In this document: one piece after another, positions 1 through 64,000 of the stretch
Position numbering within the stretch: position 1 is the stretch's first letter
Layout of the letters: each line of letters begins with the position of its first letter
NCBI RefSeq assembly: GCF_963678975.1
Contig: NC_089277.1
Coordinates: 17,746,757-17,810,756, forward strand
Source of the DNA: Dysidea avara
Taxonomy: Eukaryota; Porifera; Demospongiae; Dictyoceratida; Dysideidae
Length of the DNA stretch: 64,000 bases
Reading direction: 5' to 3'
The notes under the pieces: generated by a model
The model's database searches: none
Seen by the model: the letters and a program-made list of their open reading frames with translations, nothing else
Told to the model about the DNA's origin: nothing
Made by a program: the position numbers and the translations under genes

Positions 1-3000
1 ATAGACAGGTTAGTCACTATAGACTGTATAGACAGGTTAGTCACTATAGGCCGTATAGACAGGTTAGTCACTATAGACTGCATAGACAGGTTAGGCACTA
101 TAGACTGTATAGACAGGTTAGTCACTATATAGACTGTATAGACAGGTTAGTCACTATAGACTGTATAGACAGGTTAGTCACTATAGACTGTATAGACAGG
201 TTAGTCACTATAGACTGTATAGACAGGTTAGTCACTATAGACTGTATAGACAGGTTAGTCACTATATAGACTGTATAGACAGGTTAGTCACTATAGACTG
301 TATAGACAGGTTAGTCACTATATAGACTGTATAGACAGGTTAGTCAATATATAGACTGTATAGACAGATTAGTCACTATAGACTGTATAGACAGGTTAGT
401 TACTATAGACCGTATAGACAGGTTAGTCACTATAGACCGTATAGACAGGTTAGTCACTATATAGACTGTATAGACAGGTTAGTCACTATATAGACTGTAT
501 AGACAGGTTTGTTACTATAGACCGTATAGACAGGTTAGTCACTATAGACCGTATAGACAGATTAGTCACTATATAGACGGTATAGACAGGTTAGTCACTA
601 TAGACTGTATAGACAGGTTAGTCACTATATACTGTATAGACAGGTTAGGCACTATAGACTGTATAGACAGGTTAGTCACTATATAGACTGTATAGACAGG
701 TTAGGCACTATAGACTGTAATAAACAGGTTAGCCACTATAGACTGCATAGACAGGTTAGTCACTATAGACTGTATAGACAGGTTAGCCACTATAGACTGT
801 ATAGACAGGTTAGTCACTATAGACTGTATAGACAGGTTAGTCACTATAGACTGTATAGACAGGTTAGTGACTATATAGACTGTATAGACAGGTTAGTCAC
901 TATAGACCGTATAGACAGGTTAGTCACTATAGACTGTATAGACAGGTTAGTCACTATAGACTGTATAGACAGGTTAGTCACTATAGACTGTATAGACAGG
1001 TTAGTCACTATATAGACTGTATAGACAGGTTAGTCACTATAGACTGTATAGACAGGTTAGTCACTATATAGACTGTATAGACAGGTTAGTCACTATATAG
1101 ACGGTATAGACAGGTTAGTGACTATAGACCGTATAGACAGGTTAGTCACTATAGACCGTATAGACAGATTAGTCACTATATAGACGGTATAGACAGGTTA
1201 GTCACTATAGACTGTATAGACAGGTTAGTCACTATAGACTGTATAGACAGGTTAGTCACTATAGACTGCATAGACAGGTTAGGCACTATAGACTGTATAG
1301 ACAGGTTAGTCACTATATAGACTGTATAGACAGGTTAGTCACTATAGACTGTATAGACAGGTTAGTCACTATAGACTGTATAGACAGGTTAGTCACTATA
1401 GACTGTATAGACAGGTTAGTCACTATATAGACTGTATAGACAGGTTAGTCACTATAGACTGTATAGACAGGTTAGTCACTATATAGACTGTATAGACAGG
1501 TTAGTCACTATATAGACTGTATAGACAGATTAGTCACTATAGACTGTATAGACAGGTTAGTGACTATAGACCGTATAGACAGGTTAGTCACTATAGACCG
1601 TATAGACAGGTTAGTCACTATAGACCGTATAGACAGGTTAGTCACTATAGACTGCATAGACAGGTTAGGCACTATAGACTGTATAGACAGGTTAGTCACT
1701 ATATAGACTGTATAGACAGGTTAGTCACTATATAGACTGTATAGACAGGTTAGTCACTATAGACTGTATAGACAGGTTAGTCACTATAGACTGTATAGAC
1801 AGGTTAGTCACTATAGACTGTATAGACAGGTTAGTCACTATATAGACTGTATGGACAGATTAGTCACTATAGACTGTATAGACAGGTTAGTCACTATAGA
1901 CCGTATAGACAGGTTAGTCACTATAGACCGTATAGACAGGTTAGTCACTATAGACCGTATAGACAGGTTAGTCACTATAGACCGTATACACAGGTTAGTC
2001 ACTATATAGACTGTATAGACAGGTTAGTCACTATATAGACAGTATAGACAGGTTAGTGACTATAGACCGTATAGACAGGTTAGTCACTATAGACCGTATA
2101 GACAGATTAGTCACTATATAGACGGTATAGACAGGTTAGTCACTATAGACTGTATAGACAGGTTAGTCACTATATAGACTGTATAGACAGGTTAGTCAAT
2201 ATATAGACTGTATAGACAGATTAGTCACTATAGACTGTATAGACAGGTTAGTCACTATAGACCGTATAGACAGGTTAGTCACTATAGACCGTATAGACAG
2301 GTTAGTCACTATAGACCGTATAGACAGGTTAGTCACTATATAGACTGTATAGACAGGTTAGTCACTATATAGACTGTATAGACAGGTTAGTGACTATAGA
2401 CCGTATAGACAGGTTAGTCACTATAGACCGTATAGACAGATTAGTCACTATATAGACGGTATAGACAGGTTAGTCACTATAGACTGTATAGACAGGTTAG
2501 TCACTATATACTGTATAGACAGGTTAGGCACTATAGACTGTATAGACAGGTTAGTCACTATATAGACTGTATAGACAGGTTAGGCACTATAGACTGTATA
2601 AACAGGTTAGCCACTATAGACTGTATAGACAGGTTAGTCACTATAGACTGTATAGACAGGTTAGTCACTATATAGACTGTATAGACAGGTTAGTCACTAT
2701 AGACCGTATAGACAGGTTAGTCACTATAGACTGTATAGACAGGTTAGTCACTATAGACTGTATAGACAGGTTAGTCACTATAGACTGTATAGACAGGTTA
2801 GTCACTATAGACTGTATAGACAGGTTAGTCACTATATAGACTGTATAGACAGGTTAGTCACTATAGACTGTATAGACAGGTTAGTCACTATATAGACTGT
2901 ATAGACAGGTTAGTCACTATATAGACGGTATAGACAGGTTAGTGACTATAGACCGTATAGACAGGTTAGTCACTATAGACCGTATAGACAGATTAGTCAC

Positions 3001-6000
3001 TATATAGACGGTATAGACAGGTTAGTCACTATAGACTGTATAGACAGGTTAGTCACTATAGACCGTATAGACAGGTTAGTCACTATAGACTGCATAGACA
3101 GGTTAGGCACTATAGACTGTATAGACAGGTTAGTCACTATATAGACTGTATAGACAGGTTAGTCACTATAGACTGTATAGACAGGTTAGTCACTATAGAC
3201 TGTATAGACAGGTTAGTCACTATATAGACTGTATAGACAGGTTAGTCACTATAGACTGTATAGACAGGTTAGTGACTATATAGACCGTATAGACAGATTA
3301 GTCACTATATAGACGTTATAGACAGGTTAGTCACTATAGACCGTATAGACAGGTTAGTCACTATATAGACGGTATAGACAGGTTAGTCACTATAGACCAT
3401 ATAGACAGGTTAGCCACTATAGACCGTATAGACAGGTTAGTCACTGTAGACCGTATAGACAGGTTAGTCACTATAGACTGTATAGACAGGTTAGTCACTA
3501 TATAGACGGTATAGACAGGTTAGTCACTATAGACTGTATAGACAGGTTAGTCACTATATAGACGGTATAGACAGGTTAGGCACTATAGACTGTATAGACA
3601 GGTTAGTCACTATAGACTGTATAGACAGGTTAGGCACTATAGACTGTATAGATAGGTTAGTCATCACTATATAGACTGTATAGACAGGTTAGTCACTATA
3701 GACTGTATAGACATGTTAGTCACTATATAGACGGTATAGACAGGTTAGTCACTACAGACTGTATAGACAGGTTAGTCACTATATAGACGGTATAGACAGG
3801 TTAGTCACTATAGACTGTATAGACAGGTTAGTCACTATATAGACGGTATAGACAAGTTAGTAACTATATAGACTGTATAGACAGGTTATAGTCACTATAG
3901 ACTGTATAGACAGGTTAGGCACTATAGACTGTATAGATAGGTTAGTCATCACTATATAGACTGTATAGACAGGTTAGTCACTATAGACTGTATAGACAGG
4001 TTAGTCACTATAGACTGTATAGACAGGTTAGTCACTATAGACTGTATAGACAGGTTAGGCACTATAGACTGTATAGACAGGTTAGTCACTATATAGACTG
4101 TATAGACAGGTTAGTCACTATAGACTGTATAGACAGGTTAGTCACTATATAGACTGTATAGACAGATTAGTCACTATATAGACATTATAGACAGGTTAGT
4201 CACTGTAGACCGTATAGACAGGTTAGTCACTATATAGACGGTATAGACAGGTTAGTCACTATAGACCGTATAGACAGGTTAGTCACTATAGACTGTATAG
4301 ACAGGTTAGTCACTATAGACCGTATAGACAGGTTAGTCACTATAGACCGTATAGACAGGTTAGTCACTATACGTAGACCGTATAGACAGGTTAGTCACTA
4401 TAGACCGTATAGACAGGCTAGTCACTATAGACCGTATAGACAGGTTAGTCACTATAGACTATGTAGACAGGTTAGTCACTATAGACTATATAGACGGGTT
4501 AGTCACTATAGACTATATAGACAGGTTAGTCACTATAGACTATATAGACAGGTTAGTCACTGTAGACTATATACTGACAGGTTAGGCACTATAGACTATA
4601 TAGACAGGTTAGTCACTATAGACTGTATAGACAGGTTAGTCACTATAGACTGTATAGACAGGTTAGTCACTGTAGACTATATAGATAGGTTAGTCACTAT
4701 AGACTGTATAAACAGGTTAGTCACTGTAGACTATATAGACAGGTTAGTCACTATAGACTGTATAGACAGGTTAGTCACTATAGACTGTATAGACAGGTTA
4801 GTCACTGTAGACTATATAGATAGGTTAGTCACTATAGACTGTATAGACAGGTTAGTCACTGTAGACTATATAGATAGGTTAGTCACTATAGACTGTATAG
4901 ACAGGTTAGTCACTATAGACTGTATAAACAGGTTAGTCACTGTAGACTATATAGACAGGTTAGTCACTATAGACTGTATAGACAGGTTAGTCACTATAGA
5001 GTATATAGACAGGTTAGTCACTTTAGACTATATAGACAGGTTAGTCACTATAGACTGTATAGACAGGTTAGTCACTATAGACTGTATAGACAGGTTAGTC
5101 ACTGTAGACTATATAGATAGGTTAGTCACTATAGACTGTATAAACAGGTTAGTCACTGTAGACTGTATAGACAGGTTAGTCACTATAGACTATATAGACA
5201 GGTTAGTCACTATAGACTGTATAGACAGGTTAGTCACTGTAGACTATATAGACAGGTTAGTCACTATAGACTGTATAGACAGGTTAGTCACTGTAGACTG
5301 TATAGACAGGTTAGTCACTATAGACTGTATAGACAGGTTAGTCACTATAGACTGTATAGACAGGTTAGTCACTGTAGACTATATAGACAGGTTAGTCACT
5401 ATAGACTATATAGACAGGTTAGTCACTATAGACTATATAGACAGGTTAGGCACTATAGACTATATAGACAGGTTAGTCACTATAGACAGGTTAGTCACTA
5501 TAGACTATATAGACGGGTTAGTCAACCTGAACTATATAGACAGGTTAGTCACTATAGACTGTATAGACAGGTTAGTCACACTGTAGACTGAATAGACAGG
5601 TTAGTCACTATAGACTGTATAGACAGGTTAGTCACTATAGACTGTATAGACAGGTTAGTCACTATAGACTGTATAGACAGGTTAGTCACTATAGACTATA
5701 TAGACAGGTTAGTCACTGTAGACTATATAGACAGGGTAGTCACTATAGACAGGTTATTCACTATAGACTATATAGACGGGTTAGTCACTGTAGACTATAT
5801 AGACAGGTTAGTCACTGTAGACTATATAGACGGATTAGTCAACCTAGACTATATAGACAGGTTAGTCACTATAGACTGTATAGACAGGTTAGTCACTGTA
5901 GACTGTATAGACATGTTAGTCACTATAGACTGTATAGACAGGTTAGTCACTATAGACTGTATAGACAGGTTAGTCACTATAGACTGTATAGACAGGTTAG

Positions 6001-7466
6001 TCACTATAGACTGTATAGACAGGTTAGTCACTATAGACTGTATAGACAGGTTAGTCACTATAGACTGTATAGACAGGTTAGTCACTATAGACTGTATAGA
6101 CAGGTTAGTCACTATAGACTATATAGACAGGTTAGACACTATAGACTATATAGACAGGTTAGTTACTATAGACTATATAGACAGGTTAGTCACTGTAGAC
6201 TATATAGACAGGGTAGTCACTATAGACAGGTTATTCACTATAGACTATATAGACGGGTTAGTCACTGTAGACTATATAGACAGGTTAGTCACTGTAGACT
6301 ATATAGACGGATTAGTCAACCTAGACTATATAGACAGGTTAGTCACTATAGACTGTATAGACAGGTTAGTCACTGTAGACTGTATAGACATGTTAGTCAC
6401 TATAGACTGTATAGACAGGTTAGTCACTATAGACTGTATAGACAGGTTAGTCACTATAGACTGTATAGACAGGTTAGTCACTATAGACTGTATAGACAGG
6501 TTAGTCACTATAGACTGTATAGACAGGTTAGTCACTATAGACTATATAGACAGGTTAGACACTATAGACTATATAGACAGGTTAGTCACTATAGACTATA
6601 TAGACAGGTTAGTCACTGTAGACTATATAGACAGGGTAGTCACTATAGACAGGTTATTCACTATAGACTATATAGACGGGTTAGTCACTGTAGACTATAT
6701 AGACAGGTTAGTCACTGTAGACTATATAGACGGATTAGTCAACCTAGACTATATAGACAGGTTAGTCACTATAGACTGTATAGACAGGTTAGTCACTGTA
6801 GACTGTATAGACATGTTAGTCACTATAGACTGTATAGACAAGTTAGTCACTATAGACTGTATAGACAGGTTAGTCACTATAGACTGTATAGACAGGTTAG
6901 TCACTATAGACTGTATAGACAGGTTAGTCACTATAGACTATATAGACAGGTTAGACACTATAGACTATATAGACAGGTTAGTCACTATAGACTATATAGA
7001 CAGGTTAGTCACTGTAGACTATATAGACAGGGTAGTCACTATAGACAGGTTATTCACTATAGACTATATAGACGGGTTAGTCACTGTAGACTATATAGAC
7101 AGGTTAGTCACTGTAGACTATATAGACGGATTAGTCAACCTAGACTATATAGACGGGTTAGTCACTATAGACTGTATAGACAGGTTAGTCACTGTAGACT
7201 GTATAGACATGTTAGTCACTATAGACTGTATAGACAGGTTAGTCACTATAGACTGTATAGACAGGTTAGTCACTATAGACTGTATAGACAGGTTAGTCAC
7301 TATAGACTGTATAGACAGGTTAGTCACTATAGACTGTATAGACAGGTTAGTCACTATAGACTGTATAGACAGGTTAGTCACTATAGACAGGTTAGTCACT
7401 GTAGACTATATAGACGGGTTAGTCAACCTATACTATATAGACTGGTTAGTCACGATTGACCGATTA
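1..7466. repeat. 27-bp satellite array (truncated by window start)
   Basis: Head-to-tail units of about 27 bp (ATAGACAGGTTAGTCACTAT plus AGACTGT) fill the whole stretch. Left of about 4440, units of 27 and 29 bp are mixed; the longer ones have an extra AT in ACTATATAGAC. To the right nearly all units are 27 bp and a second variant (ACTATATAGAC, CACTGTAGAC) alternates with the first. Because 27 is nine codons, long open frames appear on both strands; these are a by-product of the repeat. The array ends at a run of 12 C (7467-7478). Its left end lies outside the window. Confidence 0.97.
5500..7440. repeat. higher-order repeat within the 27-bp satellite
   Basis: A block of variant units recurs in the same order. 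It includes a GTCAACCTAGAC unit, a GACATGTTAGTC unit, a run of standard units, then a shortened CACTATAGACAGGTTATTC junction. The AACC landmark sits at 5524, 5841, 6318, 6741 and 7137, giving spacings of 317, 477, 423 and 396 bp. The last three spacings differ by 54 and 27 bp, that is by two and one whole units. This is what unequal exchange or replication slippage in register would produce. Confidence 0.85.
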
Positions 7467-7478
7467 CCCCCCCCCCCC

Positions 7479-8028
7479 GTGTGTCGGTTACTATAGCGAA
7501 TTAATAAGAATCCCGCTTTTAGTAGTATACTAGTTCCGTGTTACGGATAACATCCTGTCTGTAACGCCACTTTGTTTTTCCGGTCATCATGTAATTATAG
7601 TGATACAGTACCGTACTATAGCAATTCGCGTAATGCGATAAACCTCAAGGGAATTCTCTCAATGTAGGCACGAACACGCGACTCAAGTATTGCTGGATCT
7701 GCACGCTTGTACGGTATTATGGTCTTGCCCCAGACCACTTTCGGTTTGGGGCGATATGCGACAACGCGAAGCAGGCTTTGTAACGAGTCTAGTCTCGCGG
7801 CGCCCTACCCTAAAAAAGGGGAGTCTCGTTATGTGCATATCGCGCGCCCCATTACGTGAGTTAAGACGTCAATTCCGGCGTATTTGATCAATCGTGTTTC
7901 TCCGTGTACCAGACTTTGCTAGTGACCTTTTGGGGATTTGTGACTAATCCGTGAGACCAAAAAAGTTGTGATCTATGCGTACCAAGTGTCTGTTATGGAA
8001 CGCCAAATGCGACAAAAATCAGGTAAAA
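7479..8028. other. no gene seen; satellite flank
   Basis: Non-repetitive sequence, locally richer in GC (about 7680-7870) than its surroundings. Only short open frames of 60-65 codons occur and none resembles a known family. No RNA gene is recognisable. Confidence 0.5.
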
Positions 8029-9115
8029 TTTTTATTTAACATTGATGTTTTGAATTCGATAAAAACCGTCGCATCGATCTTCTGTAATCGATGTTTTGTA
8101 ATCGAAGTTACAGCATCGATGTTTTTAAATCGATCTGATCGATGTTTCGCATCGATCTAAAAACATCGATGATTTTGTATCGATGCAGAAATCGAGGTGT
8201 CAAATTATTGCAAATTTTTTAAATCGCGAATTTTAAAGTATCACTTTAAGCGCTCTTAAAATAATTCTGGAATACGAACATGTGTGAGGCGTAGGCAACC
8301 ATAAACTCAACCAGAGTGTGCGAAAGATTGCACAAACAGGTACAAGAGTAGCTTAAGGCCCCTATTTGGTGATTATTAGTTTCTCATCCAGCCTTTCTAA
8401 TTATTATGATGTGGGCGGGTATGGGGTGCCATTTGTCTCAAAACCCCAAAAATTGAGATCTAAACTAAATATCGTCGATATTTACTAAACATCGACGACA
8501 TTTGCTAAATATCGACGACATTTAGCTAAACATCGACGACTTTTGCTAAACATCGATGACATTTACTAAACATCGACGATATTTACTAAACATCGACGAT
8601 ATTTACTAAACATCGACGACATTTACTAAACATTGATGACATTTGCTAAACATCGACGAAATTTAACAATTCATCTGCTTTTCCGTTTTAATTTTCTGCG
8701 AATCCTTCAGTATAATAATACTATAGGCGCTTATACTTGTAAATACTAATAATTATTGCTGATTAGCTGCTTGCAAATTGTGACTGTAGATGAACCATCT
8801 GTGGTGTTATGCGTGACTCATTAGGCTTGTTTTCATTCGGATGAGTCCACGACCTTTAATGGAAATAATTGCTGCGCGTTTATTAAGATCAATGTTGCTG
8901 TCATCGGCGACGAGAGGAACCGATCTCATCTGTGACTAAGGATGTGAGGTATGGAGTTACCTTTTCAGTTGTAAATGTGACAACTTGTAAACTGCATGTG
9001 TTTCACTTTTCATCACTGGGAGCCAATACGCTCAGTGACAGCATTAGGCCACTCCAAGTCATACCTTAGTTTCTGGTCACTCCCTAGCCAACAAAAGGAT
9101 GCGGGCGGGCGGATG
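8029..9115 (+). mobile_element. repeat A, copy 1 (X then Y)
   Basis: Two adjoining segments recur near 16-17.5 kb. Segment X (8029 to about 8420) is rich in ATCGATGTTTT and ends with a block GGCCCCTATTTGGTGATTAT followed by TAGTTTCTCATCC. Segment Y (about 8424-8960) begins GGGGTGCCATTTGTCTC and contains a ~20-bp tandem repeat. The homology to the second copy continues on the minus strand to about 8960. A GGATGCGGGCGG motif near 9098 also marks the end of the second copy and may be an element end. No complete coding region is present. The class of transposon is unknown; a non-autonomous DNA element is my best guess. Confidence 0.65.
8466..8665. repeat. ~20-bp tandem repeat inside repeat A
   Basis: About ten copies of a unit close to CATCGACGACATTTGCTAAA, with substitutions such as CATCGATGAC and CATTGATGAC. 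The same units occur in reverse complement at about 16273-16450 in the second copy of repeat A. Confidence 0.85.
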
Positions 9116-9235
9116 ATCAGGACTATCATAGACTCTTACATATACACCAGTAATACTGTAATGTTATTAATTTTGCTCAATTTACCCATTTCATATTGAG
9201 CTTACAACCAACATTCTTATAGCATAAGTAGTTAA

Positions 9236-9339
9236 TTATGCTTCTGCAAAGTGCACCAGGAAAATTGTTGATGGCTAGCTACACTGCTTATGCTTCTGCA
9301 AAGTGCACCAGGAAAATTGTTGATGGCTAGCTACACTGC
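9236..9339. repeat. 52-bp tandem duplication
   Basis: TTATGCTTCTGCAAAGTGCA and the bases after it, through CTACACTGCT, occur twice in immediate succession, starting at 9236 and 9288. The two copies are identical, so the duplication is recent. Confidence 0.9.
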
Positions 9340-10156
9340 TGAGCACAACAATGTGTAGCTAACACTAAGGAAAGGTCTGCTCATGTAGCTACTTTTGCTT
9401 TACAAATGAAATGTTTCATTAGCTATTTCAGGAAATTATTATTTATTAGCTAGCTAATAATAATCCAAAACTATGTTAGCACATCAGAAACTCTTTCAAA
9501 TGTGAAGTCTTAGTCAACTATATATGCATGTGTTTCCAGCCTTCTATACAGTAAACCTTCAGTAAAGTAGCTGTCAAAGTTTTGAGTTGAGTTGTTGAGT
9601 GCTCCAGGCTAGTGTTTTTCAGTGATCATGTGGGAAAGCTAAGTTAATGTTTTAACTAAGGGATGCCATGCACTTGTTAATTTAGGACCATACTTGCAAT
9701 TATTTAATCTAGTAAAGCTAACTGTTCTGCAATGTTACTATTGCTACTATACATTTTAGTGGGTAGAATGGGAAGTCACTACAGAGCATTCGTGGTCGCT
9801 CCCCTGGGTTGTAAATTTTTTATCACCTAGCAACCAAGTGGTAGTTAGAATCAACAAGCCACCTAACACATAAACATCTTATTGTCTATAGACTACAGGC
9901 CACATGCATGTGACTAATTTGGACTGTCTGGGCCTGGATAAAAGAGGTCCAGATAAGGGAGATTTCAAGGTTATTTCACAGATCCCTTAGTCCTGTAGAG
10001 CAATGTGTGAGTCAGAGGCTGTACAGTTGAATTACAAAGCGCAAAATGATTCCAGTTTGTGTCAATGAATGCCTATCTACTGTATCAGTGTGAAAAGTTT
10101 AAAGTGAATGAGAACGTTTGTAGCTATATACAGTAGTTTGAGGCAGGCAAGTTGTA
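9340..10156. other. no gene seen; AT-rich intergenic sequence
   Basis: No open frame of note. A stretch near 9930-9975 (GGCCTGGATAAAAGAGGTCC) weakly resembles the ends of the CAGTGGAACCTC elements found at 27 and 29 kb, and could be a relic of one. Confidence 0.4.
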
Positions 10157-10164
10157 GTAGCAAC

Positions 10165-10522
10165 TAGTGATGTGCAATATGTGATATATATCGAAATATC
10201 GTGATAATTTTTTAAATATCGTGATACGATATAGAATCTTTATATCGCGATATAAGCCGAAGTATAGATTTTAGTTATAATTAGAGAAAACTGTACCCAA
10301 GATGTCATTGTACACTGTAATATTTTTTGATAAAAGAGTTTGTAATGTTGTATGCTAGTGATGTACCATGTTGTATTGTACTTCTAGTACATTAGTGCTA
10401 CAAGTGTCATCAGTGTAAATACACAAGCTGAGTGATGAGTTTGTATATCGTGATATATATCGTATCGTGATAATTGTGTGTAATAATCGTGATATGAAAA
10501 TATCCTATATCGCACACCACTA
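10165..10522. mobile_element. hAT-like MITE with perfect 8-bp target duplication
   Basis: The 358-bp element begins TAGTGATGTGCAATAT and ends with the inverted counterpart ATATCGCACACCACTA. It is flanked on both sides by GTAGCAAC (10157-10164 and 10523-10530). An 8-bp duplication with TAG-type ends is the signature of hAT transposons. The interior is rich in ATATCGTGATA repeats and has no coding capacity. Confidence 0.9.
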
Positions 10523-10542
10523 GTAGCAACACTGGTAAGTCA

Positions 10543-11285
10543 CAGAGGCTCCAACTCTCATGCTTTAGGTGTGATTCTCACAATTTGGCCTTCAATCACG
10601 CCCAACATTCTCATGCCTAAAATTGATGCTCACTCCCAGAATTTTCTATTGCTGACTATGCTTCACTGAAGGCTCCCTGAGGCTAAAAAAGGTTGCGGAA
10701 TGTGCAAGGATTTCAGCAGTCACGTGGTGATCTCTCGTTAAAACTTCGGTTTGGTGGTTAGAGTTCTCAATGACGGTTGACTGGTTCCACAACTGAGGAG
10801 AGTTGTATAAGGACAGCAAACAGTGTACTGGAACTTTAAAAGGTCACTGGGAATCCAGGCGGTTGGTTGCTACAAGATAGCTACAACCTGTGTGGACATG
10901 GTTAGAAGCTAGATAGTTGAGCTGGCAAGACATCTTGTAGAAGTGTGTACTCCAGTGGATCACATGAGCATCATGTTTGTCATAGAAATTGTAATGAATT
11001 GCCACAGTTGTAATGTACAGTAGCACACACACACACATACACACACATACACCAGCTATTAATATTTTACACTTTTAGCTAGTAATACACAGCTTCTCAA
11101 TGATGTAACTATGTGCAAACACTTTCAAATATAACTAGTACAAGGAGGCCATGCTATTATGTCATGAAATCCTGAAGTGCTGGTTATAATTTAACTTTGT
11201 TGAATTGCATGCTTGGACTACATCTCCACTGTTCACCTTTATGAAAAATCTCACTCCCAAGAAAGATCCAAGGTTGGAGCCTCTG
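10543..11285. mobile_element. putative non-autonomous DNA element with CAGAGGCTCCAAC ends
   Basis: CAGAGGCTCCAAC at 10543 and its exact inverted counterpart GTTGGAGCCTCTG at 11273-11285 bound 743 bp. The sequences inside the ends share further similarity (TCTCATGC and CTCACTCCCA). I could not find a clean target duplication, so the exact ends are uncertain. It lies 12 bp beyond the target duplication of the neighbouring hAT-like MITE. Confidence 0.55.
11023..11052. repeat. (CA)n microsatellite
   Basis: A short CA run interrupted by CATACA steps. Confidence 0.9.
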
Positions 11286-11925
11286 CTTTCACTCAGCTAT
11301 CATGTTATTCTGCTGCATGATACTGCAAAAGATGTAGACTCTACATTTCTGGGGCATATTGATACTGTGTGTTAAATTTTATTTGGGCCTGTGGAAGCAT
11401 TTTTGGCATGTTTTTCCCAGTAATGAAGATACAAGCCTTCATATAGCCAAAGAAAGTAATAAATGGCCCAATAAAACATCTTCACAAACATTAACTTTAA
11501 AAATAATACCTATTTTCATTCTGTAGTTACTTGTGTTGAAATTATAAGAATCCAGCTTCAGTAATTTGTGAGTCTGGCTGAGGAGTATTTTGGGAAATCA
11601 TCACTATTGTGGACCACAGTACCACACTCCCAAGAACAGATGTTGTTTTGCAGTGTTGTATTACTACCACAACATAGTTGTTGAAACTCTCAACACATTT
11701 TGTAATTTTTAAATCCCATACATTAAAAATATACACCTTAACCTTAAAACTGGTATACGGAAAATAGCTGTGTGTGGTTACTAAGCACAGCTATGTATAA
11801 TTTCAGTCTTGGAATATGGTGGTGGACCTGGACCATGTTGTCCAAGTGGACCAACTAGCTTTGCAAATACAAATTGCTTAGCTTTTACAACAAAAATTAA
11901 TGTAACCTTAGTCATCTATCATTTT
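11286..11925. other. no gene seen
   Basis: AT-rich sequence with short, unconvincing open frames (for example minus strand 11542-11736). No repeat end or RNA gene recognised. Confidence 0.4.
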
Positions 11926-11927
11926 TA

Positions 11928-13013
11928 TTATTATTATTATTTGTTAATTGGTACAAGGAAGACAAAGTCTTATAAAAACCAATCTCAAATACATCTAAAT
12001 AAAATCAAACCGGCGGTCATATAAAAATACATCTACTTTAGTCTTAAAGATCAGTACATTAGGTGCAGATACAATTTCGTGGGGTAAGGTGTTCCAATCA
12101 TTGACGATTCTCTGTGAAAAACTATGACCTCTAATAGCAGTGTTGAAGCGATTTTTGTAAAGTTTGAGTCCATTTGATCGGGTGGGGGTTGGTATTAACA
12201 GTAAAAAAATAGTCTTTGTCCACAGATACTAAATTGTTCAGGATTTTGTAAGTCATAATCAGATCCATTCTGGTTCGACGGTAAAGTAAGCTGGGTAGAT
12301 TAAGTTCTTGGAGTCTTTCAGAGTATGTCAAATTATAGAAGGAGGGTATAAGTTTTGTGGCTCTTCTTTGAACTGCTTCTAATTTACGAATGTTTTTCAT
12401 AAGATGAGGGTTCCAGACAGTTGACTCATAGTCCAAAATTGGGCGAACAAGAGTAACGTATAATAATCTTATTGTGTTGGCATCCCTGGAGGCAAAGGTA
12501 CGTTTAATAATTCCCAATACCCTGTTAGCTTTCATCACAATTTGATTAACATGAGATGTAAACTTCAAATCTTTATCAAATACTACACCCAGATCTTTTC
12601 CTCCACAACCATGGAGATCATATTTGCTTCATTTTCGGATGGGAAATAATACTCTGTGTTTGGTGAAGAATGTCCAATTGTGCTGTAGTGACATTTAGGA
12701 AGGATAGCCATGTGTCACACCATTGCAAAGCAGAATCAATGTCTTCTTGCAGAATGGAGGAATCTTCAGATGAGCAGATGGGGCGATAAAGTTTTGTGTC
12801 GTCAGCAAAGATACCCAAATAGCTCTGTATACAGTCAGGTAGGTCGTTGACATATATAATAAATAAGATGGGACCGAGCACACTACCCTGCGGGACACCA
12901 CTAGAGACAGTAGACCACTCAGAGAGTGCTCCACGAACAACTACTCGTTGCTTCCTGTTTGATAAAAAAGCTTTAATCCAATGAAGTATCGAGCCATTAA
13001 CACCATATGCTTA
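11928..13013 (-). pseudogene. 5'-truncated LINE relic (CR1/L2-like reverse transcriptase)
   Basis: Reading the minus strand from 13013 downward gives the second half of a non-LTR reverse transcriptase. Visible motifs are SGVPQGSVLGPILFIIYVND, then GIFADDTKLY with the catalytic FADD, then the thumb and the family-typical VRPILDYESTVWNPH and KLEAVQRRATKLIP. The C-terminus (QRIVNDWNTLP) follows near 12080. The frame changes near 12690, 12600 and 12180, so the gene is dead. The element ends in an AAT-rich tail (11928-11942 on the plus strand). The missing 5' part is the usual result of incomplete target-primed reverse transcription. Confidence 0.9.
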
Positions 13014-14677
13014 ATTTGCACGCTTACAAGGTTTTATATAGGGGGGTAGTGCATCATAACCTGAGATTATATCTAATCATTTTTGGGTACCTGAGAAGGC
13101 ACCAGAAGCAGTTTGTCAAACATTTCCTGGAGAAGAATACCCACACAGATCTGCAGAGGAGGTATGACACTCTTTAAGTGTCTTCAATAAGAATTTGTGT
13201 TAATTGTATAATTATTTTTGACTTTTAAACTACTGCTGCTTAGTCTAGGTATACTGGATTGTGGAGACCTTGAATACAATTGCTTTCTTTACCTTTTCAA
13301 ACATACTTTGTTGGTAGGATCAGGAATCCTATAGGCCTTCTTCAACACTTGTATTGTAAAGCTTTAATAAATAAAATTGACAGTGCTGATCCCTTCCATT
13401 GTTGCCATTTCATGCAGTAAGCTCTTTATCACTTGATGACGTCTCCAATTTCCTGGGGTTCAGCGAGGTCAACCAGTTTTTATTGAAACCCTTCTAAAGT
13501 AGCTTTATTACTCTGTACAAATCCTATGAGCTCACATGAGTGTGTTGTACATCCTCTGGTTCACTTATATGTCAATGAAAGTATGTGAAATTTTTATAAA
13601 CAGTTCATATTTAAAATAATACTTGGAAAGTACTGCTTCTACCTTTTGCTACCCTGTCAGTACTCAGCAGCAGGCTGCAACAATTTTCAAAGTCAATGGC
13701 AATAAATCATCAGTTTTTTTCCAGTTTTAAGAGTCAACAATTTGCAAACACCTCAGAACATGAGACATATTGTGTGTAAATCAACAGCTGTAATTTCAAA
13801 CAGCTATACTGTATTTTTTTACATCTGTACAGCAAACTGAAAAACACACATGTGCATTGTGTGATGTCACTAAAGTCTAGCCTCACTATATTATGTTTTT
13901 TTGTTTTCTTTCCTTTTTAGTTGTCTCCTGGTATACACTCACAAACTTGATGTGGACATTCTGACAAATCACAAAAGAAACCCAAAACAGTACGTTTCTG
14001 AGCTCTGACTGTGGATCATCGATAGCGAGTTGATGAGCAACTGCGTACTAGGTAGACCTACATACGAAGCAAATACAGTGGAGTAGAATCTTACACTGAC
14101 ACTGCACCTTTTAGTATTATGCTTAATTCTTTGTTCCACTACTTGAGAAACTTTGGCAATGGTGAAATTGATTGTCACCAAAGATCTGCTGTAGTGATTT
14201 CAATGGTTGCATACTTCATACTATTTAATTAATAAAAGGTTAAACATTTTAATGTTTAATATCAGTACAAAATACATAAGTACTGTACACATGTGTAACT
14301 CTGTAGCTGCCAAGCACAGATAAGATGTGCTTTATTACAAAAGGCCATCTAAGAATAGATGTAGGGGTGCTCGAACACTTTCTTTTTACTGTGTAGTAAC
14401 TACAATAGGAAGGTACTGCTATAAGCTACAGGTGCACTTGTATTTTATAAACGCTAATATCTTTTAAAAATTAATGTGCTTGTGCCAATTATGTTGGCAT
14501 GATTGTATATTAACAGGCTAGCAAAAGCATCAAGTATTATGCCAGCAAATAATACAAGATTTTAAAGCAATGTGAATGTAAGAAATACGTGCAGCAAAAC
14601 ATGAACATACTATGCATAATGCTGCATTTGATATCAAATGCACAGTACTCTTATTTTTACAGTTTTGGGCTGATTTG
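13014..14677. other. no gene seen
   Basis: About 1.6 kb of AT-rich sequence with no recognisable protein, repeat end or structural RNA. One minus-strand open frame of 70 codons (13969-14181) shows no known motif. Confidence 0.4.
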
Positions 14678-14742
14678 ATATACTCTAATACAGCAGTCGC
14701 TTACTCTAATACAGCAGTCACAATTCTAATAAAACAGTCAGC
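14678..14742 (-). repeat. three tandem copies of the CTCTATTAG motif (diverged)
   Basis: On the plus strand TACTCTAATACAGCAGTC occurs twice and ATTCTAATAAAACAGTC once. These are reverse-complement, diverged forms of the dispersed GACTGCTCTATTAGAGTA motif. They lie just upstream of the reverse transcriptase relic. Confidence 0.7.
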
Positions 14743-14761
14743 TCTCAAGCACATTATTTAA

Positions 14762-15205
14762 TTGCATGTGATGGGGCATTTAGAGTGTAACAATATCCTC
14801 TCAACCAATCAGTTTGGTTTCCACCAAAAACATTCTGCTGATCTTCAACTACTATTAACTGTCCATGACTTAGCATCCAGTTTAAATGACAAAGCACAAA
14901 CTGATTGCATACTGCTGGATTTCAGCAAGGCATTCGACAAGGTTTCCCATAAACTCTTACTGTTAAAGTTAAGGTACTATGGAATTACCAGAGAGACAAT
15001 TAGCTGTATTTGGTCTTTTTTAACCAACCGTAAATAGTAAGTTTTTTTTGTGATGGTTCTATTTCAGAAGCTGTCAACGTTACCAGTGGAGTACCTCAGT
15101 GCTCTGTATTGGGCCCCTTACTGTTCTTGTTTTTATAAATGACTTTCCCAGCTGTATTAAATCTACTTGTTGCCTAATTTGCAGATGACTGTCTGTTGTA
15201 ATGTA
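14762..15205 (+). pseudogene. LINE reverse transcriptase fragment
   Basis: The first open stretch (14762-15037) reads NQFGFHQKHSADLQLLLTVHD, then LLDFSKAFDKVSHKLLLLKL with the first catalytic aspartate (motif A), then YYGITRETISCIWSFL. It stops at a TAG. After a frame change the next motif reads SGVPQCSVLGPLLFLFL at about 15087-15136, followed by a stop and then FADDCLL near 15180. Motifs A, B and C are therefore all visible in order across broken frames. The order and spacing are those of a jockey/CR1-group LINE. Both ends are missing and it is not related in detail to the 36-40 kb copy. Confidence 0.85.
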
Positions 15206-15286
15206 TTAAGACACGTACAGATAGGTATCTTTGGAATAAGAAGGCCAATAGCTAGCTAGCATTCACAGTACATTAGTCATCTTGCA

Positions 15287-15493
15287 TACCGTATGCAAGG
15301 AAATTTTGACAATAGAAAAATTTAACAAAATTGACGAATCAATTAAATTCATCAAACTTAAGTTCGTCAAATGTCTTTAAAAATGCAGGTTTTGTCTATA
15401 ATTTTTTGATTTCGTCAACATTTTATTTATCAAATCTGCTGAAATGTGAATTTGTCAAATTTTTCTTGCGTCAAAATTTCCTTGTGTATGGTA
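15287..15493. mobile_element. MITE with TACCGTATGCAAGGAAATTT ends
   Basis: Left end TACCGTATGCAAGGAAATTT then TGAC. The right end read in reverse complement is TACCATACACAAGGAAATTT then TGAC, giving 21 matches in 24. Interior repeats of a GTCAAA-type motif. The 207-bp length and AT richness fit a non-autonomous DNA transposon; a TA target is possible but not proven. Confidence 0.75.
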
Positions 15494-15959
15494 CAGCAGT
15501 GTAGGTAAAGTACACGAAGTGATGCATACACATTTTTAAAAGTCGGTATATAAAAGTGTAAAAACAAAATACAAGAATGGGGTATGGTATCAATGAGACA
15601 GCAACTCATTTGCAGCCATATACATATAGTGCATTTTTGAGCTAGGTTTTGAAAATATGTTAGGTAGTTATTCACCTGGGTCAGTCAAGCCCATGAAACA
15701 GCTAATTTAAATTGCCATGTAATAACAGTACATGTAAATGGTATAGTGTCAAGACCAGTATAAACCAAGATTTGAACTGTACTAGATCCCTTCTTCTCCC
15801 TACCCAATTGGTCTGGCCACACAAGGCAACCCAACATACACCACGCATGCACAAATTAAAGTATGTAGCTGTCATTGTGCACAAATCCTGTATGCTATAG
15901 AGTCTCTAGACCCTCGTTCACGTGAGAGTCTGTTTCTGCCAGACTGAGTTCTGTCACTG
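15494..15959. other. no gene seen
   Basis: Short overlapping open frames on both strands (15702-15900) mirror one another and show no motif. No RNA gene or repeat end recognised. Confidence 0.4.
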
Positions 15960-17560
15960 GAACATTGAAAAGCGAAAAACGTGCAGTGTACATGCTGTCA
16001 CATTTACAGCTTTAGAGGCTAACCCCATACCTCGTATCCTCACAGATGAGTTCCTTCCTCTCAGTCCAACTCGTCGCCAACACAGCAACATTAACCTTAA
16101 CAGATGCGCAGCATTAAAGGAGGTCCGAATGCCTAATGAGTCACGTAGTACCACAGATGATTCATCTACAGTCGCAAGCAGCTAATCAGCAATTATTAGT
16201 ATTGTACGCGCCTATAATATTATTATAGTAAAGGATCCGCAGAAAATTAAAACGCGAAAGCAGCTGAGTTGCTGAATATCGTCGATGTTTAGCTAATGTC
16301 ATCAATGTTTAGCAAATGTCGTCGATGTTTAGTAAATGTCATCAATGTTTAGCAAATGTCGTCGATGTTTAGTAAATGTCGTCGATGTTTAGCAAATGCC
16401 ATCGATATTTAGCTAAATGTCGTCGATGTTTAGTAAATATCGACGATATTTGGTTTAGATCTCAATTTTTGGGATTTTGAGACAAATGGCACCCCATTTT
16501 ATTTAACATCGATGTTTTGAATTCTATAAAAACCGTCGCATCGATCTTCTGTAATCGATGTTTTGTAATCGAAGTTACAGCATCGATGTTTCGCATCGAT
16601 CTAAAAACATCGATGATTTTGCATCGATGCAGAAATCGAGGTGTCAAATTATTGCAAATTTTTTTAAATCGCGAATCTTAAAGTATCACTTTAAGCGCTC
16701 TTAAAATAATTCTGGAATACGAACATGTGTGAGGCGTAGGCAGGGGCGGATCCAGAGTCTGGAAAGAGGGGGGGCACCTTGCTGAAAAAAGTTGAAGAGC
16801 AAAAAAAAAAAAAAAAAAAGGTCACAACAATAATAGCTAGTTATCCTTTACCAAATATATTATATCACGTATGTTATGTAAAATAAAATCCTATTTATAC
16901 CTTCCTAAGTAAGCTACACTTCCCAATGAACACTGTGACTGCTTTATTAGAGTGATTGACTGCTCTATTAGAGTATCTCGATCTTATATACATTTTTTTA
17001 AGGGGGGGGGGGGGGGGGGGCACGTGCCCCCTGTGCCCCCCCCTGGATCCGCCCCTGGTAGGCAACCATAAACTCAACCAGAGTGTGCGAAAGATTGCAC
17101 AAACAGGTACAAGAGTAGCTTAAGGCCCCTATTTGGTGATTATTAGTTTCTCATCCAGCCTTTCTAATTATTATGATGCGGCCGGGAGGGTATTACTATT
17201 ATGCCATTATTTTATAATATTAACACACTGATGTACAGACCTTGTCCAAATTGTCTTTCTTTCTTACTACAAACATTTCCTTCAGCAGCTGCTTCTACTT
17301 TTCGTGATCGCCAACTGTTTTTCGACAGTCAACTGAAAGCCTGCTCAGTTGATGAAGTCGATAGAACACGTGCAGCAATTTGCTAAGGAAAACAACAGTA
17401 TATAGCGCATTGTAGCGTTCATCAACAAAAAATTATAACAGTTTGGTATCACGTGTTCTTCTAAGCATGCACAGAGTAAATAATGGCTTACCATGCGGTA
17501 GCTTAAGAAGGATGCGGGCGGTGGATGAGAAACTAATAATCACCAAATAGGGGCCTAATG
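15960..17560 (-). mobile_element. repeat A, copy 2, with X inverted relative to Y
   Basis: 15960-16496 is the reverse complement of segment Y of copy 1: GCAAGCAGCTAATCAGC at 16175 mirrors GCTGATTAGCTGCTTGC at 8758. 16494-17180 is segment X in the same orientation as copy 1, interrupted by a MITE at 16741-17057. Taken together, X is inverted with respect to Y between the two copies. An additional inverted copy of the GGCCCCTATTTGGTGATTAT block lies at about 17525-17555, so this copy has that block at both sides of 17.12-17.55 kb. Small open frames (15922-16185, 17201-17386) read through without recognisable domains and may be worn transposon coding pieces. Confidence 0.65.
16741..17057. mobile_element. 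CAGGGGCGGATCC MITE with a visible empty site
   Basis: 15-bp perfect inverted ends (CAGGGGCGGATCCAG and CTGGATCCGCCCCTG) bound 317 bp that include an A run (about 16801-16819), a G run (about 17002-17020) and a pair of CTCTATTAG motifs. GTAGG flanks both sides (16736-16740, 17058-17062). Copy 1 of repeat A carries the uninterrupted GTAGGCAACC at 8291, so the insertion boundaries are certain to within one base. The ends look like hAT elements; the 5- to 6-bp duplication is shorter than the usual 8 bp. Confidence 0.92.
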
Positions 17561-17779
17561 TCGTTATCAGGGTTGTGATATATTGGCTGGTGGAATATTT
17601 CTAAATAAAGAGCTCCCAGTCCTCACCATGTAAATTCGATTACAAGGGACCATTAGTTGGTCCAGGTTGCTTAATATCATTTGGGTACTTATGACCATTT
17701 GTTGTTATATGAGTAGTATTAAGTAGGCTTTGTAATAATAACCTGGAACAGATTGTTAGCTGCAACCCGGGTCTTTTCT

Positions 17780-18440
17780 CTTTCATTCTCCGTGCTGCTT
17801 CTGACACTCTTCCCACTGCTGTAAATTTACAATGTTGGAATATACAATGTGGTACAAATGTACATTGTGTGGCAGTTTTCAGCCTACCACAGCACATGTA
17901 TTGGGTGGCTGCCCTGTTGCATAGACACAGGGCCGCTTTACGTATTGTCATGACCAAGTTTTACACTGCTTAAGTAGTGAACTTTCTAAACTTTTAACTG
18001 ATGGTCTTAATTTATGCTGACTTACCTGGATTGTGAGCTAGTGACTCCCTACAGGCTACAGTTTCCTTATCACCCCATATCGCCCTGACGTTGTCCTTTA
18101 CAATTGGAGAAGTAATTCAGTTGCCCTGTTAGAACTGACATGTCCCTTGGACTTGGTTGAATACCTTGAATTTGCAAAGGATCACATGCAGGGAAAACAG
18201 AATACCAAGAATAGTTGTCTGAATTTGACTGCCAAATTTTTATAGCACCATTGAATTATGTGTTTTAGGCCACTCCTGCCATCCCCTTTATCTTCTTTCC
18301 AAAACTGTGGCACCTCTTTATTCAGAATGAGCTCAATATAACTAAATCCAGCTACAGACGTGTCTTTGATTTGGCAGCTGGAGTAGCAGTTTCTTCTAGA
18401 GTAATCTTCTTGACAAGAGATAGCCCAGAATAGTTAGGGG
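17780..18440 (+). pseudogene. retroelement relic: zinc finger plus restriction-like endonuclease end
   Basis: With several frame changes the plus strand reads CTLCGSFQPTTAHVLGGCPV at about 17855-17915, a CCHC-type finger, followed by RFTYRHDQVLHCL. Around 18080-18210 it reads RPDVVLYNW, then ALLELTCP, then GKTEYQE. A finger followed by PDVV...ELTCP is the C-terminal arrangement of retroelements with a restriction-like endonuclease. Near 18355-18430 RRVFDLAAGVAVSS and FLTRDSPE close the protein. The following sequence to about 18835, ending GAGGTTAAATCAATAATCAA, is probably its 3' untranslated end. No intact frame survives; the family is recalled from similar cnidarian and sponge proteins rather than searched. 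Confidence 0.5.
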
Positions 18441-18840
18441 AATGTTAATGTTGATCTCTATTTAACTATTATTTTGTGTGTAGTTAAATTTCTTTTAGTT
18501 TTATCTTTAACTGTATTTCCTTGCCATGTCCACTTCTGGGGTAATTTGCTGGGGTAATTAGCTACACCCATCTGTGGCTGTGTGTGTCCAAGGACTCACT
18601 CACCATACTTATGTACATTTTATTCAACACTAATAATGTTGGTTTTCTCTCTATGCTTTGTAATCAGCTTGTTATGTGCATGTCTTGTTTAGCTTTGTTT
18701 TTCATTGTAGCTGTAATTGTATATTTATTTCTTTGTTGGTTTTTGTAATGTAGATGTATGTGTTTTCACTCCGGTAAGGAAGAACGGCTGTGCCAGTTAC
18801 CGTGAGGTTAAATCAATAATCAATCATTCAATTCAAATAC

Positions 18841-19290
18841 CGTAAAGTCGGGTTGTTAGGTGCATGCGCTTATAATTTTTGGAGAAAATTTTTTGTAAAA
18901 ATCACACTATCTGTTAGGCGCATACGCCTAATAAATAATTGTGGTGAGTGTAACACGGAGTTGCTACATTGTAATAGAGTAGTTAGTTTGTTCCATTCAC
19001 CAGCCAGAATTTGACTCTATTTCTGGGTGAAATCCCTCGTGATAAACAAGATTATCACTATCCAGATGGCTGATTTGCTGTATACATAGCAAAGGGAGAC
19101 TTCAGGGAAGACATAAACGCTTGAGAAGACATTAATTTTTTAGTACTTTCAGCTTTTCTTGCTGTGTATAGCTCTATCGTCACATTTAGCCATTTGTGCT
19201 TATCATCCATGGTTAATTACAAGAAATGTGTATGTGCTTAACAAATAATATGCGCTTAATAGATACATGCACTTAACAACCCGACTCTAT
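18841..19290. mobile_element. MITE with AGTCGGGTTGTTA ends
   Basis: AGTCGGGTTGTTAGGTGCAT at 18846 is matched in inverted orientation by CATGCACTTAACAACCCGAC at about 19266, with one mismatch in about 20. Subterminal copies of a TTAGGCGCATACGCC-like motif occur inside. Length about 450 bp with no coding capacity. The target duplication could not be fixed. Confidence 0.7.
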
Positions 19291-19330
19291 AACTGCTGCT
19301 CATTAAATGACCTAATGAGCAGCAGTTATA
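19288..19330. other. perfect 18-bp-stem hairpin
   Basis: TATAACTGCTGCTCATTA (19288-19305) and TAATGAGCAGCAGTTATA (19313-19330) are exact reverse complements around a 7-base loop AATGACC. It joins the right end of the preceding MITE to the sequence before the composite element. Its role is unknown. Confidence 0.9.
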
Positions 19331-19411
19331 CTGGAGTGAAGAAGCTGAAACCTCCGGTATGCATACATGTGGTAGTCTCGTGTGGCCAGACTCTAGACAT
19401 CATGGATAATA

Positions 19412-19730
19412 TAATCAAAAACAGCCAAGCTGTAAAAAAAGGTGCGGCCCCCAAAAAGGCCATGGTGAAAAAAGATGTGAAATCCAAGGTGGCGGCCAAG
19501 AAATGGCTGTGATGGTAGGTTAATGGTTACATTTTAATAACGACAATTCAGGTGAATTTGGTACCAAGACCAAGCGGCACAAAATTCACCTGAATTGTCG
19601 TTATTAAAATGTAACCATTAACCTACCATCACAGCCATTTCTTGGCCGCCACCTTGGATTTCACATCTTTTTTCACCATGGCCTTTTTTGGGGCCCGCAC
19701 CTTTTTTTACAGCTTGGCTGTTTTTGATTA
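19412..19730. repeat. long inverted repeat (foldback) of composite element, copy 1
   Basis: AATCAAAAACAGCCAAGCTG on the left is mirrored by CAGCTTGGCTGTTTTTGATT on the right. The arms stay complementary through GGTGGCGGCCAAGAAATGGC to a centre near 19570 (GGTACCAAGACCAAGCGGCA). A transcript could form a hairpin of about 150 bp. The small open frame across the left arm (19267-19512) is a consequence of this structure. Confidence 0.92.
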
Positions 19731-19959
19731 GATATCACTTCTTTTTGTATTTGTATACTGCAAAGCCGGCCTATGGCTGGCTTTGGGGCTTTTTTAACCC
19801 ATGTGTTTTTTTCTTTAACACAGGAAGAAGAAAAGAACTTAAAGAAAAATTTTAGTACTTCAATTATTTTTGATTTTATTAGTAATTATACAAATTATAT
19901 ACATATATTTATTACATGCCCATTATTCCCCACAGGATTTTTTTTGCAGCTGATCTCTC

Positions 19960-22900
19960 TACTGGGTGACTTGAAATGTAGCTGAACTATATACAGGATG
20001 GTTTCTTTGTAGCTGAACTCTCTACAAGGTAACCTCTTCTAGCTGATCTCTCTACAGGGTATTTTGTTTCTAGCTGAACTCTCTACAGGTGATTTGTTTG
20101 CAGCTAAACTCTCTACATGGTGGTTTCTTTGTAGCCGAACTCTCTACATGATGGTTTCTTTGTAGCTGAACTCTCTATAAGGTGACTTCGTCTAGCTGAA
20201 CTCTCTACAGGGTGATTTTTTTGTAGCTGAACTCTCTGCAGGGTGATTTGTTTGCAGCTGAACTCTCTACATGATGGTTTCTTTGTAACTGAACACTCTA
20301 CAAGGTGACTTCTTCTAGCTGATCTTTCTACAGGGTGAATTGTTGTAGCTGAACTATCTACAAGGTAACTTCTTCTAGCTGATCTCTATACAGGGTGATT
20401 TGTTTGTAGTTGAATTCTGTACAGGTGGTTTCTTTGTAGCTGAACTCTGTACATGATGGTTTCTTTGTAGCTAAACTCTTTACAAGGTGACTTCTTCTAG
20501 CTGAACTCTCTACGGGGTAATTTCTTTGTAGCTGAACTCTCTATATGATGGTTTCTTTGTAACTGAACTCTCTACAAGGTAACTTCTTCTAGCTGATCTT
20601 TCTACTGGGTGATTTGTTTGCAGCTGAACTCTCTACATGGTGGTTTCTTTGTTGCTGAACTCTCTACAAGGTGAATTCTTCTACCTGATCTCTCTACAGG
20701 GTGATTTGTTTGTAACTGAACTCTGTACAAGTGCGTTTTTGTGGGTGATCTCACTGCAGGTTGATTTGTTTGTAGCTGAACTCACTAAAGGGTGATTTTG
20801 CTTGTAGCTGAACTCCTTGCATTGTATCTAGTTTCTAGCTGATCTCTCTACAGGGTGATTTGTTTGTAGCTGATCTCTCTACAAGTTGATTTGTGTGTAG
20901 CTGATCTCTCTGCAGGTTGATTAATTTGCAGCCGATCTCTCTACAAGGTAATTTGTTTGTAGCTGAACTGTCTATAAAGTGATTTATTTGTAGCTGATCT
21001 CTCTGCAGGTTGATTTGTTTTAGCTGAACTCTCTACAGGGTGATATACTTGTAGCTGAACTCCTTACATTGTGTCTAGTTTCTAGCTGATCTCTCTACAG
21101 GGTGATTTGTTTGTAGCTGATCTCTCTACAAGTTGATTTGTGTGTAGCTGATCTTTCAACTGGTTGATTTGTTTGTAGCCGATCTCTCTACAGGGTAATT
21201 TGTTTGTAGCTGAACTCAGTACAAGGTGCTTTTTTGTAGGTGATCTCACTACAGGTTGATTTGTTTGTAGCTGAACTTACTAAAGGGTGATTTGCTTGTA
21301 GCTGAACTCCTTACATTGTGTCCCGTTTTTAGCTGATCTCTCTACAGAGTGATTTGTTTGTAGCTGAACTCTCTATAAGGTGATTTGTTTGCAGCTGAAC
21401 TCTCTACATGGTGGTTTCTTTGTTGCTGAACTCTCTACAGGGTGTTTTGCTTGTAGCTGAACTCTCTGCAGGGTGATTTGTTTCTAGCTTATCTCTCTAC
21501 AGGTTGATTTGTGTGTAACTGATCTCTCTACAAGCTGATTTGTTTGTAGCTGAATTCTCTGCAAAGTGTTTTGTTTGTAGCTGACCTCTCTTCAGGGTGA
21601 TTGTTTATAGTTGATCTCTCTACAGGGTGATTTTTTTGTAGCTGACCTTTCTTCAGGGTGATTTGTTTCTAGCTGATTGCTCTGCAGGTTGATTTACTTG
21701 TAGATGAACTCTCTACAGGGTAACTTGCTTGTAGCTGAACTCCTTACTTTGTGTCTAGTTTGTAGCTGATCTCTCTACAGGGTGATTTGTTTGTAGCTGA
21801 TCTCTATACAAGTTGATTTGTGTGTAGCTGATCTTTCAACTGGTTGATTTGTTTGTAGCCGATCTCTCTACAGGGTAATTTGTTTGTAGCTGAACTCTGT
21901 ACAAGGTGCTTTTTTGTAGGTGATCTCACTGCAGGTTGATTTGTTTGTAGCTGAACTTACTAAAGGGTGATTTGCTTGTAGCTGAACTCCTTACATTGTG
22001 TCCAGTTTCTAGCTGATCTCTGTACAGAGTGATTTGTTTGTAGCTGAACTCTCTATAAGGTGATTTGTTTGCAGCTGAACTCTCTACATGGTGGTTTCTT
22101 TGTTGCTGAACTCTCTACAGGGTGTTTTGCTTGTAGCTGAACTCTCTGCAGGGTGATTTGTTTCTAGCTTATCTCTCTACAGGTTGATTTGTGTGTAACT
22201 GATCACTCTACAAGCTGATTTGTTTGTAGCTGAATTCTCTGCAAAGTGTTTTGTTTGTAGCTGACCTCTCTTCAGGGTGATTGTTTATAGTTGATCTCTC
22301 TACAGGGTGATTTTTTTGTAGCTGACCTTTCTTCAGGGTGATTTGTTTCTAGCTGATCTCTCTACAGGGTGATTTTTTGTAGCTGACCTCTTTTCAGGGT
22401 GATTTGTTTCTAGCTGATTGCTCTGCAGGTTGATTTGCTTGTAGATGAACTCTCTACAGGGTAACTTGCTTGTAGCTGAACTCCTTACTTTGTGTCTAGT
22501 TTGTAGCTGATCTCTCTACAGGGTGATTTGTTTGTAGCTGATCTCTATACAAGTTGATTGTGTGTAGCTGATCTCTCTGCAGGGTGATTTGTTTGTGGCC
22601 GATCTCTCTACAAGGTAATTTGTTTGTAGCTGAACTATCTATAAGGTGATTTGTATGTAGCTAATCTCTCTGCAGATTGATTTGTTTTAGCTGAACTCTG
22701 ATTTGTTTTTAGCTTATCTCTGTACAGGTTGATTTGTGTGTAACTGATCTCTCTACAAGCTGATTTGTTTGTAGCTGATCACTCTGCAGGTTGATTTGTT
22801 TCTAGATGATCTCTCTGCAGGTTGATTTGTTTGTTGCTGATCTCTCTAAAGGTTGATTTGTTTGTAGCTGAACTCTCTGCAAAATGTTTTGTTTGTAGTT

Positions 22901-24040
22901 GATCTCTCTACAAGGTGATTTTTTGTAGTTGACCTCTCTTCAGGGTGATTTGTTTCTAGCTGATATCTCTACAGGGTGATTTTTGTAGCTGACCCCTCTT
23001 CAGGGTGATTTGTTTCTAGCTGATCGCTCTACAGGTTGGTTTGTTTGTAGCTGAACTCTCTACACGGTGATTAGCTTGTAGCTGAACTCCTTACATTGTG
23101 TCTAGTTTCTAGCTGATCTCTCTACAGGGTGATTTGTTTGTAGCTGATCTCTCTGCAGGTTGATTTGTTTGTAGCCGATCTCTCTACAAGGTAATTTATT
23201 TGTAGCTGAGCTGTCTAAAAGGTGATTTATTTGTAGCTGATCTCGCTGCAGGTTGATTTGTTTTAGCTGAACTCTCTACAGGGTGATTTATTTGTACTGA
23301 ACTCCTTACATTGTGTGTAGTTTCTAGCTGATCTCTCTACAGGGTGATTTGTTTGTAGCTGATCTCTCTACAAGTTGATTTGTGTGTAGCTGGTCTGTCT
23401 GCAGGTTGATTTGTTTGTAGCCGATCTCTCTACAGGTAATCTGTTTGTAGCTGAGCTCTCTATAAGGTGATTTGTTTGTAGCTGATCTCTCTGCAAGTTG
23501 ATTTGTTTTAGCTGAACTCTCTACAGGGTGATTGCTTGTAGCTGAACTCCTTACATTGTGTCTAGTTTCTAGCTGATGTCTCTACAGGGTGATTTTTTGT
23601 AGCTGAACTCTCTTCAGGGTGATTTGTTTCTAGCTGATCTCTCTACAGGTAGATTTGTGTTGATTTGTTCATTGCTGATCGCTCTAAAGGTTGATTTGTT
23701 GCAGCTGAACACCCTGCAAAGTGTTTTGTTTGTAGCTGATCACTATAAAGGGTAATTTGTTTGTAGCTGAACTCTCTCCACAGTGACTTGTGTGTAGCTG
23801 AATTCTGTGTAACTGAATTCTCTAGAGAGTGACTTAATTGTAGCTGAATTCTCTACACAGTGCATGACTTGTTTATAGCTGAACTTTCTTCAGTGTGACT
23901 TGTAATGTTCTGAATCTCTATAGTGATATATTTGCTTAACTCTCCTCATGGTGACTGTCTTCTTGCTGAACTGTCTATAAGATTAACTGTTTGCAGCTGA
24001 ACTCCCTACAGAATAACTTGTGATGTAATAAAATTCTATA
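19960..24040. repeat. ~30.5-bp tandem array of composite element, copy 1
   Basis: Units alternate between forms like TAGCTGAACTCTCTACAAGG and TAGCTGATCTCTCTACAGGG, each followed by about 10 bases such as TGATTTGTTT. Roughly 130 units. A larger block repeats: TTTCAACTGGTTG recurs at about 21153 and 21833 (680 bp apart). The second block carries an extra ~61 bp, that is two units, toward its right end. The array fades into diverged units before 24050. Confidence 0.93.
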
Positions 24041-24049
24041 ATGGACTAA

Positions 24050-24884
24050 ATAAATTAGCCGAATGCTCTATTAGGGTGACTGTTCTATTAGAGTATCTCG
24101 ATCTCGCATTTGCTACACGGAGTTGGCTTTCGAATCTGAACTCAGTGGTTTGTAATCCGATTCTTCTGTACTACTGCAAGGACTTTCTATGAAGATTATT
24201 CCAGCTATACACCGATTTTCAGCTCATTGCTCTAAGCGGTTTGCCTAGTAGGCGTGAAAACTAATACTTTTTTATTCATAAAAATCGATCGCGTAATTGT
24301 GACACAGGTTGGGTTTTGTGTCATATCTCCGTGGTCTTTATCTCGATTCCTTTCAAACCACCAAAAGGCACTCCTACGATGGTTACTCCATCTACATAGC
24401 AATTTTCAACTCATTCCATGAAGCGGTTTACCCTGTAGGCGTGACAACAAATCGATCTTGTTTTACGCGAATAATCGGTCATAACTCCTGAACCATTCAT
24501 CGGATTTGTACCAAATTTGATGCTAGGATTCGCCTTTGGACTCCCTTTCTGTGTGCCAAATTTCAAGGCGATCGGAGTACGCGTTTGCTTGTTATAGCAA
24601 TTTTTGCAAGTGTGCGAAAAGACGAAGAAGAAGAAAAAACGAAGAAAAAAAAACGAAACTTTGGCAGCTCGTATCTCGGAAATGGCTGGAGCGATTTCCT
24701 TCAAATTTGGAATGTAGACTCCCTTGGCTGGCGGGCAACTGTGTAGCAAATTTGGTTCCAATCAAATAAGTGATCACCGAGATACAAAGGTGTGAAAATG
24801 ACGTTTTCGTTCTTCCTGTCAATATACTCACGGTGTGGCGCGCCGGCTTCTTGGGCCGCACGACACACTACCGTGTGTCTTGAT
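24050..24884 (+). repeat. conserved 3' block of composite element, copy 1
   Basis: Begins with a pair of CTCTATTAG motifs (about 24060-24105). Two internally similar sub-blocks follow (AAGCGGTTTGCCTAGTAGGC and AAGCGGTTTACCCTGTAGGC, about 190 bp apart). Then come an A/G-rich run, TATCTCGGAAATGGC and the terminal stem-loop at 24862-24879. It aligns throughout with 55240-56070. The overlapping small open frames on both strands here do not agree between the two copies and are not genes. Confidence 0.85.
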
Positions 24885-27017
24885 GTTGCACATGGATTGG
24901 AAATTCGCGTATAAAATGTATTACCAATAGTATACGGTCCTTACAATACGTCACAATATTTTACAGACTGTAGTGGAGAATAACATGATTCTTTCACAGT
25001 TTCAGAACATTTTTGAAATGTATAGGACCTTTTCATCAAGTAGTAATGTCTTGTTATCATCTCTAAAGTTGTTTGGTTGTTGGGCATTGCGTAGTTTAAC
25101 AGATTAATATGCTGTTTGTGGTTAATATGTTGCTCTGGTATGTTTGTGTAGGGTAATCTCTGACTAGGTAATGGCGAAAGAAAGGATAGCCACTCAAGTT
25201 AAGAGCATAACTGTGTTTTATTTCTTTAGCTATTGAAACCCAATGTGGGATAAGTCAATACTGAATTATCGAGTGGATGAAGCACAAATGTAACAGAAGG
25301 TTTGTGTAGACAAATCATGACAGTCGGTGGGAGCGGGTACTTACACATGCTTGGCACACACATGAAAGAGCAGTATCTGTTCTTTCTGTTTCTTTTTCAG
25401 CACAATGCGGTGAGTTAGCATTGTGTGAAGCTATACCACAGTGAAACATTTGCACCTGGCAACGGAAACTATCAGTACGCACTCACAGAAACTCAAGTGG
25501 GGCTCTTCATTGCATTGCTCACTAAAAGAATAAGTACTAGAATCAGTTTCATATAAAACAATGTCTTCCTATGTGTAAATGGTTATTTCACCATGAATTA
25601 AGTTTTCCCCGTAAACTTTATTACAAGGAATGTTTACTGTTTTGTGGAGTTGTACAATACTTGTGCAACATATATATTATCCGTGCTATAGATATTGCAC
25701 TCCTATAGCCAGACTATGTTATTCATTGGGCAGAGGAAAAAAAGATCTGGCCCACCGTTGCATTTAGTGGTTACATCACAAGTGCAGTTAGTCACTACCT
25801 TCTTGGGGTACAAAACAATGTGAGTATTTACATAATCCAAGATTATGACTTATAGTTCTCAGTAGCCTTGGTACTTTATCACAATATATAATCATGATAT
25901 AAACACTTGATGTCTTGTGCAGTGTTATTAACAGTCTCTATATTTATCCCTGTTTTTGGTCCTATTTCGCGTTTACCCTTATGGTTAGAAATGTTCAAAT
26001 TTAATATACTGCTGTGACTGATTCAGCCATAATATTGGCTGGCCAATCAGAATCAAGGAGTTGCACAATCACATGAATGTATTGGAAATAGATAATAAAA
26101 GAAAGCAGACAATTTAAAGCCATTTATTAGAAGTTATTGACCCCAAGAGGTTAGTTGTCACATTATGCTTTCCGATGTTACTTTAAAGACTGAAGAATCA
26201 TGACTCAACTTTTCACCAGAAATGAAATTCTACCCTCTATAGAAGAGAATGCATCTACTAAACGCCCTGTTCTGAGTTTTACTTTATTCCTAGCCATTTT
26301 AGAGTGGTTTTCACTATTTTGTAAATGATTATACAACTCCTCAATTCTGGCAAATACCATCTGGTAACAATGCTTGAATTGTTTGGGCCCCGGAAGTGCA
26401 ATCCATGCTGGGCACGGGCCCATGATTGCTTCTATAGCTCACCACTATGATTCATTTGTTGTATGGTTAGAAATGTCATGTACTCACACACTTCTATGAC
26501 TTCTTGTGTACATAGCCTTGATTGCTGTATAACAGAGAGCATATGGTGGGTCAATCATGGCGAAATATTATTTGTTAGATCTTAAGTCAGTTTGTGTATC
26601 TATATTATGGATTTTCATTTATGGAGATCAAACAAATAATAGCCAAAACTTTCTTACACCACAGTAGTAGTCAGTCACTCATCAACAAAGAAGTCGCATA
26701 CAAAGTATGGCTAAATGTGAACATCTGGGTGTGCATGAAATAGGGCAAAAATCACACCTTGACTACCACTCAAATGGTTAATATAGAAATTTATGGTGTA
26801 ACCATAAGTATAGCTAGCAGCAAGGTCAGGAGCTTAGCTAAAACAGAGCTGTACTGATAAACCAATACATATCGTATCAGTGGAAATTTTGGCAATATAA
26901 GTGGGTCCTGATATTGTTACCAAAAACCAGTATGATGTACCATCAAGTGTGCTCTCATGAGGAAATCTACCTTGCCAACCAAACTACCAATGCTCACACA
27001 AGAAGGTTGAACTCCAG
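24885..27017. other. no gene seen
   Basis: Over 2 kb of AT-rich sequence without a recognisable protein, repeat end or structural RNA. One minus-strand frame of 72 codons (26205-26423) has no known motif. Confidence 0.4.
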
Positions 27018-27235
27018 TACAGTGGAACACTTCATTTATCCAGATTCTTGGTTAACTGAACTAGAAAATGACTGCTCTATTAGAGTAGTGACTGTTCTAT
27101 TAGGGTAGTTGATAATACCAATATTTTTGAAAGTTTCTTTAACATAATTTATATGCAGTTTCAGAGATATGAACTTTTCAGACTTATGGACTACCCCTGG
27201 TCCCAAGGGGTTCGGGTAACTGAGGTTCCACTATA
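27018..27235 (-). mobile_element. mariner-like MITE (CAGTGGAACCTC family), copy 1
   Basis: TACAGTGGAAC at the left and GGTTCCACTATA at the right form inverted ends beside TA dinucleotides. The interior (GACTACCCCTGGTCCCAAGG) is the reverse complement of the element at 29257-29495. It also contains two CTCTATTAG motifs. TA targets and CAGTGGAACC ends are typical of Tc1/mariner/pogo-group non-autonomous elements. Confidence 0.8.
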
Positions 27236-27509
27236 TTGTGATTTGTGATAAAAGATCAAGGCTATTGAGAGTTACAGCTTGTAGTCTCACATATTGCAGA
27301 TATTTTGATCAATTTCTACAAAAGGATTTATCGCCACTGCAGTTGTATTCAAGTGAGAGTTAGTCTGACATGTAACATCAGTTAGCAAATTATTTTGAAG
27401 ATTTTTTACATTGGAAACCCTATCCATTGTCTCGAATAGTGGCCTGTCATGCAAGAAACCAAATAGCATCCTAGGCAAAAAGCCATTTACACATTTATTT
27501 CTTTGAACT
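27236..27509. other. no gene seen
   Basis: Short spacer between a MITE and a SINE relic. Confidence 0.4.
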
Positions 27510-27765
27510 ATTATTATTATTATTATTATTATTATTAGCACTTTACAGTGACCAGCACTGAAGGTCTGACAGCAACATGTGCAGCAGCCTTAGGATTACC
27601 TAACCTACAAGGACTTAGACCTAGTGACTTAACTTACTGACTGAATAAGGTGTAACAGAAAAGGGGCCAAAGTAAGGAAAAAAAATCCCTCCAGCCCCAG
27701 GATTCGAACTGCAGGTCACCCAATGGTCAACTATCTTAATCCCAGGCTAGTGGGTCTTGGTTAGA
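27510..27765 (-). mobile_element. tRNA-derived SINE relic, copy 1
   Basis: In minus orientation the element ends in an AAT repeat (27510-27537 on the plus strand) preceded by CAGTGCTGGTCACTGTAAAG. GGATTCGAACTG near 27700 is the reverse complement of a tRNA-type B box (GTTCGAATCC). It resembles the two better copies near 30 kb in its ACTGAAGGTCTG block, but is more diverged. Confidence 0.6.
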
Positions 27766-28059
27766 GTTGTTTGAAAGCATACAGTAATACTATTTTGCTG
27801 GCGGATGAACTAGAATGTACATAGTATGACCCAGAAACCTGCCCATCATTGACAACCCACATTGCAGCAATTTTATTCAAAGTGTCTCTTCAATCCTTTT
27901 AATGCAAAAACTGCAAGCAATGATCACAAAATGAAATTATTACAGAAGTGCATAATCATGAAACCAAACAATAAACTCTTCTTGCCATGGGGAATGATGA
28001 CACAAGGGTTTTGTCATTCGCACTTTCCCTCACAAGTACTCTAATATTTTGCTCATTGT

Positions 28060-28260
28060 GGTTAATGCACTTTATATACTGTGAAGTGCTCAAAAAATCT
28101 AGTAGCCACCTTGTTATAGTGGCCAGGTCCAGAAAGATCTCCGTAGTATTCTATTGATTTAACTTTTGTTAATAGGGCCACCTCATTAATAAGGCCAGTG
28201 GCCACATACTGCAGGACCAAACTGGTAAAACTAACACAATATTCCCTCAATAAAGGGACC
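28060..28260. mobile_element. MITE relic of the AATAAGGCCACCTCATTAAT family
   Basis: Contains AGGGCCACCTCATTAATAAG and repeated TGGCCA blocks that recur at 28735-28860 and 35054-35235. The ends are not clear. Confidence 0.45.
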
Positions 28261-28560
28261 AGCTGAGCAGACAGTCAAGGTGTCACTGCAAAAGTTGCTG
28301 CTCCTAAGTACCTACCAAAAGCTATGTCAACAGTTTTAGTAATGTGCTTCATGCTTTAGCAGCCATTATACCTGATATTGAATAAATCTGTGTAATGATG
28401 AAACCTGTAGTAAACAGCAGTATGTGACTGATCACGTGATCAACTTGTTAGCATTGCGTGGGCTTGCTTGCTGCTATAGGTGTTTTTCCTTGCTGTGCCT
28501 GTAAATAAAGAATGATAAAATAGTGAACAGCCTATCAATCAACAATACACAATTGTTATA
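28261..28560. other. no gene seen
   Basis: AT-rich spacer. No motif recognised. Confidence 0.35.
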
Positions 28561-28562
28561 AT

Positions 28563-28685
28563 TTCAGCGCGACAAAACTTTCATGTAAAAATATTTTCAT
28601 GGGTCCAGGAACCCATGAAAAATTATTTGCACGAAAATCTAACTCGTGAATATTTTCATACACAAAAATAACCCGATTTACAGTA
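28563..28685 (-). repeat. short element with ATGGGTCCAGGAACCCAT palindrome
   Basis: ATGAAAATATT and AATATTTTCAT blocks are arranged around the palindrome near 28598-28615. The right edge, read on the minus strand, is ACTGTAAATCGGGTTATTTT. It looks like a small non-autonomous element, but its ends are not proven. Confidence 0.45.
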
Positions 28686-28689
28686 TAAC

Positions 28690-28860
28690 TGTTATAGCAA
28701 CTATAGCCAGGTGTTGATTCATTGAAAATCTTGATAATAAGGCCACTTTGTTTATGGCTGAATTAATGAGGTTTTCGTTAATAAGGCCACCTCACTAATA
28801 TGGCCACTTATTGTGGGTCCCAAAGGTGGCCCTATTAATGAGGTTTCACTATAAGCTCTT
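28690..28860. mobile_element. MITE relic ending in GAGGTTTCACTATA
   Basis: Carries AATAAGGCCAC three times and ends GGCCCTATTAATGAGGTTTC then ACTATA. This is the same end type as at 35215-35233. The left end is not identifiable. Confidence 0.55.
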
Positions 28861-29256
28861 TTTGTAATCATGTGGAATTCTCGTAGATCCAGTAACCTGT
28901 AATGGATATCGTAACTCCACAAAATTATATTATTTCGAATGTTTTGTATTTCCTATGTCTATTCCATCCAAAATTATTATTTTACACAGGTCACCAAGGC
29001 GTTCATGATGAGTGAAGAAATCCAATAAGCAGGTGATGATTTTGGATCGGGTGGAACATGGATTTGACTCAGCAAGGGGCAACAGGATGATATGAAGTAG
29101 TCATACGTGACACACAACATTAATTTTGATGTGTTTCTGAATGTTCATATTGACTCAACCATTAAGCTAGATTTTAAATCAGTCACTTGAAAAATGTGCA
29201 ATTAACAATAATAATCATCATTAGCACTATAGTGGGGAGAGTATCCTACTCTAGTA
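28861..29256. other. no gene seen
   Basis: AT-rich spacer between MITEs. No motif recognised. Confidence 0.35.
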
Positions 29257-29495
29257 CAGTGGAACCTCAGCTATCCAAACTCCTTGGGACCAGGGGTGGT
29301 CCATAAGTCTGAAAAGTCCATGTCTCTGAAACTGTGTATTAATAACCTTAAAATAGCATAAAGAATTTTTTTTGAAATATCAGTATTTTAAACTACTCTA
29401 ATAGAACAGTCACTACTCTAATAGAGCAGTCATTTCTGTAGTTCAGTTGACCGAGAATCTGGATAAGTGGGGTCCAGATAGCTGAAGTTCCATTG
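29257..29495 (+). mobile_element. mariner-like MITE (CAGTGGAACCTC family), copy 2
   Basis: CAGTGGAACCTCAGCTATCC at the left and TAGCTGAAGTTCCATTG at the right are inverted ends, each bordered by TA (29255-29256, 29496-29497). The interior matches the minus strand of the element at 27018-27235, including CCTTGGGACCAGGGGTGGTC. Two CTCTATTAG motifs in reverse orientation sit at about 29391-29433. Confidence 0.85.
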
Positions 29496-29873
29496 TATAA
29501 TCTATACTGGTGCAAATGTGCAGTATGGTGCAATCTATACACATTGATTTTTTGACATTTTGATAGTCTTAAGCTACTGTGGATATGGTTTTAATAAGCA
29601 GCATCAGACAGATCTCCTTGCAACACTTGTCTGCAGTCAAAGTCGAGTTGAAGGGTTAACTAGTGTTTTTATTTACTGAAACGCTTCATGCTACTTAAAT
29701 ATGCTACTATAATTCCAGTAAAAAAAGATAGCTTGGATTCAGGGGCTAAAAAGGGCTATAGTTGTGGCCAGAAAGCTAGTTGTAAATGACTTGGCTAATT
29801 TTCTTTTTAAATGGTGATTGCACTAGCTGTAAAACTTAGACAAAACAGTCTGGTGCACCACAGAGAAGTAGCT

Positions 29874-30090
29874 ATTAATTATTAAGACTTTACAGCACAA
29901 GTGCTGAAGGTCTGTAGGACTCCTGGTCCTATAGCCTATAAAGTTGTATGTTTGAAACGGTGGAGAAAGGAGAAAAAATCCATGGTTGGAACTGGGCAGC
30001 CTCGAACCTGCAGCCATCTGATTAATGCTCAAATGCTTACAGGAGTATGCCAGGTAGTCAGGATGTCTTCTTGTGAATTTTAAGTATATG
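29874..30090 (-). mobile_element. tRNA-derived SINE, copy 2
   Basis: Read on the minus strand it runs from GACATCCTGACTACCTGGCA (A-box region) to CTGCAGGTTCGAGGCTGCC, which contains a B box (GGTTCGAGGCT). The body ends CCTTCAGCACTTGTGCTGTA then AAGTCTTAATAATTAATA. The internal RNA polymerase III boxes, short length and A/T-rich tail identify a SINE. It lies in the same orientation as its neighbour at 30160. Confidence 0.78.
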
Positions 30091-30159
30091 TATTCATAGG
30101 AAGCTTAGAGAGTGACTTTCTTATCTCAAGGTACCCCAAGTGGAACTAAGTGAACATTA

Positions 30160-30390
30160 TTTTATTTATTAAGACTTTACAGCACAAGTGCTGAAGGTCT
30201 GTAGGACTCATGGTCCTACAGCCTGTTTAAGGTTGTCACAGAAAGTTTATGTTTGAAAAGGTGGAGAAATGAGAAAAAATCCCTGACAGCCTCAAACCAG
30301 CAGCCATCTGATTAATGCTTGAATGCGTACAGGAGTTTCAGTCTGCCAGGCGGTCAGGATGTCTTCTCCTTGTTAATTTCAAGTATATAA
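30160..30390 (-). mobile_element. tRNA-derived SINE, copy 3
   Basis: Parallel to the copy at 29874-30090 over its full length. The minus strand begins GACATCCTGACCGCCTGGCA, has a damaged B box (GGTTTGAGGCT), and ends AAGTCTTAATAAATAAAATA. The two copies share TGATTAATGCT and the GTGCTGAAGGTCTGTAGGAC block on the plus strand. Confidence 0.78.
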
Positions 30391-30667
30391 ACTCAAAGTT
30401 GGTATACCCAGCTATGTGTTGTGCATCGTAACTCTTGCAATTCACTAAAGGGCCCAGGGATTTGACTAAAAGCATCTCAAAATCCAATCTTGAGATAGCC
30501 ATTTTCACCATTTTTTGACTTTGTCTTACAATCCAACTACGTAGTTAATTTTCTTTTTTACAGCCAAATATAAAATTGAATTGCTTTAAATTGCAATAAA
30601 CAAGGCTTGCATTGTGTACATAATTATTTACATAGTTCTTAATTTTAAACATTAATCATTTAATAGT
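30391..30667. other. no gene seen
   Basis: AT-rich spacer. Confidence 0.35.
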
Positions 30668-30761
30668 TATACCATGGTCATGAGGGATTTGCCTGATATA
30701 TATGCCCAAGCCCGAGGGTGCAGGCATATATATCAGGCAAATCCCGAGTGGCCATGGTATA
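30668..30761. repeat. long near-perfect palindrome
   Basis: GGGATTTGCCTGATATATAT then GCC (30683-30705) pairs with GGCATATATATCAGGCAAAT then CCC (30723-30745). Outer TATACCATGG and CCATGGTATA also pair, with 6-base mismatched bulges TCATGA and GAGTGG. The loop is 17 bases. It may be a miniature foldback element. Confidence 0.92.
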
Positions 30762-31309
30762 AGTAATATATACCACTCTGGTATGCTCAACTAATAAGTG
30801 AAGGAAGACAAACCTGCATTCACCACATTACTTTTATAAAGAGGTTTGCAACATCAACTGTGGGCACAAAAATGAAATGATTGTGAGTTTCACTGGTTGT
30901 AGTGATGCCATTTTAAACCAAATAACCACTTTGTGGATGAATAAAGCAACTTAAGGTGCTCAAAAAACACCTAGACATATAGGTGTGAATGTTTGAGGCA
31001 TCTTTTCATGCAGTTAAAATGTACTCTGTAGAAAAACAATCCCAACGTTACAAAAATGATTATTTAGTGATGCTTAGTAACTGAGCTATGCAATACTGAC
31101 TCACTCAATTCTTTTTGCTCACAACAATGCCCCTAACTAAACCAACATGTTTAACTCAAACCCACAATACAAAACTTTAAGTAGCTGTAATTCAAGCCTA
31201 CAATGCAAAACTTTTAGCATCTCTATATAAACAACCGAAGGGAACTAATGCTTTGTAGCTGTCTCAGCATCAAAGGCAGTTGTGGTCAGGGCTATTGCCC
31301 TAACTACAT
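30762..31309. other. no gene seen
   Basis: AT-rich sequence. AACCAACATGTTTAACTCAA and similar short stretches do not form an array. No motif recognised. Confidence 0.35.
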
Positions 31310-31329
31310 GGCGATATCTAGATATCGCC
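31310..31329. other. perfect 20-bp palindrome
   Basis: GGCGATATCTAGATATCGCC equals its own reverse complement. GGTCAGGG lies on both sides (about 31284 and 31335) as direct copies. Confidence 0.9.
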
Positions 31330-31597
31330 CTATGGTCAGGGGAAATATGTGATATATAATCCTGTGGTTTCCTTTGATCTGAGGTGTCAAAGTGGTATAT
31401 AGCAATATACACCCCCCACTGCCTAGTTTAGCTGAGATATCGGAGAGTATAAAAAGCTGTATGGCTTCATATGACCCTGTATTAAATGGGTAAGGCCATT
31501 ATGAAATCTCTGCCCTTCATCTAGTACTCAGTTTGTGGAGATCATGTGATTACAAGGGTTGGTGGGGATAATCCTGTAATTAGTGAATTTTAAGTGT

Positions 31598-31797
31598 TTG
31601 GCGTAAAATATTCCCTTTATGTGTAGTGCATATAGTGACTTCATAATGCTTTTTACGCCAATGACTTTAGCGTAAAAGCTTGTCATTAAGTACTTAATGG
31701 GAAGATTGGCGTAAAATCTTCTCTTTAGGTATAAAGAAGTGATCGGCGTAAAATCTTCTCATTAAGCATAAAGACAATATTTATCAAAATACGCCAA
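31598..31797. mobile_element. small element with repeated TTGGCGTAAAAT
   Basis: TTGGCGTAAAAT-type motifs at about 31600, 31693 and 31743 face reverse copies TTTTTACGCCAA at about 31650 and AAAATACGCCAA at about 31787. The outer pair forms inverted ends about 200 bp apart. CTTCTC(A/T)TTA follows each forward motif. No coding capacity. Confidence 0.6.
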
Positions 31798-33385
31798 TGT
31801 CTGCATAACCGATGCATAGCTTAGAACGAGGCGTGGAAGCCGTGGATGAAATAATAATTGACAACCGCTGCTACCAAACGTTCAGGGACATCTTTTGCCA
31901 TAGTGTTAGTTTATAATTGATGATTGTTGTGGCTGCAGAAGCGCTCGAAATGGCTAGAAAGCGCGACACAATTCTTTGATGCTGCAGAAAATTTTGACGC
32001 TCGTCACCCAGATGGTCAGATCTTTTCCAAACTAACAGCATAGACAGACTATGCACCCAACCGTATCGAAATACTATGAGGAAGAGTTGGCTTCTCTTGC
32101 CCTGGGTGATAGGGCAATTTGAATTCAAAACTTCGTATCTCTTTGTCTGTTTTTTCAGCAACCCTGTGCCGGGCACCCGGCAAATCATTTACTTATTTCT
32201 GTGCGTACTTTTCAACTACAACAACTCTGGATACGATTTGGCTAAGTAGCAAGTTTCATCCGGTCCTTTGTGTGGAGCACGAAATTTTAAAAATAAATTT
32301 TGCATCTTGCGAGATACTGAAAACAATATTTCTGTGAAGACAACGATCGTGCCTCCGGTTTCATGGTGGATCAAGCAATGGGATACTACAATGAACATCC
32401 CACAATGGTAGGGGGATTGATGTGTAGAAGTTGATTTTTCGGATTGCGGACCCTAAATTAGTTGCCCCCCCCCCGTAATTTGCTCTCTAAGAATTTTACT
32501 CGGAATTTAAAGAATAACGCAGAGCACAACTGCGGTCACTGGGTATTGATGAACTGGCACTCTATGTAGTTAATCAGTGCATATAGCCACAAAGAAGTGT
32601 GTTGCCATAGATTATAGTCCACAGATAGCTATAATCTATCATCTCTGAATCTATGGTGCTGCATACCATCGTTCGTTTTTAAATTTGAAATGAGTCGCCC
32701 CCACCGTTACGTAATTTGTCCTCAGGGCGCGGCTTAAAGAGTACAACTGCGGTTACCAGTTGTTGACACAAGCTGCGAGTAATTAGCACATGTAGCTAGC
32801 CAATTGTCACCATGCATTATTGCATTTTATACAGGCCTACCAACCTAGGAAACAGAAAAACCTTGAGACTCAGTCTTGACATCCAGAATGGACTGCTGTA
32901 TCTGCACATTATTATAGGCAGACACAGCAAATCGCAACAGCCTGTGTTGAAACAGTTACTCTTTTATTGCTGTGAAGTTGTAACACGTGACCGGACTATG
33001 GAACGTTCTTGATATAAGCCACTAGGTGCTTATAATATCACGTGATGAATTAGAAATGTGTCAATTTCATCCTAGAGGCTGAAAGCAAATAAAATACTCC
33101 AAACACATAGAACATACCATTTGTATATGCTACAAACCCAGGAAAGCAGGTGCTCTTGTGTGACGTGCAAACCAAGCGCTTCAGAGTTGGTATTCTGATC
33201 AGAGTTCTGACCAACTCCAGATCTTGCTCCAAATACTCTCCAATGTATTGGTATTAAATAGAAGGCCGAAGGCGAATCCATGCCTTTATAATCACGTGAT
33301 CTTGCTTAGTTGTACCACAATTACGTACCTAGGGAAATCACCTGAGAACTTCAAAAGGCCAGGTAAAGGGCATTCTGAGAGCTTT
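31798..33385. other. no gene seen; two diverged copies of a CCCCCC-CGTAATTTG block
   Basis: GTTGCCCCCCCCCCCGTAAT at about 32461 with CACAACTGCGGTCAC at 32527 parallels GTCGCCCCCACCGTTACGTA at about 32695 with TACAACTGCGGTTACC at 32742, so a ~100-bp block is repeated about 230 bp apart. A plus-strand exon-like stretch near 32050-32120 (YYEEELASLALGDRAI) is suggestive but unsupported. Remaining short frames show no motif. Confidence 0.45.
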
Positions 33386-33550
33386 GACTCTGGCCTGAGC
33401 TTGAAAGAAATCGTGAGTTTTACGGTGATGATCCGTGAAAATTGGTAGGCTGAACTAAAAATCCGTGAGTTTAGGGCTACTGCTTGTGAGACCTTGAGCT
33501 TGGTAGTGAAATCGTGAGTCTCACGGTAAATCCGTGAGGGTTGGAAGGCC
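33386..33550. repeat. two diverged copies of a GAAATCGTGAGTYTYACGG block
   Basis: GAAATCGTGAGTTTTACGGT (about 33408) and GAAATCGTGAGTCTCACGGT (about 33506) are each followed by ATCCGTGA and GGTTGG or ATTGGTAGG. The right part resembles an end of a hAT-type MITE (CAGGCCTTCCAACCCTCACG in reverse complement). Confidence 0.5.
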
Positions 33551-34190
33551 TGTTTATAGCACCTCCACACAATAACATGTTAAATGAACTAAATTGGCCA
33601 TCTTTACAAGAACGCAGAAAGCAAGCACGCCTCATCCTATTGTACAAGATAGTTAATCATTTATTATTGGTCCCAAATCGCTGCCGGTCTGCCATCATTA
33701 AATCAAACTGCTACCAGAGCCCATCATGATCAGAAATTTAATCATATACAGTCTTCAGTAAACACGTATCTCTATTCATTCCTACCCAGAACTATTCCCC
33801 ATTGGAACGATCTATGTATCCCTAATCTATCTACCATTGATCTTGAAACATTTAAACAATCAACTACTCCTACTTTGTAACTGTAACTTAGCACTTATTG
33901 TATTTATTGTAACTTAGCCCTCACTGTAATTTAGTATTCATTGTAATTCTAGCACTTATTGTAACTTACCACTTACTGTAATTTAGCACTAGTTGTAACC
34001 TAGCACCTATTGTAACTTAGCACTCATTGTAACTTAGTACTAATCATTATTGTAACCTAAATTATAGGCACTTATGTTATTGTAACTTAAACTAGGCACT
34101 TATGTGTACGTACCTTGTACATTAGCGTAAAAACCCTGTTGGGTGTTTGCTAATCAATAAATAAATAAATAAATAAATAAAATAATTACA
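33551..34190 (+). pseudogene. 3' fragment of a LINE with an AAAT tail
   Basis: The reading frame MLNELNWPSLQERRKQARLI then LLYKIVNHLL is the last part of a CR1/jockey-group reverse transcriptase protein. After a frame change near 33700 it continues SVNTYLYSFLPRTIPHWNDL and ends DLETFKQSTTPTL with a stop near 33880. The 3' untranslated part (33880-34110) contains an ~18-bp degenerate repeat of TGTAACTTAGCACT. The element ends in (AATA)n at about 34158-34180. The upstream part is missing. Confidence 0.85.
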
Positions 34191-35053
34191 CATGTAATTA
34201 CAACATACAGAGGACACATGAATACCAAACACTTTTCACAACAATAATGTAAGAATTGTACAATAATGACTGTAATATAACTGCTATGAAAATGTTTTCC
34301 AGTGGCCCGCCATGGTAGCAAGTCTCACATGACAGCATGTATATTCATCCAAGCACAATGGGAGTAACAAGTAAGTACGATGACCAGTTGGTATGACTCC
34401 ATTTGTAGAATCCAGATGAGTGGGTGTGGCTCCAGTATGTCTAAACAGTTAACAAACATTCCTGTTATAAATACGTACTAGACTTGTAATATAATAGTAT
34501 AGTATTTAAATGCAACAATACATAGTTTCCATTACATCACTATCAAACGACACTAAGTGGAGGATATTGTTGCATCATTCTCTAGTATGTACACTCTATC
34601 AATACAACCTGTCTTAATGGCCACCAGTATAGAAAGACAACCTCTCTTGAAAAGCAATTCCAATTGAGAATTTATACCCTGTTACCTGCTTATTGAGTGA
34701 AGGTGGCAATAAACAAGTTCCACCGTAATTTATACGCGTGATCTGATCTGTTTATTCTGTCAGTGGATGAGATCCACTTGGCCAGGACAAAATGTGACTC
34801 AAATGTCCTGGATGATCCATACTCAACCCACTTATGACCCAGTGGCACAATGGAACTGAGTATAGAGAATACAATTATATTTATTTCTAAGAAGTGTGGA
34901 TGTGTGGACACATTACATGTACATACAAGACATGCTACGTACTGTTTTAACATTTCAAGTCACCACATTATGTACGGACCAGTCAACAATGCTTCATAGT
35001 GCCCATCAGTAAACCTGAAGAAAAGTTACGAAAAATAAAAATTCACATAAGCA
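34191..35053. other. no gene seen
   Basis: AT-rich sequence. A minus-strand frame of 87 codons (34690-34953) has no recognised motif. Confidence 0.35.
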
Positions 35054-35235
35054 CAATGAAACCTCATTACTATGGCCAGCTGTGGAACCAAAAAATTTGC
35101 CCTGAATAACAAGGTGGCCTTATTAATGAGGTTATAAAGTACTGCTTAGCTATATTTGGGATCTACTAGAGGTGGCCAATATAATGAGGTGGTCTTATTA
35201 AAGAGGTGGCCGTTAAGTGAGGTTTCACTGTGCAT
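35054..35235. mobile_element. MITE with CAC(A/A)(A/G)TGAAACCTCA ends
   Basis: CACAATGAAACCTCATTA at the left and TAAGTGAGGTTTCACTGTG at the right are inverted ends about 180 bp apart. Interior blocks GGTGGCCTTATTAATGAGGT and GGTGGTCTTATTAAAGAGGT match the relics near 28 kb. The CAGTGAAACC type of end suggests a Tc1/mariner-group non-autonomous element. Confidence 0.75.
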
Positions 35236-36489
35236 ACAGTTCACAATGGTGAACAATATTAATGGTTAACAATATACACTGAAACCTGAAGGTCACTTCT
35301 TGTGAAAGATTGCTCTCTACACAAAATAACACATTCAGAGATTGTATTTAGATGGATGATACAGTAACGCATTGTGACTTCAATACTCGCGATGTGTCAC
35401 TGCTAGGCAGCAACCTTATACACGGCACTGCCAATGCACAACAGTGCACTTGCTCACACACACAATTTTGCTCAAGGTTTTAAAAATTGATAATTAAGGG
35501 GTGTAGAAACTAGCTGTTCACTCGAAAGACTGTGTGGCAGCTGTTTACAAGTGGCCACCAAGACAGATCCACTGTGGATGAAAGCCAGGCATTAGATATT
35601 TGGTATTTCATGTGTCGAAGGCATTCCAGGGCTTCCGGTAGTCTCAAATCTCACCACAGTTTAACTCAGGCAGTGTTGTGGTCACCACTAAACCACTGGA
35701 ATGCTGTGATATGTTCATCTTATGCTTGGCTACTATATTGTAAAACTGAAATGGATACTCTGAAAAATATATCCTATGGATAATCACTTCATCACTTTCT
35801 TCATCAGGAGCTTATAAGGACCAATAGTGAAACCCCAACTGTCTAAGTCTGAAGCAGTGCCTTTGGTGCTCTAACAGATTGCCTGCCCCCTTGCTGCCAG
35901 CACTTACTGTCTCATACGCTGTCACACACTAAATCCATCTCTATAGCCAGTTAGAACAGCATGCTTCTTACCTTTTTTTAAGGCCGCAAAATGCAGCCAC
36001 CTCTTTAAAAAGCTAGGTCAGAAAATTTTGTCCCTACGGCCTGATGACCAGTTTTCACTGTACTATTAGTGATTAGTGATCATGGAGGATTATTTATTAA
36101 GATACTAAGATATACAAACGCTACAACCTCTAAATATAGCAGTAAATATTTTACCCTGGTCCAATGTCTAATAATCGCGAGAGACTCTACTGTGACAAAT
36201 ACATGTCGGTTTATCATGATATGTGCTAATCGCCTTTTTACAATTAAGTTTTACAATACAAATACCGAGAAATACATGTATAGTTAAACTCACCAATTGT
36301 GACTAAATCCTTTCAACACGAAAAGACAAGTAATGAGACAACCTTGGAGACAACAGCCTCACAAGCCTATTTTGGTGCGCTTATTTAGTAGTAATATAAA
36401 TTTTAAAGGCGTTTATTTACATGTACAACAGGACATAATTACGCGCCCCTCTATTGTCTCTGTACATACTTGCCTTTTCTTTACTACCG
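35236..36489. other. no gene seen; possible worn MITE at 35823-36063
   Basis: AATAGTGAAACCCCAACTGT and, about 240 bp on, AGTTTTCACTGTA are loosely inverted. Otherwise AT-rich sequence with small unconvincing frames. Confidence 0.4.
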
Positions 36490-36599
36490 TAGATTCCCTA
36501 AAAATTCGGAAGAAATAAATTAATTCCGTTCGTGTCTGGCCAAACAATTAGGAAAAAAATGTACCAACACGGTATTATTGTCGAATTTTTAGGGATCTA
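36490..36599. mobile_element. 110-bp MITE with TAGATTCCCTAAAAATTCG ends
   Basis: TAGATTCCCTAAAAATTCGG at the left and TCGAATTTTTAGGGATCTA at the right are inverted with one mismatch. A related end (CCGAAATTTTAGGGAATCTC) occurs at about 52022-52041. Confidence 0.8.
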
Positions 36600-36786
36600 T
36601 CCCTAATACAGTCTGCACGCTTCATGGCTATGTTATTTGCGATCTGCTTACTGGTTACTTTCTGGATTTCTTTCTACAGGGACTAACAGGAACGCCTTGT
36701 GGCGGAACTGATGATACTGGCCGCAACACTCACTTCGCTTCAGCACTAACTTATATACCGTGATTACCTACATTATCACCACAGAC

Positions 36787-36960
36787 ATGACTAAATACCA
36801 ACGAGAGAAACATAGGAAACTGGTACAAGAACTAAAACAAAGGAGAGGAAAAGGTGAAAAGGGTCTGATGATATTAAATGGTGAAATTGTACTTAGAAGA
36901 TACAATAGCCAAGGTGCTGCAAGTAATGCTCCCTCTACGGAAGCATTACAGAGTTCCTGA
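36787..36960 (+). CDS. partial upstream ORF of the LINE (ORF1 end or leader peptide)
   Basis: Reads MTKYQREKHRKLVQELKQRR then GKGEKGLMILNGEIV and ends at TGA (36958-36960). This basic KLVQELKxRRxxGE segment resembles the conserved tail found before the endonuclease frame of other jockey/CR1-group elements, but I recall this rather than searched it. It overlaps the start of the next frame by about 80 bases in another phase, which would suit reinitiation or frameshifting. The upstream part of ORF1 (coiled coil, RRM or zinc knuckles) is not visible, so the element may be 5' truncated. Confidence 0.5.
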   Translation: MTKYQREKHRKLVQELKQRRGKGEKGLMILNGEIVLRRYNSQGAASNAPSTEALQSS

Positions 36961-39763
36961 TGGTAAAGATAAGATTAGTCATTCTTGTGAAAATACTGAT
37001 ATTTTAACTACCCCAGATGTCCATGCTACTCAAACAAGTGATTCCAAGCTAAAAATTTTAAGTCTTAACTGTTGCAGTTTGAGAAGTGACACCAAAAAGG
37101 CAATGTTCTTGGCACTGGTGGATGAACATAATCCAGATGTGATAGGAGGAAGTGAATCTCACCTTGATCAATCTTTTTTCACACCTGAGATATTTCCTGA
37201 TTATTATAATGTGTTTAGGAAAGATCGTACTATGGGTGGTGGTGGTGTCTTTTTGTGTATAAAGAAATGTTTAAATGTTGTAGAAGAACCATCGCTGGAT
37301 ACAGAAGCTGAACTAATTTGGGCCAAAATTACACTGTTGAACCGATGTCCTATTCATGTATGTATATTCTATCGCCCACCAAATACTGATTCATATCCCA
37401 TAGAACAACTCCGTTTATCTATAACCAACTTACTGAACCGATCAAACTCTCCACCGAACATCCTACTAATAGGAGATTTTAATTTTCCAGGTATTTCCTG
37501 GAGTACTGGTTATGGCCAAATTAGTGTACCAACTTATGGAAGTGGACTGAATAACTTGTTCATAGATGTAATTAATGACGCTGGTCTTGAGCAGTTTGTA
37601 CAGTTTCCAACACGTCAGAATAGTGTATTGGACTTAGTATTTTCTTCTTACCCAAGAATTTCTGATCTTGACATTGTACCTGGTATTTCTGATCATGATG
37701 CTATAATATTTGATTTAGACATAATTCATAAACCAACATCAAGTAGAAACCAACACAAAGTTGCTTTATACCATAAAGGAGATATTCAATCAATAAAAGA
37801 TGATCTCATAACCTTTAGAAATGCTTTCCTGCTCAGTAACCCTCAGTCTAGATCTGTTGATCAGCTATGGCAAGAGTTTAAGCAAACAGTTCACAAGGCT
37901 GTTCTTGATCATGTTCCACACAAAGTAAATAAATCAAGTAATAGACTGCCATGGATAAATAGACAAATGAAAAAGGATATGAAAGTTCGAAAACGTTTGT
38001 ACAACAAAGCTAAAAGAACCGCTTTACAATCTGATTGGGATGCTTATCGTAAATTAAAGAATTCTATAAATTCGAAAGTGAGAGCAGCACACAATAACTA
38101 TTACAGCAGATTATTTAATAACTCCTTCAGTGGAAATCGTCGACAATTTTGGAAATACATCAGAACCAAAAAACAAGATAAACATGATATTCCGACATTA
38201 CTTATAGGTGACCAAACAATCCATCATGCAAAAGACAAAGCAAATGCTTTGAATAATCACTTTAAATCTGTGTTTACAAAGGAAAACTTGTTAACAATGC
38301 CTACTATGGATAGTAATACTGAAGTACCCAACATGCCTGATATATCTATCTCACAATCTGGAATACATAAGTTACTTATAACACTTGATACAAATAAAGC
38401 TAGTGGTCCAGACCGTATATCCCCTTACATCTTGAAGCATTGCGCAGATGAAATAACACCAATATTACACATAATTTTCAATCATTCTCTGTCAACTAAC
38501 TCATTGCCATCTGATTGGTTAAAAGCCAATATATGTCCAGTATTCAAGAAAGGTAACCACAGTAGTGTTAGTAATTATCGCCCCATATCTTTGACCTCCA
38601 TTTGTGCAAAGGTTATGGAACACATTATATATCACTCCATCATCAACCATCTAAACGAAAACAACATATTAATTGAAAATCAACATGGGTTCAGATCTAA
38701 TCATTCATGCATAACTCAACTAATTACTCTTACAGAAGACATATCCTTTGCTCTAGACCATCAGAAACAAATAGATATCATCCTATTGGATTTTTCTAAA
38801 GCATTCGATACAGTACCACACCAACGCTTAATGACCAAACTAAGATATTATGGAATTAATGGCAGTACTTATAACTGGATCCAAACTTGGCTTACCCAAC
38901 GTACTCAGTGTGTTGTTTTAAATAGTGAATCCTCTAGTCCAGTGTCGGTAATGTCTGGGGTACCACAAGGCACAGTTCTTGGACCTCTAATGTTCTTATT
39001 GTATATAAATGACATAACTAAAGACATCAACTCACCACTCCGCCTGTTCGCTGATGATTGCTTGCTTTATAGAGTTATCAATAGTGTAGAAGACATCAAC
39101 AGACTTCAAGAAGATTTAAATAAACTGTCAGAATGGGCCGATACTTGGCAACTTAAGTTCAATATTAGTAAATGTACAGTTATACGTTGCACGAGATCCT
39201 TATCACCACTCACTTACGACTACACACTTCACAGTCACATACTAGATATATCTGATCAACATATGTACCTAGGAGTCTTAATTCATAAATCACTGTCTTG
39301 GTCACCTCACATATCAAATGTTGTCAATAAAGCATCTAGAACACTCAATTTCTTAAAACGCAATCTAAACAAATGTTCAAAACAAGTTAAAGAATCAGCT
39401 TACCTAACAATGGTGAGACCACAACTAGAGTATGCATCTGCTGTCTGGGATCCCTACCACATTGGAGATATTTCAGAGTTAGAGAAAGTACAACGAAGAG
39501 CAGCGCGCTGGGTGTTGAATGACTATGGCAGATTCAGTTCAGTTTCTCTAATGTTGGATCAGCTGAAATGGCCTACATTACAAATTCGTCGGAAATTATT
39601 TAGGTTACAAATATTGCATAAGATATACTACCAACAGTTATCACTCCAAATTCCTCATTATTACCAAAAACACGACCAACAAGACAATACCACCATCTTC
39701 ACTATATTTTACCTACCTCATCCACCACGGCATACCAAAACAGCTATTTCTCAAGAACAATAA
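36878..39763 (+). CDS. LINE ORF2: AP-endonuclease plus reverse transcriptase
   Basis: A 961-codon frame. Residues about 58-285 form an exonuclease/endonuclease/phosphatase fold: KILSLNCCSLRS, then YRPPN, then ILLIGDFNFPGISW, and near the end ISDHDAI. Residues about 490-760 are the reverse transcriptase: NKASGPDRISPYIL, LLDFSKAFDTVPH (motif A), SGVPQGTVLGPLMFLLYIND (motif B) and LFADDCLLY (catalytic FADD). The thumb and the LEKVQRRAARWVL motif follow. There is no RNase H. The enzyme would nick chromosomal DNA and prime reverse transcription there. The last ~60 codons are out of phase: a one-base deletion in the A run near 39665-39670 diverts the frame, and the homologous C-terminus (TINEWNILPTDTIE) lies one phase over, ending at TAA 39850-39852. 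The protein is therefore almost intact but has an altered tail. Confidence 0.93.
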   Translation: MVKLYLEDTIAKVLQVMLPLRKHYRVPDGKDKISHSCENTDILTTPDVHATQTSDSKLKILSLNCCSLRSDTKKAMFLALVDEHNPDVIGGSESHLDQSFFTPEIFPDYYNVFRKDRTMGGGGVFLCIKKCLNVVEEPSLDTEAELIWAKITLLNRCPIHVCIFYRPPNTDSYPIEQLRLSITNLLNRSNSPPNILLIGDFNFPGISWSTGYGQISVPTYGSGLNNLFIDVINDAGLEQFVQFPTRQNSVLDLVFSSYPRISDLDIVPGISDHDAIIFDLDIIHKPTSSRNQHKVALYHKGDIQSIKDDLITFRNAFLLSNPQSRSVDQLWQEFKQTVHKAVLDHVPHKVNKSSNRLPWINRQMKKDMKVRKRLYNKAKRTALQSDWDAYRKLKNSINSKVRAAHNNYYSRLFNNSFSGNRRQFWKYIRTKKQDKHDIPTLLIGDQTIHHAKDKANALNNHFKSVFTKENLLTMPTMDSNTEVPNMPDISISQSGIHKLLITLDTNKASGPDRISPYILKHCADEITPILHIIFNHSLSTNSLPSDWLKANICPVFKKGNHSSVSNYRPISLTSICAKVMEHIIYHSIINHLNENNILIENQHGFRSNHSCITQLITLTEDISFALDHQKQIDIILLDFSKAFDTVPHQRLMTKLRYYGINGSTYNWIQTWLTQRTQCVVLNSESSSPVSVMSGVPQGTVLGPLMFLLYINDITKDINSPLRLFADDCLLYRVINSVEDINRLQEDLNKLSEWADTWQLKFNISKCTVIRCTRSLSPLTYDYTLHSHILDISDQHMYLGVLIHKSLSWSPHISNVVNKASRTLNFLKRNLNKCSKQVKESAYLTMVRPQLEYASAVWDPYHIGDISELEKVQRRAARWVLNDYGRFSSVSLMLDQLKWPTLQIRRKLFRLQILHKIYYQQLSLQIPHYYQKHDQQDNTTIFTIFYLPHPPRHTKTAISQEQ

Positions 39764-39930
39764 ACGAGTGGAACATACTACCAACTGACACAATTGAAAT
39801 TGCAGATACTGATCTATTTACAGCTAGACTCCAATCATATTATTGTACCTAATGTATTTGTTTGTGTGATTCCTGAGCACACCAGCAGGGCTGACTGCTC
39901 AGTAAACAATAATAATAATAATAATAATAT

Positions 39931-40114
39931 CCAGAAGAGATGATCAATGTTATTACTGCATTGCTTTTGTTACTCGACACTAATAATAATAGAAACCACA
40001 ATCAATACTATTAAACTAGCTATCTCGTGATAATTAATTAAATCTCGCTAGCTCCCAGTTGCTGCATGAAGTGTTCCATGACTTAACAGAGCGTTATATC
40101 TGAGGATGTATCAT
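39931..40114. other. spacer between LINE and split reverse transcriptase element
   Basis: AT-rich; nothing recognised. Confidence 0.35.
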
Positions 40115-41774
40115 GTTTTTTTGTTGTTTTTTTTTACAAATTAATGACATAAGATAAAACAGTACATAATAAACAAAAACAAATTATCTTACATATGGGC
40201 CTCAGCGACCTACACAGCAATCGGTGCCTCAGCAATGGGACAGCGCAAACTGGACCTGGCACCGCGAATGTACATAATTGCAGACCTGAACAAAGAGAAA
40301 CTCAATTTACATCTCAGCCATCCCATCACTATTCTATAGGAAAGACTGTGCTTTGCACTCAAAAGGTTGGCCAATCTCTTATAAAACTGAGTAGCAGCAT
40401 CACCCATTCCACCAGTAGTAGTAAAAATTAAGGGAGTAAATGAGGCATTCTCTACTTCATGAACCCGTTGTTGGTATTCACGTCTCTTTTCCTTGTCATG
40501 ACGTCGGTATGCAGAGTGTAGGGGTTGAATTGAGGGTGCACTAGGGTTAAAAATTCTGACATCAAAGTATGACCTCTCAAATCGTCCTCCCCAAAAACCA
40601 TTAGCTGCAATGCCAGCCTTGCGTTATCATCACGATTAGCTGTTTTGTATTGAAGGGTCTCACCAGAAAGAGGCTGAAGGTGGGGTTCAGTGACAACATT
40701 GTTACAGACCTCGGAAAGTAAATTGGCAGTTAGATCACGCACTTCATTATGTCTCAGAGAAGGAAACCCACCCTTTGGGCAAGACAGAGCATGTTCTATG
40801 GTAAAAGAGTGACCACAGGCACAGGAAGTAGGGCAGGCAGATGGTAGCCAATGATAGCGAAGCGCAATTGCATCACGAAAAGCAGTTTTATGAAGCACAA
40901 AATTATGCAACTTCAATGGAAGACAAGAGAGCCAATTCGATGCACCCTTCTCCTGAGCCAACATGACTGAGGAATGCATGCTAGGAGGAAGTTCATCGAA
41001 CAAATGATTGGCAGATTGAAGTTGCTCTTGATGGCTCCTAGAGTGAAACTTGGATCGCAACTGAACCTGTGCATCAAGACAGTCACCTAGTTGATGTACC
41101 TGAGAGATAATCAAGCCAACGAGACCAGCATTTACTTCTACAGAGCAGGAACGCTGCTGTGACACAACAATCGAAGGATCAAACACACCAAGGCCTCCTA
41201 GCCGCACAGGCAAGGCAAATAGCTTTCTCTCAACATCACCAGGGACAGTTCGACCCAATAGACTAGGAAGGAAAACAGATTTAACAAAATTTTCAAGAGG
41301 AAGGAAAAGGTCTGTAGAACAAGAAGAAACACGAAAAAAATAGTTCCATCGGAAAGAGAGACCATGACGAAAAGCAGCATAGGAAGCATGAGGTTGTGTT
41401 TCGGCAAAGAGGCTCAAGGTCTTAAGATCATCAATCCAGCCATCCACTTTACGTCTCAAAAATAGCTGTTCAAAGGCACAAGTGCCAATTACACCTCCCA
41501 GATAATGGTGTCCTTCAGCAGTAACCTGAATGTCACAGTCTCCAAAAATTGTTCTAGCATCAGTTAAAACAGTTTCCTTGACTATCAAGATAGTTTTAGT
41601 AGCATTTGGAAAATAGCCATAACGGGGCCCTACGGAAGATAACAAGTCCCACCACTGCTTAAGCTTGGAAAGCTTTCCACCAGCAGCAGAGTCATCAGCA
41701 TACCAGCACTGCTTTACTAGACCAGTAAGACGAGAAATCAAGGGCAAAGTACCGATAGTGTACATAGCCATAGT
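40115..41774 (-). pseudogene. split retroelement E: C-terminal part (RT palm/thumb, zinc finger, endonuclease-like end)
   Basis: On the minus strand the coding sequence resumes at 41774 as TMAMYTIGTLPLISRL and reads CWYADDSAAGGKL (catalytic YADD, motif C) and WWDLLSSVGPRYGYFPNATK. A Cys/His cluster follows (CPTSCACGHSFTIEHALSCP). A one-base deletion near 40617 shifts the frame. Beyond it the sequence continues GFWGGRFERSYFDVRIFNP, VENASFTPLIFTTTGGMGD and MGWLRCKLSFSLFRSAIM to a stop at 40210-40212. A T-rich stretch at 40112-40135 may be the poly(A) tail of the minus-strand element. The finger plus FFDVRVF arrangement suggests a restriction-like endonuclease type. The N-terminal part lies 9.3 kb away at 51073-51855, separated by three insertions. 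Confidence 0.85.
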
Positions 41775-42702
41775 TAAGCATTCCAGTATCCGAGATTTTT
41801 TAATAAAAAAATTCTCCGTATATTCCCCAATAGAACTCTGGCACAAAATAACAACTCATGTTTAACTTGGGATTGCTCCGTCGTCCGAGCTCCAATCAGG
41901 ATGAAAATCACTGTGGGGTTTGTCCACACGCTGATCATCATGAAAATCTTAGTTTTATCGTGCGCGTTACGTATAAGTAAGTTTTGTGTTGTTTTGTAAT
42001 CTTTTCAAACCATGCAATGTATGTAGAATACTTTAAAACTTTTAAAAACGTACTGTTGGGTGGAAGGTAGTCACTGGTGCTTACTTTAAAGTGCGTAGTT
42101 ACTTCGCTCGGGTTAGCGGTTTTCAGCTCCAGAGCAACTTTCTGATGGCTGTGTCATCAGCTCAAAAGTATAAACCACTTCAAAGTCAGCATAACTATGC
42201 CATAATTGAAACCACAACTCCACCTTAAGTATTGTTGCATCATTGTGGTACCTCCACTTTAGTTGTTTACCTTTATAAGTTGTTAACTTGATGTTTTTAC
42301 TTACTTGAGATACTATGGGTATACACTGTTGTATTGAGAAGTGTGCAGTGGGTGAAACATATTTGCTCACCACAAAGCATACAAAGATCACTGAGATCCG
42401 ATACGATCTGAAGTTACTCTCATTACATGTACAAACTTGCAGCTAGAAGCAACTGTAGTTTCAAGATAGTCCAGATTGCTAGATGGCTTCTTGATTCAAT
42501 TGTGCCATTTTCCCCTTTAAAATGTATGGGGAGCCCTGGAGAAAAAATGTACCTTTTTTCAATTTTTAAGCACTGTGCATGCCAAAGTAGCTAATTCCAA
42601 CCCAACAAACTATATATTTCTGAGATCAACAATCAATACTCTATCTATTGAGCATATAAAAAGCCCATTTTTCCAAAATTAAAAATCGGGCTGGAATGCC
42701 TA
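41775..42702. mobile_element. insertion B: DNA element with TAAGCATTCCAG ends
   Basis: TAAGCATTCCAG at 41775 and CTGGAATGCCTA at 42691-42702 are inverted ends (11 of 12). CCATAGT lies on both outer sides (41768-41774, 42703-42709). Removing it together with C and D joins the two parts of the split reverse transcriptase in frame. 928 bp, no coding capacity seen. The 7- to 8-bp duplication suits a hAT-like element. Confidence 0.85.
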
Positions 42703-42710
42703 CCATAGTG

Positions 42711-43115
42711 TAGGCCTGAGCCTATTATGCTTTTAAAATTGCCTATTATGCTTTTGAGCATTGCTCCAAAAATTCCCCTATTATGCTCCAATTATGTACC
42801 ATTATGCTCATATAAAATTGTGTTTTGACTGCTCTATTAGAGTACCTAATGCATCTGTGAACGTTCTATTAGGATATTTCATTATGCGATGACTGTTCTA
42901 TTAGAGTATATCGATCTTCAACTAATCTTTTCTTCACAACGTAGCTGTAAATCTGATTTTTACCATGTTTGCACACTATCCTATTCTGCATCATGCAAAA
43001 TAGGCAGAGTTTCAGCTTCTCATATAACCAATGCACTAAAATTTTGCCTAATATGCTGATGCTTTTGGCTTCCCATTATGCGCCAAATTATGCTGGCATA
43101 ATCGGCGCAGGCCTA
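42711..43115. mobile_element. insertion C: hAT-like MITE with 8-bp target duplication
   Basis: TAGGCCTGAGCCTATTATGC at the left is matched by GCATAATCGGCGCAGGCCTA at the right, with two mismatches in 20. CCATAGTG flanks both sides (42703-42710, 43116-43123). The interior repeats CTATTATGCTTTT and contains CTCTATTAG motifs at about 42834-42915. It inserted at the same target bases as B. Confidence 0.93.
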
Positions 43116-43128
43116 CCATAGTGAGAGG

Positions 43129-43244
43129 TAGTCTCGCGTAGCCAGACCACTATTTCTCCCCACGGCGCTTATCGATTAGAAATTATAAGCGCCTGCTCGA
43201 AATAGGGTCTGGTGCACTTCCAATAGGCCAGTTGTGACAGCACC
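43129..43244 (+). repeat. left terminal inverted repeat of D
   Basis: 116 bp. Inside it GGCGCTTATCGATTAGAAAT followed by TATAAGCGCC forms a small hairpin (stem about GGCGCTTAT with ATAAGCGCC). The only difference from the right repeat lies just beyond this hairpin (GCGCC here, GCGCT in the other). Confidence 0.95.
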
Positions 43245-43362
43245 TCATTTAACACTTCGAGACTGTGGACAGATTCAAGCACGTTTTAAGTCGCCAGTGC
43301 GCTTATAATTAAGAGATGTCCTTTTCTCTTGCCGAGCAATCACTGATAGGATGGAATACTGT

Positions 43363-45914
43363 TAGGGATGCGTCGATTTCGCCAGCAAAATTATTGGAAT
43401 AATAGGAATACAAGAGCAACAAGCAAAATGCTGGCAAAATAGGAGCAAAATCGAGCAAAATAGGAGCAAAATCGAGCAAAATAGGCGCAAAATAAGCAAA
43501 ATTTGTTAATCTCAGATCTGTTTCAGACAGTGTGAATGTAACTGCATAACTAACACAAGTAACAACTTACCATAGCTACGTTTAACACTCGTACGTTTAA
43601 TGAGTATGGCTCTAGCTGAACTTTGACCCGAAGGCGAACCCACAATACATGTTAGCGAATAATCACGTGTGAAATAGTGTCTACAATGGATGTGATAGAA
43701 CGCATTGACTACAGTTCAAGTGCTGAAAGCGATGTTAGTGAAGTAGATGACAGTCTTAGCATTGTTAGTAATGATGATGACCGTGAATCGTCTCGCGAGT
43801 CAGATGTTACAACAACTTCGACTAGTACAACTTCGAGGACTCGTTCTACCGGAAGTGCCAGCAACTCAACGACGCCAACGTCTAGTGGAGTGTCCTTGCT
43901 TAGTGTGCTAAAGGCACCAAGTGCATCTGACTTCTCTCGTAAGAGAAAAATTGCCAAAAATCCACCAGCTGGCAGGAAGAGAGCATTACATTCGAATTCG
44001 CAGAGCAACCCAAAAACGATCAAGCCCCAGCAAAGAGTAACCGAATATTCCAAGGAACCCTTTACTGTAGCTACTGGAAAGCTTTTTTGCCAAGGATGCC
44101 GGGAAGAGTTACCCCTCAAAAAGAGCAGTATTGAGTATCACTTAAAATCTACTAAACATGCTAATGGAAAGAAAAAGCTGCAACAAAGGAATGTTAAAGA
44201 CTCAGACATTGCACAATCTCTGCAAAGGTATAATGCAGAAGCTCATGGGCGAGGTGAGACTCTTCCGGAACAACAGCAGGTTTTCCGAGTCAAAGTGGTC
44301 AAAACATTTCTTCAAGCGGGTGTACCACTAAGTAAGGTTGACCAGTTTCGTAGTCTTTTTGAGGAGACAGGCTATCGCCTTACAGATCGCAGATTTATGT
44401 TTGACCTTATTCCTTTTATTTTAGAAGAAGAAAAGGCACGTATTAAGCAATCACTCCAGGGTCAGTTCTTGAGTGTCATTTTTGATGGTACCTCTCATAG
44501 TGGAGAGGCATTAGCAGTCTTAGTGCGCTTTGTAAATGATTCTTTTGAAATTCAACAGCAGCTTCTAGCCATCCAACTGCTTTCAAAATCTCTCACTGGG
44601 GAAGAAATTGCACACGAATTGGTACAAGTGCTTTCAGTGTTCTACAGCATTTCTTCCAGCCATCTTATTGCTGCTATGCGAGATAGAGCATCTGTTAACA
44701 GTGTAGCAATGAGGACATTGAAGATTGTTTACCCTAATGTAATAGATATTGGATGCTTCAGCCATGCTTTTGATCGTGTTGGAGAGCACTTCAAAGTACC
44801 AACCCTGACTGAGTTTATTGGTAATTGGCTAGCACTTTTTTCACATAGCATTAAAGCCAAATTTCTATGGAAACAACAAACAGGAAAGGCAATGGCATCG
44901 TATAGTGCTACCAGGTGGTGGAGCAAATGGGAAATTTTTAAGCAAATAATGCTCCAGTTTGGTGATATCGAACCATTCCTAAGTGAAAATACAGACTTAG
45001 GCCCTGCATCTCGTCCAAAGTTACTAGCTATTTTAACTGACCGTGAAAAGCTTGAACACTTAAAGCTTGAGCTTGCTGCTGTTATTGATTGGGGGGAGGT
45101 GTTTGTTAAGGCTACATATAACCTTGAAGGAGATGGGCCACTGAGTTTCACAACTTATGAAATAGTACAGACTGTTGTTGCAGCAGTCAGGGCAGCTCAT
45201 ACTCCAAACACTGAAGCTGTTATTCGCAGTATCACTACTCAATCAACTGCACAGCAGAGGCATCGCAGCTATGCTCGAAGCTGTATGCAACCAGCTCTAG
45301 ATTACTTTCAAGAACTGCTAGATTCTTCCTTAAAGGAGCAAATTTTAGTTTTTAAGGCTGTGAGAGTTTTCAATCCGCACAAGATAGTAATGCTTAAGCC
45401 AGATGTTTCTCATGTAAATGCATTGCAGGTTGTTCCCTTCTTTAAGGATGACGAGCTTGAAAATTTGAAGGCTGAACTTCCTTCTTATGTAGCTAAGGCG
45501 GATGGTATTAGTGATGAACTTGCTGCTCTGGAATGGTGGAAGCTCAATGCAACTGATTTGCCTTTATGGTCAAATGCTGTAAAGAAGGTCTTGACCATAC
45601 AGCCCTCCTCGGCTGCTGCAGAAAGGGTGTTCTCACTATTGAATTCAGGATTTGGTGACCTACAAGGAAATTCACTAAAGGATTATATGGAGGCATCAAT
45701 CATGCTAAGATACAATCACTAATATCTAAACACCATAGTGTATGTAAACAGTGCTTATTGATTATTACATGTAATTATTATTATTACATTGTACACCAAC
45801 TATGGAGCAAAATAGATTGTTGACAAGCAAAATATTGAGCAAAATAGGTAGGTAAAAAAAGAATTGCTGGAAAGAAAAATAGGTGAGAAAAAAAGCAAAA
45901 TAGACTCATCCCTA
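43363..45914 (+). mobile_element. autonomous hAT transposon nested in D
   Basis: Inverted ends TAGGGATGCGTCGATTTCGC and GCAAAATAGACTCATCCCTA (reverse complement TAGGGATGAGTCTATTTTGC) bound 2552 bp. AATACTGT is duplicated on both sides (43355-43362, 45915-45922). Subterminal regions are packed with GAGCAAAATAGG repeats (about 43380-43500 and 45800-45900), as expected of transposase binding sites. It holds one intact intronless transposase gene. It sits in D's leader, about 110 bp before the DUF6589 gene start, and could affect that gene's expression. Confidence 0.95.
43677..45722 (+). CDS. hAT transposase (CGGBP1-like zinc finger)
   Basis: 681 residues, no intron. An acidic, Ser/Thr-rich N-terminus (1-80) is followed by a basic segment (88-122, likely nuclear import). 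Then a zinc finger: LFCQGCREELPLKKSSIEYH then LKSTKH, with C138, C141, H155 and H161, of the BED/CGGBP1 type that binds DNA ends. The RNase H-like core shows VIFDGTSHSGEA (first Asp, about residue 270), MRDRASVNSVAM (second Asp region, about 335) and SATRWWSKWE. The C-terminal hAT dimerisation motif reads PLWSNAVKKVLTIQPSSAAA then ERVFS. The length is normal for hAT transposases. The protein would cut and paste elements bearing the TAGGGATG ends. No frame lesion is visible, so it may be active. A second Met at codon 4 is an equally possible start. Confidence 0.93.
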   Translation: MSTMDVIERIDYSSSAESDVSEVDDSLSIVSNDDDRESSRESDVTTTSTSTTSRTRSTGSASNSTTPTSSGVSLLSVLKAPSASDFSRKRKIAKNPPAGRKRALHSNSQSNPKTIKPQQRVTEYSKEPFTVATGKLFCQGCREELPLKKSSIEYHLKSTKHANGKKKLQQRNVKDSDIAQSLQRYNAEAHGRGETLPEQQQVFRVKVVKTFLQAGVPLSKVDQFRSLFEETGYRLTDRRFMFDLIPFILEEEKARIKQSLQGQFLSVIFDGTSHSGEALAVLVRFVNDSFEIQQQLLAIQLLSKSLTGEEIAHELVQVLSVFYSISSSHLIAAMRDRASVNSVAMRTLKIVYPNVIDIGCFSHAFDRVGEHFKVPTLTEFIGNWLALFSHSIKAKFLWKQQTGKAMASYSATRWWSKWEIFKQIMLQFGDIEPFLSENTDLGPASRPKLLAILTDREKLEHLKLELAAVIDWGEVFVKATYNLEGDGPLSFTTYEIVQTVVAAVRAAHTPNTEAVIRSITTQSTAQQRHRSYARSCMQPALDYFQELLDSSLKEQILVFKAVRVFNPHKIVMLKPDVSHVNALQVVPFFKDDELENLKAELPSYVAKADGISDELAALEWWKLNATDLPLWSNAVKKVLTIQPSSAAAERVFSLLNSGFGDLQGNSLKDYMEASIMLRYNH

Positions 45915-46026
45915 AATACTGTGGATTGTGTCGAAAGCCAGTACCTTCAAGTAAAGACCGAAGACTGCTTCATTGAGGAACCTGCGATAAAGAGGTAGCC
46001 ATCCTGAACTTTTTGATTTCTGCTAC

Positions 46027-49000
46027 ATGGCCAGGGCATTCGTTAAGATCATCGTTCGAGCTGAGCAGAGAGAGAACGTTTATTTGTTCAACTTGCAAAG
46101 GAACTTGAAGAGATACAACGACGCCTGTGACAAGATTTCTGAATTGTCTTCACAGATTGTTTCCAAGATAAACATCTGTGTTCCATCTCAGGCAACTTCA
46201 AGCACTTGTGTGCCACAGACAAGGTTTGTAATGTGATTATGTCTTAATTCAGTTAAGGTATGCACCACATCTTCATGGTCAAGCTCCAGAGTATGTACTG
46301 GTGAGAAGCGATCTGCTGAAGCTGCTACGCTAGACAATGATGAAGAGGAATCGGTGTCATGCAATGAAACGGTAAGATATTGTAATTATTTAATTGGTTA
46401 TTAATTTGTTTCTTTAATCAGAATTCTGTTGCTGCTGCTACGCCATTTTCACCAGAAGTATCTGTAAGGATTGTGTTTGAATTCTGTATTTATGTGTAAA
46501 TTTTTTTTTTTTTTTTTTGCGTTATAGATATTAGTCAAAGGCCGTGATCGAACAAGGAGGCATTTGATGACTCCAGTACGAAAACCTTTTGCTTTGTCTC
46601 TTTCAAGAAGGAGTTATAATGCCTGCTCTGAGAAGGCAGTTAATTCAAATAGTTTTCAAGAGCCCATAATTGACTCATTGGCCTTCAAAGCCAAAAAAGA
46701 AATGGAATGCTTGAATTCTCAGCCATCACAGCTCAAAGATTCCCCAAAGGCATTGGAAAAGTTTAGCTGGAATTTATTAAGTTTAGAGTTAAAGGAAACT
46801 GTCCCTACATTATGGTCTTTCTTGGAATCATTGTTACCAAAGGCTAAACAGAAGTTTATTTGTTTTTTAATTTCCATGCTATTAAAGATGCAATGCAAGC
46901 AGCTTTGCCAAGTGCAGAAGGCAGTATCAATGCTATTGTATGGAAATGGTGTTCACAAACAGGTACTTTTATCATTCTATGCATGTGTTAACTCATATGA
47001 AAACTTTATAACAGGTCTTTCATTGTTTGCAACCATTTATGGTTACTTTATCTGTGTCAGTAACTGCGCAAGCAGTGAAGCAAATATCAGATAGACATGA
47101 CGCAGATGTGATAAGTTGGGCTAATGATATCTTGGAAAACAGAGAGGTTATTTTATGGAAATATGATTATTATCATTTATCGTGTACCTTAATGCACAGG
47201 TTACTAGTGATATGTTGCCAGCCAACAGCACTTCACCAATATTTTTCATGGATGAAAATCACGTTTTCTTTAGTAGCTCAGATGATGTTGAAGTTAGCTC
47301 CGATGTTGTTAGCAGCTGTTCTAATGATGATTCCTCTGTTGGTGATGTTTCTGAGTTTACTGAAGAAGATGAAGAAGATGACGATGATTATGACTTGAAT
47401 GATTTTGTAGATATCCAGGATGATGAAAGTTGTGGCGAATTACTGTGTGATTCTATTTGCCAACAAGTGTCTTTGCCTGAGCAAAGTAGCCCCCTTCCTA
47501 TAGATATGGAACAATGTTCTGCTGTACAGAATTCTTCTCCGCTCTTGGTTGCAGCCAGCAATCAAGTTATAAACAATCAGACACACACAACTCAATCTGC
47601 TTCACTTAATGTGTCAAATAATTGCTCTGGATATGTGATCGTAGGAGATAACATTGACAAAAATATACGTCCATCATACCAGCGTCAAGATCGTACTACC
47701 CAATCCTTACATTATTTCCATTCATATGCTGTCTTGAACAGATTGGATACTTCTGGATTGTCGGACAATCGCCCCTCACATATTACCATATCTCCAGAGA
47801 AGATTATACCAGATTTTTCTGAACGTCAAAAATTACTTGGGGATTTTGAGACTTTAGTTACCAGGTATGTATGTATAAGTGTATGTTTATATCTATCAAT
47901 GATTGCACAGGATTTTGGTGGAACATATGGATGAGTTTAAAGCTCAGAAATGTGAAGTTCAGTGGCACGTTAAGAGTGACTATTCTGAAGAAATGGCCAG
48001 TAAATCTAGAGTGGTATGTGTAGCAATAGAATATCCAGTGTATTCCTGCTTGTGTTGTCTTTCCATTATTAAAAATTCTTCTGTTTATAGGTGCCACTTG
48101 GACTGGTTCTCAAGAATGAAGCAAAGCTAAAAGATATGACTGAGATCTTAGACGACCTAAGTAAATATGTACCAGTTCATGTGGCATCAAGGACTGAAAC
48201 CATTGAAGGCAAGTCATTTGATATAGATGATTCCAGATTGTTCCAAATACTGCTGTTTGGAGATCAACTTACTGTGGCACGTGCTAGAGGTGCTATAGGA
48301 TTAAGGGATGATGACACCGATGCACTTCACCGTTTAGAGGGTTTTGTCCCAGCTGTAGCAGACTGGCATACTAGGATGTGTTTACTTCAGGTATAGTACA
48401 TACACAATACTTATGAAGTGACTGTATGATAATTCACAAACCTTGTAGGAAATGTGGAAAAGGCTGTATTCCAAAAAAGGATCAAGGGATAGGGGTACCC
48501 TATATCAACTTAAAAACCTTTTGAATCGGACTGCGGTGAAACAAGACCCTTCAAAAGCAATGAAGGCTACTGAAGATTTTTTGACGGTTCTTTTTGCCTA
48601 TGTTATAACTGCTGCAAAGAAGCTCATCGAAGAAAGACCAATGCATTCTCACCAATGCAATGATATTGCCAGACAAATTGTTAGCAGGTGGGTAAAGATC
48701 AACTTGTCCTCCGATGTAACCGACATGCCACCTAAAGGAACAGATTGTAGTTACGCTATTGATTTTATAACTTTGGGACTACTGTGGCATGGATTTCATG
48801 ATGCTGTGAGAGAAGGGGAAGGAAATCGCATAATCAGATACTGGCGTTTCCTGCTTCCTGTATTCAAGCAGTGTGGTCGTAGAAACTATGCCATAGAAGC
48901 ATTCAATTTGCTTGCACAGATGCTTTTATTGTCACCACGAAAAGTAGCTGAATTAAAGTGGTGCAGAACTGTAAATACAATTGGAAGAGTAGGCCACAAT

Positions 49001-49360
49001 ATCCCTTGTGATCTCCACATGGAGCACCTAAACAAACGATTAAAGTTTATGATTGGAAATCTGGGATCAAATACAATGCCACAATGCATGAAGTCAATTG
49101 GAATGTCCCTTGGCATTATTGCTAAGGTTTGCTCAACTTTTGAACATGGGGCTGAGGTGCATGAAAACAAAGCGTTTCACACCTATCCGAAGTTTACAAA
49201 GGATCTTAAATCCATTGTCGACCAGCTTGTTTCAGACAAAATATTTGATGGACAAGGTCATTTGTTTCTCTCATATAAGAAGCACCCACTACTGCAAACT
49301 ATAAATTGGTCTTCCCTCACTAAGTGGGTTGTAGAAAAAATTGTTGATTTAGATTTGTAA
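46027..49360 (+). CDS. DUF6589-like protein of element D, probable transposase (9 exons)
   Basis: Exons 46027-46223, 46284-46371, 46422-46463, 46528-46962, 47015-47146, 47200-47864, 47911-48013, 48091-48390 and 48449-49360. All introns are GT-AG (46 to 77 nt) and the phase holds through every junction to TAA, giving 957 residues. Residues about 300-520 include a strongly acidic stretch (TEEDEEDDDDYDLNDF). Then come SLHYFHSYAVLNRLDTS, SKSRVVPLGLVLKNE, LLFGDQLTVARARGA (D612), AVADWHTRMCLLQ, TLYQLKNLLNRT, YWRFLLPVFKQCGRRNYAIE (about 785-804) and CDLHMEHLNKRLK (841-853). I recognise this series as the family called DUF6589, common in cnidarian, sponge and fungal repeats. D612, the Asp of ADWH and E846 are candidate metal ligands, but this is inference. 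Its place between long inverted repeats makes it the likely transposase. Confidence 0.88.
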
Positions 49361-49369
49361 TATTTTTAG

Positions 49370-50872
49370 TTAACTGATGTTTCTTGAACAATCAACACAC
49401 ACACACAATGGTGTACACAAATCACAACATTTACATGCAACTATGGACTGTTTATCTAAGTCACTAAATAGAAAATTTTTGAATAATAGTGTTCTTCTAC
49501 AATTGGTTTTGTTCTCTCCATACTGCTTAACTTGATTGCAGATATGTTGATGTGCTCCTTTACCGTAATAAAGTATGGCTTCAGATTGACTCCCATTTCT
49601 ATCAGCTCTTCCCGTTTCTTGGACCAGTTCTTCCAATGAATTTGGTACACCCCAGTTGATGACACGTGTAATGTCACGACAGTCTACGCCAAGACCAAAT
49701 GCAGTGGTGGCAATGATCAGTCTCAAGTTGGTTTCCTCACGACAAAATTCCTTCAATACTTCTGCCCGTATTACTGCTCTAGATGCAGATGTAAACAATG
49801 ATATCATCCGAAATGGAATGACACACGGGGCTCCTGGTGGCTCCGTTAAATTTATTCCCAACTTTCTCTTCATTTTTGCATTAAATTCAGAGCACTGCAG
49901 TAACGTTTGACAAAATACAACAGTTTTGGGTGTATTGGCACGATGTTCTATCAGCTCCAAGGCTAGAGTAGAGCAAAGTTCAGTCATAGTAGGCATTGGA
50001 ACAACACAGTACTTGATATTAGGCCTTTCTGGTGCCAGTCCTATTATATTCACATCAACCATTGATAATCTTTCAAATATAATTTTAGCTGTTTCACTGC
50101 TGGCTGTTGCTGTCAAGGCAAGAATGTTTATGTCTTTATTAATCAAACTTCGCACAGTTCCAATCTCAGCAAATGCTTTACGGAAATTGTCCCCCCTATG
50201 TGTTGCATACCAGTAAATGCATATGTGGTCAAATACTATAACTTACCACATCCTGACACAGTGAGCTTCATCAACAACAAATCCAGCTAAATTATTTGTA
50301 TACACAGAACTGAGCAACATTCGTCTGATCCTCTCATTACGTAATAAGCTTTCTGGACTCAAAAAAACAAGTTGAACTTTCCCCTTCATTATTACATCCA
50401 AACAATCCTCATGTCCTTCTCCATAATATTCCACAGTAAGACCTTTTAATGATAAATTAGTTTTCTGGTCCATCATTAAAGCCGTTAAAGGGCTTATGAC
50501 CACAACAATGCATCCTTCACGGCCTACAAAAAGGACAAATCAGTATATCACTGGCAATCAAAAAAGTGACGGATCTACACGTTCAGTGGAAACTACAATC
50601 TGTTATCTATCTATAATCTCAATACGATTATTACCTCTAAGCTTATCAAAAATGATTGGAAGAGCTGCATACACTACAGATTTGCCGTATCCAGTTGGCA
50701 GCACAACAAAAGTGTCATTTCCTGAAATGTAGCTCTCTATTGCGTCACGCTGTTTTGGTTTCAACGATTCTAAACCCAGTTGATGTATGGCACATTCGAT
50801 AGCTTCACTCTGGTCCGTAGATAGCAAGTGTTCCTCACTGTTGCTGGCACCGCTCTGCTCGAAACTTGACAT
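49370..50872 (-). CDS. RecQ-like helicase of element D (3 exons)
   Basis: Exons, in gene order, 50872-50635, 50523-50247 and 50195-49370. Introns of 111 and 51 nt are GT-AG and keep the frame, giving 446 residues. RecQ-family superfamily II motifs appear in order: LGLESLKPKQRDAI (motif 0, 32-45), LPTGYGKS (Walker A, 58-65), SPLTALMMDQ (90-99), DEAH (164-167), ALTATAS (198-204), ATTAFGLGVD (334-343) and QETGRADRNG (364-373). A short cysteine-rich end (C426, C428, C429, C432, C436, C438, C441) stands where RecQ has its zinc-binding domain. There is no winged-helix or HRDC domain, so it is a trimmed RecQ. It would unwind DNA with ATP, plausibly opening ends or repairing donor sites during transposition. 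Start chosen as the first ATG before motif 0. The stop lies 9 bp from that of the DUF6589 gene. Confidence 0.93.
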
Positions 50873-50956
50873 GTTACTCTAAGAACGTTAACGCAATAAA
50901 TACTACAGGCGCTATGGTTTGGTTAGGCAGCCTATCAACACCTCAAGTTCCTACCG

Positions 50957-51072
50957 GGTGCTGTCACAACTGGCCTATTGGAAGTGCACCAGACCCTATT
51001 TCGAGCAAGCGCTTATAATTTCTAATCGATAAGCGCCGTGGGGAGAAATAGTGGTCTGGCTACGCGAGACTA
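50957..51072 (-). repeat. right terminal inverted repeat of D
   Basis: Reverse complement of the left repeat over 116 bp with one mismatch. It begins GGTGCTGTCACAACTGGCC and ends GGCTACGCGAGACTA. The helicase gene starts 85 bp inside it, so this repeat and the short gap probably hold the helicase promoter. Confidence 0.95.
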
Positions 51073-51855
51073 AGTGAGAGGATCACCCTGGGTAGTCCCT
51101 TCTGAGGTCCCTTCACTAGAAAAGATGGTACGACCTCCAGTAAACAAAAAAGCATCAGTACGATAAGTGTTAATTAAAATGGAAGCAAGAGAAGGGCAGA
51201 GGACCTCAACGTTTCGGAGTGTTACTTGACGATTTAACTCATTGAAGGCATTCTTAGCATCAACAAGGAGAACACCATCAACCTCAGGCAAGTCAAATAT
51301 TTGTTTCATTGCATGGACAGCAGCTTCACAACCACCCATTTGACCAGCACATAATTGAGAGGATCCTGCAGCCTGCTGTAAATCACGCCCTATAATTCTC
51401 GTCACAGCCTTTCCAATAATTCTTCGCAAAACTTCACCCACACCAATAGGGCGAACACCAGGACGCTTGTCAAGAGGAATTAGGCGACAAGCACAGTAAG
51501 CAGGTAAATATTTTGGATTAACATAAGAGGTGGAAATACGATGGGCAAAAGCAGAAACAGCTGCACACAAGTCATTAGAAGCATCACCAAACGCTGTACA
51601 AAGATGTCTCCAAGCATGAGCATCAAGACCAGAAGGGACTGCAGAGCCACTTATCTGCATGACCACTGATTTAATTAAAGCAGCATCTAAGCCATCAAAT
51701 AGAACTGGATGAAACGATTGTTTGTGGGCTCCAGGAGAGATGTTATTCTGTGAACAGAAACGAAGATCGTTTTGCGGTAGCCGTGATGTCACACGATGAT
51801 ATCGTTGGACACGTTCCGTGAACAATTTCACACTTGGTGCTTCATCCAGCATCGA
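51073..51855 (-). pseudogene. split retroelement E: N-terminal part (RT fingers/palm)
   Basis: The minus-strand frame starts near 51852 (MLDEAPSVKLFTERVQRYHR; upstream is stopped, so the true N-terminus is lost). It reads CRLIPLDKRPGVRPIGVGEV then LRRIIGKA (fingers), GVLLVDAKNAFNELNR (motif A with catalytic Asp) and EGTTQGDPLT (motif B). The ORF breaks exactly at D's target duplication. The next residues, TMAMYTIG, are found at 41774, on the other side of insertions B, C and D. The whole split gene is about 2.4 kb when the insertions are set aside. The clade is uncertain; it resembles a cnidarian and sponge RT group with a restriction-like endonuclease end. Confidence 0.85.
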
Positions 51856-51939
51856 GGTAGCATATTATGTGAGGTCACTGGGAATCCTCAGTACTAAAGA
51901 AACCTTCGTCAACTAGTACTCCAAGTGCCGAAAAATTAG

Positions 51940-52045
51940 CGCGTTTATAATAGAAACTTTCCGTTTGCCGAAATTTAGAGCAAATTGCGTTCAAAGCACG
52001 GGGAGCGAATATTTAGAGATGCCGAAATTTTAGGGAATCTCCGGT
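51940..52045. mobile_element. MITE fragment of the TAGATTCCCTAAAA family
   Basis: CCGAAATTTTAGGGAATCTC at about 52022-52041 is the reverse complement of the end type seen at 36490 (GATTCCCTAAAAATTCGG). GCCGAAAAATTAGCG at about 51936 may be the opposite end. Confidence 0.5.
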
Positions 52046-52118
52046 ATTCTCATTTCATTTCACAAGATCTCTTAGCACGGGCGTAGCTTCTTCGCTTGAA
52101 TTAGTCAATGCTTGAAGT

Positions 52119-52147
52119 AGATCGAGATACTCTAATAGAACAGTCAC
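52119..52147 (-). repeat. dispersed CTCTATTAG motif
   Basis: AGATCGAGATACTCTAATAG then AACAGTCAC, the reverse complement of the form found at 24080-24105. It lies about 50 bp before the composite element, whereas in both 3' blocks the motif lies inside. Confidence 0.85.
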
Positions 52148-52199
52148 ATTTCTACAAGTGCCATATTTTTATATTGTAAAGTCTGTAAGTAGCTACTAT

Positions 52200-52515
52200 C
52201 TAATCCAAAACAGCCAAGCTGTAAAAAAAGTGTGTGGCCCTCAAAAAGGCTATGGTAAAAAAAGATGTGAAATCCAAGGTGGCGGCCAAGAAATGGCTGT
52301 GATGGTAGGTTAATGGTAAAAATTTTAATAATGACAATTCAGGTGAATTTGGTGCTGCTTGGTCAATTGGCACAAAATTCACCTGAATTGTCATTATTAA
52401 ATTGACCTACCATCACAGCCATTTCTTGGCCGCCACGTTGGATTTCACATCTTTTTTTCACCATAGCCTTTTTGAGGGCTGCACACTTTTTTTACAGCTT
52501 GGCTGTTTTGGATTA
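52200..52515. repeat. foldback of composite element, copy 2
   Basis: ATCTAATCCAAAACAGCCAA at the left is mirrored by TTGGCTGTTTTGGATTAGAT at the right. The arms are nearly complementary through GGTGGCGGCCAAGAAATGGC to a centre near 52362. The two arms of this copy resemble each other more than they resemble copy 1 at several sites, for example TAATAATGACAATTCAGG. Confidence 0.9.
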
Positions 52516-52689
52516 GATTTCATTTCTTTTTGTATTTGTATACCTCAAATAGGCCGGCTTTGGGACTTTTTTAACCTATCTTTTTTTTACCACAGGAAGA
52601 AGAAAAGATGAAGTAGATGTACTTTAAATATTTTATCAGTAAATGTACAAATTATATATATAATACATATATTGATTACAGAAATCTCC

Positions 52690-55235
52690 ATGGTGGTTTC
52701 TTTGTAACTGAACACTCTACAAGGTAGATGCTCTCTCTACAGGGTGAATTGTTTGTAGCTGAACGATCTACAAGATAACTTCTTCTAGCTGATCTCTCTA
52801 CAGGGTGATTTGTTTGTAGCTGAATTCTGTACAGGCGATTTGTTTGCAGCTGAGCTCTTTACAGAATGGTTTCTTTGTAGCTGAACTCTTTACAAGGTAA
52901 CTTCTTCTAACTGATCTTTCTACAGGGCAATTTGTTTGTGGCAGAATTTTATACAGGGTGATTTCTTTGCAGCTGAACTCTCTACATGGTGGTTTCTTTG
53001 TAGCTGAACTCTCTACAAGATAATTTCTTCTAGCTGATCTCTCTACAGGGTGATTTTGTTTGTAGCTGAACGATCTACAAGGTAACTTCTTCTAGCTGAT
53101 CTCTCTACAGGGTGGTTTGTTTGTAGCCGAATTCCGTACAGGTGATTTGTTTGCAGCTGAGCTCTTTACAGAATGGTTTCTCTGTAGCTGAACTCTCTAA
53201 AAGGTAACTTCTTCTAACTGATCTTTCTACAGGGCAATTTTTTTGTGGCTGAATTTTCTACAGGGTGATTTCTTTGCAGCTGAACTCTCTACATGGTGGT
53301 TTCTTTGTAGCTGAACTCTCTACAAGGTAATTTCTTCTAGCTAATCTCTCTACAGGGAGATCTGTTTGTAGCTGAACTATCTACAAGGTAACTTCTTCTA
53401 GCTGATCTCTCTACAGGGTGATTTGTTCGTAGCTGACTTCTGTACAGGTGATTTGTTTGCAGCTGAGCTCTTTACAAAATGGTTTCTTTGTAGCTGAACT
53501 CTCTACAAGGTAACTTCTTCTAAATGATCTTTCTGCAGGGTGATTTGTTTGTAGCTGAACTATCTACAAGGTAATTTCTTCTAGCAGATCTCTCTACAGG
53601 GTGATTTGTTTGTAGCTGAATTTTGTACAGGTGATTTGTTTGCAGCTGAGCTCTTTACAGAATGGTTTCTTTGTAGCTGAACTCTCTACAAGGTAATTTC
53701 TTCTAGCTGATCTCTCTACAGGGAGATCTGTTTGTAGCTGAACTATCTACAAGGTAACTTCTTCTAGCTGATCTCTCTACAGGGTGATTTGTTCGTAGCT
53801 GACTTCTGTACAGGTAATTTGTTTGCAGCTGAGCTCTTTACAAAATGGTTTCTTTGTAGCTGAACTCTCTACAAGGTAACTTCTTCTAACTGATCTTTCT
53901 ACAGGGTGATTTGTTTGTAGCTGAACTCTCTACAGGTGATTTGTTTGCAGCTGAACTCTCTACATGATGTAGTTGAACTCTCTACAAGGTAACTTCTTCT
54001 AGTTGATCTTTCTATAGGGTGATTTGTTTGTAACTGAACTCTCTACAAGAAATCATCTTCTAGCTGAACTTTCTACAGGTGATTTGTTTGCAGCTGAACT
54101 ATCTACATGATGGTTTCTTTGTAGCTGAACTCTCTACAAGGTAACTTCTTCTAGCTGATCTTTCCACAGGGTGATTTGTTTGTAGCTGAACTCTCTACAA
54201 GGTAACTTCTTCTAGCTGATCTCTCTACAGGGAGATTTGTTTGTAGCTGAACTCTCTACAGATGATTTGTTTGAAGCTGAACTCTCTAAATGATGGTTTC
54301 TTTGTAGCTGAACTCTCTACAAGTTAACTTCTTCTAGCTGATCTCTCTACATGGTGATTTGTTTGTAGCTGAATTCTGTATAGGTGATTTGTTTGCAGCT
54401 GAGCTCTTTAAATAATGGTTTCTTTGTAGCTGAACTATCTCAAGGTAACTTCTTCTAGCTGATGTCTTTACAGGGTCACTAGTTTGTAGCTGATCTTTCT
54501 ACAGGGTGATTTGTTTGTAACTGAACTCTCTACAAGGTAACTTTCTCTAGCTGATCTTTCTACAGGGTGATTTGTTTGTAGCTGAATTCTGTACAGGTGA
54601 TTTGTTTGCAGCTGAGCTCTTTAAAGAATGGTTTCTTTGTAGCTGAACTCTCTACAAGGTAACGTCTTCTAGCTGATGTCTCTACAAGGTCAATAGTTTG
54701 TAGCTGAGCTCTCTACATGGTGGTTTCTTTGTAGCTGAACTCTCTACAAGGTGACGTCTTCTAGCTGATCTTTCTACAGGGTGATTTGTTTGAAGCTGAA
54801 CTCTCTACAAGGTAACTTCTTCTAGCTGATCTCTCTACAGGGAAATTTGTTTGTAGCTGAACTCTCTACATGATGGTTTCTTTGTAGCTGAACTCTCTAC
54901 AAGGTAACTTCTTCTAGCTAATCTCTCTACAGGGAGATTTGTTTGTAGCTGAACTCTCTACATGATGGTTTCTTTTTAGCTGAACTCTCTGCAAGGTAAC
55001 TTTTTCTATTGATCTCTCCACAGGGCGATTTGTTTGTAGCTGAACTCTCTACATGGTGGTTTGTTTGTAGCTGAACTCTACAAGGTGATTTCTTCTAGCT
55101 GAACTATCCCTTTCCATAGTTGCATGAACTCCCTACAAGGTAACTTCTTCTAGCTGATCTCTCTACAGGGTGAATTGTGTGTAGCTGATCTCTATACAGG
55201 TTTCTTGTTTCTAGCTGATCTCTTGAATTCTCTTC
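52690..55235. repeat. ~30.5-bp tandem array of composite element, copy 2
   Basis: About 83 units of the same family as 19960-24040, here enriched for AAGGTAACTTCTTC and ATGGTGGTTTCTTTG variants. A block containing GTTCGTAGCTGACTTCTGTA recurs at about 53425 and 53791 (366 bp, twelve units), so this array has its own larger repeat. Confidence 0.93.
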
Positions 55236-55239
55236 AGGT

Positions 55240-56070
55240 TGACTGCTCTATTAGAATGACTGCTCTATTAGAGTGTCTCGATCTCGCACTTGCTGCACCA
55301 AGTTGGATTTCGTGTTATAACTCCGTGGCTTTAAGTCTGATTCTTCTACACCATTGATGAGCCTTTCTAAGATGATTACTCCATCTGTTCAACGATTTTC
55401 AAAGTATTACCCCAAGCGGTTCATCTGGTAGGCGTGGCAAGCAGTCGCTTTTTTATTAGCTAATCTCGATTGCATAATTGTTACACACTGTTGGTTTTTT
55501 CGTTGTATCTTCCTGTTTTTTAGCTCGATTTCTTTCAAACCACAAAAGATTTGAGGTTCAATAGTTAACCTATTCACCCACCGATTTTCAGCTTCTTCCC
55601 ATACGCGGTTTACCCTGTAGGCGTGACAACATATTGGTGTTATATTTCGTGAATAATCACTCATAACTCTTTGCCTGTTTATCGTATTCCAGCCAAAGTT
55701 GGAACCGAGATGCGCCTTTATATCCCCCTTCAGTGTGCCAAATTTCAAGGCAATCGGATGTGGCGTTCGCGTTTTATAGCAGTTTTTGTAAGTGTGCGAC
55801 AAGAGGAAGAAAAATAAGAAGAAAACGAAGAAACTGAGCCAATTTTTGAAGTCGCATATCTCGGGAACGCGTGAAGCGATTTCGCTCAAATTTGGAATGT
55901 AGAGTGCTGCAGTTGGAGGGCATGTCCACAGCAAAAATCGTCTTGTTTCATCAAGGAAACACAGAGCTACGGAGGTGCGAAAATTTAGTTTTCTTTCTTC
56001 CTGTCAATATACTCACGGGTGTTACGTGCCGGCTTCTTGGGCCACACGACACACTACCGTGTGTCTTGAT
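55240..56070 (+). repeat. conserved 3' block of composite element, copy 2
   Basis: Aligns with 24050-24884 from its CTCTATTAG pair (about 55240-55275) through GCGGTTTACCCTGTAGGCGT, GTGTGCCAAATTTCAAGGCA and TATCTCGGGAACGCG to the terminal stem-loop. The small open frames on either strand (55407-55934 and others) are not conserved in copy 1. Confidence 0.85.
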
Positions 56071-56232
56071 ACAATCCGATGTTAAGCAGAAGTTGAAAAA
56101 AAAAAAGTTGTAACTATGCTAAATATTGATTGCTGTGTTAGCTGTTTTGTGACTGCTCTAATAGAGTATCTTGATCGTTTTAATGCAGTACAAGATGAAA
56201 GGAAAAGTGTTATGATTATGATTATATACTGG

Positions 56233-56926
56233 GGGAATTAGTAAAACGTGGAATACGGAATTGCGGAAATAAAATAACGGAATTGCGGAATAACGAAATA
56301 AGCAAAATTAATATTTTGCAGATTGTACAATTATTATATGCTATATAATAATTATGCTTTATTTACCTTGTAACAGCTTGGCATGGCGCACCACGGCGAT
56401 GGATAGAACAGCAGCCGGCGAGCATTAAATGGGACAAGCACACAACCAATCACCCTAGCACGATCTACCTTCGCTAACTTTACTTAGCTACACTCTTGAT
56501 TCAAACCTGAAGAGTTTTGAAATCCATTTAAAGACACACAACCACTGGACTTCCCTACTGAACTCTAGCGTGACTCTAATAAATTCGGTCGTATGCACAT
56601 GAAGGGCAGCTAGTTTAACCTAAGAATAGAACTAGGTCTTGGCGTTTTGTAGCTATATCAACTAAGGAGTGTAGATAAGTAAGTTTAGCGAAGGTAGATC
56701 GTTCTAGGGTGATTGGTTGTGTGCTCGCTCGTCCCATTTAATGCTCGCCCAGCTGCTGTTTAGCTATCCATCGCCGTGGCGTGCCATGCAGAGCTGTTGC
56801 AAGGTGTAAATAAAGTATGATAGCTATAGAGCATGTAACTATTTGTACAATCTTCAAATGATAAGTTTTGCTTATTTCGTTATTCCGCAATTCCGTTATT
56901 CAGTATTCCGCGTTTTACTAATTCCC
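56233..56926. mobile_element. large foldback DNA element with 10-bp target duplication
   Basis: Left arm 56233 to about 56505 and right arm about 56668-56926 are inverted copies of each other (GGGAATTAGTAAAACG against CGTTTTACTAATTCCC; GCGATGGATA against TATCCATCGC). The spacer is about 160 bp. TATATACTGG is duplicated exactly on both sides (56223-56232, 56927-56936). Long inverted arms plus a 9- to 10-bp duplication suit a Mutator-like non-autonomous element. No coding capacity. Confidence 0.9.
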
Positions 56927-57009
56927 TATATACTGGGTCGAGACAGCACAGCTGATAATTGACCCAGGTAATTACAAACAAAAAAGCATTTAACACATAC
57001 ATGCATACA

Positions 57010-57265
57010 TAAAATTATTTATTGTGTGATGACAAGGTGGTTGGTAAAAATTTCTGTGGATTGCTCTTCAATAAAGTTGTTAGGTAAAGTGTTCCATTCT
57101 CTTAAAGTATTCGGAAAGAAGCTCTTCTGATACGATATAGTGGTACTGACTGGGATAATAAATCGATGTTGACAGAGCTGTCTAGTTGGATACTGAGTTG
57201 GTGAGAAATAAGATGGTAGCTGTATGGAAGGAGTAAGCTGATGAACAATTTTGTGAAATTGTTAT
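57010..57265 (-). pseudogene. LINE ORF2 C-terminal fragment
   Basis: The minus strand reads TQYPTRQLCQHRFIIPVSTT, then YQKSFFPNTLREWNTLPNNF, and a stop near 57022. FFPxTxREWNxLP is the conserved last segment of CR1/jockey-group proteins. Only the tail end of the gene is present. Confidence 0.75.
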
Positions 57266-57309
57266 TAAGGGTTTACTAGTTAAAATGGGTGTTAGTTGAC
57301 TGCAGTTGG

Positions 57310-57540
57310 ATGCCACTAACAGGGCCACCGAGAGAAATTAGGGGGCCCAGGGAAATGAGTTAAAGAGGGGCCCAGGGGCAAGGAAGAGTCTAGATCCTGA
57401 CTGCTCTATTAGAGTATATTGATTTTTCTCAGGTATTCAAAGGGGCCCTTTCGGGCTGGGGCAGGGGGAAAAGTACCCCAGTTGCCCCCCCCCCCCCCCC
57501 CATGTGGGGGGCCCTTGTCTCGTAGATTCGCCTTATTTGC
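57310..57540. repeat. GGGGCCC-rich segment with C run and CTCTATTAG motif
   Basis: GGGGGCCCAGGG, GGGGCCCAGGGGC, GGGGCCCTTTC and GGGGGGCCC recur around a C run (57486-57500). A CTCTATTAG motif lies at about 57397-57416. It resembles worn MITEs with G/C-rich interiors, but I could not define inverted ends. Confidence 0.45.
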
Positions 57541-57684
57541 TTGCTTTACGGGTGACTGAGTATTTTCATTTAAAAAGTTGAATTTATATACAACAAGCTC
57601 TATATAGTGCACCACATATTACATCATTAGCTCATTATATGACACTGGCGAGACAGAAAAATAGTATAATAATAAAAATAGAGT
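57541..57684 (-). other. possible 3' LTR remnant of the BEL/Pao element
   Basis: Directly after the last coding piece, the minus strand holds TGTCATATAATGAG and TATATAG/TATATAA boxes in an AT-rich stretch, then meets the GGGGCCC segment. A second LTR would lie beyond the window, so this cannot be tested here. Confidence 0.2.
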
Positions 57685-58045
57685 CTAATTAAATATTATA
57701 GTCAAAGCATTAGTCTTTAGAAGCTCATTGATTCTTTTCCTTGCAGTGATAGCTGCCTTTCTAATTGATATTTCACGCCCAGCGTGTTGCGAATGTTCAC
57801 CCACTCTGTCAGACACTTGATTGTCTTCCTCAGGAGTTTGTAAATGTTTAGTGACTTCTAATGGATGAAGTTGATTGATAGCTTTTTGCACATAATGACC
57901 ATTGGACAAGCAAATAGTTACTGCTCTAACATTACCACTGGCCATCTTTTCCTCTGTTTAGCTTATCAATTTTTCCTAGTTTCCACATCCCTCGAGGGAT
58001 TTTATCTTCTTTAATGAGAACAACTTCACCTTTTCTGGGTTCCAC
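57685..58045 (-). pseudogene. BEL/Pao pol: DUF5641-like C-terminal end
   Basis: After an in-frame TAG directly below the integrase frame, the minus strand continues with GEVVLIKEDKIPRGMWKLGK. After a one-base frame change near 57950 it reads RAVTICLSNGHYVQKAINQL then HPLEV. VVLIKEDxxPRGxWKLGxI followed by a closing HPLEV is the typical end of Pao polyproteins. Two lesions in about 360 bp show it is inactive. Confidence 0.8.
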
Positions 58046-59197
58046 CTAGATTTGATTTTTCAAAGTTTTATGATAAGGTGAGGCTTCCCTTAAACTAGCA
58101 AGGTATTCGTTCCTCCACATGTCCCAAAACATATTCAGTTGTTTTTGACCTTTCTTCCATTTGTTAAGTAAAGTTGTCATTGAATCTTCAGAAGGACAGT
58201 AGTCAATTTCGGAGTCCATCAGAGGAAAGCATCTCAAATTGGAATTCAAAAAGTGTGCAGGGATTAAACTAAACCCAGATTTAAATTCCTCGTACACATA
58301 TGTGAGTGGTCGGGTATTTACAACTGCTTCTACTTCAGATAATGTAACAATGAATTGGTCCAAAGTAAGTCTTCTCAATCCAATTCCTTTCCTAAGACAT
58401 TGTTTCACCAACCTGACAAGTCGCTCATAAAAACCCCCTTGCCAGGGTGCTAACGCCGTAGTAAACTGCCACTTGATTCCATTACTTGAAAGGTAAGTGA
58501 CCACCTCGTCATGTAAAGCTATCTGCCTCCATTGTTCATCAATCACTGTCTTCACCAATTTAAATTGAGCAGCGTTGTCAGAGATAATTGTCTCTGGTCT
58601 CCCCCTCCTTGCCATAAATCTCCTTAAGCATTGTAAAAAATGTTCACCAGAAAGACTTCTAACCCATTCCAGGTGAATTGCACGAATGGCAAGGCAGGTG
58701 AATAAGTAAATCCACATCTTCATTATCACTGCTCCATCTTTCACAAATACTGGTCCCAAATAATCTAACCCAGTAAATTGGAAAGGTAAAGATTCAGATA
58801 CTCTTTGTTTGGGCCAGGGTGGCATCCTTGGTAAAGTAAATGATGGTCCTTCATGACGTCGACAAACTAAGCAATGGGACAGACAAGCTCTGACCTCCAC
58901 TCTCCCTTGATGTAGCCAGTACTCCTGTCGCAAAGTAGAGAGTGTATGGGAGATGCCAGCATGTATCAGCCGCTCATGTATCTCTTTAATCACCAATCTA
59001 GTGAAATTCTCTCGCCGTGGTAGTAGCTTAGGATACTTAGCATCTTCAGACATCTCAGCATTCAAAAATCTGCCATGGCATGTCAGTATTCCAAATTCAT
59101 TTGGTGCTAAGCCAAGTTGCTTCTGTAAACCATTTCTCTGTTTCTTAACAATAGCTTGAAACACATCTGAAAATCTTCTATGTTGAATTACATACAC
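58046..59197 (-). CDS. BEL/Pao pol: integrase region
   Basis: 383 codons open. An HHCC zinc-binding motif comes first: HERLIHAGISHTLSTLRQEY then CLSHCLVCRR. The core follows with FTGLDYLGPVFV (first Asp), ETIISDNAAQFK (second Asp) and APWQGGFYERLVRLVKQCL (Glu), the DD(35)E set of retroviral-type integrases in its Pao form. C-terminal WRNEYLASLRE precedes a stop. It would insert the element's cDNA into the chromosome. The frame is one segment of a broken polyprotein, joined to neighbours by frame changes, so it is unlikely to be made as a working enzyme. Confidence 0.9.
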   Translation of the reverse strand: MYVIQHRRFSDVFQAIVKKQRNGLQKQLGLAPNEFGILTCHGRFLNAEMSEDAKYPKLLPRRENFTRLVIKEIHERLIHAGISHTLSTLRQEYWLHQGRVEVRACLSHCLVCRRHEGPSFTLPRMPPWPKQRVSESLPFQFTGLDYLGPVFVKDGAVIMKMWIYLFTCLAIRAIHLEWVRSLSGEHFLQCLRRFMARRGRPETIISDNAAQFKLVKTVIDEQWRQIALHDEVVTYLSSNGIKWQFTTALAPWQGGFYERLVRLVKQCLRKGIGLRRLTLDQFIVTLSEVEAVVNTRPLTYVYEEFKSGFSLIPAHFLNSNLRCFPLMDSEIDYCPSEDSMTTLLNKWKKGQKQLNMFWDMWRNEYLASLREASPYHKTLKNQI

Positions 59198-59297
59198 CCA
59201 AAACTAACCGATAGCTCTTATATCCTGAGAATAAACACCATAGTCTGTCAGGTTATCAATAATTTCAAAATCTTATGTTTGCTGTACATTCTCTTTT

Positions 59298-60113
59298 TCA
59301 ACTCATCAGAACATTTATCCCACACTCTCTTTTTAATGAACTCAAACAGAACACTGTTACTCGAAGCAATTTCCTCAAAGAAGAGTATTTTGTTTCATCA
59401 ATTGTACACACTGATCCTTGATCACTATTCTCTTGAACAACATTAGCTGCTTCAAGAAATACATCACCTGCACTCCTTGCCTGATGAAACAGTTGATCAA
59501 GATCATCTGATGAAATCTCAGGTAAATTCCAGCTTGGCCAATTTCTTTCAGCAGATTGCAACCAGGATGGACCATGCCACCATAACTTTGACTGTTTAAT
59601 TTCTAAAACTGTAAGTCCTCTAGTCGCAAAATCTGCAGGATTATCTTGAGAGGGAATAAACCCAAAACTGACATTCTTCAATTGTCGTATTTCATCAACT
59701 CTGTTTTGCACAAACACTGGTAGTTGCTTATCACTCTTTATCCAATGTAAAACACACTGTGAATCTGTTAGGATCACTTTCTTAGAAATGCACAAATTCA
59801 ATTCATCAACAACAAATTTAGTAGCACGAGTCCCTATCAACACAGCCAACAATTCTAGTCTAGGGAGGCTTAAAGGTTTCACTGTAACACCCTTCTTCCT
59901 CTTATTACCCAATGGTGAAAGCCTCATATTAGAAAATATCAGGTTCACCTTAACTGAATGTTGACAAACAACTCTTAGATAAACTGCTGTAGCATACGAC
60001 TTAGCAGAAGCGTCACAAAAGGTCAAAATCTGGTAAACAACACCTTGACCATTATCACAAACATATCGAGGAATTCTCAGTTCTGACAACTGTAAGTTGT
60101 AATACCTCAACAA
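59298..60113 (-). CDS. BEL/Pao pol: RNase H-like and connection region
   Basis: Reads ILTFCDASAKSYATAVYLRV (DAS, first acidic residue), then LSLPRLELLAVLIGTR (PRLEL, glutamate) and KVILTDSQCVLHWI (TDS, aspartate). FGFIPSQDNPADFATRG and WWHGPSWLQ follow. This series is diagnostic for the RNase H-like (A17/DUF1759-linked) region of Pao elements. It overlaps the reverse transcriptase frame in another phase, and a further frame change separates it from the integrase near 59200-59300. Confidence 0.88.
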   Translation of the reverse strand: MLRYYNLQLSELRIPRYVCDNGQGVVYQILTFCDASAKSYATAVYLRVVCQHSVKVNLIFSNMRLSPLGNKRKKGVTVKPLSLPRLELLAVLIGTRATKFVVDELNLCISKKVILTDSQCVLHWIKSDKQLPVFVQNRVDEIRQLKNVSFGFIPSQDNPADFATRGLTVLEIKQSKLWWHGPSWLQSAERNWPSWNLPEISSDDLDQLFHQARSAGDVFLEAANVVQENSDQGSVCTIDETKYSSLRKLLRVTVFCLSSLKRECGINVLMS

Positions 60114-60855
60114 TCCTTTTCCACTCTTGAAATAAACATGGGGTCAAACAATCATCCCAACCCAATTCATTAGTCCAAAGTGTTTGTAGAAATACTTTAC
60201 CAAAAAGGGTAACTGGTGTCACAAAACCTAACGGATCATAAACCTTGGCTACAATGCTAACAACACATCTCTTAGTAACATTAACCATACACTTCACAGT
60301 ATCTTCCTTAAACCCACATATTTGTAAATAGTCTTCTACACTGTTCCATAACAGCCCAAACACCTTCATTACAATTCCTGTTGACCTTTCCTTTATAGGT
60401 AAATAATCTAAAAACTGTTTACAATTGGAAGACCATTCTCTTAAATTCATTGATGCCCTTTTAAAAATGATTTCGGCCTCCTCATAAATCTGACAAGCCT
60501 CTTGAACTGAGTCAACCCCCACTGACAAATTGTCAACATAGATATCATCACACTCAATGAGGCAATATCAGAACCATCTTGTTTTAAATGATACTGTAAT
60601 GTTGCCTCCAATAAGAAGGGACTGCATATAATGCCAAATGGCACTCGACAAAAACGATACACACATAAATTTCCATTTACCTTATCAGGTCTGGTGGGAT
60701 CCTTGAACCACAAAAATCTAGTCACGTCCCTCTCACTTTCTTGTATTCCCACCTGTAGGAAGGCCTTTTCAATGTCTGATAGAATTGCTATGTAATAAGT
60801 ACGGAACCTCAACAACACACCACACATGTCTGGTAAATTAACTGGGCCTCTATAT
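60055..60855 (-). pseudogene. BEL/Pao pol: reverse transcriptase, second part
   Basis: Continues from the insertion site: LPDMCGVLLRFRTYYIAILS then DIEKAFLQVGI (motif A with catalytic Asp), FLWFKDP, CRVPFGIICSPFLLEATLQY (motif B). After a frame change near 60555 comes DIYVDNLSVGVDS (motif C; YVDN is a form I recall in Pao), then FNLREW-like MNLREWSSNCKQFLDYLP and AKVYDPLGFVTPVTLFGKV. Split across two frames and cut at its 5' side by a 1.3-kb element. Confidence 0.88.
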
Positions 60856-62174
60856 TAGTGTTGTTTCAGTTAACTGTAACTAAAACTAAAAGTACTTTTA
60901 GTAAGGTGAATATGTTTAAGTTAACTAAAACTAAAACTATAACTAAAAACAAATGTATATAATCACTAAAACTATAACTAAAACTAAAACAAACGTATAA
61001 AGTCACTGAGACTATAACTATAACTAAAATCAAATCTATATTATTACTAAAACTAAAACTATAACTAAAACAAACGTATATAATCACTGAAACTATAACT
61101 ATAACTAAAATCAAATCTATATTATTACTAAAACTAAAACTGCTTACAATATAGCAAGTTGATCTTATAATTACTGAAACTGAAACTGCTTGTTAAATGC
61201 ATTTGATACTACTTCTAAAACTATATGCAACTAAAATATCTATATCATATAGTTACGTACATACTATTAAATCTATAACTAATAAAAACTGTTTGACCAA
61301 AATTCACGAACTTAGTAATGTAGGTACTAGGTAGTAGTGATGGCCTATAGTATGCTAACCATTTTTGTTAATGGTCACTGTAATTTAATGCTTTTAGCTA
61401 ATGGCTACATTTATGTATACCTGCATGCTTCAACAGCCCCTATTGAAAGAGTATTTATCTACAAGTGGGGAATCAACATCTGGCAAATGCAACAGACTTA
61501 CTAATAGTAACTTGGAAAGGAAAGTTCTGCTAAGAAAGAATAAGGAATACCTGTGACAGAGATTGCGTCAAATGCACTGTATTAAGTGTTGTATTAATCT
61601 ATATTATAAAAAAATTGACAGGTCTTGTAATACAAAGATTTTGTATTACTAAGCTGGAAAAATGGTACTGAAATTATAACAAGAGTTTCATTCACATAAA
61701 ATATAGCTTACTATTAAAGCTAAACAAGGTTTTCTTATGCACAACTAAAACTATAACTAAAAGGTTTTCAGATACATAACTAAAACTGTGTCTAAAACTA
61801 AAAGGTTTTCAAGTTTTTAACTAGAACTAGAACTAGAACTAAAACATTTTCATGTACATAACTAAAACTGTAAAAGGTTTTCATGTTTTTAACAATAACT
61901 ATAACTAAAACTAAAAGGTTTTCATGTTTCTAACTATAACTAGAACTAGAACTAAAAGATTTCAATGTACATAACTAAAACTGTAACTAAAACTAAAAGT
62001 TTTCATGTTTTTAACTGTAACTATAACTAAAACATCAAAGAGTGAATAATCATAACTAAATCAATAACTAAAAAGAATTAAGAAAGATTACTATATCTAA
62101 AACTAAAACTAAAATTATTGATGAAACTAGCTACAACTATAACTAAAACTAAACTCCATACTAAAACAAAACTA
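60856..62174. mobile_element. hAT-like element built of AACTAAAACTAAAAG repeats, inserted in Pao RT
   Basis: TAGTGTTGTTTCAG at 60856 and CTAAAACAAAACTA at 62161-62174 are inverted ends (12 of 14). CTCTATAT is duplicated exactly on both sides (60848-60855, 62175-62182). Removing the element and one target copy makes the reverse transcriptase reading frame continuous. Both ends of the interior (60870-61150, 61740-62160) are degenerate (A)ACTAAAACTATAACTAAAA repeats, with about 0.6 kb of ordinary AT-rich sequence between. No coding capacity. Confidence 0.93.
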
Positions 62175-62517
62175 CTCTATATAGACATTCATTAAGACTC
62201 TTCTCGTGTTGACTAGCTTTCACAGAGGCATCATAGACTATTCTGATCTTAGTTGTAGATTTAGATGGTGTAATTACTGGATGGTGTGGAAGATAATGTT
62301 TCTTACTTTCAGTTTCACTTCTCCCATTAATGATTTCAATTATCCCACCATGAAGCTGTGACTCAATGACATCACAATACTGCCTAAGTAAACCGTGGTT
62401 ATTTTGAAGCCTTCTAGGCAATGACTTCATTCTGCCATAGGCAATATCAAAATTTTCAGGTAAGATAGAATTAGCTTCCAAGGCCACGTGACAAAATAAC
62501 GCCCTTCCTTGTAACAA
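62175..62517 (-). pseudogene. BEL/Pao pol: reverse transcriptase, first part
   Basis: Reads NFDIAYGRMKSLPRRLQ, VIESQLHGGIIEIING, then KKHYLPHHPVITPSKSTTKI then RIVYDASVKA and SLNECLYR. HYLPHHPV followed by RxVYDAS is the fingers region characteristic of Pao reverse transcriptases. It is cut precisely at the CTCTATAT target of the inserted element. The protease frame upstream runs into it through a frame change near 62478. Confidence 0.9.
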
Positions 62518-62993
62518 ACAGTACTATTAAATTGTTCTAGAGCCTTGTCATCATCCTTCACATCAAATGATTCAGTAATCCCTATCTGGTCCAGAGTCCA
62601 AAGGTCACTCAAACCATGGTCATCTGTAACAGTAGCAATTGCACATGAAGACACTATCTGTTTATCATGTTCAGTATGATCGTGATACCTTCCTGTAATT
62701 ATATAACCCAGCCTAGAAGACAACAACAACAATCCTGAAGGTAACACCACTCTATCCTTTCCTACTATATCCCAGAAATAGTCGGACCCAATTAAAAGGT
62801 CTATTGTAAATGTATTTCCCCTCTCTGGGATACTGTCAGCCAACCTTTCAGGAGCAATGGTATGAAGGAAGTCCAGATCACTCCGTAACAATGGCCCACG
62901 CTGAATTGCTCCAGTTATCTGAGGAAGTACATTAGCATTCAAAACAATAGGTGGATTATCCTTAGCAAGAATAGTAAAACAGACCATGCACAC
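62427..62993 (-). CDS. BEL/Pao pol: aspartic protease-linked region (DUF1758 type), second part
   Basis: Reads ANVLPQITGAIQRGPLLRSD, then IDLLIGSDYFWDIVG, LPSGLLLLSSRLGYIITGRY and LSDLWTLDQIGI. LLIGxDYxW and SxLGYIxTG are landmarks of the DUF1758 and linker region of Pao polyproteins. It follows gag-protease in a different frame (change near 62985). Confidence 0.85.
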   Translation of the reverse strand: MCMVCFTILAKDNPPIVLNANVLPQITGAIQRGPLLRSDLDFLHTIAPERLADSIPERGNTFTIDLLIGSDYFWDIVGKDRVVLPSGLLLLSSRLGYIITGRYHDHTEHDKQIVSSCAIATVTDDHGLSDLWTLDQIGITESFDVKDDDKALEQFNSTVCYKEGRYFVTWPWKLILSYLKILILPMAE

Positions 62994-63861
62994 GTGTATT
63001 CAAATTTTGAGGCCTTGTCCCACCAAAGGTTGACACTAATAATGATTCATTTCGTAATGATGGCAATTTCAATTTTCTAGCAAGCTGTTCTGTCATAAAC
63101 GTTCGTTGGCTGGCACTATCCAACAGTAAGTATGCTGAAGCCTTACAGCCATCACTACCACAAATAGTTACCCTAGCTGTCTGCAACAATACCCTTTCAC
63201 TAGTTGTTAGTAATGTATGGGACAGGCTCACATTATTACTTGTTGACACCAGAGAGTCACCTTCTGTTTCACTAGTAGCAGGGCTAGTTGACAAATTAGT
63301 AAACGACTGATTAGTCTCTAAACCAAAGCTCTCTGTTATCTGATTATCACTGTCGTAAGAGACCTTAAACCGTTTAGGACATATACTGCGGTGGTGATGG
63401 CCAATCCTTTTACAATGATAACAAGATCTTGACTGTGCACTAGGGCACTGCTTGTAAGTGTGACCTGCCCTCAAGCATATAAAACATCTTCCCTCACTCA
63501 CCAACTGACTCTTTCTATTATTAACTGTAACATACCTGTCACAGCTGTCACTAAAATGACTTCCCCTACAAAACACACATGGTCTTGATGGCTCACCCTT
63601 TTGATAGTTGTTTCTCACACCCTTTGAATGACCCTGTTTACTGTTTACAACTAGGGCTTCAGCTGACAAGTTGCCCTCTACAGGTGATACTGGTACAGGT
63701 TTAAAACTACCAAAATTTCTATGACCTTTAAAATTGGGTGGTTTAGACATAGCTTCATAGCGTTGAGCATTGGAATGAATAGACACATATTTCTTTAAAG
63801 ATTTTCGCAAGGAAGCAACAGCCCAAACCTCATTTATTTCCTTAGATTCTTCAAGTTTCAC
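62962..63861 (-). CDS. BEL/Pao gag end with three zinc knuckles and protease start
   Basis: 299 codons open. Three cysteine-rich knuckles follow one another: CVFCRGSHFSDSC, CFICLRAGHTYKQC and CYHCKRIGHHHRSIC, the RNA-binding end of gag. Downstream AYLLLDSASQRTFMTEQLAR then KL is the start of the retropepsin-like (DUF1758) domain with LLDSASQ at the active-site position. The frame ends early at a stop because of a frame change. At its start a frame change near 63865 separates it from the upstream gag segment. Confidence 0.88.
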   Translation of the reverse strand: MKLEESKEINEVWAVASLRKSLKKYVSIHSNAQRYEAMSKPPNFKGHRNFGSFKPVPVSPVEGNLSAEALVVNSKQGHSKGVRNNYQKGEPSRPCVFCRGSHFSDSCDRYVTVNNRKSQLVSEGRCFICLRAGHTYKQCPSAQSRSCYHCKRIGHHHRSICPKRFKVSYDSDNQITESFGLETNQSFTNLSTSPATSETEGDSLVSTSNNVSLSHTLLTTSERVLLQTARVTICGSDGCKASAYLLLDSASQRTFMTEQLARKLKLPSLRNESLLVSTFGGTRPQNLNTRVHGLFYYSC

Positions 63862-64000
63862 TTGACATCCATGGGAAACTTTGACAATATCTGCTGTACA
63901 ACACTCCGCTGGTGACCAACGTCTTCCCCTTGAGACTCGAGCTGTCGAATTATTTTCTCTATGGCTTCATGAGTGTTCTTGACTTCATTAAATCGATTTG
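63862..64000 (-). pseudogene. BEL/Pao gag, upstream segment (runs off window)
   Basis: In another frame the minus strand reads RFNEVKNTHEAIEKIIRQLE and VVQQILSKFPMD, resembling the DUF1759 part of Pao gag. It stops next to the start of the knuckle-bearing frame. The 5' LTR and the rest of gag would lie beyond 64000. Confidence 0.6.

Follow-up and report, generated by a model that had tools for sequence, protein, structure and literature searches.

What kind of mobile element carries a DUF6589 protein together with a RecQ-like helicase, and does it call for a superfamily of its own? The question is raised by a 64,000-nucleotide stretch of the genome of the sponge Dysidea avara (the window), in which a sequence-only reading had described a young DNA transposon of this composition. 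The analysis makes it likely that the locus is an AcademH-type DNA transposon with the DUF6589 protein as its DDE transposase. The class is set by the helicase and the 9-bp target duplication, following the description of AcademH, and we infer membership in this group through the transposase. On the best reading the element is a well-preserved further example of the AcademH type, and no new superfamily is called for.

The features of the locus are collected in Table 1. As had been claimed, the two 116-bp inverted repeats differ at one base (115 of 116 positions agree, the single mismatch being position 65), and the 9-bp duplication AGTGAGAGG is found on both flanks of the one copy observed (n = 1). 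The element termini read TAGTCTCGCG...CGCGAGACTA, that is, TA...TA. In addition to what the sequence-only reading mentioned, each terminal repeat contains a long palindrome with nested stems across positions 13-85. As single-stranded DNA, the left repeat is predicted to fold with -21.3 kcal/mol (z -3.65, equalled by 0 of 200 shuffles) and the right one with -18.8 kcal/mol (z -2.91, equalled by 1 of 200). Since the two repeats are near-copies of each other, the palindrome counts as a single observation; it points to either paired binding sites or a hairpin substrate at the ends. The description of the element as young fits its near-identical ends, although a hAT insertion and coding damage have been acquired since then.

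Table 1. Coordinates of the element, its genes and its insertion site (positions within the window).
Feature	Position	Strand	Size	Remarks
Whole element	43129..51072	.	7944 bp including nested hAT	Delimited by inverted repeats and 9-bp duplication
Left terminal inverted repeat	43129..43244	+	116 bp	115/116 identical to right repeat
Right terminal inverted repeat	50957..51072	-	116 bp	
Target site duplication AGTGAGAGG, left copy	43120..43128	.		
Target site duplication AGTGAGAGG, right copy	51073..51081	.		
First four codons of DUF6589 gene (start of cysteine-rich N terminus), cut by hAT	43351..43362	+		Profile E 2.2e-6, hAT-crossing frame
Nested hAT element	43363..45914	+		Later insertion; ORF 43689-45722; Dimer_Tnp_hAT E 8.5e-10
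Remainder of cysteine-rich N terminus	45923..46108	+		In-frame stop and break before downstream frame
DUF6589 gene, modelled from first downstream ATG	46027..49360	+	955 aa	Splice model; Pfam PF20231
DUF6589 exons	46027-46223, 46290-46371, 46422-46463, 46528-46962, 47015-47146, 47200-47864, 47911-48013, 48091-48390, 48449-49360	+		
RecQ-like helicase gene	49370..50872	-	446 aa	Exons 50872-50635, 50523-50247, 50195-49370
Reverse-transcriptase-like ORF, target broken by the element	51073..51864	-		...GTTQGDPLT; RVT_1 E 0.055, under Pfam cut-off

Within the 64-kb window, the 20-base end pattern (up to 3 mismatches) was matched three times, at both ends of the element and at 19373, versus 0.00 in shuffles. 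A BLASTN search of the window with the element (E 1e-5) revealed no second copy, returning only the element itself and its two repeats. Looser matches to the end pattern, at 7790, 15810 and 19373, were not counted as copies of the element; 19373, the sole one whose folding was tested, has no palindrome (z -0.23). Sites 7790 and 19373 start with TAGTCTCG, as the element ends do, and may be termini of other repeats. In two collections that may omit the window's own genome, the end pattern had no match among viral contigs and matched 4 bacterial contigs among genome contigs, by a rough estimate not above chance level across 257 billion bases. Scans of the window with Rfam (gathering threshold) and for tRNAs gave no matches.

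The element interrupts a reverse-transcriptase-like ORF. When the flanks are joined across the target duplication, the minus-strand ORF reads ...GTTQGDPLT followed in frame by M, and the apparent continuation of the target gene, TMAMYTIGTL..., lies within the ORF 40452-41855, past a second insertion. The latter, about 1.3 kb long (about 41779-43115, flanks CTCACTATGG / CTTAACTATGG as judged by eye), apparently sits in the same gene, with some four bases between it and the left AGTGAGAGG copy. The nested hAT is bounded by its own 8-bp duplication AATACTGT at 43355-43362 and 45915-45922, and the Pfam match to hAT is confined to it; with this insertion left aside, the view that the DUF6589 and helicase genes are the only original cargo holds. 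Other repeats are present elsewhere in the window. Positions 1-7460 are occupied by a satellite array of a 27-bp unit in about 274 copies, running to the window edge, and two arrays at 19939-23806 and 52724-55223, 29 kb apart and in stretches of negative AT skew, are built of similar units, TTTGTTTGTAGCTGAACTCTCTACAGGGTGA and a form of 61 bp. A non-LTR retrotransposon with a 961-aa open frame containing endonuclease and reverse transcriptase domains is located at 36878-39763, and the minus strand at 58046-63966 contains fragments of a Pao/BEL-like retrotransposon with Peptidase_A17, integrase zinc and DUF1758 domains.

The splice model of the DUF6589 gene, in which all eight introns (46-77 nt) have GT-AG borders, gives 955 residues with a sole, terminal stop. 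Checked against Pfam by HMM, as had been proposed, the protein matches PF20231 at residues 498-891 (E 4.4e-44) and no other family. A first protein search yielded 13 matches of 7995 scored candidates, from Dysidea avara, Halichondria panicea, Ephydatia muelleri and sequences labelled Em, taken as Ephydatia. A profile search yielded 8 matches, 6 of them new, from Amphimedon queenslandica, Halichondria, Dysidea and Ephydatia, two having no species name. All 19 relatives match DUF6589, and every named one is from a sponge. Both searches scored only the candidates with the most shared words, so that wider relatives, such as fungal DUF6589 proteins, may be missed. No DUF6589 relatives were found in viral contigs or, by scan, in genome contigs, and no relatives of the Dysidea helicase in viral contigs, all in the two collections that may omit the window's own genome.

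A cysteine-rich N terminus, present in 11 of the 19 relatives (M start and at least 2 Cys among the first 14 residues), mostly has the form CxxC...CxxC and is therefore probably zinc-binding. In the Dysidea element it begins at 43351, runs for four codons, is interrupted by the hAT insertion and resumes at 45923. A profile built from these 11 N termini matches the hAT-crossing frame with E 2.2e-6; among 1560 control frames taken from elsewhere in the window, none scored better than E 3.4. The matched frame contains an in-frame stop and then switches to the other frame used downstream, so the copy is probably unable to make the whole transposase, and probably it is no longer autonomous. Splicing around the damage is a possible alternative to a lost transposase; an intron excising the in-frame stop was considered and rejected by eye, since conserved positions would go with it and the frame break would persist. 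The sequence-only reading had described two multi-exon genes with unbroken frames. This is true of the helicase with its 446 residues, but the DUF6589 gene is split, stopped and shifted upstream; the 957-residue protein proposed for it looked unbroken because its start lies downstream of the damage. The new model is two residues shorter, and the true N terminus lies further upstream.

Predicted folds bear on the possible role of the DUF6589 protein as a transposase. AlphaFold models of two relatives display a core of the RNase H type, with a large insertion of helices ahead of the final E. For both models the top rows of re-ranked PDB structure matches turned out to be DDE transposases (P element, Hermes, RAG1, Transib), but Foldseek alone gave no significant match for them. 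A viral structure library produced 132 matches at E <= 10 and 0 at E <= 0.001, and by sequence the DUF6589 profile found no PDB chain at E <= 10. Three acidic residues, D446, D610 and E844, are conserved in the DUF6589 alignment, with D446 belonging to a DNxDK motif located on the model's first strand; they form the likeliest catalytic triad according to the models. The triad proposed earlier comprised D612, the Asp of the ADWH motif and E846. The first and last of these (D610 and E844 in the present numbering) stand where the second D and the E would be expected, but D446 is the better first D. The ADWH Asp, conserved in 12 of 14 alignment rows (the remaining 2 being gaps), was rejected as a catalytic residue: it is located past the strand that follows D610, and a structural or signature residue is more likely. 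The earlier assignment of DUF6589 as the likely transposase is retained; the protein is probably a DDE transposase, with D446, D610 and E844 as putative catalytic residues.

The helicase gene agrees with what had been described, a RecQ-like protein of 446 residues. Pfam recognizes a DEAD domain (E 7.2e-22) and a Helicase_C domain (E 1.3e-11) in the product of its splice model, with GYGKS, DEAH and QETGRADR as intact motifs I, II and VI; three further splice choices, of 443-449 residues, likewise give open frames. The nearest PDB matches are RecQ, WRN and BLM (RecQ 1oyw, E 5.8e-38), and the RecQ zinc-binding domain is weak (E 0.0015, 19.7 bits vs. a Pfam cut-off of 25). The search for relatives gave 590 matches; among the 120 listed, the named ones include sponges as well as molluscs, a brittle star and bacteria. 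A tree was built of 25 rows, the window helicase and 24 chosen from those 120. It places the window helicase with Dysidea helicases (support 100/99 for the nearest, 100/97 for two) and, more widely, in an 11-row set (99/98) that includes three Dysidea and two Amphimedon rows among others. Six rows grouped with bacterial RecQs sit outside this set; six inner branches of the tree are open, and in other parts of it long branches meet.

The tree bears on whether the helicase belongs to the element at all. The locus might be a non-autonomous or decayed carrier, its helicase being a captured host RecQ gene that plays no part in transposition. The broken DUF6589 N terminus of this copy would fit such a history, and gene capture by helicase-bearing transposons has been raised as a possibility in a paper on fungi (PMC10799480), which also describes AcademH as low-copy in Basidiomycota, Ascomycota and Mucoromycota. 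We consider this unlikely, given the intact motifs and the grouping of the helicase with Dysidea and Amphimedon rows apart from the bacterial RecQ group, in a tree that includes no confirmed sponge host RecQ.

A different alternative accepts the helicase as part of the element and disputes the class. DUF6589 elements would form a separate, unnamed DDE superfamily whose fold is near that of P, hAT and RAG. A dedicated RecQ-like helicase would open up the ends, long and self-palindromic, for the transposase, and the helicase and the 9-bp duplication would resemble AcademH by convergence, being separate in origin. The nearest folds are in fact P, hAT, RAG1 and Transib, and a literature search, with most subscription papers outside its scope, found no paper linking DUF6589 or PF20231 to Academ and no description of the DUF6589 protein or of the element. 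This alternative nevertheless seems improbable. AcademH was reportedly described by Kojima in 2020 (Mobile DNA 11:15) under a title that names animals and fungi. Furthermore, PMC10045372 (2023) states just this combination for AcademH, a helicase and target duplications of 9 or 10 bp. The sequence-only reading was right to name AcademH as the nearest known group and mistaken in regarding the 9-bp duplication as at odds with Academ; this removes the main argument for a separate superfamily. The helicase is found in AcademH but is not peculiar to it: according to PMC9587614, KolobokH encodes a RecQ helicase. The helicase alone is consequently no proof of kinship, a point in favour of a separate superfamily. 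The same text makes an element of the KolobokH type, with a Kolobok transposase beside the RecQ helicase, conceivable, and in one rhodophyte Kolobok the helicase is on the complementary strand, as here. Such an assignment is very improbable: Kolobok shows TTAA-specific 4-bp duplications and 5'-RR and YY-3' ends, in contrast to the 9-bp AGTGAGAGG and TA...TA of the Dysidea element, and KolobokH is said there to occur in fungi only.

On the preferred AcademH-type reading, the intact transposase would start with the cysteine-rich N terminus, which probably binds zinc, followed by an RNase H-like core that contains D446 and D610, the long helical insertion and E844. It would bind the 116-bp ends, excise the element by cut-and-paste rather than copying, and insert it at target cuts staggered by 9 bp; the 9-bp duplication would result from this stagger. 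The RecQ-like helicase, encoded on the opposite strand, may unwind the ends or the gapped joints; the ends, being long palindromes, are a plausible helicase substrate. A Pfam family of unknown function thereby gains a probable role as a DDE transposase, and the AcademH type a sponge representative whose two ends are nearly identical. The question raised is what a RecQ-like helicase does in a cut-and-paste element with palindromic ends.

Among known systems, P element, hAT (Hermes), RAG1 and Transib share with the DUF6589 protein the predicted RNase H-like core and a large insertion of helices preceding the final E, whereas the DUF6589 profile is without a PDB sequence match at the threshold given above. 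The hAT and P superfamilies make an 8-bp target duplication, as compared with 9 bp here, and to our knowledge the P element, hAT, RAG1 and Transib families carry no helicase. KolobokH resembles the Dysidea element as a DDE transposon with a RecQ helicase and differs from it in duplication and ends. AcademX, placed in the same superfamily as AcademH in PMC10045372, encodes a nuclease and makes duplications of 3 or 4 bp, a difference in length that is tied there to nuclease versus helicase; in contrast, the Dysidea duplication is 9 bp and neither gene contains a nuclease domain (Pfam). With AcademH, compared by the features stated in PMC10045372, the element shares a helicase besides the transposase and a duplication within the 9 or 10 bp rule, and no difference was seen.
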